Shown here: positions 1-47,593 of the stretch, piece by piece
Numbering within the stretch: position 1 is the stretch's first letter
Layout: each line of letters begins with the position of its first letter
Source: Zhenpiania hominis
GTDB lineage: Bacteria > Bacillota > Clostridia > Peptostreptococcales > Anaerovoracaceae
Direction of reading: 5' to 3'
DNA: 47,593 nt
Assembly: GCF_014333425.1 (NCBI RefSeq)
Contig: NZ_JACRYT010000027.1
Coordinates: 1-47,593, forward strand
Notes under the pieces: model-generated
Database searches by the model: none
Told to the model about the DNA's origin: nothing
The model's input: only the letters and a program-made list of their open reading frames with translations
Made by a program: the position numbers and the translations under genes

Positions 1-243
1 AAACTGACGAAGCAGAGGATATACATAAAGAACCGAGGAAAGATAGAAGCGAGGGATTTCAAGGACAAAGACAGAGGAAAAGGCAGCTATGGTGAATATG
101 CAGAACGGATCATAGAGGAGGCCTGCGAGGGAGCGATTGATTTCAGCATATTTGAGAGGAGAGAGCCTGTTTTCGATGGAAGCAGCGGAACCCAGACACT
201 GATCAGAAGCCTTAGCATGAACAGAGGCATACCGCTAAGCTAG
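1..243 (+). CDS. C-terminal fragment of an unrecognised, probably IS-encoded protein
   Basis: The reading frame is open from base 1 to the TAG at 241-243 and gives 80 residues, rich in Lys, Arg and Glu, ending in RGIPLS. The start lies outside the window. I do not recognise the family. It ends 14 bases before a 41-base sequence (258-298) that recurs inverted at 22033-22073 and behaves as an insertion-sequence end, so I infer that this is the tail of the transposase or accessory protein of that element. It does not look like the C-terminus of a usual IstB-type helper ATPase. The family assignment is open. Confidence 0.5.
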   Translation, partial: KLTKQRIYIKNRGKIEARDFKDKDRGKGSYGEYAERIIEEACEGAIDFSIFERREPVFDGSSGTQTLIRSLSMNRGIPLS

Positions 244-298
244 ATGATAATCATTTTGGATCTGTCAACCAAAAACTCCACAACAACTTGACACCGCC
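1..298 (+). mobile_element. Right end of an insertion sequence
   Basis: Bases 258-298 are an exact reverse complement of 22033-22073, and their last 28 bases recur directly at 22074-22101. The outermost bases carry TTGACA, and the arm itself contains TGTCAA/TTGACA half sites. The open frame 1-243 lies on the inner side and the pilus adhesin gene on the outer side, so this is the right end of a copy whose body extends beyond the left edge of the window. The TG...CA-like ends could fit several IS families (IS21, IS3). I cannot assign one. Its insertion removed the 5' end of the adhesin gene. Confidence 0.7.
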
Positions 299-3200
299 AT
301 ATGCCATGGAGGCATTGACACCGCAACCACCCCACACGGTGGAGGGATGCGAGGGCAAGAGCTGCGCCATTGAAGGCTGCGCATGCGAATGCCATGCCAC
401 CGCCGAGTCGGCGGAGGAGCGACTGAGCGAGGAGGAGATCCTCTACCAGCTGCAAAACGGCGGTATGACCCTCATGGCGCTGGAGGAAAACGGCGTGCAC
501 CTGAGGTCAGTGGTGCAGGACGCGAAGATCGACCTGAAATATTTCAACTTTGTCAGCGTGGGAAGCTCTTACACGGGGTTGAACGAGGACATGGTCGAAC
601 ACATGAAAACGTTTAACAAAGACCAAAACTCGGCATATGTCAATCCCGGTGCGCTGGCGGATGTCCTGCCGGACACCCTGCAGAAGGATGGGGTAACAAT
701 CGCCTATAAGGGTTCCTACGTGCTCGACACGGCGGGGAGACGAACGCAGATCTACTTCGTAGGCGAGCTTGCGGTTGACGGAAAAACCTACATCTACTAC
801 GTGACGGACAAGGAGCACGGCGACAGGACGGCCTATTCCATCCTGCGCGAGGGGCAGAAAATCCTTGTCGAGTATGAGAAGGTAAGCGAGCACAAAATCA
901 CCTATCAGTTCAAGGATGCGACAACCAACAAGGCCACCGACGATGGCCCCGGCGGCAAGACGCTGGACGACGTCTTCGGCGCGGATCGCGTGCAGTGGAT
1001 TGACAGCAACCAGCACGCGGAGATGAGCGTCGAAGTGCCTCGCGGCTATGAGTGCGTCATCGCCACGTATGACGACGTCAACAAAGACGACGTTGTGAAT
1101 GACGGGGATGCGCAGCGCTGGACTAAGACCCTCGGCGCGATGCAGAAGTTTCAGTACAGCGGGACACAGAACGGCGAACCAAACAACGGTAGCTGGAACG
1201 CCGATCAGAAGCCCATAAACCTTACCAACGACGTGGAGGCCACGGAGTACACGCTTACCCAATCCGCCGAAAATATTATAGGCGACGTCATCGTCGTGTG
1301 TAGCTGGAAGAAGATTGACACGTTCAGCTTCGACGCCTGGGAGTGGTATCATCAGGTGTTTGCGTACAACCGCATACGGCCTGTTGATGCAAATGGAAGC
1401 GATGTAAACGACAACCCGCACAATGAAGCGGGCTACAAAGACACGTTTGACTACAACGAAAACGGCGCGACCTACGCCTGGTACTTCCGCGGCAGAACGG
1501 TTAGCAGTACCACCTGGGAGCTTGACCAGCTGGAAATCAACAAGACGGCCATCGACGTGCCTATGACGTCGCTGACGAACCCGCTGCCTGAAAATGAAGC
1601 TGATCTACCGAGCGAAACCACTGTCCTGCCTACGGGTACGGTGGTCACGGTCACGATAACCGGCTGGGGCGGGACGAACGGCACCAACGCTTATCGAAAC
1701 TACAAAATAGAGGTCAGCAACTGCTTTGAGGACATCACAATAACTGGCGGCAACATGGTCGGCCACAAGCACGTGGAGATGGCCATGAACAGGCTCTCCG
1801 GCGTGGCGGAGCCGCAGTATTACTTACAGGGGAACCAGAGCAGCGGCTACGGGCATTGGGCCGACCTCCACCAGAACACCCTTGCCCAGCGGCGCAACAG
1901 CACCGACCCGAACGCCTACACCAACCCCTTCCGCTGGAAACGGGAGGACGGCTATTACCCGAAGGCCAATGTCACCCTGACCAACAAAAACGGCAAATTG
2001 ATTCAGAAAAACGACACAATGGGAAACGTTGAAGGCGTCGGGGACAATGCCATTGAGTACCTCGTGCTGAAAAGCCAGCAGGAGCTGGAACAACAAACAG
2101 TGTCCGGGCAAAGCCTGTGGATGCGGTTGGGATTTGACAATGGAGAGGCCGTTGAAACCTTCGGCGGCGCGCCCGCTAACCGTCAGAGTGCTGGCTACCT
2201 CCGTGAAACTGTCGACCCGTTCAAGGTCGTTTCCTACGAAGAATGGACAGCCAGCTGGGACGGCTACTACTACTTCCGCATGACGCAGTCACTGAACAAC
2301 TGGATGAACAGTGACAGCCCTAACGGCGTGGTGCTGCTGTCCATCGAGGGCGTGCCGCTACCGGGCGCGATTGACTACGTGAACGGCGCGGACGAGAGCG
2401 AGACGGAGGCCCCCATTGCGGAGAACATCAAGAACATGCCGACGCTCGACATCGGTGGCGACGGCGGCTACAACTGCGAGGAGCACAGCAATGTGGTGCT
2501 GCCCAGCAAGATGCCCGTTGACACAACCAGCCAGTTCGTGTTCTCCCACTGGGAGGTGCTGGCGGTTGAGTACGACAATGAGGCCACCAAGACAGGCAAG
2601 GTTTCGGACGAGGCGTTTATCCCGGAGGGCAAAACAGACCCCATCACGTACCAGACCTCGGCGCAGGTGGAGCTGACCTCGGCCTATGATAGCGAGATGT
2701 CCGGCGCGTTCCTCTGGCAGGACGCCGAGGCGCTCGGGCTGACGGAGAATCAGGGCAGCGGCCGCTATGTAATCACCCTCCGCGCCGTGTGGATTGACCG
2801 CAGCGAGGTGGCCGCCATCAATTACGAGGTGCGCTTCTATGTGGACGGCGTTTTGGAAAGCACCCACCGCCACGCCGTCCCCGAGGGCGCAACCGTCGTT
2901 ACCGACCTGTACCTGGACTACAGCAACAAGGACGCGGGCTTCTCTCAGGGCATCCAGAATGTGCTGGACGGCAAAGGCACCAACAGCAGCAAAAAATACA
3001 CCGGCAAATACATCCTCAGCGACGACACCACAGACATGATTGAAAGCGTCACCAGAGAAAACTATGTCGCCAACATCTACCTTGTCCGCGTGGATATGGA
3101 TGTGAGCGTGCAGAAGCATTGGGATGGCAAGCCCGACCACGACAGGCCGTCCACGGTGGCGGTTGTGCTGCAAAGGCAGATCGTGGGCGAGGATGAGGAA

Positions 3201-4610
3201 AAATGGGAGTCCTTTGCCGTTACAACCCCGGCAGTCGAGGGCGGCGCGACGACGAACGAGAACGGCTACTTCAATCTGACCGTGAACAGTACCAACGACG
3301 CGGACAGCGAGATCAAAACCTTCAAATCCCTGCCGCGCTATGTCTACGATGCAAACACCGGGAAGTACGACCTGTCGAAGCAGTATCGCTACCGCACGCT
3401 GGAGCTTGACCCGAACACGATCAATGTGGATACATTGGAGGTGACAGGGCCTGGCGGCACAGTTCGTCAGCTTGGAACGGGATATCGTTGGACGGCAACA
3501 TGCAGCTCGAAATGTACCTACCTCGCTTCTTACGTGGCGAATTATGATGAGAATAACAATCGGAAGATCGACATCACAAACACCTATGTGGGTAGCAACG
3601 TTTCTACGCTCGTTATAAACAAAGCGGTGGACGGCACTACCAATCGGGACGCCTATTTTGAGTTCGAGGTAATATTTAGCGGCTCGGTTGACGGGAAGAA
3701 TGTGAGTGTGGGCGAGACGCTCAACTATGGCGTAGATTTCACGGTTACGGAAGCTAAAGATGGGGCTCTTGGGTCGACAGAGGTTACCGCAACGGCTACA
3801 CTAAAGCTCAAGGCGGGCGAGGCGGCATTTGTCGTCGGTCTGCCAACGTGGGCGACCGTGAGCATTGAAGAGAAGCTCACAGACGAGGAAAAACAGTACT
3901 ATACAACGACTATAGGACTGGACGAGGGCGAAGATGCCGTAGACGGGAACAGTCCGTTTTCACAGGTTGCGGGTGAACCGCTGAAGGTGGCAACGCAGGG
4001 AGATGATGCTATGCCGCCCATGGGCCTTTACACCGTCACCTACCACAACCACCGGGCAGAAGCCAACCCCATTACGGTAAAAAAAGAAGTCACCGGCAAC
4101 ATGGGCGATGTGGACAAGTCCTGGCAGTTTGAGATTACGCTGAACGAGCAGTATACCCAGAGCTTTGGCGGCATCTCCTTTAACCCGACCACAGACGGGA
4201 CAGGCTCAGTCGGCTACTTCAGCATCAAGTCGGGCACAGAGAACGCAAAAGTCATCAACGGCCTGCCCGACGGCATCGGCTACACTATCCGCGAAACCGA
4301 GGCGAACACCAACGGGTATGATACCTCCTACTCCAAGACGGTGACTCAGACGCACTAAAAGGGACAAGATGGTGCCGTTACGAAGCTGGAACCGCCGCAG
4401 GCAACGAACTTGGGTTCTTCCGGCAGCGGCGGCAGCGTCTCCGGCATGGCCACGCTGGAGTACACGGACGAGCTCACCTTCACCAATACAAAAAATGTGC
4501 TCATTGATAACGGCATTGTTCTGGACAGCCTGCCGTATATCGCCATTCTTGCGGTGGTGATTGGCGTGGTGGTCTGGATGATCATCCGGCGCCGGCGGCG
4601 TGATGACTGA
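288..4610 (+). pseudogene. Large pilus tip/adhesin protein, 5'-truncated by an IS and interrupted by an in-frame stop
   Basis: A long frame runs from the IS end to a TAA at 4356-4358 and, in the same frame, continues to 4610. The only start near the 5' end is a TTG at 288 inside the IS terminal repeat, and there is no signal peptide, so the native 5' end is lost. The product (about 1,350 residues to the stop) looks like a sortase-anchored tip adhesin. It has a long unassigned N-terminal part, a Cna-B-like domain near residue 935 (VSVQKHWDG), and two pilin-type domains near 1105 (LVINKAVDG) and 1261 (ITVKKEVTGNMG). After the stop come a Gly/Ser linker, a sorting signal with LDSLPY, a hydrophobic helix and an RRRRRDD tail. 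The stop therefore separates the protein from its wall anchor. No ribosome site is seen at the 5' end. Type and role rest on domain resemblance and on the neighbouring pilin and sortase genes. Confidence 0.8.
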
Positions 4611-4628
4611 ATGGGGTGATGGAATACT

Positions 4629-4958
4629 ATGAAAATAAATGGAAACAGCAGACCCCCGGAAAGAGCCTATTCGGCAAGGCATAGCAAAGATCGGGTAAGG
4701 GACGGCCCCCAGGAGCCGCACAAAGCGGCAGATACTTCCCCCTCCCCGTGGCGGGCCGTCGCAGCGTATCTTGGGAAGCTCCGCTTTAAGCGCCGGGTCT
4801 TCGGCGGCGTGGACGAGGCGGACGTGTGGCGGAAGATAGAAAAGCTCAACGGGCTGTATGAGGAGGCGCTCCGGGCCGAGCGGATCCGGTACGACGCACT
4901 GCTTGCCGAGCAGCGGCGGCAAACAGCCCGCGGCGAAGGATGGACAGGCGATGAGTAG
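4629..4958 (+). CDS. Small DivIVA-like coiled-coil protein of the pilus locus, unknown function
   Basis: A 109-residue soluble protein. Residues 1-50 are polar and probably disordered. Residues 55-100 carry FGGVDEADVW followed by a charged amphipathic helix (KIEKLNGLYEEALRAER) that resembles the short N-terminal segment of DivIVA-type proteins. There is no signal peptide or membrane segment. The start ATG at 4629 is 19 bases after the adhesin stop. The stop overlaps the start of the next gene (ATGAGTAG), so translation of the two is probably coupled. The position between an adhesin and a signal-peptidase-like gene suggests a cytoplasmic accessory role in pilus secretion, but that is inference. 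The DivIVA resemblance is weak. Confidence 0.65.
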   Translation: MKINGNSRPPERAYSARHSKDRVRDGPQEPHKAADTSPSPWRAVAAYLGKLRFKRRVFGGVDEADVWRKIEKLNGLYEEALRAERIRYDALLAEQRRQTARGEGWTGDE

Positions 4959-5508
4959 GCAGAAGGAACGAAAGCGCCTGCCTACCCCGGCGGAGGTAAT
5001 CGCACGGCGCCGGGATGCCATCGCCCTGCGGCGAGGGTATTGGAGCCTGCTGTGGCGGATCATCGTCATCGCTGCTGTGTGTTGGCTGATGTTTACCCAG
5101 GTGTTCCTGCTGACCCAGGCGCAGGGCAACGGCATGTTCCCCGCCGTGAAGGACGGCGACCTGGTAATCGCCTTCCGGCTGCAGGGGGACTACGCCAAGG
5201 ACGATGTGGTGGTCTACACCGTGGACGGCCAGCGCCGCGTCGGGCGCGTCGTTGCACGGGAAACGGATGTGATCACGCTGGACGACAGCGGAACGCTGCT
5301 GGTCAACGGCACCGTCCAAAGCGGCGAGATCCTCTACCCCAGCTACGCAAAGGAGGGGATTACCTATCCCTATACCGTTCCGGAGGGTCATGTGTTCATC
5401 CTGGGCGACTACCGGACCCAAACAGAGGACAGCCGGGATCACGGCCCGATCCCCATGGAGGATGTGGAGGCCAAGGTCATCACCATTCTCCGCAGACAGG
5501 GCATATAA
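4951..5508 (+). CDS. SipA-like signal peptidase I homologue lacking catalytic Ser and Lys; pilus assembly factor
   Basis: 185 residues from the ATG at 4951. I prefer this start to upstream ones because it overlaps the previous stop and puts the membrane anchor (about residues 35-57) behind a basic N-terminus. The fold markers of type I signal peptidases are present: a box-B-like GMFPAVKDGD (61-70), a central beta segment (RRVGRVVARE, 95-104) and a well-kept box E, LGDYRTQTEDSRDHG (151-165). However, the serine expected just before Met62 is Gly61, and the Lys/His position of the RVV segment is Gly98. Streptococcus pyogenes pilus loci encode SipA, a signal-peptidase-like protein needed for pilus polymerisation that also lacks the Ser-Lys dyad. 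I infer the same role here: a non-proteolytic membrane partner of pilins and sortase. Confidence 0.85.
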   Translation: MSRQKERKRLPTPAEVIARRRDAIALRRGYWSLLWRIIVIAAVCWLMFTQVFLLTQAQGNGMFPAVKDGDLVIAFRLQGDYAKDDVVVYTVDGQRRVGRVVARETDVITLDDSGTLLVNGTVQSGEILYPSYAKEGITYPYTVPEGHVFILGDYRTQTEDSRDHGPIPMEDVEAKVITILRRQGI

Positions 5509-5528
5509 CCCGCAGAGTAAATGAAGCT

Positions 5529-5557
5529 GGATTGCCGAACCCGCAAGGGCGCAATCC
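5529..5557 (+). other. Stem-loop before the major pilin gene
   Basis: GGATTGC (5529-5535) pairs with GCAATCC (5551-5557) in the gap between the signal-peptidase-like gene and the major pilin gene. No T run follows, so it is not a simple terminator. It may mark an mRNA processing or stabilising site that raises pilin expression above that of the upstream genes. Confidence 0.4.
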
Positions 5558-5582
5558 ATGAAATATTAGGAGGAAAACCACT

Positions 5583-6632
5583 ATGAAAAAATTTCTATCG
5601 GTGCTGCTCGTCCTGGTTCTGACGTTAAGCATGGGCACCGTGGCGTTTGCGGCGGGTGAGACTGACATGAGTCAGGTGGAAATCACCATTAAGTATACGG
5701 CCACAAACATGAACACCATTTCCCCGGAGGAGACGTTGCAGTTTACCGCTACCAATAACGGCGTGACGGACGGCAAGGGAAACACAGTCAACACTACGCA
5801 GCCGAGCCTTACCATTCCTGCTGTGCAACTGACTCAAGGTCTGGCAGGGAATGGCACTGGGGGAGAAGCAAAGCTAACCATCACGCTGCCGAGTGTTGGT
5901 ACTGGTGGTTTTGAAACCGTTGGCGTGTATGAATATACCATTACGCCTACTGCCGGCACATCCGGCGGTGTGGCCTATCACACGAATAACATCAAGCTCT
6001 ACGTGACCGTCATGCAAGGCGATAACGATCAGCTGCGCATTGCCGCCGTCCACGCCGAGCAGAACGGCGGCTACAATGCACCCGGAACCGATGGCAAAAC
6101 TGATGAAATCGACATGACCTACTCCGCCGGCCAACTGAAGGTGACCAAGACGGTCACCGGCAACATGGGCGACAGAGACAAGTACTTCAAAGTGGCCGTC
6201 ACCCTGACCGGTGAGCAGAACAAAAACTACGCCCAAAACTACACGGTAACCGGTGGCTCGAAGATTGAGAACGGAACAAACGATTGTACCGCATCCACTA
6301 TCACCGTAGGCAAGGCCACGGCCTTCTATCTGAAGAACGGCGAGACCATCATCATTGAGAACCTGCCCTACGGCGTAACCTATACGGTTGAGGAAGACGG
6401 TACCTACATGACGAGCGAGGGCTACGATGCGCCTGTGTATACATACTCGGATAGTGGTGAAACAAAGAGTATGAGCGAGGCGGAGGAAACCGTCACCATC
6501 ACCAACAACAAGGGGATGAATGTTGACACGGGCATCGGACTGGACAACCTGCCCTACATCATGATGCTTGCCTTCGTGGGCGTGGGCCTGGCGGTGTTCT
6601 TTGTGAAAAAGCGCTCTTCCCGCGAAAACTAA
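5583..6632 (+). CDS. Major pilin, FctA/Spy0128-like, sortase substrate
   Basis: 349 residues, with a good ribosome site (AGGAGG about 9 bases before ATG 5583). Residues 1-24 are a signal peptide ending VAFAA. The N-terminal domain (about 25-180) resembles the streptococcal T-antigen/FctA fold (QVEITIKYTATN ... VGVYEYTITP ... LYVTVMQ). A second domain (about 185-305) begins LKVTKTVTGNMGDRDKYF and ends VTITNNK. The Lys near its start, the Asn in TITNN and the Glu in YTVEE are the residues expected for an intramolecular isopeptide bond. The C-terminus is a sorting signal with DTGIGLDNLPY, a hydrophobic helix and KKRSS. The motif differs from textbook LPXTG but matches the anchor of the tip protein. 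The sortase B gene next door is the likely polymerising or anchoring enzyme. Confidence 0.88.
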   Translation: MKKFLSVLLVLVLTLSMGTVAFAAGETDMSQVEITIKYTATNMNTISPEETLQFTATNNGVTDGKGNTVNTTQPSLTIPAVQLTQGLAGNGTGGEAKLTITLPSVGTGGFETVGVYEYTITPTAGTSGGVAYHTNNIKLYVTVMQGDNDQLRIAAVHAEQNGGYNAPGTDGKTDEIDMTYSAGQLKVTKTVTGNMGDRDKYFKVAVTLTGEQNKNYAQNYTVTGGSKIENGTNDCTASTITVGKATAFYLKNGETIIIENLPYGVTYTVEEDGTYMTSEGYDAPVYTYSDSGETKSMSEAEETVTITNNKGMNVDTGIGLDNLPYIMMLAFVGVGLAVFFVKKRSSREN

Positions 6633-6669
6633 GAAGGGCGATACCATACGATAAACGATAGACCGCTGC

Positions 6670-6697
6670 TGCTGAGGGCGGAAAACCGCCCTCAGCA
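6670..6697 (+). other. Strong stem-loop between pilin and sortase genes
   Basis: A perfect 12-bp stem (6670-6681 with 6686-6697) closes a four-base AAAA loop, 38 bases after the pilin stop and 42 before the sortase start. No T run follows. It could act as a partial terminator or as a 3' stabiliser that gives pilin mRNA in excess of sortase mRNA. Confidence 0.6.
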
Positions 6698-6738
6698 ATA
6701 ACGGCGGATCCCCGGACGGAAAGGAGGGCAGCCGGAGA

Positions 6739-7476
6739 ATGGATGAAAAAACAATACGACATCGGATTTTGAAGGCTGCCAATTCTGTCATTGCCTTTTT
6801 GGTTGTGGTAGCCCTGTGCGTCTGCGGTGCTTATTCCGTATACACTCTGTGGGACAACAATCGGATCTATACAGCCGCCGAGGATGTGCCGGACGGCTCC
6901 ACCTTTGCTGAGCTTTTGGCCATCAACCCGGATGTGTGTGCCTGGATCACGGTGGACAACACGAAAATCGACTACCCCGTTTTGCAGGGGGAAACCAACC
7001 TGACCTATATCAACACGGATGTGTACGGGAACTTTGCGCTGGCGGGGAGCATTTATCTGGACTCCCGCAACACCCCGGATTTCTCCGACCCCTATTCGCT
7101 GCTGTACGGCCACCACATGGAAGGCGGCGGCATGTTCGGAGACCTGGATCTGTTTAAGGATAAGGCGTTCTTTGAGGAGAACAGGACGGGAACGCTGCTT
7201 GTGCCCGGCAAGGGCTATGATCTTGAAATTTTTGCCTGTTTGCTGGTGAGTGCGTCAGAGGACAATATCTTCGAGCCTGACCGGTGGCGGACTGATATAG
7301 ATGGTCTGCTGGATTATGCGGAGGAAACGGCCATGTATGTCCGGCAGGAAACGGTAGAGGAGCTGCGCAATTCACAAGCGCCGCTGGTGCTGGCGCTGAG
7401 CACCTGCTCGTCTGAATTTACCGATGCAAGAACGATCGTGCTGGCGGCAATGCAGCCCCGCATGGCGGCGGAATAG
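6739..7476 (+). CDS. srtB: Class B sortase
   Basis: 245 residues, preceded by AAAGGAGGG. An N-terminal membrane anchor spans about residues 13-38. The catalytic set of class B sortases is visible: His125 in LYGHHMEGGG, Cys223 in LALSTCSSE and Arg231 in TDARTIV. The NPDVCAWITVDNTKIDYPV segment is typical of the class B N-terminal region. Class B enzymes polymerise pilins in several Clostridia. Here the gene lies between a major and a minor pilin gene, so it is the obvious transpeptidase for pilus assembly and perhaps for wall attachment. No second (class A or C) sortase is in the window. The 3' end is followed directly by the minor pilin ribosome site. Confidence 0.93.
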   Translation: MDEKTIRHRILKAANSVIAFLVVVALCVCGAYSVYTLWDNNRIYTAAEDVPDGSTFAELLAINPDVCAWITVDNTKIDYPVLQGETNLTYINTDVYGNFALAGSIYLDSRNTPDFSDPYSLLYGHHMEGGGMFGDLDLFKDKAFFEENRTGTLLVPGKGYDLEIFACLLVSASEDNIFEPDRWRTDIDGLLDYAEETAMYVRQETVEELRNSQAPLVLALSTCSSEFTDARTIVLAAMQPRMAAE

Positions 7477-7490
7477 GAGGAATGCGGAAC

Positions 7491-8182
7491 ATGAAAAAGA
7501 AAGGATACAGGGCCTTCCTTGCAGGCGTGCTGCTGGCGGTGTTGACCGTGGTAGGGCTTCCTGTGACGGCGCTGGCGGCGGAGCCGCTACGAGTGGAGCT
7601 GCCGTCTGTGGAAGTAAAGCTGGAGGGAACCGCCCCGTCGCCGACAGAGGAATATCAAATCGTGCTGGAAGCGGACAAGATCTCCTATCCCATGCCGGAG
7701 GGCAGTGCAGATGGGAAATATACCCTGACCATCACAGGGAGTGAAACGGCAAGCTTTCCCGACATTTCCTATTCGGAGCTCGGCGTTTATAGCTATACCA
7801 TTTATCAGGTCAAGGGCAGCAACAGCCAGTGTACCTATGACGAGACGGTCTATACTATGAAGGTGTATATTACGAACGAGGGTGTGGAGCGCGTGGTTAG
7901 GGTGAAAGATTCTGACGATCCGGACGCAAAGAATATGGAGGTCGTGTTCACAAACAAGTATCCGACTGCGACAGACGACCTGGACGACCCGATGCCCCGC
8001 CGGGATCGACTGACGATCCGGAAACGCCAACACCGTCGACCGATCCGGATAATCCCAACGATCCGGACGGACCGCAGACTGGTGACAGTTCCCATCTATG
8101 GCTCTATATCTGCCTGGGCGCCGTCAGCCTGATCGTCCTCGTGGCGCTGAGCCTCACGAAGCAGCGCAAATCAGATGAATAA
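7491..8182 (+). pseudogene. Minor pilin (FctA-like) with a frameshift before its sorting signal
   Basis: The start at 7491 is preferred to 7482 because TAGGAGG (7474-7480) is 10 bases away. A signal peptide (residues 1-26, ending TALAA) precedes one FctA-like domain (about 30-160: LEGTAPSPTEEYQI ... SELGVYSYTIYQVKG ... VVFTNKY). The open frame then runs into an Arg-rich tail and stops at 8132. The other frame, reached by adding one C at 7988-7990, gives a Pro/Asp/Thr-rich wall-spanning linker and a clear sorting signal (GPQTGDSSHLWLYI), hydrophobic helix and KQRKSDE, ending at 8182. As read, the protein would be secreted without an anchor. A real mutation, slippage-based switching or a base-calling error are all possible. 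Its QTGD-type signal differs from the LDNLPY signal of the major pilin. Confidence 0.85.
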
Positions 8183-8193
8183 AAACGTATTTT

Positions 8194-8239
8194 GCGTCCG
8201 GCCACACAAAGTGAGAGCTTCTTGTGGCCGGGCGTTTTT
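8194..8239 (+). terminator. Rho-independent terminator of the pilus operon
   Basis: CCGGCCACA (8198-8206) pairs with TGTGGCCGG (8223-8231), followed by TTTTT at 8235-8239. It lies 12 bases after the repaired end of the minor pilin gene, which supports 8182 as the true 3' end. Confidence 0.88.
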
Positions 8240-8275
8240 ATTTAATAGGAAATATCGATTATAAATAGGGAAATG

Positions 8276-8297
8276 AAAAAAGCACCATATAAGGTGC
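8276..8297 (-). terminator. Short terminator of the small minus-strand gene
   Basis: GCACC (8282-8286) and GGTGC (8293-8297) form a small hairpin that on the minus strand is followed by six T (A run 8276-8281). It lies downstream of the gene at 8353-8562. Confidence 0.55.
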
Positions 8298-8352
8298 AGT
8301 GGGAGAGGAAATGCATAGGAAATAGAGACTGTAACAGCCTCAGGAAAGTAAC

Positions 8353-8562
8353 TTATTCATTTAAGAAGTAATCCATATCCAGAATATCTTCATCAGACAT
8401 TCGTGCTATCTCTTTAGAAGAGTAGCCAACCGGTGGATTCTTGATGTATTTGTCCCTTGCTTTTTGTGCATATTCCGATTCCGTCATGGCAACGCCATTC
8501 ACAACATAGGTAACGATCGATGTATGTTTGTCTTCCTTGTACCCATCATCAAAAAAAGTCAT
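8353..8562 (-). CDS. Small acidic protein of unknown function
   Basis: 69 residues. The start at 8562 is preceded on its strand by AGGAGGTATGAC, an excellent ribosome site, and a small terminator follows the stop, so this is very likely a real gene. The protein is soluble and acidic at its C-terminus (MSDEDILDMDYFLNE), with no signal peptide or membrane segment. I do not recognise the family. Its size and charge would suit an antitoxin or phage/transposon accessory protein, but no partner gene is visible. The IS at 8627 onward may have removed an upstream neighbour. Confidence 0.6.
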   Translation of the reverse strand: MTFFDDGYKEDKHTSIVTYVVNGVAMTESEYAQKARDKYIKNPPVGYSSKEIARMSDEDILDMDYFLNE

Positions 8563-8626
8563 GTCATACCTCCTGCAAGTCTAAAGACAGCCCTGACGCT
8601 AAAAATATTTTTCGCAAAAGAAACAC

Positions 8627-8717
8627 AAAAAAACCTCCCAATCCAGGGAAGTTGTGAGAAAATAGAATGGAACAGAAACCATTTTTTCGCAACAACCAAA
8701 AAGGAAGGAGGTTTTTT
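8627..8717 (+). promoter_or_regulatory. Leader hairpin masking the transposase ribosome site
   Basis: AAAAAACCTCC (8628-8638) pairs exactly with GGAGGTTTTTT (8707-8717), which contains the ribosome site of the ATG at 8720. Inside it, GTTGTGAGAAAA (8651-8662) pairs with TTTTTTCGCAAC (8682-8693) if G-U pairs are allowed. The structure should keep transposase translation low when transcription comes from outside. Confidence 0.6.
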
Positions 8718-9928
8718 CCATGAAAGGACAAAGGAATCATACCAGAAAAGAGACCAGAGACAACCTGAAGCAATGCAGCCTTGCCCTGGAACTGGCTCGT
8801 ATCCTCAAACATTTTTTCCCGGACTTGCTTCTCTGCTTCGGCAACTGCCCGATCCCAGACACCAAAGCTATATCACCTATCCGGCCCCGGTGCTTCTAAT
8901 GACACGAATCCTTTCTTCTCTATGCTACATCAGCAGCATGCGGAAAACAAGTGAAGAATTTAATTCGGAGCAAATGATTGCAAATATCTGGACGCTTTGC
9001 GGAGAAGCAGATGCCGGAAACGAGCTTCCATACTGGGAAACGATGAATCGATACTTAAAACGTCTGAAACCGGCCTGTTTGCAGAAGGTACAAACCCAAT
9101 TAGTCCGTCATTTACTGAGAAGCCGCGCCTTTGAAGCGGCAAGAGTTCGCGGGAGATACTGGCAAATTCTAATTGATGGAACCCAGTTGTACCGGAGCCG
9201 GAATTCCTTGGATGAAAGGAGCCTGTACTGTATTCATAACAAAGGAACCGCCAACGAATACCGAGAAAACTACTATTATGTCCTGGAGGCGAAATTGGTC
9301 CTTCATTCCGGGATGATCGTCAGCCTTCTGAGCGAGTTTGTAGAAAACGAAGAAGGGGGAGAAGCGGAGAAACAGGATTGCGAACGAAAGGCTTGTTGGA
9401 GATTGATGGAGCGGCTGAAAGAGGAGTTCCCGAGACTGCCCATCTGTCTGAGCGCGGACAGTTTGTATGCATGTAAAGGATGGTTTCAGCGGTGTGAGCA
9501 ATCCCACTGGAAATACATCCTACGGTTCAAAGAAGGGAGCATTCCCAGCATTGGAGAAGAATACCAGAGCCTGAAGGGCTGCCAGAAGAATCGGAGAGAA
9601 AACAAGGAAGATGGCTGGTGGTATGATTTTGTAACGGGAGTGGAGTATGAAGGGAACAAACTGCAAGTGCTGGAATATGAGCCAAAGAGGGCGAGCAAGG
9701 AGGCGCCTGCCTTTCTGTTTCTGACAAATCTGCCGCTGCAGCATACGAATGCACAAGAGACGGCAGAGCTGGGCAGAAGAAGATGGAAGATGGAAAACGA
9801 AGGATTTAACACGCAAAAGCGGCAAGGATACAATCTGGAGCATCCCTACAGCAAAGACTATGAGGCACTCAAGAACCATTACTATCTGATTCAAATCGGG
9901 CATATGATTGCCTCCTGGATTTTCCCCT
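8627..9928 (+). mobile_element. Truncated DDE-transposase insertion sequence
   Basis: The segment comprises a structured leader, a transposase reading frame and an abrupt end inside the transposase C-terminus, where it joins the GGDEF-EAL gene at about 9927. No right terminal repeat follows, so the element lost its right end together with the 3' part of the neighbouring gene. The left boundary is uncertain and lies between 8563 and 8627. Confidence 0.65.
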
Positions 9929-9930
9929 GA
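8720..9930 (+). pseudogene. DDE transposase (IS4/ISNCY-like) with a frame break and truncated C-terminus
   Basis: The ATG at 8720 is placed correctly behind GGAGG, and its frame encodes MKGQRNHTRKE ... ARILKHFF before it fails at about 8900. The family sequence continues in the -1 frame from about 8813 (LLRQLPDPRHQSYITYP ... SMRKTSEEFN). Candidate catalytic acidic residues are seen in LIDGTQLY, LSADSLYA and the WKMENEGFNTQKRQGYN helix. The switch falls on CAT TTT TTC, which reads as a T TTT TTC heptamer, so either a one-base loss in the T run or programmed -1 frameshifting would explain it. The last residues (QIGHMIASWIF) run straight into foreign sequence, so the enzyme lacks its C-terminal end and is probably inactive. 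Confidence 0.8.
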
Positions 9931-11921
9931 TACTCCTGAAATACCGTTTCCGTCAGTTCCAGTTCCAAAAATTCCGGCGAAGCGTCATGTTTTTTCTGCA
10001 CTTCCACAAAAGGCGGCAGAAATTCCGGGTCCTCCAAATGAACCCGGGAAAGATTTACGGAAATCCGGAGAAGCGTCAGCCCGTCGTCCAGACACTTTTT
10101 CACGAGAATACAGACCTGTTCAAACATATAGAGATCCAGCTTCCGAATAAAACCTGTCCGCTCAAACAACGGAATGAAGCGATCCGGCGAGATCAGCCCC
10201 ATATCCTTATCCTGCCAGCGAACCAGAGCCTCCGCCCCGCAGACTTTGCCGCTGGAAATATCCACCTTGGGCTGCAAATACAGTTTGAAATCTTGATTTT
10301 TCAGCGCCTCCTGCATTTTGTTCCGAAGAACGTTTTCCTCGCGCAGACGAAGCCGCTCGCCGTCCTCGTAAAAGCTACAGGAGTAGAGCATATGTTTCCT
10401 GTCGCCTTTTGCCTTTTTTCGGGCAAGGTTCGCCCTGTCTCTGATATAGACGATCGGCAGGTCGGTATCGGTAATTCGGTATACCCCTACATGAAACATC
10501 AGCCATTGCTTTTCCGAAAGACTTTCGTTAAATTCGTTAATTTCCTTCACGATAAATTCCATTTGCTGTAAAAGCATTTCTTTCGGTATCGCGCGGCTCA
10601 AAACGTTAAAATCATCTGCGCTGAAACGAGTCAGCCGCTCGCCGTCTTCCATATGCCGGCGAATGGTATCATGAACATGCTTTAAAATACGGTTGCTGTT
10701 ATCATACCCGTAACTGTCATTAAACACTTTGAAATTAATGATGTTGACTGAGATAAAGAGATAGTCCCCTTCCGCTCCGCTGCGAATCAGCCGTTCCGCT
10801 TCCTGATCAAAACGATATGGACTGTAACCGCCGGTAATCGGATCCGTCAGGAGCATACGCGTATTCCTGCGGTAGAAAAAAAGCAGAACAAGAATCAGAG
10901 AGGCAAAGCCCAAGATAATGACGCCGCCGAGAAAAAACGCCTTGTGCAGCAGAGGAGCGAAACCTCCGGTTATGGTCTCATTTGCCGCAACCATCCATAC
11001 GCACAAATCCGTATCGCCCACACGCGTAAGGTGGGCGGTTCTTACAACCCCGTCCTGCGGGTAACGAAACCGAATCGAGCTGTTCCCGCCTGCAGCGGTG
11101 ATTTCTTCGATTTCCTCTATGGTCGTCTTTCCCAGAATCTCCGCGTTCCAACGCAACGTATCAAACAGATTGTTGCTGTCTTCAAACCCCTCTCGTCTGT
11201 TGAACTGCGAAACGTACGCATTTTCGGTCATAAAGACTTTCGTTCCGTCCGACTTGATGACATTGAAAAAAACGTCGCCGCTGTAATAATATTCCTGCAA
11301 AAAAGGATCCGCCCATTGCTGCGAAGCGGGAGCCGCTAAAGCCCCGATAATTTTCCCGTCCTTTTCGCCGGAACGGATTGGAACCGCGAAAAGCGGCAGA
11401 TTCTTCCGGGAGGAAGCGCTTTTCCTTCTTTTGGTTTTGACATCGATCACCGACTCTCCGGCGAGCGCTTTCATAACCCCTTTTTCTCCGGAAAAGTTGC
11501 GGGAAACGCCGTCGGAACAAATCGCCGTGCCGTCCGGGAAAACATACGCAAAAAACTGAAACTGAAGCAATTCCGCCCGCTTTTGCAGCTCCGCCTGATC
11601 CTGCAATTCCTCCTTTCCCTTTTCTCCCTCCGAGTCTGCCATAGCCGGCACGCTTTCCTGATCGCAGCTATGCGAAACCGATTCCAGGATCCGCAGCGAA
11701 CGATCCAGTCTTTGTTCCAGCGCGTGCCCCACACTTTGGGATAACTCGGATATATAGCGATTTGTTTCGGAATCAATAGTCCGGCGCGTTTCATGCAGCC
11801 CCGCGATAATCGCTCCCACTACAAAACAGGTTCCCGCGATCAGAAGAGCGCAGACCAGAGGGATCAGAATCCTGTAAACTCTGTACGACACACCTCTGAT
11901 GGCTCCTTTTTTCCCGCTCAT
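9891..11921 (-). pseudogene. Membrane sensor GGDEF-EAL protein, EAL domain truncated by IS junction
   Basis: 676 residues as read. Transmembrane helices at about 17-42 and 325-350 enclose an extracellular sensor region (Cache-like). A GGDEF domain follows (DPITGGYSPYRF onward), but its signature is RFSADDF instead of GGDEF and the metal Asp of the DIDxFK motif is replaced (NIINFKVFND), so cyclase activity is unlikely. The EAL domain starts with GAEALVRW and keeps SVNLSR and LELELTE, then ends after VFQEYQG. The final residues (KIQEAIICPI) come from the IS in antisense. The missing part contains the DDFG and later catalytic motifs, so no phosphodiesterase activity is expected. Before truncation it was probably a c-di-GMP phosphodiesterase or receptor. 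A pilus/adhesion neighbourhood fits c-di-GMP signalling, but no direct link is shown. Confidence 0.85.
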
Positions 11922-11939
11922 GACTTGCCCTCCCTATTA

Positions 11940-12545
11940 AATCCGGCACACAAAAAATTCATTTTACAGTTCACTATATCACATCTGTTCCCAAAACACA
12001 AAGAATTTGTCGAAAAACCTCATATTTTGACCGAATAGCGGGAATCGGAAGCCCTCGCAGCCTCGGAGAAGCCGTCTCTTCGGAGCTGCCGCATGATCGG
12101 CCCCCCGGGATCTTTTTGTATTGGCGAAGGCTCCGGAATCTTTGCAGAAATTGCCTTGGCGGAAAATCGGCGCAGCCCCTTGCCCCTCCCCTTTTCCGAA
12201 CAGTATCTTTGGAAAGCTCTGCCGGCGGCGCTCTCAAGCTACCGGCGAATACAGGCATTGAGCGGAAAATCCCGGCACCCCCGGACATACCGAACAAGTC
12301 AGGCAGTCGGGACAAAGCAGGCAGGACAGGCAGAGCGAACAAACCTGTCAATCCCGGGATGTGCCCCGGCAAATCGGAAAAACTGCGAAAGCCGCGCAAA
12401 GCGGGCATAGCGGAGAAATCCGCTGTTCCCGGATTTGCCGAACAAATCAGGCAAACCGAACACGTTACGCAAAACAGACAGGACAACCCCGACAAAGTGA
12501 ACGGCGCAGAACCCGGGCATGCCGGGACGCGCCGCGCGGAAAACG
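11940..12545. other. Gene-free stretch with low-complexity repeats
   Basis: About 600 bases separate the sensor gene start from the 3' end of the LRR protein gene. Open frames exist on both strands, but they have no ribosome sites and read as short degenerate patterns (on the minus strand repeated LPGL/LFGMSG-like units). On the plus strand, words such as CGGCAAATC, CGAACAAATC and GGACAGGCAG recur with drift. I see no RNA gene or transposon end in it. Confidence 0.5.
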
Positions 12546-15188
12546 CTATCTTACTTTTATTTTCCGCGCTTTGCTGTATGCGCCGTAAATTTTAGTCTTT
12601 CCAACCTGCTTGTAGGCTCTGACCTTGCAGTAATACGTCTTTTTCCGTTTCAGTTTTTTAAAGGTCTTTGCGGTCGTTTTGTTTTTCCGCACAAAGACTG
12701 TCTTCTTGCCTTTTTTGAATTTCTTATTCCGGGCAATCGTCACCTGGTAGCCGGTCGCCTTTTTATCCCGCTTCCATCTTACCTGAAGGGTGCGCGCCTT
12801 TTTGGAGACCGCCTTGCGTGAAATGGCTTTCTTCGGCTTTACTGTGAGCGTAATCTTTTTCACCGCTCCTTTGTATTTGGAGGTTGCCGCCGCCCGCACC
12901 GTGATCGTCGTCCTTCCGGGGCCTTTCAGCGTAACCCTCCCCGCCGCGCTGACCGTCGCAACCTTTTTATTCCCCGATTGATAGGTCAGCTTTGTTTTCC
13001 CTCTCGCGTTCAGATAAAAGGATTTGTTTCCGTAGGTCTTTGTATATGCCTTTGCGCCGGAGATGGTCTGCGCCATGGCGGCTGCTGCCGGGTTTCCCTT
13101 TCCTTTCGGCGGCGGAATCAGCCCTGTGAGATCCGGCTTTTCTCCCGGTTTCAGAGAAACGACCGTCATGCTTTTCCATGTGTCGGAATCATAACCGGAG
13201 GCGTTTTCCGGTCTGTAGATTTTCGGAACGTTCCTCCCGAAAGGATCGCCGCTGATCGTCGGCGCGTCTCCGTTTAGAACGATCACTTTCAGCTCATCTG
13301 CGTTCAGGAACAGTTCGTCCTCCATGTAGTGAAAGTTTTCCCCAAATTCCAGCCAGGTCAGACCGTCTCCGCTAATAAAGGAGTTGGAAATCCGTTCCAC
13401 GTTTTTCATGGAAAGGGTGGATTCGGCGTAATCCATATCAAAAGACAGATGCCCCATCGTTCCCACATCGCCGATCGCCTTCGTCTTATTCAGGTCAACC
13501 GGGAACCCGTAACAACACGAGATTCGCAAAACGTTCAGAATTTCGTCCGGCAGGGTAAGACTGCTCATCATGCAGTAACGGAAGTAGTCGTCCCAGGAAA
13601 CGATCGCCTTTGGCCAGCCGCTGACGGAGAGGATTTGGTTAAAGGCAAACGCCTGAGCCCCCATATAGGTCAACTGCGAGCCTTCCGGAAAGACAATCCG
13701 AAGCCCGCCCGATTCGGAGGAGGTCCACATGATTTCTTCAAAGGCATAATCCCCGATATAGGTCAGGCTCTTTGGAATCGTTATGGTAAGGGTTCCCGTT
13801 CCGATTGATCCGGAAAAGGGTCGTCTCCCCAGATAAACAAGCGACGGGGGCAGGTCGCCCGCATGGGAAGCAGAAAGCCCCGCTTCGTCGCCGATATAGG
13901 TAACGCTGTCCGGCACTTTCTGCGGGATTTTCTCAAACCCGGTCAGCGAATTGGGGCCGATATACAAAAGACCTGCCGGAAAAGACGCCAGATTCGGAGC
14001 ATGGTATCCCAACTGGGATAAAATAACGTCGCCGTAAAAGGCTTCGCCCGCGATGCCCTTGGTGTCCGCTCTCAGACTTATGGTTTTGGGAAGTTTGCTC
14101 CGATCCGCCCATTTCTCATCGTCCTTTTCCATTTCAAAATTCCAGAGAAACGCTTTTCCAAGGTACAACGCCCCTTTCTTTTGCTTCGCCAGCCAGGGCG
14201 TGTCCTCGATGCTGTTTCGATGAACGATGTAGAGACTGTCCGGGAACGTAATATCTGCAAGCTCCGTGCAGCCTTCAAAGGCATACTCGCCGATTTCCTC
14301 CAATCCCTGCGGAAGAGAAATGGCAGGAAGCGTCTTGCACCAGTAGAACGCATTGTTTCCAATCCGCTTTAGACGGCTGTCGCCGCGAAACGTAACCTCG
14401 GTAAGATGGCCACATGAGGAAAACGCGTTGTCTCCGATTTCCGTTACGCTGGCGGGAAGAGAAACGGAAGTAACCCCGTACCCTCCATAGTAAAAGATTT
14501 CCTCCTCCACCCGCTGAACGCCGTCCGGAATCTCCACATGTCCGGACGTCTTCTCCCCGACAAAGTAACAGATCGTATCGTTAATAAAGATAAAGTCCTT
14601 TCCTTCCTCTCTTGCCCGGTTTACCTGCTCCTGTAGCCACGCGGTTCTCAGAAACGCGCCCTCTCCAATATCGGTAATCTCCCCGGGAAGGGAAAGGTTT
14701 TCCAGCCCGGAGTTAAAGAACGCCTTGTCTCCGATGCTTGTGACTGTAGAGGGGATATTGATCGTTTTCAGAGAGGCGCAGTTATAAAAGGCTCTGTCTC
14801 CGATGGTTTTGAGCCCCTCCGGAAGAACGACGGTTTCCAGTCCGCTGATGGAATAATCGTCCCGTACCGTTCCAAAAGCTCTCTCTCCGATATAAGTAAC
14901 CGTGTCCGGCACCTCAATATAAGCCACCGGATTGTCGTTCCTCTGCTTCAAAGACATATCCGCGATCCCTACCACCGTATATCCGTCCAGCGTTTCCGGG
15001 ATAATCAGCCGCTCGAGGCTTCCCTTGTAAGCGGTAATTTCAATCGTATTTTCCGTTACAAAGCGGTAGTCGAACTGCGCGCTGTCGTCCTGCCCGGAGT
15101 CCGTCGCCGCCGACGCTCCCGCAGGGAGCATGGTAAGCATCATGCAGAGCGCGATCAGAAGAGCCGCGCATTTTCGGGTTCTGTTCAT
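12546..15188 (-). CDS. Secreted BspA-like leucine-rich repeat protein with basic Fn3 C-terminus
   Basis: 880 residues, ribosome site AGGAGG before the ATG at 15188. A signal peptide (1-28, ending GASAA) is followed by a long array of BspA/LRR_5-type repeats (about 60-650; units such as IEVPDTVTYIGERAFG, LPEGLKTIGDRAFYNC and IPSTVTSIGDKAFFN). An Ig-like domain follows (about 690-785: AYTKTYGNKSFYLNA ... KVATVSAAGRVTLKGPG), then a Lys/Arg-rich Fn3 domain (about 795-880: LQVRWKRDKKATGYQ ... YYCKVRAYKQVGKTKIYGAYSKARKIKVR). There is no sortase signal, so the basic C-terminal domain may hold the protein to the wall. BspA-type repeats usually mediate adhesion. The terminal two domains are shared with the other secreted proteins in this window. 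Confidence 0.9.
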   Translation of the reverse strand: MNRTRKCAALLIALCMMLTMLPAGASAATDSGQDDSAQFDYRFVTENTIEITAYKGSLERLIIPETLDGYTVVGIADMSLKQRNDNPVAYIEVPDTVTYIGERAFGTVRDDYSISGLETVVLPEGLKTIGDRAFYNCASLKTINIPSTVTSIGDKAFFNSGLENLSLPGEITDIGEGAFLRTAWLQEQVNRAREEGKDFIFINDTICYFVGEKTSGHVEIPDGVQRVEEEIFYYGGYGVTSVSLPASVTEIGDNAFSSCGHLTEVTFRGDSRLKRIGNNAFYWCKTLPAISLPQGLEEIGEYAFEGCTELADITFPDSLYIVHRNSIEDTPWLAKQKKGALYLGKAFLWNFEMEKDDEKWADRSKLPKTISLRADTKGIAGEAFYGDVILSQLGYHAPNLASFPAGLLYIGPNSLTGFEKIPQKVPDSVTYIGDEAGLSASHAGDLPPSLVYLGRRPFSGSIGTGTLTITIPKSLTYIGDYAFEEIMWTSSESGGLRIVFPEGSQLTYMGAQAFAFNQILSVSGWPKAIVSWDDYFRYCMMSSLTLPDEILNVLRISCCYGFPVDLNKTKAIGDVGTMGHLSFDMDYAESTLSMKNVERISNSFISGDGLTWLEFGENFHYMEDELFLNADELKVIVLNGDAPTISGDPFGRNVPKIYRPENASGYDSDTWKSMTVVSLKPGEKPDLTGLIPPPKGKGNPAAAAMAQTISGAKAYTKTYGNKSFYLNARGKTKLTYQSGNKKVATVSAAGRVTLKGPGRTTITVRAAATSKYKGAVKKITLTVKPKKAISRKAVSKKARTLQVRWKRDKKATGYQVTIARNKKFKKGKKTVFVRKNKTTAKTFKKLKRKKTYYCKVRAYKQVGKTKIYGAYSKARKIKVR

Positions 15189-15213
15189 ACAAATACCTCC
15201 TGTTCTTGCGCAA

Positions 15214-15246
15214 ATAGGATACCGCCGGTAAAAGGCAGTATCCTAT
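15214..15246. repeat. Inverted repeat between two surface protein genes
   Basis: ATAGGATAC (15214-15222) and GTATCCTAT (15238-15246) form a perfect 9-bp stem with GCC/GGC inside the loop, just upstream of the ribosome site of the LRR protein gene (minus strand). No T run follows in either direction, so an operator or mRNA-structure role is more likely than termination. Confidence 0.4.
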
Positions 15247-15278
15247 TCGTCTAAGGGCTCTGTTTGAAAGAAAAATGG

Positions 15279-16031
15279 TTATTGTAATCTGAATACTTCG
15301 GCATCCGCGTATCTGCCGGAGAACAGAGACATGATATACACGCTTTTGCTCGTCTTCGATGTGGTAAACATCACGGTTGCGGCATATTCGTACCGGTTGT
15401 TGTCAAAATATTGGAAGTCCCCGCCAATCGCCGTGATATGGATATTCTTTGTTTGCCTTTTCGGCACGATCGAAGTATAGACATTCGTCCGTCCATAGGC
15501 GTCGGATAAGGACGCGGTGTAGTTCTTCACAATCTTCCCTGTCGCGCGGTCAATGACAAACAGCTTCGAGCAGGCGGGACCCGGCATAAAGTACATGCTG
15601 TTTCTCGGAGACGGATTCTTGATCGAGATTTTTACAACCTTGCTGCCCAGCCCGTTGGCGTGCATTACGATTTTTCCGCTCGCTTTGTAAATCCGTTTTA
15701 CTGCGCTGAACTTGCCTTTTTTTCCGTTCTTTCTGACTGCGCGCACTTTGTAGTAGTTCAGCCCCTTCGCCTTTTTATCGTTGTAAGTTCTCTTCTTTGT
15801 CGTGGCGATTCTCTTGTACTTGCCCTTCAGCTTTGTGGCGCGGTACACCTGGTATTTGGCAGCCCGCTTCACTTTCTTCCATTTTACCACAACTCTGTTG
15901 TTGGACTGCTCAACCTTGAGTCCCTTTACCTTTCCGACGCTCGCGGCATCGGCTGTAATCGGAGTGGCAAACGCCACTGTCAACGCCAGCGTCAGCGCCA
16001 GAGCTACAGACATAATCTTTTTTGTCTTCAT
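15279..16031 (-). CDS. Secreted Fn3-domain protein, unknown function
   Basis: 250 residues, ribosome site AAAGGAG before the ATG at 16031. The signal peptide (1-30) ends ADAAS. A very basic Fn3-like domain follows at once (about 34-115: VKGLKVEQSNNRVVVKWKK ... LNYYKVRAVRKNGKKGKFSAVKRIY). The remaining 130 residues form an unrecognised, probably beta-rich domain (IVMHANGLGSKVVKISIKN ... ATVMFTTSKTSKSVYIM). In contrast to its neighbours, the Fn3 module is N-terminal here. It is tandem with three similar genes on the minus strand and is probably co-expressed with them. The role is unknown; cell-envelope location is inferred from the signal peptide and basic module. Confidence 0.82.
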   Translation of the reverse strand: MKTKKIMSVALALTLALTVAFATPITADAASVGKVKGLKVEQSNNRVVVKWKKVKRAAKYQVYRATKLKGKYKRIATTKKRTYNDKKAKGLNYYKVRAVRKNGKKGKFSAVKRIYKASGKIVMHANGLGSKVVKISIKNPSPRNSMYFMPGPACSKLFVIDRATGKIVKNYTASLSDAYGRTNVYTSIVPKRQTKNIHITAIGGDFQYFDNNRYEYAATVMFTTSKTSKSVYIMSLFSGRYADAEVFRLQ

Positions 16032-16065
16032 CTTTTCGCTCCTTTCATCTCCTTTGTTTTGTTTT

Positions 16066-16812
16066 TTAACGAACCTTTACTTTTTTTACAACACTGTAAC
16101 TTCCATACGCTTTTGTTTTGCCGGATTTGTTGTAAGCTCTTACTTTTACATAATACGTTGTTCTCTTTTTCAGCCTGCTGATCGTCTTCCGGGTTGTCTT
16201 GTTTCTCGTAATCGTAACGTTTTTCTTGCCTTTGGTGAACTTTTTGTTTCTCGCGTAAGTGATCTGATAGCCTGCGGCCTTTCTGTCCCGTTTCCATCTT
16301 ACCGTCATCTTGCGTTTTCCTTTTTTCACCTTTACGTTGGTTACGCGCTTCGGCTTTTTTACCGCCTTCGCTTTGCTGCCGCTTTTCTTTGCCGTATACT
16401 TGTAGAGCTGGCTGTGTCCGCTGACTGCGCTGTCGCCCCACCATACGCCCTCCGGATCGGCAATCGCCTGTACGCGGAAGGAGTACAGCCCGGTTCCGTG
16501 TTCTTCGATCAGATCCGTGAAATCGCATTGATTGGTTCCTTTTTTCGCATATCCCTCCGCCAGGGTGGAGATGGATTTTCCGTTTTTATAAAGGAACGCC
16601 ACGCACCACATTTCCGAACCGGCGGAGGCTCCGGTTGACCAGGTTGCCACAGCTTTTCCTCCCGTCAGCTTCCACTTGAGATTGGTCGGAGTGGAAAGCT
16701 GCTGCGCCGAATAGGCGAAGGACGATGCCGGTATGGCGAGCAGTCCCATACAGATTGCCAGAAGAATGGCAATGCCTTTTTTTCTCATATCGCGCTTTTC
16801 CTTTCTCTTCAT
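16066..16812 (-). CDS. Secreted two-Fn3-domain protein, unknown function
   Basis: 248 residues from the ATG at 16812. A second ATG at 16788 (MRKKGIAIL) is also preceded by AAGGA and would give a more usual signal peptide. The signal peptide ends SSFAYS. A first Fn3-like domain covers about 38-135 (TPTNLKWKLTGGKAVATWS ... YSFRVQAIADPEG). The basic C-terminal Fn3 domain covers about 160-248 (MTVRWKRDRKAAGYQITYARNKKF ... VKKVKVR) and is nearly identical in plan to those of the flanking genes. It has no enzymatic motif and no sortase signal. It probably sits in the envelope and binds something through the N-terminal domain. Confidence 0.85.
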   Translation of the reverse strand: MKRKEKRDMRKKGIAILLAICMGLLAIPASSFAYSAQQLSTPTNLKWKLTGGKAVATWSTGASAGSEMWCVAFLYKNGKSISTLAEGYAKKGTNQCDFTDLIEEHGTGLYSFRVQAIADPEGVWWGDSAVSGHSQLYKYTAKKSGSKAKAVKKPKRVTNVKVKKGKRKMTVRWKRDRKAAGYQITYARNKKFTKGKKNVTITRNKTTRKTISRLKKRTTYYVKVRAYNKSGKTKAYGSYSVVKKVKVR

Positions 16813-16914
16813 TTTATGCTCTTTCCTTTGGTTTTGTTTCTTTTCGCTGCTTTGGTCTGATTGGCTCGTTTCGCTTCGTCAGGTTCGGGTTCTTTGCTCC
16901 GTCCTGTTTTCGCC

Positions 16915-18618
16915 TTATCTTACCCTGCATTTTCTTGCTTTGCTGTAGGAACCGTAGATCTTCGTCTTTCCGACTTTCTTAAAGGCTCTTACCTTTACAT
17001 AATAGGTTTTCTTCTTCAGCTTTTTAATCGTTCTCTTTGTGGTTTTGTTCTTGCCTATGGTTACGTTTTTCTTGCCTTTGGTGAACTTTTTGTTCCTGGC
17101 GTAGGTGATCTGGTAGCCTGTGGCTTTTTTGTCCCGCTTCCAGCTTACCGTCATCTTGCGTTTTCCGGTTTTCGCCTTTGTTCCGATCACCTTTTTGGGT
17201 TTTACGGTGATGGTGATATTCTTTTTCGCCGCGTTATAAGCTCCTGTTGCCGCCGCGCTGATCGTAATCGTCGCTCTTCCCGGCGCTTTGAGGGTTACTC
17301 TGCCGGAGGAGCTTACTGCGGCCACTTTGGAGTTGGAGGAACGGTAGGTCAGCTTGCCTCCTCCGTTCGCCTTCGCGTTCAGGTTGAACGCTTTGTTTCC
17401 GTAAGTCTTCGTGTAGGAACGGGCGGTGATGGTCTGCGCTTTTTTCACAGGCGCCGCGCCCGGCTGAACGGTCAGAACCGCAGTCTTGCTGCCGCCGCTG
17501 AACCACCGGGACTGTGGAACAGTAACCGTAATGTTCGTTGTTCCCGCTCCTTTCAGGGTGATCTTGCCGGAGCTGTCGATCACGGCGACTTTCGTGTTGT
17601 CGGATTTGTAGGTCGGGTTGTTTCCGTTTTTAATCTGCTCGTTCAGATAAAACGGCGCATCTCCAAGACGTTTGGTGATCCTGGAATCAAGCTGAATGAC
17701 GGTCGCGCTCTGAGTATCAAAGGACTCCTCTATATTCGCGCCGATAGTCCCCGCGCTGTCCCACAGATCCGTCTTTGTCAGATCCAGGTGGATTACGGGG
17801 CGCGCGCCGTAATCCGTTACCCTCGCATCTTCGCCAATCCCGGCATTATAGCCTCCGTCATACCCATTTGTAATTTTAACCGACCATGCGCTGTAGCTCT
17901 TATTGCCGCGGCCGCGAAGCCAATAGCCCTCCACCGGGTTCAGCGGCGCGAATCTGTTCGCATACGCCGTCGCAGTCGTGTCTCTGGTCTTTACCGGACC
18001 CCAAATTGGTCCCCCTCCGGGAGCGAATCCGTAATCCGGGTTCTCGATTTCTTCCTTGGACAGCAGGTACACCTTGTCGTTGGTAGTCGGACCGCCCGGA
18101 AAATGCTGGGTCTCCCCTTCCGTCGGGATAATGGTTACGTCCTTGTTTCTGACAGTGGCGGTTTTCAGCGCCGCCTGCTCTGCCGGAGTAAAGGCAATAT
18201 CCATAAAGTTGTCTGCGGAATAATCGATACCCGAAGCGTTTTCATTCTTCCCGTATCCGTTGAGCCAGCTCCGGATCGTCGTCTTTGCCCAGACCTCCCC
18301 TCCTTTTATGTTGTACGCCATTCCCTCGGTCAGAACTTGGTCCGCCAGCAGTATGGCTTCGGTCTTTTGGGCGTTTACGTTCAGAACTCTCCATTTAATC
18401 CGCGTTTTATCCGCGCCTCCCGAGGTCTGCGGATAAGTTCCAAAATACACGCAGTCCCAGGTCGTCCTCAGACCGTCTATGCGCGGATTCGACAGATTGG
18501 TGGCGGACGCCGCCTCCGCTGTTCCGATGTTTGCCGGAACCAGCCAGGCGATCATGGTCAGCAACAGAGCTGCCGTTATCACCCGAATCGATGCTTTCGC
18601 TTCTCGAATTGCTCTCAT
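16915..18618 (-). CDS. Secreted DUF6273/Ig-like/Fn3 surface protein
   Basis: 567 residues, ribosome site GAGAGGAG before the ATG at 18618. A signal peptide (1-35) is followed by a DUF6273-like module (about 48-290: DCVYFGTYPQ ... IKWRVLNVN ... SWLNGYG ... YWLRGRG ... ARPVIHLDL). This module is common in clostridial surface proteins and looks like a carbohydrate- or ligand-facing fold. Two Ig-like segments follow (about 300-385 and 395-470, the second with AYTKTYGNKAFNLNAK and SSSGRVTLKAPGR shared with the LRR protein), then the basic Fn3 C-terminus (about 478-567). It is probably the first gene of the four-gene minus-strand run 18618-12546, since a TATAAT-like box lies upstream on its strand. 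Confidence 0.87.
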   Translation of the reverse strand: MRAIREAKASIRVITAALLLTMIAWLVPANIGTAEAASATNLSNPRIDGLRTTWDCVYFGTYPQTSGGADKTRIKWRVLNVNAQKTEAILLADQVLTEGMAYNIKGGEVWAKTTIRSWLNGYGKNENASGIDYSADNFMDIAFTPAEQAALKTATVRNKDVTIIPTEGETQHFPGGPTTNDKVYLLSKEEIENPDYGFAPGGGPIWGPVKTRDTTATAYANRFAPLNPVEGYWLRGRGNKSYSAWSVKITNGYDGGYNAGIGEDARVTDYGARPVIHLDLTKTDLWDSAGTIGANIEESFDTQSATVIQLDSRITKRLGDAPFYLNEQIKNGNNPTYKSDNTKVAVIDSSGKITLKGAGTTNITVTVPQSRWFSGGSKTAVLTVQPGAAPVKKAQTITARSYTKTYGNKAFNLNAKANGGGKLTYRSSNSKVAAVSSSGRVTLKAPGRATITISAAATGAYNAAKKNITITVKPKKVIGTKAKTGKRKMTVSWKRDKKATGYQITYARNKKFTKGKKNVTIGKNKTTKRTIKKLKKKTYYVKVRAFKKVGKTKIYGSYSKARKCRVR

Positions 18619-18788
18619 TGATTACTCACTCCTCTCAAAAGCTTTCATACAAAATCATAATTTCCTTACATTTTTATTATAAACTGTGATAAAATTTATA
18701 AAATGGAATTTCCGCAACAGGTATTGCCATTTACGGAAATCGCGCGCCGACACATGTGGGGACTGCGGCAGAAAGGGGTTAAAAGATT
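18619..18788. promoter_or_regulatory. Divergent promoter region between surface-protein run and GH20 remnant
   Basis: This AT-rich gap separates two divergent genes. On the minus strand a TATAAT sequence (18676-18681 region) could serve the four surface protein genes. Nearer the plus-strand gene, ATTTCCG and CGGAAAT form an inverted repeat (about 18712-18741) that may be an operator or small hairpin. Confidence 0.4.
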
Positions 18789-19457
18789 ATGAAACTACAC
18801 ATAAAACAAATACTGGTCATCGGGATTTCCCTCCTGCTCCTTGCTGGTCTCTTCCCGGAACCGCTCCGCGCTCTGACGACGCCCCAAAACGGGATCAATC
18901 TGGACTGCGCGCGAAGGTATTATTCGGTAAAGGAGATCAAGAAATATATCCGCCTGCTGTCCGAACGCGAACCGCTTACATAAACACCATCTCCCGGTAC
19001 ATGGAGCGCCGGGGATTTACGGTTCGCGTTTATAACGATCTGTTTCGGAAAAAGAATATAAAGCAGTTTAATCCCAATCTGGAAATCGCCTATTGGAGTT
19101 ATGACGGCGATACGGAAAACAAACGGGTTTCCAAGGCGAACAGAACGTACCGCGCCGGCGCGGCGGATCTGCAAAAGGCGGGATTTCGACTGCTCAATTA
19201 CAATTCCCATTACCTGTATTTCGTTCCATCGAGAAAAAACTGCACCGGGGAAAACCGGCGTTACATGGTGCGGGATTTAAAGAAAAACTGGGATTTGTGC
19301 GTCTGGGATTCGGATCGGGGACGGAAACTTTCCAGCAAAGATGGCGTAATCGGCTCCGCGATCAGCGTGTGGGGGGAAGGATTCCGCCGGAGTGTCCGCC
19401 GCAAAGATTTACCGCCAAGCTGCGCCGCTTTACCGGGCAATGACGCAGAAGCTATAG
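18789..19457 (+). pseudogene. Decayed GH20 beta-N-acetylhexosaminidase gene with internal deletion
   Basis: Three pieces of one GH20-like protein lie in three frames. The piece 18789-18980 gives a signal peptide and GINLDCARRYYSVKEIKKYI, the family's first strand. From about 18980 in another frame comes YINTISRYMERRGFTVRVYND ... LEIAYWSYDGDTEN ... LLNYNSHYLYFVP ... SVWG, the C-terminal part of the barrel. After an extra G in the run 19371-19376 the frame changes again to KDSAGVSAAKIYRQAAPLYRAM and stops at 19457. The central barrel with the catalytic Asp-Glu pair is missing, so a deletion of perhaps 200 codons joins piece one to piece two. The intact ancestor would have been secreted and would have removed terminal GlcNAc/GalNAc from glycans. 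This copy cannot be active. Confidence 0.8.
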
Positions 19458-19582
19458 GAAGTTCAAGGAGTAGAGAGGACGCAGGAGAGATAAGCGACAC
19501 CGACGTAAGAGATATATAAAGGAAGAAAAAAACAGAAGTAAAGCAAACGATATAAATGACGCAAGCGATATAGGAGATCATC

Positions 19583-21316
19583 ATGAATTTTGCAAAAAAG
19601 CTAAATGAATATATTGAACTGCTGGATTGTACGGCAAAGGATCTGGCGGAGACTTCGGGGCTGTCTGCGGCAACTCTCAGCCGCTACCGGACGGGGAGCC
19701 GTCTGCCTGATTCGGAACATCTGGAAATATTGTCCGCCGGAATTGAGCGGCTCGCAAAAGAAAGAGGCGATCAGAGGATCAAAAAAGAGCAGGTGATGTC
19801 TGCTCTTAATTCCTGCATTCTCTCCAAAAGCGAAAATTTTGAGTTGCTGCCTGCCAATCTGGATTCTTTTCTTACCCTACTGAATATCAATGCCCGGGAG
19901 CTAGCAAATTTCGTAAATTACGATGCGTCTTCGATTTCCCGTATCCGCAAGGGGAAACGGCTTCCCGGCGATCCGAAAATGTTCGCGTCTCAGGTGGCGC
20001 AGTTCGTTTCCCTGCGGTATAACGATCCGGAGGATCGGAACCTCCTGGCGAATTTGTTTTCCTGCACGCCGGAGGAGCTATCTGTCCCGAAGGTTTATGC
20101 GGAAAAGATCCTGCAATACCTTCTCTACAACAGCCCCGCCGATTCTGCCCCTGTGCTTTCGTTTCTGTCAGCCATCGATGAGTTTGATCTGAACGAATAC
20201 ATGCGCAGTCTCCATTTTGATACGCTGAAAGTTCCGTCTGTCCCGTTTCAGCTTCCTATTTCCAGGGATTATTACGGGCTGGAGCAGATGCACCAGGGCG
20301 AATATGATTTTTTCAAAGCCGTCATTTTATCGAAAAGCAAGGATCCTTTGATTATGAACAGCGATATGCCGGTTGCCGATCTGACGGCTCTTCCCGGATA
20401 TATGAAAAAGAATATGCAGGGTATGGCGATGGCTCTGAAAAAGGGACTTCACGTGAATATGATCCATCATGTGGATCGTTCTTTTGAGGAAGTGTTCATG
20501 GGGCTTACCGCCTGGATTCCCCTTTATATGACGGGGCTGGTTTCGCCTTTTTATCTGAAAGGGTACCGCAATTCGATCTTTGGGCACCTTTTGTTTTCCG
20601 CCGGTACTGTGGCGTTATCCGGGGAATGTGTGATGGATTCTCACGAGGAGGGAAGGTATCATCTGACCGGCAACCGACAGGAGGTTTCTTATTATCGGAA
20701 AAGAGCCGAGGCGCTACTGAAAAAGGCGTATCCTCTGATGAATATTTATCAGGAAACGGATCGAAAGGCGCTGTCTGTTTTTCTGCTCGCGGATCTGAAA
20801 ACAAGCGGAACCCGAAGTTCCGTTCTTTCTTCTCCGCCGCTTTATACGATGCCGGAGGAAATGCTGCGCGCTTTTTTGCAGGCAAGATCCATCTCTTCGG
20901 ACAGACAGGAGGAAATCCTGGGCTTTGCCGCGCATCAGCGACAGTTCATACAGGAAATTCTTTCCCACAGCAAAATCCACGATGCGGTCCCGGAACTTTC
21001 TCCGGAGGAAATTTCCGACCATCCGCCGCTGTTCCCGATTTCCGCGATCTTTTACGAAAACAGCCTGCCCTATACCCCGGAGGAATATCAGGCGCATGTG
21101 CGGGCTTCTGCGGAATTTGCCCGAAGGCAGCCGAATTATTCGTTTTGCACGCAGAACGCCTGGTCGTTTCGCAACATCAACATTGTTCTTCACGCGGGAA
21201 AATGGGCTATGATCTCAAAGAACAAATCGCCTGCCGCGCACTTTATCGTCCATCACCCAAAACTGCTCGGGGCGATTGAAAATATGCTTCTTCGCAAAAA
21301 TTCGGGGGGGGGGTGA
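19583..21316 (+). CDS. Large regulator with two helix-turn-helix regions
   Basis: 577 residues, preceded by TAGGAGATCATC. An XRE-like helix-turn-helix lies at about 6-43 (CTAKDLAETSGLSAATLSRYRTG) and a second at about 88-135 (INARELANFVNYDASSISRIRKGKRLPG). The remaining 440 residues are soluble, probably helical, with no enzyme motif that I recognise, and may sense a ligand or partner. No DNA target is evident. It follows the GH20 remnant after a 125-base AT-rich gap and could have controlled the surface genes of the island. The frame ends in a tract of ten G (21304-21313): loss of one G would replace the SGGG end with a long hydrophobic tail running to 21656, gain of one would end it as VK. 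Confidence 0.75.
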   Translation: MNFAKKLNEYIELLDCTAKDLAETSGLSAATLSRYRTGSRLPDSEHLEILSAGIERLAKERGDQRIKKEQVMSALNSCILSKSENFELLPANLDSFLTLLNINARELANFVNYDASSISRIRKGKRLPGDPKMFASQVAQFVSLRYNDPEDRNLLANLFSCTPEELSVPKVYAEKILQYLLYNSPADSAPVLSFLSAIDEFDLNEYMRSLHFDTLKVPSVPFQLPISRDYYGLEQMHQGEYDFFKAVILSKSKDPLIMNSDMPVADLTALPGYMKKNMQGMAMALKKGLHVNMIHHVDRSFEEVFMGLTAWIPLYMTGLVSPFYLKGYRNSIFGHLLFSAGTVALSGECVMDSHEEGRYHLTGNRQEVSYYRKRAEALLKKAYPLMNIYQETDRKALSVFLLADLKTSGTRSSVLSSPPLYTMPEEMLRAFLQARSISSDRQEEILGFAAHQRQFIQEILSHSKIHDAVPELSPEEISDHPPLFPISAIFYENSLPYTPEEYQAHVRASAEFARRQPNYSFCTQNAWSFRNINIVLHAGKWAMISKNKSPAAHFIVHHPKLLGAIENMLLRKNSGGG

Positions 21317-21796
21317 AATGATAAGCGTCCCTGCCTCGTTTTTTATTTTCGCTCTGTTGCTGCTGCGCCTTCCCCCTTTTCATGCCCGGTTCCGTTTCTT
21401 TCTCGCTTTCATATCCGTTTCTGTGTCTTCTTGTTTTGTTCATATTCCTTTCGTCTTTTTCACCTCCGATTCTTCCGCCGCCTTTTCTTTTGTCTGCGCA
21501 CAGTCGAGAAAGGCGCGTCCCGCGTTCCGGATTCATTCGGCGTTTCCGACTTTCCCATCGGTTCCGTTTCATAGAGAACGCTATATTCCATCGGATTTTC
21601 CAGGGAAGAGTAATTTCACTTGGACGGAGCGGTTTTACCGGAAATCCTGTTTTTAGCGGTTCTCAGATCTGCGAGGCGAAATGGACAAAGTTCCCGGTTT
21701 CTGCGCTTACCGACAATCTCTTCCCTGCTCATCGGCTGCGGGACGGAAGGGCGATCGGCTTGGAATCGCTTTTGTTTTGAGCAATGGGGATAATAA
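21317..21796. other. Gene-free stretch after the regulator
   Basis: Nearly 500 bases with a strongly pyrimidine-rich plus strand. Frames on both strands are open but have no ribosome sites and biased, low-complexity translations. The plus frame read through from the G10 tract is hydrophobic (SFFIFALLLLRLPPF) and ends at 21656. I see no RNA gene. Confidence 0.5.
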
Positions 21797-21846
21797 GGGG
21801 CTGTCGCATTAAGAAAAATATCACTTAATGCGACAGCCCCTTTTTT
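21797..21846. terminator. 17-bp hairpin with T run; terminator or IS-end-like repeat
   Basis: Bases 21797-21813 pair perfectly with 21824-21840 around a 10-base loop, followed by six T. It would end transcripts coming from the regulator. The arm starting GGGGCTGTCGCATTA also resembles terminal repeats of some IS1182-type elements, so it may be a solo or palindromic IS remnant. Confidence 0.6.
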
Positions 21847-21857
21847 GTAAAAAAGAA

Positions 21858-22032
21858 AACCACGGGCTATGCCTGTGGTTCAAAAGAGCTTCCAGCGGTG
21901 AGGAAAAAAAGACCTCCAATTGTTACAATAGAACTGGTCTGCCAACCAGAGAAGTAACAAAGGAGGTATCCAAAAATGGATAAAAATACTTTAGCACATA
22001 CGAAATGGAATTGCAAATATCATATCGTGTTT
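21858..22032 (+). mobile_element. IS200-like left end with 5' fragment of tnpA
   Basis: A subterminal hairpin (AACCAC 21858-21863 with GTGGTT 21875-21880, extended by GGC/GCC) and a structured leader precede an ATG at 21976 whose first 19 codons (MDKNTLAHTKWNCKYHIVF) are the typical start of IS200/IS605 TnpA (Y1 transposase). The frame is cut exactly after the codon TTT at 22030-22032 by the palindromic IS remnant. The catalytic HUH and Tyr regions are gone, so it is inert. Confidence 0.88.
21911..21967 (+). promoter_or_regulatory. RBS-masking hairpin in the IS200 leader
   Basis: ACCTCC (21912-21917) and TTGTTAC (21920-21926) pair with GTAACAA (21954-21960) and GGAGGT (21962-21967). The second arm is the ribosome site of tnpA (ATG 21976). 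IS200 elements are known to limit transposase translation by such a structure, and this copy keeps it although the gene is broken. Confidence 0.75.
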
Positions 22033-22101
22033 GGCGGTGTCAAGTTGTTGTGGAGTTTTTGGTTGACAGATCCAAAAACTCCACAACAACTTGACACCGC
22101 C
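22033..22101. mobile_element. Collapsed IS: left and right ends back to back
   Basis: Bases 22033-22073 are the reverse complement of the IS end at 258-298, and 22074-22101 repeat its outer 28 bases in direct orientation. The result is a 28-bp perfect inverted repeat around 13 bases (22061-22073). It sits inside IS200 tnpA on the left, while the right flank is not IS200 sequence, so internal deletion and loss of flanking DNA both occurred. In RNA it would form a very stable hairpin just upstream of tatD. Confidence 0.8.
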
Positions 22102-22176
22102 CAGCGCGACCTTCGTATTGCCAATCCTTAAAAGATGGAGTATGATGAAAGCAAAAGAAAATACGGAGGAAAAATC

Positions 22177-22998
22177 ATGCTCTTTGATTCACATGCGCAT
22201 ATTAATAACGAATCCTTTGACGAGGAAGAACGGGAGGCTCTGATCGCGAAAATTGAGGCTTCCAAAGTGGACTATGTCATGGACATCGGTTTTAATCCGG
22301 AAAGCTCGGAGCTTGCGGTAAAACACGCGAACCGCCTGTCCTGGTGCTACGCGGCGGTAGGCTGCCATCCCCACGATACCAAGGATATGGATGAAGAAAA
22401 ACTGGACAGACTGAGAGAATTGGCGCAGGAAGAAAAAGTACGGGCCATCGGGGAAATCGGTCTGGATTTTTACTATGACTACTCAGACCGGGACGCTCAG
22501 AGATACTGGTTCCGCAGACAGATTCAGCTTGCCAATGAACAGAAGATGCCTATTGTGATCCACGCCAGGGAAGCGGATCAGGAAGTAATGGATATCCTCA
22601 GAGAAGAGGGTGCTTTTTCAGAAGAACGGAAAAGCTGGTTTCCGCAGAGATACGATGGGAGTGGAGACGCCCGGGTGCTGCTTCACTGTTTCTCCGGCAG
22701 CAGAGAACTGGGACAGCAGTATGTAAAGCTGGGCGCGACTATTTCCGTGGCAGGTCCGGTGACCTATAAAAACAATAAAAAGACGGTCGCAGTCGTAGAA
22801 GCGCTGCCCATTGAAGTTCTGCTGGTGGAAACGGATTCTCCTTATCTGACTCCGGTGCCGTTTCGGGGAAAGCGAAATATTCCTCCCTATGTAGAATATA
22901 CCGCGGCAAAAGTCGCGGAAATTAAAGGTCTGACTTTGGAAGAAACCGCCGCCCGGACAAAGGAAAACGCGATGCGCTTTTTTGATGTCCGCGAATAG
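22177..22998 (+). CDS. tatD: TatD-family metal-dependent hydrolase (DNase)
   Basis: 273 residues from the ATG at 22177, chosen because GGAGGA lies just upstream and the protein begins MLFDSHAHIN as in the family; an earlier in-frame ATG (22135) would add an unusual tail. Metal ligands are visible: H6/H8 in SHAHIN, Glu in GEIGLDF, His in VIHAREA and LLHCFSG, and Asp in VETDSPYL. The family are TIM-barrel exonucleases active on 3' ends and linked to DNA repair. The length is normal. In many Firmicutes the gene follows metG; here the upstream side is replaced by IS debris, so its native promoter is probably lost. Confidence 0.93.
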   Translation: MLFDSHAHINNESFDEEEREALIAKIEASKVDYVMDIGFNPESSELAVKHANRLSWCYAAVGCHPHDTKDMDEEKLDRLRELAQEEKVRAIGEIGLDFYYDYSDRDAQRYWFRRQIQLANEQKMPIVIHAREADQEVMDILREEGAFSEERKSWFPQRYDGSGDARVLLHCFSGSRELGQQYVKLGATISVAGPVTYKNNKKTVAVVEALPIEVLLVETDSPYLTPVPFRGKRNIPPYVEYTAAKVAEIKGLTLEETAARTKENAMRFFDVRE

Positions 22999-23037
22999 GC
23001 GGATTTTGTCACAAAAAAAAGGACTTCTGATCCGCGG

Positions 23038-23072
23038 TTTCGACAAAGGAACTTTCCGGAAAGGTCTATAAT
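23038..23072 (+). promoter_or_regulatory. spoIIE promoter with a Spo0A box
   Basis: TTTCGACAAA (23038-23047) is, on the other strand, TTTGTCGAAA, a match to the Spo0A binding box. A perfect TATAAT lies at 23067-23072, 19 bases further on. spoIIE promoters of sporulating Bacillota are activated by Spo0A~P from boxes placed near the -35 position, so the layout fits. The spoIIE start is 71 bases downstream. Confidence 0.75.
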
Positions 23073-23143
23073 AGTCCCAGGCTTGTACAAGAAATCTGTT
23101 GCAATGTTATGACGACGGCGCGCGATGGAGAAAGGGGGAGAGC

Positions 23144-24973
23144 ATGGAACTTACATCAAAACGAAGGATTTCCGGAAAAGAAAAACGGAGGAGAAAAGAA
23201 CGGGGTAAGGGAACAGAAAGAGGGGAACTGGGAATTTCACAGGCTGTGGTTCTTGCCGCCGCCTGTTTTTTTATCAGCAGAGCCTGCTTTATGGGACAGA
23301 TGTTTCCGGCAGGTATCAGTCTGCTTACGGTACTTCTTTCCAGAAACCCGCTCAATTTATATTTGCTTCCCTTTCTATTGCTTGGTGTTGGCAGCTATTA
23401 TAAAAGTGGAATTCCGATTGTCGGGGATTTGGCCGCGCTTTGCGGAGGCGCGCTGGTATTTTTATGCGCGGGAAGACTTTCTCTCAGGACATGGCAAAAA
23501 GCTTTGATCGCGGGAAGCATTGTTGTGATCGCAAACAGCGTTTATTATATTGCCGGAGGCATGCTTTATCGGCTTTCTATGCAGCAGCTCGTACTGGAAG
23601 GTCTGCTTACAGCTGCTTTATGCGGAGTTTTTGACAGAAGCTGTGCGTGCGGGATGTTGAGGACAGAATCCGCGGAAAATAATCAGAGAGAAGGAACTGA
23701 GGCGGAGGGGATTTTTTCTTTTTGCTCTGGCTTTATGTTAGCGGCTGTGGGAAGCGGGATCCCATGGCTGCTGTTTCCTTTGGCCATGGCTGCTGTTCTT
23801 TTTGCGGGATATTTCTTTGGCGTTTCAGGCGGGATTCTTTCCGCTGTTTCTTGCAGCCTTGTTCTGTTGCTGTGCAATGGGGAGTTCCTTGCGGTTTTTC
23901 TTTTGTTGGCGGGAGGCGTTACAGCGGGATTTTTGCAGAGGCAGAGCCGGATTTTGACATCGCTGTGCTTTTGCGCGGCTGTTCTCGGGATGGGACTTCC
24001 TGACCTTTCCGCCAATATGTCGGTGCCCTTTTATGCTCCGGTCGCTGCGGCAGCGCTGCTGGTTCTAATGCCGGTAAGATGGATGAACAGATTTGAATCC
24101 GCGCTTGGCGCTCTGCTGAATGGGGAAGGGTATGGAGAAAGACAAACGGCGATAAAAACGGCAGAGTATCTGAAAAAGGTCAGAAAAAATTTTGATGATC
24201 TTTCCGCGCTGTTTGCCGGACAGGACAATCATCGACAGCTCCTGTCCTATGAGTTTCGAGCCATATCACGAATTTTAGATCATACGCGGCAAGCCGCGGA
24301 TATAGCACCTGTAAAGACAGCGGTACGGTACCGGTCAGAGACTGCCTGGGCGGGATATGCGGGGGAACAAGGCGTATCCGGAGACAGCGTTTTATGGGAG
24401 GAACTGCCGGATGGAAATTTTGCCATTGTTTTAAGCGATGGGATGGGAAAAGGGAGAACCGCCGCGGCAGAAAGCAGCCTGGCGGTGACAACCGTGATTC
24501 AGCTTTTGAAAGCCGGTCTGGACGCGGAGCTGGTTTTAAAGATTTTGAATTCAATCCTTCTGTTGAACGCGGAAAAAGAGGTCTTTTCTACCATCGATTT
24601 AGGGATTCTCAATCAAAAAACCGGAAAAATGAAATTCTATAAAATCGGAGCGGCGCCGACCTTTATCAAGCGGCGAAACAAGCAGGTGGAAAGCCTCAAT
24701 GTTTCCGCGCTCCCCATGGGAATTGTAGAAGGAATCCACATTGATTACGTGGAAACCAGTCTCAGCCCGGGAGATCAGGTTATCTTAATTTCAGACGGCG
24801 TGACGGACTCTAAGCGGGAAGACGCGGAAATGAAATGGCTGACGGAGACCATCATGGGAATCCGCTCCAAAGATCCACAGACCATGTGCGATCTGATTAT
24901 GAACCGGGCGGTAGAAAATTATGGACTGAGGGAAAAAGATGATTTAACCGTGGCGACGGTAAGGATGGAATAA
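23144..24973 (+). CDS. spoIIE: Stage II sporulation protein E, membrane PP2C-type phosphatase
   Basis: 609 residues from the ATG at 23144 (AAGGGGGAG upstream), preferred to the earlier frame start at 23099. A basic N-terminus is followed by about ten hydrophobic helices (residues 30-320), a linker, and a PP2C phosphatase domain (about 400-609) with ELPDGNFAIVLSDGMGKG, STIDLGILN, GAAPTFIKRR and LISDGVTD carrying the metal-binding Asp residues. SpoIIE dephosphorylates the anti-anti-sigma factor SpoIIAA to release sigma F in the forespore and acts at the polar septum. It is shorter than the Bacillus subtilis protein, mainly in the central region. Its presence implies spore formation or recent ancestry of it. 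Order spoIIE-tilS-ftsH is conserved in Firmicutes. Confidence 0.93.
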   Translation: MELTSKRRISGKEKRRRKERGKGTERGELGISQAVVLAAACFFISRACFMGQMFPAGISLLTVLLSRNPLNLYLLPFLLLGVGSYYKSGIPIVGDLAALCGGALVFLCAGRLSLRTWQKALIAGSIVVIANSVYYIAGGMLYRLSMQQLVLEGLLTAALCGVFDRSCACGMLRTESAENNQREGTEAEGIFSFCSGFMLAAVGSGIPWLLFPLAMAAVLFAGYFFGVSGGILSAVSCSLVLLLCNGEFLAVFLLLAGGVTAGFLQRQSRILTSLCFCAAVLGMGLPDLSANMSVPFYAPVAAAALLVLMPVRWMNRFESALGALLNGEGYGERQTAIKTAEYLKKVRKNFDDLSALFAGQDNHRQLLSYEFRAISRILDHTRQAADIAPVKTAVRYRSETAWAGYAGEQGVSGDSVLWEELPDGNFAIVLSDGMGKGRTAAAESSLAVTTVIQLLKAGLDAELVLKILNSILLLNAEKEVFSTIDLGILNQKTGKMKFYKIGAAPTFIKRRNKQVESLNVSALPMGIVEGIHIDYVETSLSPGDQVILISDGVTDSKREDAEMKWLTETIMGIRSKDPQTMCDLIMNRAVENYGLREKDDLTVATVRME

Positions 24974-25321
24974 AAAAGAAAGGGCTGCCCTGTGCTGCGC
25001 TTTCCGCAAGTCCGGACGGGAAATATGCAGCCAATCCCCATTTTTGCTCCTGAGGCTCACGCGCTGTTAGAAACAAAACGGCATTTGCACAATTTGTTTA
25101 CAAAAACAACCGGATTCCAGAGGACAAAAAGACGCAAATTCCAAAAAAATCCCTGATAAAGCCTGTTTTTGTTTTTTCGTCGCCGGAACCCGTTGAAAAA
25201 ATTGTAACAAATCGAAAAAATAGCCTTTTGTTACACTCATTCGAAGTCATCGGAGGATCCGGACCTCTTTTTCAGGAAAATGGACACATTGCCAGCGCCG
25301 TGGCGGCAGTGAGGATGGAGT
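24974..25321. other. Gap after spoIIE with an inverted repeat element
   Basis: This region has no convincing gene. It holds a TGTAACAAA/TTTGTTACA inverted repeat (25203-25235) within a stretch that partly resembles 37711-37845. Near its end the text GTGGCGGCAGTGAGGATGGAGTAA (25304-25322 region) resembles the spoIIE 3' end (VATVRME stop), which may be a small duplication. Confidence 0.5.
25203..25235. repeat. GTAACAAA-type inverted repeat, copy 1
   Basis: TGTAACAAA (25203-25211) and TTTGTTACA (25227-25235) form perfect 9-base arms around 15 bases. A related element with the same left-arm context (AACAAAT.CGAAAAA) is at 37815-37845. It could be an operator for a dimeric regulator or part of a dispersed intergenic repeat. 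Confidence 0.55.
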
Positions 25322-25373
25322 AAAAAAAGCGGCGTTCCTGTGCTGACATGCCCCTGGTGAACGCCGCTTTTTT
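25322..25373. terminator. Bidirectional terminator between converging transcripts
   Basis: An A run (25322-25328), GCGGCGTTC (25329-25337), a 21-base loop, GAACGCCGC (25359-25367) and a T run (25368-25373) make a symmetrical hairpin. It ends plus-strand spoIIE transcripts and minus-strand transcripts of the surface protein gene at 25382. Confidence 0.88.
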
Positions 25374-25381
25374 CAAAGACT

Positions 25382-26479
25382 TTATTTAACTCGTACTTTT
25401 TTAACTTTGCTGTACGCACCGTAAAGCTTTTTACTTCCGGATTTTTTATAAGCTCTTACTTTTACATAATAGGTTTTCTTTGCTTTTAATTTTTTGATCG
25501 TCTTTTTGGTGGTTTTATTTTTGGCAATTGTGATGTTCTTTTTGCCTTTTTTAAATTTTTTGTTTTGTGCATAAGTAATCTGATAGCCGGTGGCTTTTGT
25601 GTTGCGTTTCCATCTGACTGTCATTTTTTTCTTTCCCGCTTTTACTTTTAAGCCTGTAACTTTTGACGGTTTTACCACCTTGGCTACATTTGCCGGAACT
25701 GTAGTTTTATTGATATTTACATATGTAAATCCATTTGCGCGGGCGTAGGCGGCAGAAGCAGGATTTTCAGAAAATCCATAAATCTTAAAGCCGCTTACGC
25801 GCTGATAGCTTTTTACACCGGAAGTACTCGTATAGAGGTCATATCCCAGGCAGTGCGCTCCGAAAGATTTTACAGAGTCCGGAACAACCGCGGCTTTAAC
25901 GGTGCCGGAAAGCATTGCGTCTTTGGCAAGCGCTGTCACAGTATAGGTTCCATCTGGAATACCATACCAGTCATCCACGATTACTTTATCCGGAACCGCA
26001 TAGATGCTGCTGTCTCCCTGGACATACCCATCCATAACTTTGGCGGTCTTGTTGGAATAGAGCCAGATGCCATCTGTACTTTCAAGGAATCCGATACATA
26101 TCGTAGTACTGTAGGCATAATTGTCGTTGGAATATGCGTAAATTTCAATCGCACCCTCCGCTTTTGCGGTCAATATGCCGTTACTGTCGATAGATGCTAC
26201 GTTTGCAGTTTCATCATTATATTGCTCGATTTCCCAAGTCCATCCGCTCTGAGAAACCTTGATTGCCTCATCATCATAATTATAACCGACAACATCAAGA
26301 TCTAACTTCTGTCCAATCGCGATGGAGTTGGGGAGAGAATTCCCATTGACCAGCCGGATGCGGTAGTAATCAATTTCAGACTGTCCTTCTTCCCCGGTTT
26401 CTGCATGGGCCATTGTCGGAATGGCAAAGACGCTGATTGCCATCATCAGGGCAATTAAAATACTTAGCTTTCGTTTCAT
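25382..26479 (-). CDS. Secreted Ig-like/Fn3 surface protein
   Basis: 365 residues, ribosome site AAGGAGG before the ATG at 26479. The signal peptide (1-26) ends TMAHA. An Ig-like (Big_2-type) segment lies at about 45-120 (WTWEIEQYNDETANVASIDSNG). A middle region (about 125-265) has BspA-like features (VPDSVKSFGAHCLGYD ... AYARANGFTYVNI). The basic Fn3 C-terminus (about 275-365: MTVRWKRNTKATGYQITYAQNKKF ... KVKKVRVK) is the module shared with the island proteins. It sits in reverse orientation between spoIIE and tilS, which are neighbours in most Firmicutes, so it is probably an insertion into a core gene string. It has its own promoter and terminator. Base composition is lower in G+C than the island copies. 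Confidence 0.87.
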   Translation of the reverse strand: MKRKLSILIALMMAISVFAIPTMAHAETGEEGQSEIDYYRIRLVNGNSLPNSIAIGQKLDLDVVGYNYDDEAIKVSQSGWTWEIEQYNDETANVASIDSNGILTAKAEGAIEIYAYSNDNYAYSTTICIGFLESTDGIWLYSNKTAKVMDGYVQGDSSIYAVPDKVIVDDWYGIPDGTYTVTALAKDAMLSGTVKAAVVPDSVKSFGAHCLGYDLYTSTSGVKSYQRVSGFKIYGFSENPASAAYARANGFTYVNINKTTVPANVAKVVKPSKVTGLKVKAGKKKMTVRWKRNTKATGYQITYAQNKKFKKGKKNITIAKNKTTKKTIKKLKAKKTYYVKVRAYKKSGSKKLYGAYSKVKKVRVK

Positions 26480-26523
26480 AAATTTTCCTCCTTAAAATTA
26501 AGTAATAGTTAAGATATAAATAT

Positions 26524-26552
26524 AGAATACACTATCAGAAATATATTGTCAT
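26524..26552 (-). promoter_or_regulatory. Putative promoter of the minus-strand surface protein gene
   Basis: On the minus strand ATGACA (26547-26552) and TATTCT (26524-26529) are 17 bases apart, about 45 bases upstream of the ATG at 26479. A fair match to a vegetative promoter. Confidence 0.45.
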
Positions 26553-26647
26553 AGACATGTAAAAAACAGACGTCGTATTGTAACAAAAAACATTTGTTTT
26601 ACAAAAGTATAAAACACCGAAATCTCAAGAAATTTTTACAGTCTATA

Positions 26648-26656
26648 TGATATAAT
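26648..26656 (+). promoter_or_regulatory. Extended -10 element directly before tilS
   Basis: TGATATAAT (26648-26656) is an extended -10 motif only six bases before the tilS ATG at 26663. Transcription from it would begin at or very near the start codon. No good -35 box or ribosome site is seen. A TTGTAACAAA inverted repeat lies just upstream at 26578-26604. Confidence 0.5.
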
Positions 26657-26662
26657 AACCAT

Positions 26663-28054
26663 ATGGTAAAAAACAAAGTAAAAAACACGATTTTGAAATA
26701 TCACATGTTGGAAAAGGGAGACCATGTTATCATCGGCCTTTCCGGAGGCCCTGATTCCGTGTGTCTTTTTTTTGTTCTGAAGCAGCTTAGCAGTGAACTG
26801 GACATTACGCTTCACGCGGTTCATGTAAACCATAAGTTCCGTCCCGGCGCGGCGGAAGAAGATCAGGCCTATGTGGAAGAGCTCTGTAAAAGACAGGCGA
26901 TTCCATGCAGAACCTTCGTATATGATTGCAACGCAATGATGAAGGAGCAGAAAATGACCGGGGAAGAGGCCGGCCGGGCGGCGAGGTATGAAGCGTTTTC
27001 CCGGTATGGGGAGGAACTGGCGCAGAAGGGCATTCCCAGGGAGCAGATCAAAATAGCGGTTGCCCAGAATGCGGATGACCAGGCGGAGACCGTGCTGATG
27101 AGATTAATGCGGGGAACCGGACCGGATGGGCTGGCGGGAATTTCCCACATTCGGATGGAGGGCGGATTTTTGGTTGTCCGTCCATTGCTGGATGTATGGC
27201 GAAAGGAGATCGCCGCTTTCTGCGAGGGGTATGGCCTGCGTCCGCGGATCGATCACACCAATCTGCAGCCGATTTATACCCGGAATAAAATACGGCTGGA
27301 ACTGATCCCTTATTTGGAGGAGTATTTTAACCCTAATATTATGGAAGCGATGGTGAGGCTCAGCAGCATTGCGGGGCAGGATAAAGATTTCCTCTGGGAT
27401 TGCGCGGATAAAGCCTATCATGCCAGCAGAACGGACGGGGAGAGTCTGAGCCTGGAAAAACTCAGAGAAATGCATCCCGCGATCCGGCAGAGAGTGATTG
27501 TAAAGGCTTTTGAAGCCGCGGGACTTACGCAGGATATCACAGCGGCCCATCTTTTCGCGGCGGAACGGCTGCTGGACAGTGAAGAGGGGACAAAGACGCT
27601 GGATTTTCCAAAGGGTTACGCTATGGAGATTCAGTACGGGCAGGTGCGTTGTTTGCGGAAAAAACAGCAGCCGGATCGACTTCCTTCCGTAAAGCTGAGC
27701 GTGCAGCTGACGAAAGCGCCTCTGGAGGAATATCAACCGGGAACCGCTGTCTTTGACTGGGATAAAATCTGTGCCGTTCATGGCAGGGAGGCGCAGGTTT
27801 GCCTGAGGCGCCGGCAGGCGGGGGACTATATCCGTCTCAGACAGGGCAGGAAAAAACTGCAGGACTTTTTTGTTGATCAGAAGGTGCCCAGGGAACTTCG
27901 GGATCAGGTTCCCCTTGCGGCGGTGGGCAGCGAAATTTTGTGGGTGATTTCCTGCAGCGGGAGATTTTTAAAAAAGGACCGATATAATGAAAAATACAAG
28001 TTGGACGAAACAACAAAAAAGGCCCTTTTACTTGAAATTCTTTGTGATATGTGA
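26663..28054 (+). CDS. tilS: tRNA(Ile)-lysidine synthetase
   Basis: 463 residues. The PP-loop SGGPDS is at 27-32. The N-terminal ATPase domain continues with HVNHKFRPGAAEED, GEEAGRAARYEAF and VAQNADDQAETVLMRLMRGTG, all typical of TilS. The C-terminal half has the TilS-specific substrate-binding region ending RPGDYI-like RQAGDYIRLRQGRKKLQDFF, with the usual KK.LQDFF signature. The enzyme converts C34 of the minor isoleucine tRNA (anticodon CAU) to lysidine and is essential. The start at 26663 gives the normal spacing to the PP-loop but has no ribosome site, and Met15 (26705) is an alternative. It is normally followed by hpt then ftsH; hpt is absent here. Confidence 0.94.
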   Translation: MVKNKVKNTILKYHMLEKGDHVIIGLSGGPDSVCLFFVLKQLSSELDITLHAVHVNHKFRPGAAEEDQAYVEELCKRQAIPCRTFVYDCNAMMKEQKMTGEEAGRAARYEAFSRYGEELAQKGIPREQIKIAVAQNADDQAETVLMRLMRGTGPDGLAGISHIRMEGGFLVVRPLLDVWRKEIAAFCEGYGLRPRIDHTNLQPIYTRNKIRLELIPYLEEYFNPNIMEAMVRLSSIAGQDKDFLWDCADKAYHASRTDGESLSLEKLREMHPAIRQRVIVKAFEAAGLTQDITAAHLFAAERLLDSEEGTKTLDFPKGYAMEIQYGQVRCLRKKQQPDRLPSVKLSVQLTKAPLEEYQPGTAVFDWDKICAVHGREAQVCLRRRQAGDYIRLRQGRKKLQDFFVDQKVPRELRDQVPLAAVGSEILWVISCSGRFLKKDRYNEKYKLDETTKKALLLEILCDM

Positions 28055-28128
28055 TAAAATGACATACCCAATTTTGGATAATAAAACAAAAATCAGATAG
28101 AGAGAACCGACAAGGGGAGGATAAAAAG

Positions 28129-30291
28129 TTGAAAAGGTTGTCGAAAAACATAGGCATTTACTTGATTATATTCGGTCTGGTACTGGCAATGGCCTGGTTT
28201 TACCAGAGCGGTGGAGACGGCGAAGAAGAAAAAGAAATCAGTTTTTCCAGAATGGCAGAATATGCCGCGGAGAATCAGATTTCAGAGATTAATATTACAG
28301 AGACAAAAATCAGCGCGACGCTAAAGGACGATACAAATGTGTACGCGTATGCGTCCAACGCAATCGATCTTCAGTGGTTCAATGAAAAGTATGTATATCC
28401 GCAGATTGATGAGAAGACAATTACTTACAGGACAGATGAACCGCAGGGGGATTCTATTCTGCTGAGTCTATTGCCGACGCTGATCATGATCGGAGCGCTG
28501 GTATTCTTCTTCTTTATCATTATGAACCAGAGCGGTGGAGGCGGCAAGGCCATGTCCTTCGGTAAGAGCAGGGCAAAGCTTCAGAAGGACAGCGATCTCA
28601 GAAAGGTTACCTTTAAGGACGTTGCCGGGCTGGATGAGGAAAAAGAAGAATTGTCCGAGGTTGTGGATTTTCTCCGCAATCCGAAAAAATATAACAGCCT
28701 GGGAGCGCGGATTCCTAAGGGAATTCTGCTGGTAGGTCCTCCGGGAACCGGTAAGACCTATATTTCCAAGGCAACCGCGGGAGAAGCGGGAGTTCCGTTC
28801 TTTACAATCAGCGGTTCCGACTTTGTGGAAATGTTTGTCGGCGTCGGAGCGTCCCGTGTAAGAGATCTGTTTGAACAGGCGAAGAAGAACGCGCCGTGTA
28901 TTATTTTTATCGACGAGATCGACGCGGTAGGCCGCAAGAGAGGCGCAGGCCTGGGCGGCGGACATGATGAAAGAGAACAGACTCTGAATCAGCTGCTGGT
29001 TGAGATGGACGGGTTCGGCGAAAATACAGGAATTATTATTCTGGCCGCGACAAATCGGCCGGATATTCTGGACCCGGCTCTCTTAAGACCGGGACGGTTT
29101 GACCGCCAGATCGTAATCGGCGCTCCGGATATCAAGGGAAGAGAAGAGATTTTCCGGGTACATTCCAGGAACAAACCCCTTGCCGACGAGGTGGATCCGA
29201 AGGTTCTGGCAAGGAGAACACCGGGATTTACCCCGGCGGATATCGAAAATATGCTCAATGAAGCGGCTCTTTTGACTGCCAGAAGAAACGGCATGAAGAT
29301 CCGCATGGACGAAATTGAAGAAGCGATTACAAAGGTAATTGCAGGACCGGAAAAGAAGAGCCGGGTAATCAGCGAGGAAGAACGCAGATTGACCGCGTTC
29401 CATGAAGCGGGGCACGCGGTTGTAGCGCATTCTCTGCCGAAAACCGATCCGGTTCACCAGATTACCATTGTGCCGAGAGGCCGCGCGGGTGGATTTACCA
29501 TGATCCTGCCGAAGGAAGATAAATATTACGGCACAAAGACGTCTATGCGGGAACAGATCATCCATCTGTTGGGCGGTCGTGTGGCGGAAATGCTGACCCT
29601 GGACGATATCAGCACCGGCGCCAGCAACGATATTATGCGGGCGACAGAGATCGCCAAGGATATGGTGACAAAATACGGATTTAGCGACAAGCTGGGACCT
29701 GTAAATTACAGTTCTTCCGATGAGGTGTTCCTGGGCAAGGATTTTTCTACCAGGCAGAACTACTCGGAAGAAACCGCTTCCGAAATTGATGAGGAAGTGA
29801 AGAATATCGTGGAAGCCTGCTTTGAAGAAGCAAAGGCTATCCTGAGTGAACACATGGATAAGCTGCAGACCGTAGCCGAAGCGCTTCTTGAGATTGAAAC
29901 CCTTTCCGGCGAGCAGTTTGAACTGCTTTACAGCGGGAAGATGACAGCGCAGGAACTGGTTGCGGATGTGCAGATGAAAGAAGACGAGCGCCGGGAAAAG
30001 AACGCGGCTGAGGCTGAGGAATCCGCGAGACTTTTAAGAGAAGCGGAAGAACGGGAGGCCAGAGAGGCGGAAGCGGCGCTGAACAATATGGTTCTGGAAA
30101 AGCAGGAAGAAAACGGGATGACCGAAGACGACGAAGATGACGATATGCCGAGCGAAGAAGAACTGGCCAAGTACGATGGCGACTATTTCGCCGATGAGGA
30201 GGAAGAAGAACCGGATTCCGACGCGGCAAAGCCTGACGAAAAGGGGAAAGCGCCATCTGAAAAGAAGGACGAAGATAAAGAGGAAAAATAG
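28129..30291 (+). CDS. ftsH: ATP-dependent zinc metalloprotease FtsH
   Basis: 720 residues from a TTG start at 28129, supported by GGGGAGG ten bases upstream. Two membrane helices (about 8-26 and 105-128) flank a small external domain. The AAA+ core has Walker A GPPGTGKT (about 203-210), Walker [13 protein letters not shown] (about 258) and the second region of homology [22 protein letters not shown]. The zinc site is HEAGH at 425-429. The last 100 residues form a long, very acidic tail ([23 protein letters not shown]), longer than usual. FtsH degrades misfolded membrane proteins and short-lived regulators. The next gene starts in the base after its stop, so the two are coupled. Confidence 0.96.
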
Positions 30292-31857
30292 ATGAAAGTT
30301 ACAGTAAAAGATTGTCTGGAGCTAAGCACGTTTAAAGGGGCGCGTGTTGTCGCGGGAGAAGCGGGAATGGAAAATGATGTAAAATCCGTATCTGTCCTGG
30401 AAGCGACGGTGCCTAATGAGATACAGGCATACGCCGATGACGGGGGCGAGTTGCTTCTGACCGGGTTCTTTTCTGTGCGGGACGATGTTTCCAAGCAGTG
30501 TCAGATTGTAAAACAGGTAGCGTCTGACGGTCACGCGGCTCTGGTAGTCTTTTATGTGGGCGCGGTAGTCCGCTCTCTGGATCCGGCTGTGATCGAGGCT
30601 GCCGATGCGTATGGTCTTCCGTTGATTGTCATGCCGTCGGACAGCAAAGTGCATTTTTCCCATGTGATTACACAGATTATGGAGAAGGTGCTTTACAGCG
30701 ATAACTTTAGCAATCGGCTGATTAGCAACACGATTTTTCATCTTTTAAACTTTGAAAAACACAGCAACTTCCAGTCCGCGGTAAGAGAAGCCGCCATTAA
30801 CAACGATTTTCAGCTTATCCTTTTAAGTGAGGATTTTAATCCCATCCTTTCGGTGGAAACACGCCATAAAACGACCATCGCCGAGGCGATTCGAATGGGT
30901 AAAGAGCACCAGGTGGAAAAACAGTCGGAAGTCTACACGATGATCGATGTAAACGGAGTTCTGACCTATTGGGGGCCGGTTACCATCAACAATGATAAAT
31001 ATTTTATGTTCATTGTGGACAATGAGGATTCCTATTCCGCGGGCGAGATTACAAAGCTGGCGGAGATTATCGAGCTGGCTATGGGGATGTGGAAATATAC
31101 GCCGGAGCGGGACGCCAAAGCGGAATTTATTAAAGCTCTCATGCGTGGCAACAAGAGCCTTGCCTATACGTTGAAAGACGAAGCGGGGATCGATGGTGAG
31201 GATATTCTCAGCGTGTTTTTTGCGAAGGGGATTAATCAGAGTGTTCTGGCGGAATTTGAAAAGCAGGAAGGGCTGCAGATTATGAAAATCAGCGAAGGTG
31301 ATGAGACCTACGGCATGATTTTAAAGGATCAGGATGAACCCGATGTGGAGATTGACGGCAAAAAAAGCTGTGTGAAACTTTTTAACGAACTGAAAGCGGA
31401 CAAGACCGTCCGCATTTTCCATGTGACGGGATTGGATGGAATCGAAGGCGCGGGCGACGCCTACCGCCTGATCAGTGAAAGCTGGTCCTTTGTGCAGAAT
31501 GTATTCCCGTACAAACGGGTATTTACCAAATATGAGCTGGCCCTCGTGAGCAACTGCATCAATATTCAGCTTCAGGGCGGCTATGTAAAAAAGAACTACA
31601 TGGAACTGCTGGAATCGTTTAAAGGCGCGGGAGAAAACAAAGGAAAACAGCTGTTGGATACGCTGGAGACCTTTGTGCTGGACGCCGGCATGAACAGCGG
31701 AAAAACGGCGGAATTCATGGGAATCCATACGAATACGGTCCAGTACAGACTGAAACGAATCAACGATGTGCTGGGTGTAGAGATAACGGGAAATCGCGTA
31801 ATCCCGGGCCTGACAATCGCGTTGGCGTTAAAGCGCCTGGAGAGGGTTGTCAGCTAA
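30292..31857 (+). CDS. PucR-type transcriptional regulator
   Basis: 521 residues. The N-terminal half matches the PucR/purine-catabolism regulator domain (TVKDCLELSTFKGARVVAGEAGMENDVKSVSVLE ... ELLLTGFFSVRDD). A central GGDEF-like (CdaR) region is followed by a C-terminal helix-turn-helix at about 455-515 (TAEFMGIHTNTVQYRLKRINDVLG), the PucR family DNA-binding module. The ATG abuts the ftsH stop (TAGATG). The gene sits between ftsH and glyA, and glyA follows after 33 bases. It may regulate one-carbon or purine-linked genes including glyA, but this is inferred from position only. Confidence 0.9.
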   Translation: MKVTVKDCLELSTFKGARVVAGEAGMENDVKSVSVLEATVPNEIQAYADDGGELLLTGFFSVRDDVSKQCQIVKQVASDGHAALVVFYVGAVVRSLDPAVIEAADAYGLPLIVMPSDSKVHFSHVITQIMEKVLYSDNFSNRLISNTIFHLLNFEKHSNFQSAVREAAINNDFQLILLSEDFNPILSVETRHKTTIAEAIRMGKEHQVEKQSEVYTMIDVNGVLTYWGPVTINNDKYFMFIVDNEDSYSAGEITKLAEIIELAMGMWKYTPERDAKAEFIKALMRGNKSLAYTLKDEAGIDGEDILSVFFAKGINQSVLAEFEKQEGLQIMKISEGDETYGMILKDQDEPDVEIDGKKSCVKLFNELKADKTVRIFHVTGLDGIEGAGDAYRLISESWSFVQNVFPYKRVFTKYELALVSNCINIQLQGGYVKKNYMELLESFKGAGENKGKQLLDTLETFVLDAGMNSGKTAEFMGIHTNTVQYRLKRINDVLGVEITGNRVIPGLTIALALKRLERVVS

Positions 31858-31890
31858 GCGGCTTATGTTGTAAAAGAAAAGGAGACGTAC

Positions 31891-33135
31891 ATGTATTTTA
31901 ATTATCTGGACAAGGCTGACCCTGAAATCAGCGCGGCAATTAAGCGTGAAATGGGCAGACAGGAAACAAAAATTGAAATGATCGCATCGGAAAACTTCGT
32001 AAACTTTGAAATCATGGAGGCTATGGGAAGCGCTCTGACGAATAAATACGCCGAAGGATATCCGGGAAAACGGTATTACGGAGGATGCGAGTTTGTAGAT
32101 GAAGTGGAAACGCTGGCCATTGAGCGGGCAAAATCCCTCTTTGGAGCGGAACACGCCAACGTGCAGCCCCACTGCGGAGCGAACGCCAATACTGCCGTTT
32201 ATCAGGCAGTTCTTGAATACGGCGATCCGGTTTTAGGCATGGACTTGTCTAACGGCGGCCATCTGTCCCATGGATCTCCGGTGAACATTTCCGGAAAGTC
32301 CTACAAATTCATCTCTTACGGGCTCAACCCGGAGACAGAAAAAATAGATTTTGACAACGTACGGGAACTGGCTTTAAAGCATAAGCCAAAGTTGATTGTA
32401 GCGGGGGCGTCCGCGTATCCGAGAACCATTGAAACGGATAAATTCAGAGAGATCGCGGATGAGGTCGGCGCGATCCTGATGGTGGACATGGCCCACATCG
32501 CGGGGCTTGTCGCTACCGGACATCATCCGAATCCGGTAGAATACGCGGATATTGTGACCAGCACTACCCATAAAACTCTGAGAGGACCGAGAGGCGGCTT
32601 GATTCTCTGCAAGGAGAAATACGCCAAAGCCATCGACAAGGCAATCTTTCCGGGTACGCAGGGTGGACCTCTGGAGCATGTGATCGCGGCAAAGGCGGTA
32701 TGCTTTAAAGAAGCGGCCCAGCCGGAATTTAAAGATTACCAGGAACAGGTAATACGCAACGCGCAGGTTCTGGCAGAATCCCTGATTGAGAAGGGATTTA
32801 AACTGGTTTCCGGCGGAACCGATAATCATCTGGTGCTGGTAAATCTGGTGAATAAGAACCTGACCGGAAAGAAAGCGGAAAATCTGTTGGATGAAGCCAA
32901 TATCACCACTAATAAAAATACAGTTCCCAACGATCCGCAGAGCCCGTTTGTTACCAGCGGACTGCGTCTGGGAACACCGGCGATGACCAGCAGAGGATTT
33001 AAAGAAGACGATGTGAGAAAAACGGTAGAGGCGATGGCGCTGGTTCTGGATAATCCGGATGACAGCACGTCCATGGAACAGGCAAAGACCATTGTAAAAG
33101 AGCTTTGCGACAAATATCCACTATATCAGAAATAA
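31891..33135 (+). CDS. glyA: Serine hydroxymethyltransferase
   Basis: 414 residues, ribosome site AAAGGAGA. All landmarks of the family are present: IASENFVN, the N-terminal [26 protein letters not shown], and the pyridoxal-phosphate Lys228 in [14 protein letters not shown]. The cytosolic enzyme interconverts serine and glycine with transfer of the one-carbon unit to tetrahydrofolate, feeding purine and thymidylate synthesis. Length is normal. It is the last gene of the ftsH-pucR-glyA string and is followed by a strong terminator. Confidence 0.97.
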
Positions 33136-33146
33136 GAGAAAAAGAT

Positions 33147-33180
33147 AGGAGGCTCCGTTTTCAGACGGCAGCCTCCTTTT
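33147..33180 (+). terminator. Terminator of glyA
   Basis: AGGAGGCT (33147-33154) pairs with AGCCTCCT (33170-33177), extended inside by CCGT/ACGG, and the T run begins at 33177. It lies 12 bases after the glyA stop. Confidence 0.88.
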
Positions 33181-33245
33181 GCGAAAACCATTGATTTTAC
33201 AAGGGTTACAAAATTGTAAGAATAATGTATACAATGGAAATTCGG

Positions 33246-33274
33246 TTGCAAAACCGATGGATTTACGATATAGT
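33246..33274 (+). promoter_or_regulatory. Putative promoter of the decarboxylase operon
   Basis: TTGCAA (33246-33251) and TATAGT (33269-33274) are 17 bases apart, 68 bases before the ATG at 33343. A reasonable vegetative promoter; not the only AT-rich candidate in this gap. Confidence 0.5.
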
Positions 33275-33342
33275 GAGGTTGGTGCGGAATGCACGGATAA
33301 ACCTTTCGCAAAACATCCAGAGTGGTTAAGGAGGAAATAGAT

Positions 33343-34884
33343 ATGAACAAGCTCGAAGAACTTCGCCAGTTGAAAGAAAAAATCAATTTAGGCGGAGGGC
33401 AGAAACGAATTGACGCGCAGCATAAAAAGGGAAAGATGACCGCGAGAGAACGACTGAATGTCCTCTTCGACGAAGGAAGCTTCGTTGAAATGGATGTCTT
33501 TGTATCTCACAGGTGCACGAACTTTGACATGGCGGACACGAAGGCTCCCGGAGACGGCGTTGTGACCGGATACGGAACCGTGGATGGAAGACTGGTATTC
33601 GCGTACGCGCAGGATTTCACCGTACTGGGTGGATCGCTGGGCGAATATCACGCGGAAAAGATCGTCAAAGTTCAGGGGATGGCGCTGAAGATGGGCGCTC
33701 CGATTGTAGGGTTGAACGACTCGGGCGGCGCGAGAATTCAGGAAGGCGTAAATGCCCTTTCCGGATTTGGAAAGATTTTTCATAACAATACCATTTCTTC
33801 GGGCGTAATTCCACAGATTTCTGTGATTATGGGTCCTTGCGCGGGCGGAGCGGTATACTCACCTGCTATCACAGATTTTATCTTTATGGTAGACAAAACC
33901 AGCCAGATGTTTATAACCGGACCGGAAGTAATTAAAACGGTTACGGGTGAAGATATTTCCGCGGAGCAGCTGGGCGGCGCGATGACACATAATACGGTCA
34001 GCGGAGTTGCCCACTTTATCGGAAAGGATGATACGGAGACGCTGATGCAGGTGAGGGAGCTTCTCAGCTACATGCCTTCTAACAACCTGGAGACAGCTCC
34101 GGTTTACGCGACGGACGATGATCCGAACCGGATGATTCCGGAATTTAACGAAATTATTCCGGAAAATCCAAATAAAGCGTACGATATGTATGAAATTATC
34201 AAAAAACTGGCGGATGATGGCAAGCTGTTCGATGTGATGCCTCATTACGCGAAGAATATGATAACCTGCTTCATCCGGATGGACGGAGCGACGGTAGGCG
34301 TGATCGCCAATCAGCCGAAATTCGGGGCGGGATGTCTGGATATCAATGCTTCTGACAAGGCGGCAAGATTCATCCGAAGGTGTGACGCTTTCAATATCCC
34401 GCTACTTACCATTGAGGATGTTCCCGGATTCCTTCCGGGGGCGGATCAGGAATACGGCGGCATTATCCGCCACGGAGCTAAAATGCTGTACGCGTACTGC
34501 GAGGCCACAGTTCCGAAAATTACAATGATTTTGAGAAAGGCATACGGCGGAGCCTACATCGGAATGTGCAACAAAGAGCTGGGCGCGGATCTGGTTATGG
34601 CGTGGCCGAGTGCGCAGATTGCGGTAATGGGCGCCGAAGGAGCCGCTAATATTGTGTTTAAAAAAGAAATCAAAGCGGCAGATGATCCGGCCGCGAAGAA
34701 ACAGGAAAAAATAGCTGAATACGAGGAGCAGTTCAATAACCCGTACCGGGCGGCCGAGATGGGTTATGTAGATGATGTAATTGAGCCGGCTACGGCAAGA
34801 CAGCGGATTATCAGCGGGCTGGATATGCTCAGCACTAAGAGAGAATCTCTGCCGGCGAAGAAACACGGAAATATTCCACTGTAG
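33343..34884 (+). CDS. Biotin-dependent acyl-CoA decarboxylase/carboxylase carboxyltransferase subunit (MmdA/PccB type)
   Basis: 513 residues from the ATG at 33343, behind AAGGAGG. The N-terminal carboxyltransferase half contains LNDSGGARIQEG and GPCAGGAVYSPA, and the C-terminal half GFLPGADQEYGGIIRHGAKMLYAY and RKAYGGAYIGMCNKELGAD, the two oxyanion-hole regions of this family. It transfers carboxyl groups between an acyl-CoA (methylmalonyl-, propionyl- or glutaconyl-CoA; the substrate cannot be read from sequence) and biotin on the carrier subunit. It forms an operon with an OadG-like delta subunit and a biotin carrier, the layout of Na+-pumping decarboxylases. However, no beta (OadB/MmdB) pump subunit follows. 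Confidence 0.92.
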   Translation: MNKLEELRQLKEKINLGGGQKRIDAQHKKGKMTARERLNVLFDEGSFVEMDVFVSHRCTNFDMADTKAPGDGVVTGYGTVDGRLVFAYAQDFTVLGGSLGEYHAEKIVKVQGMALKMGAPIVGLNDSGGARIQEGVNALSGFGKIFHNNTISSGVIPQISVIMGPCAGGAVYSPAITDFIFMVDKTSQMFITGPEVIKTVTGEDISAEQLGGAMTHNTVSGVAHFIGKDDTETLMQVRELLSYMPSNNLETAPVYATDDDPNRMIPEFNEIIPENPNKAYDMYEIIKKLADDGKLFDVMPHYAKNMITCFIRMDGATVGVIANQPKFGAGCLDINASDKAARFIRRCDAFNIPLLTIEDVPGFLPGADQEYGGIIRHGAKMLYAYCEATVPKITMILRKAYGGAYIGMCNKELGADLVMAWPSAQIAVMGAEGAANIVFKKEIKAADDPAAKKQEKIAEYEEQFNNPYRAAEMGYVDDVIEPATARQRIISGLDMLSTKRESLPAKKHGNIPL

Positions 34885-34896
34885 GAGGTGGCGCAG

Positions 34897-35316
34897 ATGA
34901 GTTTGATGGAACAATTCGCGAATCCGGAAACCATGCAAAGTCTGTCTATTGGAGACAAACTGGCGGGAGCGGGAATTACAACCGTTATGGGCATGGGCAT
35001 TACATTTGTGGTACTGATCCTGCTATGGGGATGTATCGCGTTTATGACAAAGATTACCTATCGTCCGAAAAAAGGAGATAAGGCGCCGCAGACGACGACG
35101 GATGCCGCCGCGCCCCCCTCAGCAGCAGCGGCGGATATAACGGATCATTCCGCTATCGATGAAAATGTGATTGCGGTGATCGCCGCGGCGATCGCGGCGT
35201 ATGAAGGCGGATCGCCGAATAATCTGGTGGTGCGCAAAATCCGCAGGATTTCAGGTGAAACGACGGCATGGGGAGATGCCGGACGCGCGGACTGTATAGA
35301 AAGCAGAAAGTTTTAG
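34897..35316 (+). CDS. OadG-like delta/gamma subunit of a sodium-pump decarboxylase
   Basis: 139 residues from the ATG at 34897, with GGAGGTG nine bases upstream. One membrane helix at about 27-50 (AGITTVMGMGITFVVLILLWG) precedes a basic stretch, a Thr/Ala/Pro linker and a C-terminal DENVIAVIAAAIAAYEGG segment typical of OadG/MmdD small subunits. These subunits hold the carboxyltransferase and the biotin carrier to the membrane pump. It starts 12 bases after the alpha subunit stop. Its presence argues for a membrane-bound decarboxylase rather than a soluble carboxylase. Confidence 0.85.
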   Translation: MSLMEQFANPETMQSLSIGDKLAGAGITTVMGMGITFVVLILLWGCIAFMTKITYRPKKGDKAPQTTTDAAAPPSAAAADITDHSAIDENVIAVIAAAIAAYEGGSPNNLVVRKIRRISGETTAWGDAGRADCIESRKF

Positions 35317-35349
35317 AAAGAATTTACCAGGAAAGGGAAGGAAATTGAA

Positions 35350-35748
35350 ATGAAAAAGTATAATATAACGGTAAATGGGACGGTATATGCGGTAGAAGTG
35401 GAAGAAGCGGGCGCTGCGCCTTCAGCACCTGCGCCAGCCCCGGCAGCGCCGGCGGCCGCGGCTCCTGCACCGACACCAGCGGCACCTGCGCCAGCGCCGG
35501 CAGCCCCGGCACCGGCTCCTGCAGCGGCGGCAGGCGGGCAGACAATCAGCGCACCGATGCCGGGAACTATTTTCGATATCAAAGTAACCCCGGGCCAGGC
35601 AGTCAATGCAGGTGACGTCCTGATCATTCTCGAAGCGATGAAGATGGAAAATGAAATCATGGCTCCGGAAGCAGGCACGGTTGACGCGGTGCTGGTAACG
35701 AAGGGCGCGTCCGTAAATATGGGCGACGCGCTGGTTACCTTAAAATAG
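35350..35748 (+). CDS. Biotin carrier protein subunit of the decarboxylase
   Basis: 132 residues, ribosome site GGAAGG. A short N-terminal strand (KKYNITVNGTVYAVEVEE) is followed by a long Ala/Pro linker (about 20-62), which gives flexibility, and a biotinyl domain (about 65-132) with the biotin Lys98 in EAMKMEN. The carrier shuttles the carboxyl group from the carboxyltransferase to the membrane subunit. It is the last gene of the operon. Linker codon usage is repetitive GCG/CCG/GCA, so length variation between strains is likely. Confidence 0.95.
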   Translation: MKKYNITVNGTVYAVEVEEAGAAPSAPAPAPAAPAAAAPAPTPAAPAPAPAAPAPAPAAAAGGQTISAPMPGTIFDIKVTPGQAVNAGDVLIILEAMKMENEIMAPEAGTVDAVLVTKGASVNMGDALVTLK

Positions 35749-35770
35749 GAAATCGCCAAACGGAAACTCA

Positions 35771-35803
35771 AAACTGGCGGGCAGAGCATGTCCGCCAGTT
35801 TTC
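35771..35803 (+). terminator. Terminator of the decarboxylase operon
   Basis: AAACTGGCGG (35771-35780) pairs with CCGCCAGTTT (35792-35801), and the T run runs from the arm onward. It lies 22 bases after the biotin carrier stop and shows that no beta subunit gene belongs to this transcript. Confidence 0.85.
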
Positions 35804-35845
35804 CATTAGAGGACAATTTTTCTTTATTAATTGCGCAGGGTGTAG

Positions 35846-35851
35846 TATAAT
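35846..35851 (+). promoter_or_regulatory. -10 box upstream of coaX
   Basis: A TATAAT sequence at 35846-35851 lies 45 bases before the coaX ATG and after the terminator. The -35 region is poor. Confidence 0.45.
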
Positions 35852-35896
35852 AGCTTGCGGAGTCTAAAAAAAGCAGAGCAAAGGAGATACACAGCC

Positions 35897-36688
35897 ATGC
35901 TACTGGCATTTGACGTAGGAAATACGAATATCGTACTGGGAGTGTTCAAAGACGGAGCACTGATACAGAATTGGAGACTGGAGACGGACAACAATAAAAG
36001 CGCGGACGAATACGGCATGGTCGTCAACCAGCTTTTCCAGTATGTAGGTCTGAAGATGGAGGATGTGGAGGATATTATCATTTCAACGGTAGTCCCTTCC
36101 GTACTGTTCACCCTTCAGCACCTGTCCATGAAATATTTTAATAAAAGAGCAATCGTAATCGGTCCGGGGATCAAGACCGGGTTGATTGTAAAATATGATA
36201 ACCCCAAACAGGTAGGCGCGGATCGGATTGTAAACGCAGTGGCCGCTCATGCCAAGTATGGGGGCCCGCTGATTATCATTGATTTTGGAACAGCGACTAC
36301 TTTCTGCGCGGTTTCGGAAAAAGCGGAATATCTGGGAGGAACAATCGGACCGGGCCTGAAAATTTCTTCCGAAGCCCTGTTTGAGAAAACGGCGAAACTT
36401 CCGAAGGTAGAGCTGGAAGAGCCGGGAAGCGTGATCTGCAGGAATACCATTCAGAGTATGCAGTCAGGACTGGTATACGGACATATGGGAATGGTAGACT
36501 ACATCGTAAGGAAGATGAAGAAGGAACTCCAGGAGTACAGCGAGACAGACGAGCCGGTAAAGGTAATTGCCACAGGCGGGCTGGCTACCCTGATCGACAA
36601 TGGGGTTGACTGCATTGATCATGTGGACAAGATGCTTACCCTGGAAGGCCTGGAAATGATCTACAGGAAGAATCGGCGGAAAAAATGA
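35897..36688 (+). CDS. coaX: Type III pantothenate kinase
   Basis: 263 residues from the ATG at 35897, behind AAGGAGA; an earlier frame start at 35855 would add an atypical tail. The N-terminal phosphate-binding motif DVGNTN is at 6-11, with [15 protein letters not shown] and [14 protein letters not shown] further on, as in type III enzymes. It phosphorylates pantothenate in the first step of coenzyme A synthesis, is not inhibited by CoA, and needs a monovalent cation. Its stop overlaps the start of dusB (ATGA), so the two are translated together. Confidence 0.95.
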
Positions 36689-37641
36689 TCCGGATCGGAA
36701 CGATAGAACTTGAAAATCCTTTTGTCCTGGCTCCATTGGCAGGCATCACAGACGCGTCCACAAGGAGCCTCGCCAAAGAGCAGGGAGCGGCACTGGTTTA
36801 TTCGGAAATGATCAGCGGAAAGGGACTCTGGTATAAAGACAAAAATACGGAGAGGCTTTTGAACATCGCGGAGGGAGAAGAGCCGATCTTTTATCAGCTG
36901 TTCGGCAGTGATCCGGAAATTCTGGCTCACGCGGCGAGAGAACTGCGACCGCGCCGCAATGCGGGAATTGATCTTAATATGGGATGTCCGGTACCAAAAG
37001 TTGTAAAAAACGGAGAGGGTTCCGCCCTTTTAAAGAATCCCCAGCTTATTTATGATCTGGTATATGCTGTGGTCCAGGCGGCGGAAAAGCCGGTGACAGC
37101 GAAAATCCGTATCGGATGGGACGCAGACAGTATCAACGCGGTGGAAACCGCGAAAGCCATTGAAGCTGCCGGAGCGTCGGCGATTGCCGTTCACGGAAGG
37201 ACGAGGGAGCAGTATTATACCGGGCAGGCGGACTGGAACATGATCCGCAAGGTAAAAGAGGCGGTTTCCATTCCGGTTATCGGAAACGGAGATGTGTTTT
37301 CCGGTGAGGACGCCAACCGTATGCTGGCGGAGACCGGGTGCGACTTAGTAATGATTGCGAGAGGCGCGTTGGGAAACCCCTGGATTTTTCGGGACGCGCT
37401 GGCCATCTGGCGGGGAGAGGAAGTCCCGCCCGCGCCGACACTGGAGGAAAAAGTCCGTATGATGCGGATTCATCTGGAGCGAATGCTCGCGGAAAAGGGC
37501 GAGTATGCCGCAGTCCGGGAAATGCGGAAGCACGCCGGATGGTATCTGAAAGGAGTTCATGGCGCCGCGGCGATTCGCAGGAACATTAATACGATTACCA
37601 GCGCGGAGGAATTAAAACGAACAATTGAAGAGATTCTTTAA
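36685..37641 (+). CDS. dusB: tRNA-dihydrouridine synthase
   Basis: 318 residues, starting in the ATGA overlap with coaX. FMN-binding [13 protein letters not shown] begins the barrel. The catalytic cysteine is Cys101 in [40 protein letters not shown] and [11 protein letters not shown] complete the family pattern. It reduces uridines in the tRNA D-loop using NADPH. DusB-type genes often sit beside coaX in Clostridia. A terminator follows, so coaX-dusB is a two-gene unit. Confidence 0.95.
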
Positions 37642-37642
37642 G

Positions 37643-37688
37643 GAGCCGGCGTATCTGAGCAATTCCGATGCGCACGGCTCTTTTTTTT
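37643..37688 (+). terminator. Terminator of coaX-dusB
   Basis: GAGCCG (37643-37648) pairs with CGGCTC (37675-37680), continued inside by GCGTATC/GATGCGC with one bulged A, followed by eight T (37681-37688). Confidence 0.85.
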
Positions 37689-37814
37689 ATCAACACTTTG
37701 CGATAATTTTTATTTGTTTATAAAAAATGCGGAATTCCAGGAGCCCTATTCCTGTGGTTACCCTATTTCTGGGTATATTTAGCGAATTCACGGTCTGAAA
37801 GCCTTGGAAATTTA

Positions 37815-37845
37815 GTAACAAATGCGAAAAATTTTAATTTGTTAC
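37815..37845. repeat. GTAACAAA-type inverted repeat, copy 2
   Basis: GTAACAAAT (37815-37823) and ATTTGTTAC (37837-37845) form perfect 9-base arms around 13 bases. The sequence 100 bases before it (TTGTTTATAAAAA, then GGAATTCCAG) resembles that before copy 1 (25094 onward), so a longer dispersed element is likely. The rest of the gap 37689-37908 holds no gene. Confidence 0.55.
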
Positions 37846-37908
37846 GCGTAGTCCTGTCAGTCTCCTTTTGATTCGGCAATACAAGAAAAAAATCGATACT
37901 TATAAAGC

Positions 37909-37937
37909 TTGACAAATAATATTATATGGAGTATAGC
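37909..37937 (+). promoter_or_regulatory. Putative promoter of the padR operon
   Basis: A perfect TTGACA (37909-37914) with TATAGC 17 bases further (37932-37937). The following AT-rich stretch to 37965 holds TATTATAT and ATATAATA half sites that may be the PadR autoregulatory operator. Confidence 0.55.
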
Positions 37938-37979
37938 ATTAATCGTTCAATAATATAATACAAGAAAGAAGGAGTGGTT

Positions 37980-38297
37980 ATGGGCTTTAAAATTGAATCG
38001 GCCCTGCTGGAAGCGTGTGTACTTTCGGTACTGTCAAAAGGGGATACCTACGGATATGTGCTTACCCAGTCCATGAAACAGGTGCTGGATATATCGGAAT
38101 CAACCTTGTATCCGGTACTGCGGCGTCTGCAGAAAAATGAATATCTGCGGACCTACGACCAGCCCTATCAGGGGAGGAACCGAAGGTACTACAGCGTGAC
38201 AGACAAGGGAAAAGAACAATTTGAAATTTACAAGAAGGAATGGAAGGAATATAAGGAGCAGATTGACTCCTTATTAAGCGGGGGTGAAACGGAATGA
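37980..38297 (+). CDS. PadR-family transcriptional regulator
   Basis: 105 residues from the ATG at 37980, behind AAGGAG; a GTG at 37974 is also possible. The winged-helix fold is clear: LLEACVLSVLSKGDTYGYVLTQSM, then STLYPVLRRLQKNEYLRTYDQPYQGRNRRYYSVTDKGKE, the PadR wing. Small PadR proteins of this type repress their own operon and downstream membrane genes. The gene overlaps the DUF1700 gene by ATGA, an arrangement frequent in Bacillota. Confidence 0.93.
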   Translation: MGFKIESALLEACVLSVLSKGDTYGYVLTQSMKQVLDISESTLYPVLRRLQKNEYLRTYDQPYQGRNRRYYSVTDKGKEQFEIYKKEWKEYKEQIDSLLSGGETE

Positions 38298-38923
38298 ACA
38301 GACAGGACTTTATGAATCAGCTGGCTGCCGAACTGTCAAAGCTTCCCAAAGAGGAAGTGCAGGCGGCTATGGAATACTACAGCGAATATTTTGACGAAGC
38401 GGGACCGGAAAGGGAACAGCAGGCAATCAAAGATCTGAGAAGCCCGTCGAAAATCGCCACACAGATCAAAGCCGACTATGCGGTACGGCAGCTGGATGAA
38501 CCGGGAAAGTCCCGTTCCGCAAAAAAAGGACTTACCGCCCTTCTATGGGTTGTGCTGGGAGTCTTTGCCGCTCCGGTGGCGCTTCCGGTAGCCATTGCGC
38601 TGGGAATCTGCGCGTTTGCTGTGTTCTTCTGCGCGCTGGTTGTGCTGGTGGCTCTGATTGTCAGCCTGGGAGCCTGCTGCCTGGGAGGAATCGCTTTTGT
38701 CGCGGCAGGAATTGCCGGACTGGGCGCGAGCTTGAGCGGAAGCCTTTTTTTAATTGGTATCGGATTGGTGGCTTCCGGAATTATGGCGCTTTTGTGTGTA
38801 GGCGCGGCGGTTGGAACAAAGGCTCTGGTACGCGCGGCGGCCAGGCAGATGAGAAAATCCAGGAATTATAAGCTGCGCGCCGGATATACGAAGAAGGAAA
38901 AGGAGGCGGGAAGCGATGTGTAA
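38294..38923 (+). CDS. DUF1700/HAAS-domain membrane protein
   Basis: 209 residues. The N-terminal cytosolic domain (1-65: MNRQDFMNQLAAELSKLPKEEVQAAMEYYSEYF) is the HAAS/DUF1700 signature. About four hydrophobic segments follow between residues 78 and 180, rich in Gly and Ala, and the C-terminus is basic. HAAS domains are thought to pair with PadR regulators and act as membrane-bound sensors or anti-regulators. The gene overlaps both neighbours. Function in the cell is not known. Confidence 0.88.
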   Translation: MNRQDFMNQLAAELSKLPKEEVQAAMEYYSEYFDEAGPEREQQAIKDLRSPSKIATQIKADYAVRQLDEPGKSRSAKKGLTALLWVVLGVFAAPVALPVAIALGICAFAVFFCALVVLVALIVSLGACCLGGIAFVAAGIAGLGASLSGSLFLIGIGLVASGIMALLCVGAAVGTKALVRAAARQMRKSRNYKLRAGYTKKEKEAGSDV

Positions 38924-39776
38924 GAAAATGAAAGTATTTCTGCTGATTTGCGGTATTGTGGTTGGAATCGGAGTGATTTTCTCTGTCGCGGGACTGGCGG
39001 CAGGGGGGATCCAGGGGCTGGCGCGGATTCAGGAAAAAGTGCCGTGGATTTCCTTTGGCCCAGAGAAAATGCAGTCCCAAAGCTATGAATGTCAGCCTTT
39101 TTCTTCGGTGGATCTTTCCTCAGGCGCAGGTGATGTCAGATTCGCTGAAAGCAACTCCTGGCGTGTGGAAGTCCTTTATGCCCAGAGGAGAGGTGCGCCT
39201 TCCGTGGAAGTAAAGAATCAGACGCTGATCATAAAGCCTTCCGCGGAAAACGGCAAACAGGTCTATCTGAGCTTTTATAACGGAAGCGGCGAAGACGAGC
39301 ATATTACCATTTATTATCCGCAGGGTACAAAGTTTGACCAGATAAAGGCAGACAGCGATATGGGGGACATCACGCTGGGCAATGTGGCGGCGAAGAGTGT
39401 CCAGATTGAGACTAGCGCGGGAGACGTGGAACTCAGTGAAATTACGGCAGACACCTTCCGGCTTGTGTCGGATATGGGAGATGTGGACGGAACCGCGCTG
39501 AATACGAAAGCGGCGGATATCCAGACGAACGCCGGGGATCTCGAACTGTCAGGAACTTTTTCCGGAACGACAAATATCAGCTGCGACATGGGGGACTGTA
39601 CGTTCTCGACACAACTCTCGAAAGAGACTTACACCATTGAAGCGGATGCGGATGCGGGCGACTGCGAGGTGGACGGACTTGAGGCAAACGGTTCCTATCG
39701 TGTTGAAAATCCAGGGGCAAAGAACCATCTCGTCGCAAGGACCAACGCGGGAGACTTAGAGCTTCATTTCCAGTAA
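38916..39776 (+). CDS. DUF4097 putative adhesin-fold envelope protein
   Basis: 286 residues, starting 8 bases before the previous stop. An N-terminal membrane helix (about 5-30) is followed by a long beta-helix-like region (about 55-286) built of repeats centred on GDV/GDI/GDL (SAGDVELSE, DMGDVDGTA, NAGDLELSG, DMGDCTFST, NAGDLELHF), the DUF4097 pattern. The protein is probably anchored in the membrane with the beta domain outside. With PadR and DUF1700 it forms a conserved three-gene envelope-sensing unit of unknown purpose. Confidence 0.88.
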   Translation: MCKKMKVFLLICGIVVGIGVIFSVAGLAAGGIQGLARIQEKVPWISFGPEKMQSQSYECQPFSSVDLSSGAGDVRFAESNSWRVEVLYAQRRGAPSVEVKNQTLIIKPSAENGKQVYLSFYNGSGEDEHITIYYPQGTKFDQIKADSDMGDITLGNVAAKSVQIETSAGDVELSEITADTFRLVSDMGDVDGTALNTKAADIQTNAGDLELSGTFSGTTNISCDMGDCTFSTQLSKETYTIEADADAGDCEVDGLEANGSYRVENPGAKNHLVARTNAGDLELHFQ

Positions 39777-39786
39777 GGAAAGATGG

Positions 39787-39967
39787 AACCCATAGGGGCT
39801 TTGTAGCCAGAAGCGCTCAAATCCCGCATGTGAATACAAAAGTTATGGGTTTGTAAGATCTTCAGCTCTTAAAAATCCAATAAAAAACGATTTTTTCAAA
39901 AAACGACTGTGAAAATGGGAAAGTTTTGTATCCAGTTAGATAAATTTTAGAAAGATGGATACAAAAC
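39787..39967. repeat. Nested inverted repeats after the DUF4097 gene
   Basis: AACCCATA (about 39787-39794) and TATGGGTT (about 39843-39851) enclose CTTTGTA/TACAAAAG. Then GTTTTGTATCCA (39923-39934) and TGGATACAAAAC (39956-39967) form perfect 12-base arms around 21 bases. Both carry TTTTGTAT/ATACAAAA words. There is no gene here. Possible roles are regulator binding, small RNA, or relic transposon ends. Confidence 0.5.
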
Positions 39968-39983
39968 CGGTATGAAGTCAAAT

Positions 39984-40022
39984 AAAAAAGGAAGCTCAGC
40001 ACATACGCCGGGCTTCCTTTTT
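39984..40022. terminator. Bidirectional terminator between DUF4097 and alcohol dehydrogenase genes
   Basis: An A run, GGAAGC (39990-39995), a 16-base loop, GCTTCC (40012-40017) and TTTTT (40018-40022). It serves the converging plus-strand operon and minus-strand dehydrogenase gene. Confidence 0.82.
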
Positions 40023-40027
40023 CACAA

Positions 40028-41191
40028 TTAGCGGTAGGATTCCTCGTAAATTCGCAGAACATCCTCGTCTGAAAGAGCCGCGGGGTCCATGGAAAAGAGC
40101 TTTCCCATGGATTCACGGGCATTTTCCACGAGAGAAGGAAGTTCTTCCTTTGTTACTCCGTAATCGCTCATTTTCAGATTTTCTACGCCGCAGTCGACCT
40201 GAAGCTGATGAAGGAGGTCGAGGAAATCTTCGGCCCTGGAAGCATCCTCTTTTCCCATGGCTTTGGCCATTCGGATGTAAAGATCATCACAGGCGTGATT
40301 TTTTACAAAATGACCGTGCCACGCCATACTGAGCATGATGAGACCGGCGCCGTGGGGCAGATCCGGATGGTACGCGCTGAGGGCGTGTTCCATCGAATGC
40401 TCGGAAGTGCAGAGCATAAAATACGCGGCGAGGGAATTGGCAAGGGCCACATAACCGCGCGCTTCGGAGTCGCTTCCGTCCTTTACGGCGGCAGGCAGAT
40501 AGCGGGCAACATATTCAATCGCTTTCAGGGCAAACATTTCTCCCATCGGATTTTCGTATTTGTTGATGACGCTTTCCACAGCGTGAAACAGCGCGTCAAA
40601 CCCCTGGTAAGCCGTCAGCATCGGCGGAACCGTCATCATCAGATCCGGATCTACAACGGAGATTGCGGGATAGAGCTTTTCATTTACAAGTCCGCATTTT
40701 TCGTTGGTATCTTCTTTCGTGATCACCGCTGTAGGATCTACCTCGGAACCGGTGCCGGCGGTAGTTGTGATTTCAATAATCGGCAGGGGATCGCACGCAA
40801 GAGGGAGGTTTTTTCCTGTTTTTCCTCCGCTGTAATCCCAGTAGTTTCCGGGGTTGGTCGCCATGACCGCGATGGCTTTGGCAGCGTCCATGCTGCTTCC
40901 TCCGCCAAGCCCGACAACAAAATCACATCCCTGTTCCTTGGCGAGCTGTGCCCCTTCCTCCACATGACGCAGCACCGGATTCGGCAGGATTTTGTCAAAA
41001 AGAACATGTTCACACCCGGCCAGTTCCAGCTGTTCTTCGACACGGGCCAGATACCCGTTGGCTTTTGTGGACTTCCCGCTGCTGATTACAATCAGCCCTT
41101 TCTTTCCGGGGATCCCGGCTTTATGCAGACCGCCCAGAGCGCCCTGCCCAAACAATACGCGTGTCGGGATATAGTATTGAAACTTTTTCAT
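40028..41191 (-). CDS. Iron-dependent alcohol dehydrogenase
   Basis: 387 residues, ribosome site AGGAGG. The N-terminal nucleotide-binding domain has the GGGSSMDAAKA loop and TTTAGTGSEVDPTAVI. The iron ligands of group III dehydrogenases are seen in DALFHAVESV, SEHSMEHALSAYHPDLPHG. The family reduces aldehydes to alcohols with NAD(P)H in fermentation; the exact substrate (butanol-, propanediol- or lactaldehyde-type) cannot be read from sequence. It lies downstream of rubrerythrin on the same strand with a terminator between them, so it may depend on read-through. Confidence 0.92.
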   Translation of the reverse strand: MKKFQYYIPTRVLFGQGALGGLHKAGIPGKKGLIVISSGKSTKANGYLARVEEQLELAGCEHVLFDKILPNPVLRHVEEGAQLAKEQGCDFVVGLGGGSSMDAAKAIAVMATNPGNYWDYSGGKTGKNLPLACDPLPIIEITTTAGTGSEVDPTAVITKEDTNEKCGLVNEKLYPAISVVDPDLMMTVPPMLTAYQGFDALFHAVESVINKYENPMGEMFALKAIEYVARYLPAAVKDGSDSEARGYVALANSLAAYFMLCTSEHSMEHALSAYHPDLPHGAGLIMLSMAWHGHFVKNHACDDLYIRMAKAMGKEDASRAEDFLDLLHQLQVDCGVENLKMSDYGVTKEELPSLVENARESMGKLFSMDPAALSDEDVLRIYEESYR

Positions 41192-41211
41192 AATTCAATT
41201 TCCTCCTTAAT

Positions 41212-41243
41212 AAAAAAGAGGATGCAGAAAAACTCTGCATCCT
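41212..41243 (-). terminator. Terminator of the rubrerythrin gene
   Basis: AGGATGCAGA (41219-41228) pairs perfectly with TCTGCATCCT (41234-41243) around five bases. On the minus strand it is followed by CTTTTTT. It lies only 20-50 bases before the dehydrogenase start, leaving little room for a separate promoter. Confidence 0.85.
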
Positions 41244-41258
41244 GACTTTTCTCATCGC

Positions 41259-41801
41259 TTAGCCAAAGTATCTCTTCAGCAGGCCTTCGAAGGCACAGCC
41301 GTGACGAGCTTCGTCCTTTGCCATTTCGTGAACCGTATCGTGGATTGCGTCCAGGTTCTGATCTTTCGCCATTTTAGCGAGAGCTTTCTTACCTGCGCAA
41401 GCGCCATTTTCAGCGTCTACGCGCATTTCCAGATTCTTCTTTGTGGAGTCTGTAACAACTTCTCCCAGAAGTTCCGCGAATTTAGCAGCATGTTCTGCTT
41501 CTTCCCAAGCAGCTTTTTCCCAGTACAGGCCGATTTCCGGATAACCTTCTCTGTGAGCAACTCTCGCCATAGCCAGATACATACCAACTTCGGTACATTC
41601 GCCTGTGAAGTTGTCTCTCAGCCCCTGAATGATTTCCGGATCAACGCCTTTCGCAACGCCGACTACATGCTGATCCGCCCATTCTTTCTTTCCTTCTTCC
41701 GCTTTTACAAATTTTTCAGCAGGAACGCCGCACTGCGGGCATTTCTCTGGTGGTTCCGGTCCTTCATAAGTATAACCGCATACTGAACATGTCCATTTCA
41801 T
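41259..41801 (-). CDS. Reverse rubrerythrin (NADH peroxidase component)
   Basis: 180 residues, ribosome site GGGAGG. The N-terminal rubredoxin domain has Cys pairs at 5/8 and 21/24 (CSVCGY, CPQCGVP). The C-terminal four-helix di-iron domain carries [34 protein letters not shown] and KDEARHG ligand motifs. Rubredoxin first, ferritin-like second is the order of reverse rubrerythrins, which reduce H2O2 and O2 in anaerobic Clostridia and are strongly induced by air. The gene has its own promoter and terminator. Confidence 0.94.
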
Positions 41802-41844
41802 AATTTTCTACCTCCCAATAAATTTAATTACTTTCACTTCTTTA

Positions 41845-41874
41845 GTTATACCACCTTTTGCCAGGTTAAAACAA
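41845..41874 (-). promoter_or_regulatory. Rubrerythrin promoter
   Basis: On the minus strand TTGTTT (41869-41874) and TATAAC (41845-41850) are 18 bases apart, 43 bases before the ATG at 41801. No PerR-type box was recognised with certainty. Confidence 0.5.
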
Positions 41875-41892
41875 CCTTTTTTTACTGCAGGC

Positions 41893-41921
41893 TTTACCTT
41901 TTTTGAAAAAAAGGGTATAAT
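41893..41921 (+). promoter_or_regulatory. Promoter of the binding-lipoprotein operon
   Basis: TTTACC (41893-41898) and a perfect TATAAT (41916-41921) with a 17-base spacer, 80 bases before the ATG at 42002. It diverges from the rubrerythrin promoter. Confidence 0.65.
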
Positions 41922-42001
41922 TTGTTGTATTCCTATGTAAGAAAAGCATAAACAGGGGAAATTATCATTGGGGAAGCGTTTAAGGAGTAAGAGATAAGGG
42001 T

Positions 42002-43273
42002 ATGAAAATGACGAGAAGATGGATTGCGGGGCTTCTGACTGCGGCGGTATGTTGTCTGGCGCTGTCGGGATGCACCACGTTTGACAATTTTAAAGAAGCG
42101 TTTATCAATAAAGATTCGCAGGCGGATGACACGATCCGGATCGGCGTTTACGAGCCGATGAGCGGTTCCGACGAAGAAGGAGGACGTCTGGAGGTGGAAG
42201 GGATCGAACTGGCGAATGAACTTTATCCGGAAGTCCTGGGGAAAAAAGTGGAGCTGGTTTACGCGGATAATAAGTCCGATATGGATTCCGCGGAAACCGC
42301 GATGGCGGATCTGATGAAAAAACAGCCGCTGGTGGTACTGGGAAGCTATGGAAATATTTATTCGCTGATCGCGAGCCACTATCTGGAAGAGGCGAAAGTT
42401 CCGGGGATCGCGATTACCAACACCAATCCGCTGGTTACCAGCAACCATCCGTATTATTTCCGGGTATGCTTTGTGGAATCCTATCAGGGCGAAGCGCTGG
42501 CTCGTTATGTTTATGAAGAACGGAATGAAAAAACATCCGGAATTATGGTTCCGGAGAATAATGATCAGGCAGTCTCCATGGCCAGCACCTTCAAAGATAA
42601 AATGGTGGAATTGACCGGAGACGATCAGGCGATTGCGGTATATCAGACTTTTGAAAGCGGGGCGGAGGACTTTTCCACCCAGCTTCAGGCCATTAAAGAC
42701 TCCGGCGTCAATACGGTATTTCTCGCGGGGGATGTGACCGACGCGGTCAATGTATTAAAACAGGCGAAAAAGATGAATCTTGACAATGTGACTTTCCTGG
42801 GAGACAGCACTTGGGAAAGCGATGAGTTTCGGGATCTTGCGGGGAATGGAATTACAAATAACGTGGTGTTTTCTACCTTGTATACAGACGAGGAAACAGT
42901 AACGGAAACTTCTCAGGAGTTCCTGGACGCTTATGAGGAAAAATACGGAAAAGAATCGGCTGACGCGGCGACAGCGCTGGGGTTTGACGCCTATCTGATT
43001 GCCATTCAGGCCATCGAGCGGGCCGGAGAAAACTGTACCGGCGAGGATGTCCGGGAAGCGCTGGCTCAGACAGAGAACTTCCAGGGGGCGTCGGGAGAAA
43101 TTACCTTTGACAACATCGGAGATCCAAAGAAATCCGTTGTTATAAATACATTTGAAAATCAAAAAATAACATCAATCTGTACCATTGCGCCGGATGAACC
43201 GGAGCAAAAATCAGATAAGAACAAAAAACAAGAAAAAAAGAAAGAGGAGAAAGAAAATGGAACAGAAAATTAA
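42002..43273 (+). CDS. ABC-type branched-chain amino acid-like substrate-binding lipoprotein
   Basis: 423 residues. The signal sequence ends in a lipobox LSGC with Cys24. The mature protein has the type I periplasmic-binding fold (Peripla_BP_6): IRIGVYEPMSGSDEEGG, PLVVLGSYGNIYSLIASHY, ITNTNPLVT, FLAGDVTDAVNVLKQAKK, GFDAYLIAIQAIERAG. LivJ-like proteins deliver branched-chain or other amino acids or amides to ABC permeases, but no permease or ATPase gene is in the window. The C-terminus is an extremely Lys/Glu-rich tail that overlaps the start of the next gene by 17 bases. Confidence 0.92.
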   Translation: MKMTRRWIAGLLTAAVCCLALSGCTTFDNFKEAFINKDSQADDTIRIGVYEPMSGSDEEGGRLEVEGIELANELYPEVLGKKVELVYADNKSDMDSAETAMADLMKKQPLVVLGSYGNIYSLIASHYLEEAKVPGIAITNTNPLVTSNHPYYFRVCFVESYQGEALARYVYEERNEKTSGIMVPENNDQAVSMASTFKDKMVELTGDDQAIAVYQTFESGAEDFSTQLQAIKDSGVNTVFLAGDVTDAVNVLKQAKKMNLDNVTFLGDSTWESDEFRDLAGNGITNNVVFSTLYTDEETVTETSQEFLDAYEEKYGKESADAATALGFDAYLIAIQAIERAGENCTGEDVREALAQTENFQGASGEITFDNIGDPKKSVVINTFENQKITSICTIAPDEPEQKSDKNKKQEKKKEEKENGTEN

Positions 43274-43481
43274 AGAAGGTTTAGAGCAGATTCGTCCTTT
43301 CCTGCAGAGAGACGGGGGAGACATTGAGTTTGTCGAGTATACGGACGATCACATTGTAAAAGTAAGACTGCAGGGGCACTGTGCGGGATGTCCGGGGGCT
43401 CAGATGACAATTAAAGGTGTTGTTGAACGGATCCTGACAGAAAGCTATCCGGAAATCAAAGGTGTGGAAGCGGTTCAGTAG
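43257..43481 (+). CDS. Nfu-type Fe-S cluster scaffold (NifU C-terminal domain)
   Basis: 74 residues from the ATG at 43257, chosen because GAGGAGAAA lies upstream and the domain begins at once; the frame extends further upstream only as a Lys/Arg-rich read of the previous gene's tail. The domain is complete: IRPFLQRDGGDIEFVEY, then HCAGCPGAQMTIKGVVER with the CxxC pair that binds a 4Fe-4S cluster between two monomers. It delivers clusters to apoproteins. Translation is coupled to the lipoprotein gene by overlap, although no functional link is obvious. Confidence 0.92.
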   Translation: MEQKIKEGLEQIRPFLQRDGGDIEFVEYTDDHIVKVRLQGHCAGCPGAQMTIKGVVERILTESYPEIKGVEAVQ

Positions 43482-43506
43482 ACAAGAGAATATAAGCGGC
43501 AGATTT

Positions 43507-44733
43507 ATGGGAAAGAATAAGATAAGTAAAACTGCGGCAGTGACTGTGATTCTGCTGGCTCTGGTTGTTCTGGGGCTGGCAGTTCTTTTAACATGGACGA
43601 TTTCCGCAGGCAGGAATGTACCGGGCGCTTCGGAATTGGAGACGCCGCGGGCGCCAAAAGAAACAGACCTGTCTATTCTGTGTGTGGGGGACGTCATGTC
43701 TCATAGTCCGCAGACTACGGCGCAGTACAATGCGTCCAGAGGGCGGTATAACTACAGCAACAATTTTAAATATGTCAAACCATACATCGAAGCGGCAGAT
43801 CTGGCGCTCTGTAATGTAGAAACGACCTTTGCCGGGGAACCTTACACGGGGTTTCCTCTTTTTAGCGCGCCGGACGCCCTGGCCTCGGCTCTGGCAAAGG
43901 CGGGTTTTGATGTGGGAATTACGGCCAACAATCATATGGCGGACAAAGGGATTTCCGGAATTCTGCGGACCCAGCGGGTTCTTCAGAAAAAAGGCCTGGA
44001 CACAGTAGGCAGCGTGCAGCAGGAATCGGATCCCCGTTATCTGATTGAGGAGGTTAATGGAGTTAAAATCGGGATTGTGGCCTTCACTTACGAGACGGGA
44101 TCCGGACAGGGCGGCGTTTCTATTAATGGCAGCTATGTCTCTGATGAAGTGGCGGATCACATCAATTCCTTTAATTTCAATACGCTGGAGGAGGATCTCC
44201 CCAAGATTGAGGACGCCATCAAAGGGGCGAAAGCGGCAGGGGCGGAGATTGTAATCGCATATTATCACTGGGGCGAGGAATATCAGCAAGAAGCTAATAA
44301 AAATCAGAGAAAGCTTGCCCGAAAGACGGCGGGAATGGGCGCGGATATTATTTTCGCTTCGCATCCCCACGTTCTGCAGCAGGCGGAATATCTGGAGCCT
44401 GAGGGATCCGACAGGAAGGTGCCGGTTTTCTACAGCATGGGGAACTTCATTTCCAATCAGAGGACGGAAACTCTGGGGAATCGTTATACAGAGCAGGGCC
44501 TGATGGCGCAGGTGGATCTTACCTGGTCGGAAAAAGATGGGATTACAGAGATCCGGATGGGAGGAATTCCGACCTGGGTAGACAAATACTATTCGGAAGG
44601 GAAACAGGTTTATGAGATTATTCCTCTGAGCGAAGGCTTGGAGGAAAATGAGGCTCTGGAGGTTTCCGGACATCTTTCCAGAGCGGAACAGGCATTGGAG
44701 GACGCAAATGGAATACTTGGATTTGATCAATAA
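43507..44733 (+). CDS. CapA-like metallophosphatase-fold membrane protein
   Basis: 408 residues from the ATG at 43507. An N-terminal membrane helix (about 8-32) is followed by the PGA_cap domain: ILCVGDVMSHSPQTTAQY, NVETTFAG, ITANNHMADKGISG, VAFTYETG, IAYYHWGEEYQ, FASHPHVLQQAEYL and YSMGNFISNQ. These are the metal-binding blocks of the calcineurin-like CapA family. Members take part in poly-gamma-glutamate capsule synthesis or envelope metabolism; without capB/capC here, the role is uncertain. The stop overlaps the next start. Confidence 0.9.
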   Translation: MGKNKISKTAAVTVILLALVVLGLAVLLTWTISAGRNVPGASELETPRAPKETDLSILCVGDVMSHSPQTTAQYNASRGRYNYSNNFKYVKPYIEAADLALCNVETTFAGEPYTGFPLFSAPDALASALAKAGFDVGITANNHMADKGISGILRTQRVLQKKGLDTVGSVQQESDPRYLIEEVNGVKIGIVAFTYETGSGQGGVSINGSYVSDEVADHINSFNFNTLEEDLPKIEDAIKGAKAAGAEIVIAYYHWGEEYQQEANKNQRKLARKTAGMGADIIFASHPHVLQQAEYLEPEGSDRKVPVFYSMGNFISNQRTETLGNRYTEQGLMAQVDLTWSEKDGITEIRMGGIPTWVDKYYSEGKQVYEIIPLSEGLEENEALEVSGHLSRAEQALEDANGILGFDQ

Positions 44734-46168
44734 GAGCATTGATGAAAATAAAGAGCAGCTCCTGCAGACTTTGCAGGAGCTGATTGCCATAAAAAGTGTG
44801 GCAGAAGATACAGAAGGGGAAATGCCTTTTGGGGAAGGCGTTCAAAAGGCGTTTTCTTATATGCTGGAGACAGCAAAGAAGGAAGGGTTTCCCGTTAAAA
44901 ACACGGATAACTATGGCGGACATATAGAGCTAAAAGGTGAGAGCGACCGGGTTATGGGAATTGTCGGCCATCTGGATGTGGTGCCGGAAGGCAGCGGATG
45001 GGAAGAAGAACCTTATGGAGGAGTTATTAAGGACGGAGTGATTTACGGCAGGGGGACGATGGATGATAAAGGCCCGGTTGTCGCTTCGTTTTACGCGATG
45101 AAAGCCGTTAAAGACAGTGGAGTTCCTCTGAAAGACAGCGTACGGCTGATTCTGGGTCTGGATGAAGAGACCAACTGGAAGGGCATGGAGCATTACTTGT
45201 CTAAAGTGTCCGCCCCGGACTACGGATTTACGCCGGATGGGGATTTTCCGGCGATCCACGGAGAAAAAGGAATTCTCGTCTTTGATCTGGCGAAAAAATT
45301 CGCGCCGGCTTCGGAAAAGGGGCTGGAACTTCGCAGCCTGACCGGCGGAAACGCGGCGAATATGGTTGCGGATTCAGCTCGCGCGGTTGTACGGGACTCC
45401 TCTGGCGCGGGCTATGAGGAAATTCGGGAAAAAGCCGCGCGGTTTTCCGCGGAAAAGCAGGTGCGGCTAAAATGCAAAGGGGTAGGGAAAAGCTTGGAAA
45501 TTACCGCGCAGGGAGTTTCCGCCCATGGAGCAAAGCCAGAGCAGGGAGTAAACGCGATTTCGGTTATGATGGAATTTCTAGGCCATCTGAACTTTGCCGG
45601 CGATGATGTGAATGACTTCATTGCCTTTTATAATTCCAAGATCGGATTCGAGCTGGACGGTCGTTCTCTGGGATGCGGATTTGCTGATGAACCATCGGGC
45701 AGCCTGGTTTTAAATGTGGGGATGATCCGGCTGGACAGTGAAGCGGTTTCACTGACAATCAATGTGCGCTATCCGGTAACATCCAGCGCGGAAGCTGTGT
45801 ATGAGGCGATTCGTCCGGCCGCGGACGAGTATAACCTGGGTATTGTAAAGGGAAAGCATGAAGAACCCATTTATATTCCGGCAGATGATCCGATGATCGT
45901 TACGCTGATGGACATTTATAAGCGGCAGACCGGTGATATGGACAGTAAACCTCTGGTGATCGGAGGCGGAACTTATGCCCGGGCCATGAAAAATGTCATC
46001 GCTTTTGGCGCGAGATTTCCGGGGCAACCGGAGCTGGAGCATCAGAAAAACGAATGTGTTTCCATTGAGAATCTCATGAAGATGACGCGGATTTACGCGG
46101 AAGCCATTTACCGTCTGGCGGGCGCGGAGCAGGAAACCGGTAATGAGGAGGTTGAAGAAAAAAATTAA
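44708..46168 (+). CDS. pepV: M20 family dipeptidase (PepV type)
   Basis: 486 residues from the ATG at 44708, with GGAGG ten bases upstream and a 26-base overlap with capA. Zinc ligands are seen in GHLDVVPEGSGW (H88), GRGTMDDKGP and LDEETNWKG, and the lid domain carries GVSAHGAKPEQGVNA. The family is metal-dependent and cleaves dipeptides with broad specificity, giving amino acids from peptides taken up by the cell. This fits an amino-acid-fermenting lifestyle and the binding lipoprotein upstream. Confidence 0.92.
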   Translation: MEYLDLINKSIDENKEQLLQTLQELIAIKSVAEDTEGEMPFGEGVQKAFSYMLETAKKEGFPVKNTDNYGGHIELKGESDRVMGIVGHLDVVPEGSGWEEEPYGGVIKDGVIYGRGTMDDKGPVVASFYAMKAVKDSGVPLKDSVRLILGLDEETNWKGMEHYLSKVSAPDYGFTPDGDFPAIHGEKGILVFDLAKKFAPASEKGLELRSLTGGNAANMVADSARAVVRDSSGAGYEEIREKAARFSAEKQVRLKCKGVGKSLEITAQGVSAHGAKPEQGVNAISVMMEFLGHLNFAGDDVNDFIAFYNSKIGFELDGRSLGCGFADEPSGSLVLNVGMIRLDSEAVSLTINVRYPVTSSAEAVYEAIRPAADEYNLGIVKGKHEEPIYIPADDPMIVTLMDIYKRQTGDMDSKPLVIGGGTYARAMKNVIAFGARFPGQPELEHQKNECVSIENLMKMTRIYAEAIYRLAGAEQETGNEEVEEKN

Positions 46169-46224
46169 AATTTGTTTGTAATGATTTCCGATCTCGCAGG
46201 TCATATAACTGAAGAGGTGGAATT

Positions 46225-46713
46225 GTGAAGTATTTTGATGAAGTCTACAATCAGTATTTTAAAGATGTGTATTGTTATGTGTTTTCGCTGAGCCGCAGTC
46301 AGTCTGTGGCGGAAGAAGTGACCCAGGAAACCTTTTTTCGAGCGCTTAAGAAGATTGATTCTTTCCGAGGTGACTGTGACATCCGGATCTGGCTTTGTCA
46401 GATAGCGAAAAACGAATATTTCCGTATGAGGGAAAGGGGCAGGCGGTTTACGGAAGAACCGCCGCCTGATTCCGCTTCTTCTCAAAATACAGAAGAAGAC
46501 TTTATCAAAAAGGAAGAGACTCTTCGGATTTACCGGACTCTGCATGATCTGGACGAACCATATAAGGAAGTTTTCTCGATGCGGGTTTTTGGAGAATTGC
46601 CGTATAAAGAAATTGGTCTGATTTTCGGCAAGTCGGAAAACTGGGCGCGAGTGACCTACTATCGGGCAAAGCAGAGAATACAGAGCCGACTAAAGGAGGG
46701 AAATCATGGATAA
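46225..46713 (+). CDS. ECF-type RNA polymerase sigma factor
   Basis: 162 residues from a GTG start at 46225 behind GAAGAGG. Region 2 is FDEVYNQYFKDVYCYVFSLSRSQSVAEEVTQETFFRALKK, with FRGDCDIRIWLCQIAKNEYF; region 4 is LDEPYKEVFSMRVFGELPYKEIGLIFGKSENWARVTYYRAKQRIQ, a clear helix-turn-helix. Its 3' end overlaps the next gene, an anti-sigma factor, by 8 bases, so the pair is a signal-responsive unit. Confidence 0.93.
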   Translation: MKYFDEVYNQYFKDVYCYVFSLSRSQSVAEEVTQETFFRALKKIDSFRGDCDIRIWLCQIAKNEYFRMRERGRRFTEEPPPDSASSQNTEEDFIKKEETLRIYRTLHDLDEPYKEVFSMRVFGELPYKEIGLIFGKSENWARVTYYRAKQRIQSRLKEGNHG

Positions 46714-47407
46714 ACAGAGTTGTAATATTGTACAGGATCTGCTGCCCCTGTATATTGATGAAGCCTGTAGTGAGGAAAGCCGGGAAGTGGTGGAAGCCCA
46801 TCTCAAAGAATGTGAAGCCTGCAGGGAAGCCTTCGAGCAGATGAAGGAAAACCTTAAGTTTCCGGCGGAGCACGCGGACGCGAAGCGGGGTCTTGAAAAA
46901 ATACGGAAGGTTCTGCGAAAAAAATATGTGATTTTAGCCCTGGTTGTAGCGGCAGTGACAGGGGGATGTATGGCAGGGTCCTGGATTTTACAGACCATAG
47001 AGGAACCGATTGCCTATGAAGATTTAAAAATGTCAGTTGTGAGGGATAAAAAAGATCCGACGCTGTATAATTTGACGTTTAACGGAGAATCGTACGCGGG
47101 TTTGTATTCAGAAGCAATTACTTTGAAAGAAGATAAAAATTGCATTTATGAAGCGGAAATTGTCCACTGCAACCGCTCTTTTTGGACACAGTTATTTGAG
47201 CGAAAGCCTCTGAAAAATGCCGTAATGTGGAGCTTTTCAGAGAATCCGGACACGACAGTCGGCTATGTGGCAGATGAGAAGGGAAACAAAAAGGTAGTTA
47301 AAACGGTGGCGGCATACTATCAGGCTACGCCGGGCAGCCCGCGCTATTTACTATGGGAGGCAGACTGGTATAAAAAGGCTCATGGAAAATCCGGCGGGAT
47401 AGTGTAA
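46706..47407 (+). CDS. Anti-sigma factor with zinc-finger domain
   Basis: 233 residues. The N-terminal zf-HC2 domain has Cys6, His32, Cys36 and Cys39 (AHLKECEAC), the anti-sigma zinc site that sequesters the sigma factor. A membrane helix lies at about 74-95. The C-terminal 140 residues are extracellular and unrecognised (YNLTFNGESYAGLYSEA ... YLLWEADWY), presumably the sensor. The inducing signal is unknown. Nothing in the sequence shows regulated proteolysis sites. Confidence 0.9.
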   Translation: MDKQSCNIVQDLLPLYIDEACSEESREVVEAHLKECEACREAFEQMKENLKFPAEHADAKRGLEKIRKVLRKKYVILALVVAAVTGGCMAGSWILQTIEEPIAYEDLKMSVVRDKKDPTLYNLTFNGESYAGLYSEAITLKEDKNCIYEAEIVHCNRSFWTQLFERKPLKNAVMWSFSENPDTTVGYVADEKGNKKVVKTVAAYYQATPGSPRYLLWEADWYKKAHGKSGGIV

Positions 47408-47441
47408 AATAATTGTGGAATTTTTGAGAGAGAACTAAAAA

Positions 47442-47503
47442 GAGACAGTTCCAAAATGATAAAATAGTTTTCATCACAAAAACTCACGAAAGGAACTGGT
47501 CTC
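47442..47503 (+). promoter_or_regulatory. Leader hairpin over the ribosome site of the ISLre2-like transposase
   Basis: GAGACAGTTCC (47442-47452) pairs with GGAACTGGTCTC (47492-47503) with one bulged base. The second arm begins inside the AAAGGAA ribosome site of the ATG at 47506. It may limit transposase translation, or the outer part may be the IS terminal repeat. Confidence 0.5.
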
Positions 47504-47505
47504 TT

Positions 47506-47593
47506 ATGGAAACAATTATACAACAAATCGCAAAAAAACTCATCAACAAAATATTGGAGAAAGCATATTCCGGAGGGATTTCTGATATCGATG
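47506..47593 (+). CDS. Start of an ISLre2-like transposase, cut by the window edge
   Basis: 29 codons are visible: METIIQQIAKKLINKILEKAYSGGISDID, which resembles the N-terminus of ISLre2/UPF0236-type transposases. A ribosome site (AAAGGAA) is 12 bases upstream. The left end of the element probably lies between 47410 and 47442, just after the anti-sigma gene. Too short for a firm family call. Confidence 0.6.
   Translation, partial: METIIQQIAKKLINKILEKAYSGGISDID

Follow-up and report, generated by a model that had tools for sequence, protein, structure and literature searches.

Four secreted proteins encoded in the window (the whole 47,593-nucleotide stretch of Zhenpiania hominis DNA analysed here) have dissimilar N-terminal parts and share a C-terminal fibronectin type III (Fn3) domain of about 95 residues. 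Their genes all lie on the minus strand, but what does this common terminus do for such different proteins? The first is a BspA-LRR protein of 880 aa with LRR_5 and Big_2 domains (12546-15188, module at 12549..12845), and the second, of 248 aa, combines an Fn3-like N-terminal part matching “Tissue_fac” with the module (16066-16812, module at 16069..16353). A DUF6273 and Big_2 protein of 567 aa (16915-18618, module at 16918..17205) and a 365 aa protein (25382-26479, module at 25385..25675) complete the set. The sequence-only reading had called the N-terminal parts wholly different, and the Pfam assignments agree, except that the N-terminal part of 25382-26479, which it had described as Ig-like, matches no Pfam family over cut-off.

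That reading had also proposed one very basic Fn3 terminus common to the four proteins, and this is borne out. Pairwise identity is 53-72% (E 9e-15 to 6e-27; last 110 residues, composition-adjusted BLASTP, both search directions). The last 95 residues carry a net charge of +35 to +38, with a Lys+Arg fraction of 0.38-0.41 and a pI of 10.9-11.65, and the remainder of the proteins ranges from -16 to +15. The motif words quoted earlier hold, with variation (RWKRDKKATGYQ, RWKRDRKAAGYQ, SWKRDKKATGYQ, RWKRNTKATGYQ), and all four domains pass the Pfam fn3 (PF00041) cut-off of 25, with 26.9, 43.0, 25.9 and 40.0 bits. A fifth gene, 15279-16031, had been thought to carry a related domain at its N-terminus. 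It does encode a basic Fn3-like domain (15681..15944, limits approximate, minus strand), placed directly after the signal peptide rather than terminally. This domain has no Pfam model above cut-off and matches the four modules only marginally (best E 0.02), and is therefore treated as a distant relative only.

The AlphaFold2 model of the 16066-16812 module has a pLDDT of 97.3, and a fold search with it returned Fn3 domains as the top PDB matches (TMq 0.62-0.83 among the 50 matches listed). The generic Pfam fn3 model is matched by 54 of 56 diverged members at E <= 0.01. The module is therefore a member of PF00041 by sequence and, as modeled, by fold. NCBIfam holds no model for the basic subgroup and gave weak scattered matches only. 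Across the same 56 members, 17 alignment columns are at least 70% Lys or Arg, and acidic residues make up at most 16% of any column. The most conserved basic positions (70, 72, 75, 93 and the last residue) lie on or just past strands F and G.

Where in proteins does the module occur? A protein search gave 263 matches, 120 of which were analyzed; the module lay within 15 residues of the C-terminus in 114 of these 120, and a crude test found a signal peptide in 109. A further 35 matches gave 33 terminal modules by the same measure. In the genomes of four relatives, 75 of 85 module proteins carry it within 10 residues of the C-terminus and 77 have a signal peptide by the crude test. The check proposed earlier, whether the domain is C-terminal in exported proteins, thus came out in its favor; since most copies are terminal and exported, the occurrence is not mainly cytoplasmic or internal, and a role at the wall or with an anionic polymer is the best reading. 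Nor is the module confined to Family XIII, for the 80 loci kept include Lachnospiraceae and other Clostridia as well as two contigs of the Eggerthella group. Ahead of it stand LRR, DUF6273, protease, glycosidase, transglutaminase-like, CAP and PPC domains, and such recurrence on diverse exported passengers is a mark of non-covalent wall attachment domains as a functional class. A phage or plasmid origin of the module finds no support, since tblastn with 25382-26479 at E 1e-5 gave no match among 50,697 phage and 72,556 plasmid records.

The earlier suggestion that the module replaces LPXTG anchors fares less well. The window itself encodes a sortase (6739-7476, plus strand; PF04203, 35.9 bits against a cut-off of 26.6), flanked by two pilin-like genes on the same strand. 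The product of one (5583-6632) has DUF7601, DUF5979 and an FctA match just under cut-off, and ends in NVDTG, a hydrophobic stretch and a KKR tail; that of the other (7482-8132) is of FctA type, with no sorting tail seen. Sortase was found in 11 of 11 module-bearing genomes and again in 13 of 13 module-bearing relatives of genome G001. Because sortase is present in the window and in all module-bearing genomes examined, replacement of LPXTG is wrong. The module proteins are not themselves sortase substrates as judged by motif, an LPXTG-like sequence being absent from the last 60 residues in all 120 analyzed matches and all 85 proteins of the four genomes. As for other anchors, Pfam finds no SLH, CWB2, WxL, LysM or choline-binding domain in the five window proteins, and none of the 120 matches listed shows PF00395, PF04122, PF13731, PF01476 or PF01473 among its precomputed Pfam accessions, as read by eye. 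One of these matches, P0089, carries the SH3 accession PF08239, and its module is not terminal.

If not LPXTG, what does the module stand in for? Four families only (sortase, CWB2, SLH and the teichoic-acid polymerase family PF04464) were compared across genomes. Among 79 relatives of G001, 13 have the module and 66 lack it. SLH occurs in none of the 13 and in 50 of the 66 (Fisher p = 2.6e-7, ignoring kinship), and CWB2 in none and 8, respectively (p = 0.34, not significant). PF04464 shows the opposite pattern: at E < 1e-30 it is found in 12/13 genomes with the module vs. 7/66 without (p = 1.2e-8, ignoring kinship), counting any match in 12/13 vs. 15/66 (p = 3.5e-6), and within SLH-free genomes in 12/13 vs. 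6/16 (p = 0.006). The exception, G032, has two module copies and no strong PF04464 match. It seems from these gene contents that multi-copy non-covalent anchors, not LPXTG, are what the module replaces. The module genomes occupy one region of the RpoB tree, and Pagel tests gave p = 6e-4 for TagF and p = 0.0018 for SLH; only five independent pairs exist, too few for any pairs test to reach significance. One locus of G001 combines, within about 10 kb, a ribitol-phosphate cytidylyltransferase (367 bits against a cut-off of 166), TarL-like and TagH-like genes that both score below their own cut-offs, and two Fn3 proteins.

A second set comprised 98 relatives of a Robinsoniella genome, 13 with three or more module copies and 85 others. 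Counting three or more copies of each, SLH was found in 0/13 vs. 42/85 (p = 4.7e-4), and PF04464 in 11/13 vs. 23/85 (p = 1.1e-4, ignoring kinship). In the first 60 genomes of this list, a cut of our own, PF04464 remained associated (11/13 vs. 16/47, p = 0.0016) and SLH exclusion was not significant (0/13 vs. 6/47, p = 0.32). When any copy is counted, 5 of 20 module genomes on the list have some SLH, and several genomes carry the module with no strong PF04464 match (G103 with 15 copies, G128 with 4, and G099, G126 and G138 with 1-2). Pagel tests, on a tree that includes 10 of the 13 genomes reaching three copies, were not significant (p = 0.27, 0.18, and 0.056). The link between module and polymerase is partly due to kinship; tree-aware models back it in the first set and not in the second.

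Taken as a whole, the module is probably a non-covalent anchor to the polyol-phosphate teichoic acid of the cell’s own wall. We infer that it sits at the wall, that its ligand is teichoic acid, that charge drives the binding and that the conserved positions take part. The protein would be exported by Sec through its signal peptide, with the C-terminal module last to emerge, and the Lys/Arg coat of the module would then bind an anionic wall polymer, for which the likeliest candidate in these organisms is a polyol-phosphate teichoic acid from polymerases of the TagB/TagF/TarL type. N-terminal parts as unlike as LRR, DUF6273, protease, transglutaminase-like, CAP and PPC domains could thus be displayed on the surface, the module filling in these genomes the role that SLH or CWB2 fills in relatives. 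A wall-binding module for anionic wall polymers, one of the roles first suggested, stands as the best reading once LPXTG replacement is set aside.

Could the ligand lie outside the cell instead? Heparin is a ligand of the basic Fn3 domains in fibronectin, many of the 80 kept loci come from gut or rumen samples judging by their titles, and a charge this high would be expected to bind DNA too. An adhesion or biofilm module for host glycosaminoglycans, mucin or extracellular DNA is nevertheless unlikely: proteases, glycosidases and LRR proteins all bear one copy at their end, a pattern that fits a shared anchor better than a shared adhesin, and an external ligand would not predict that the module goes with the producer’s teichoic-acid polymerase genes and without SLH.

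A role as a signal for sorting or export, read at the C-terminus by a dedicated machine and perhaps processed, as in other secretion systems, is rather less plausible. Usually 0-1 residues follow the last strand in the 85 proteins of the four genomes, the last residue is Lys or Arg in 71 of 75 proteins, and a precomputed label of PF18962, the Por-secretion tail family, appears on 3 of the 120 listed matches. T9SS, which has C-terminal sorting domains of its own, belongs to Bacteroidota. Against a sorting signal, neither a TM tail nor a sortase-type motif follows the module in the 85 proteins, and in 10 of them it is internal or N-terminal. The genome comparison itself weighs little against such a machine, because four families were compared and sortase is also present in 44 of the 66 relatives of G001 without the module. 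Fn3 is a common spacer, the generic fn3 model matches nearly all members, and eight genes of G012 have near-identical ends and diverged middles, so that 3′ ends may recombine; yet a spacer that is lysine-rich from lineage composition and spread by such recombination with no specific role is improbable: upstream copies are less basic than the terminal one in 14/14 tandem-Fn3 proteins (sign p = 6e-5), no other window is as basic as the last 95 residues in 72/72 proteins, and acidic residues are rare across the diverged members.

Current names carry no information on where these proteins reside; the 120 matches listed are called “fibronectin type III domain-containing,” “Ig-like domain-containing” or “hypothetical” where a source name is shown. 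Should the module prove to anchor proteins to teichoic acid, a large share of the surface proteome of many Clostridia could be recognized from genomes. The choice among SLH, CWB2 and the module would then indicate the wall polymer, and the module could provide a small surface-display tag for organisms with few tools.

How does the module compare with known systems? Generic Pfam fn3 shares its fold and sequence family, but its definition asks for neither a terminal position nor high charge nor anchoring. Among the titles and abstract beginnings listed for open-licence PMC literature, searched with few terms, none describes a wall module made of a basic Fn3 at the C-terminus; Fn3 is not an entry in the wall-attachment table of PMC5817068, and for BA0330 of Bacillus anthracis the text of PMC4505593 speculates on contact between an N-terminal Fn3 and peptidoglycan. 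The S-layer proteins SA and CbsA of Lactobacillus acidophilus/crispatus, likened here by description, also join variable N-terminal parts to a conserved positively charged C-terminal region, for which teichoic-acid binding is reported (PMC2571106). They are S-layer proteins, whereas the module is one Fn3 domain of about 95 residues with many unrelated passengers per genome. Positive charge in a wall-binding region does not by itself imply that the ligand is teichoic acid, since the basic region of Lactobacillus brevis SlpA is reported not to bind it (PMC2571106). GW modules (SH3-8) of Listeria InlB and Ami depend on wall teichoic acid for non-covalent retention, with its sugars stressed (PMC7238011), but they are of SH3 type, unlike the Fn3 module, and their accession PF13457 is absent from the Pfam column of the 120 matches listed. 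LPXTG/sortase anchoring is likewise C-terminal with many passengers, but it is covalent and requires a motif, a hydrophobic stretch and sortase, and the module proteins lack the motif. SLH and CWB2 are also multi-copy, on many passengers per genome, and non-covalent (a figure legend in PMC5817068 places both at wall polymers, although the SLH ligand named in its table is peptidoglycan), but they are families distinct from the module and neither occurs in any of the 13 first-set genomes that carry it. Tentatively, Clostridia may have, beside SLH and CWB2, a third large system for non-covalent surface display, in which a lysine-coated Fn3 domain at the C-terminus would recognize polyol-phosphate teichoic acid, serve dozens of different passengers per genome and have displaced SLH in lineages where teichoic-acid polymerases were gained; in one relative it would also present the products of a gene family whose ends are constant and whose middles vary.

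Four proteins encoded on the (-) strand of the window (12546-15188, 16066-16812, 16915-18618 and 25382-26479) share a C-terminal domain of ~95 residues with pairwise identities of 53-72%, and in 4/4 this module exceeds the Pfam fn3 cut-off. Their N-terminal parts are unrelated (LRR_5 with Big_2; DUF6273 with Big_2; Fn3-like; one without assignment), so that one constant domain closes four differing proteins, as the sequence-only reading had described. The modules have net charges of +35 to +38 and are 38-41% lysine plus arginine; the remainder of each protein lies between -16 and +15. The same reading counted a related domain in a fifth protein (15279-16031, -). A basic Fn3-like domain is present there, immediately downstream of the signal peptide, but it has no Pfam match over cut-off and a best E of 0.02 against the four modules, and is judged by its sequence to be only a distant relative. 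A small secreted protein of G001, the Anaerovoracaceae genome containing the Anaerovorax odorimutans locus L001, resembles it. An ORF adjoining the module gene 16915-18618 (18686-19519, +) matches GH20 below threshold (19.1 bits against a cut-off of 22.3) and may be a fragment or a chance match.

Queried with the domain of 16915-18618, a collection of 5.8 billion proteins yielded 263 matches. Of the best 120 of these, 114 have the module no more than 15 residues from the C-terminus (exceptions P0084, P0089, P0108, P0109, P0110 and P0115), and 109/120 have a signal peptide by a crude hydrophobicity test, which bears out the proposed terminal position on exported proteins; for some of the proteins without one, the start may be miscalled. 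Searching with 16066-16812 as well added 35 proteins, and 33 of these carry the domain no more than 15 residues from the end. By precomputed Pfam accessions, the passengers on the best 120 of 263 matches include DUF6273, LRR_5, transglutaminase-like, CAP, PPC, subtilase, C11 and C1 peptidase and GH16 domains. Scanning species genomes confirmed at least 214 relatives, and the 80 loci kept come from Clostridia of many labels, Stoquefichus and two Eggerthella-group contigs. Eleven genomes reached via these loci hold 1 to 51 module matches each (E <= 1e-6, counted as domain copies rather than proteins). Two loci (L007, L057) come from one MAG titled 'Bacteroides sp.' (JAMPEQ01); as the remaining titles in the set of 80 name Gram-positive groups, this title or its binning is probably wrong.

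Reading of 85 proteins around the matches listed in G001 and three other relatives (4/85 open at the stretch end) gave crude signal peptides in 77 and a module within 10 residues of the terminus in 27/31 (G001), 25/31 (G012), 14/14 (G016) and 9/9 (G044) of those listed. In 14/14 tandem-Fn3 proteins no upstream copy is as basic as the terminal one (sign p = 6e-5). In 72/72 terminal-module proteins longer than 300 residues no other window is as basic as the final 95 residues (median charge +29.5; median of other windows -3), and K or R is the final residue in 71/75 terminal-module proteins. Alignment of 56 diverged members gave 17 positions with at least 70% K/R; acidic residues are rare throughout, at most 16% in any column. 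The strongest K/R positions (70, 72, 75, 93 and 95) fall on or just past strands F and G in the structure model (pLDDT 97.3). The PDB entries that match this model best are Fn3 domains from animal proteins, monobodies and redesigned Fn3 proteins.

In G012, eight proteins are nearly identical over their first 46 residues (93-100% across 28 pairs) and in their C-terminal Fn3 modules (99-100%), whereas their middles are only 33-51% identical. Their genes (L142 6059-8467 -, 10616-13060 + and 15639-18053 -; L144 576-3149 - and 5292-7715 +; L145 1339-3894 -; L146 3487-5862 -; L147 565-2988 +) lie in both orientations and, in two checked, adjoin AAA-ATPase_like/PDDEXK_9 genes; a Phage_integrase gene occupies L142 7-825. 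This is possibly a variable surface-antigen family.

What does the module seem to take the place of? Among 79 relatives of G001 (first set) the module occurs in 13 (E <= 1e-8), SLH in 50 and CWB2 in 8. SLH is found in 0/13 module genomes vs 50/66 others (p = 2.6e-7), and CWB2 in 0/13 vs 8/66 (p = 0.34). One genome (G063) has CWB2 with a single SLH match, and nine have none of the three. In an RpoB tree of 69/79 genomes, the CWB2 genomes G031 and G023 adjoin the module genomes G052 and G055, a placement that hints at switches between anchors; branch support is 91 and 86, short of the 95 mark. Among 98 relatives of G002, the Lachnospiraceae genome containing the Robinsoniella locus L014 (second set), 5/20 module genomes have some SLH matches and none has at least three of both. 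SLH and, without significance, CWB2 seem to be what the module replaces. The sequence-only reading had proposed that it replaces LPXTG anchors, and no LPXTG-like motif occurs in the last 60 residues of any of the best 120 of 263 matches; that replacement is ruled out by a sortase in the window (6739-7476), in 11/11 module genomes and in 13/13 module-bearing vs 44/66 other genomes of the first set (Fisher p = 0.015).

The window sortase lies in a pilus-like island (288-8132, +) with a large DUF7601 protein (288-4358), a signal peptidase (4858-5508) and two proteins resembling pilins; one of these terminates in NVDTG followed by a hydrophobic segment and a KKR tail, and the other has an FctA domain over cut-off. 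The DUF7601 protein ends within a few residues of its final DUF7601 match, without a visible sorting signal. The island is followed by a gene for a DDE transposase (8464-9930). A dCache/GGDEF/EAL protein (9891-11921, -; dCache below cut-off) may be truncated, because its EAL match stops early (profile positions 2-139 of 236). Small secreted proteins with a basic N-terminal Fn3 adjoin a sortase gene in G001 (L112 7398-10214) and G012 (C1:44561-45991); 15279-16031 is built in the same way, though the window's sortase is not its neighbour. A sortase in G017 also has a module match beside it (C23:298-1446, architecture unread).

Teichoic-acid polymerase genes (PF04464, TagF) accompany the module. 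In the first set strong matches (E < 1e-30) occur in 12/13 module genomes vs 7/66 others, and any match in 12/13 vs 15/66. The gene set around PF04464 in G001 includes a D-ribitol-5-phosphate cytidylyltransferase (367 bits against a cut-off of 166) and, each scoring under its own cut-off, a TarL-like polymerase fusion and a TagH-like ATPase. Two Fn3 proteins lie within ~10 kb: a subtilase in which the domain occurs in three C-terminal copies, and a polysaccharide deacetylase that carries it N-terminally. The cytidylyltransferase is also over cut-off in G053 (316 bits) and barely so in G016 (172.5), where ispD fits equally well. In the second set PF04464 occurs in 11/13 genomes with at least three module copies vs 23/85 (p = 1.1e-4; p = 0.0016 in the first 60 listed, our own cut), and in 15/20 vs 19/78 at any copy number. 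Module genomes without a strong match are G032 (first set) and G099, G103, G126, G128 and G138 (second set). Incomplete genomes occur in both sets: rpoB has no match in 9/79 and 9/98.

Kinship bears on these counts. First-set module genomes occupy one tree region with at least five changes, and independent pairs are too few; Pagel's test (66 rows, three long-branch rows excluded) supports dependence for TagF (p = 6e-4) and SLH (p = 0.0018). In the second set, changes are less clustered (9-13) and point the same way; Pagel's test was not significant (p = 0.27, 0.18 and 0.056) on a tree of 60/98 genomes that includes 10/13 with at least three copies, one long-branch row excluded.

The module is most simply explained as a putative anchor that would hold proteins non-covalently to an anionic polymer of the wall, most likely a polyol-phosphate teichoic acid. 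Fn3 is not among the wall-attachment domains tabulated in a 2018 review (PMC5817068, section 10 part 1). Precedents for such a role come from two further sources: basic C-terminal regions of Lactobacillus acidophilus-group S-layer proteins bind teichoic acids, the basic region of L. brevis SlpA binding something else (PMC2571106), and retention of GW modules requires wall teichoic acid (PMC7238011). Both the L. acidophilus-group regions and GW modules work in the way proposed here for the module, a likeness that does not imply membership of either family.
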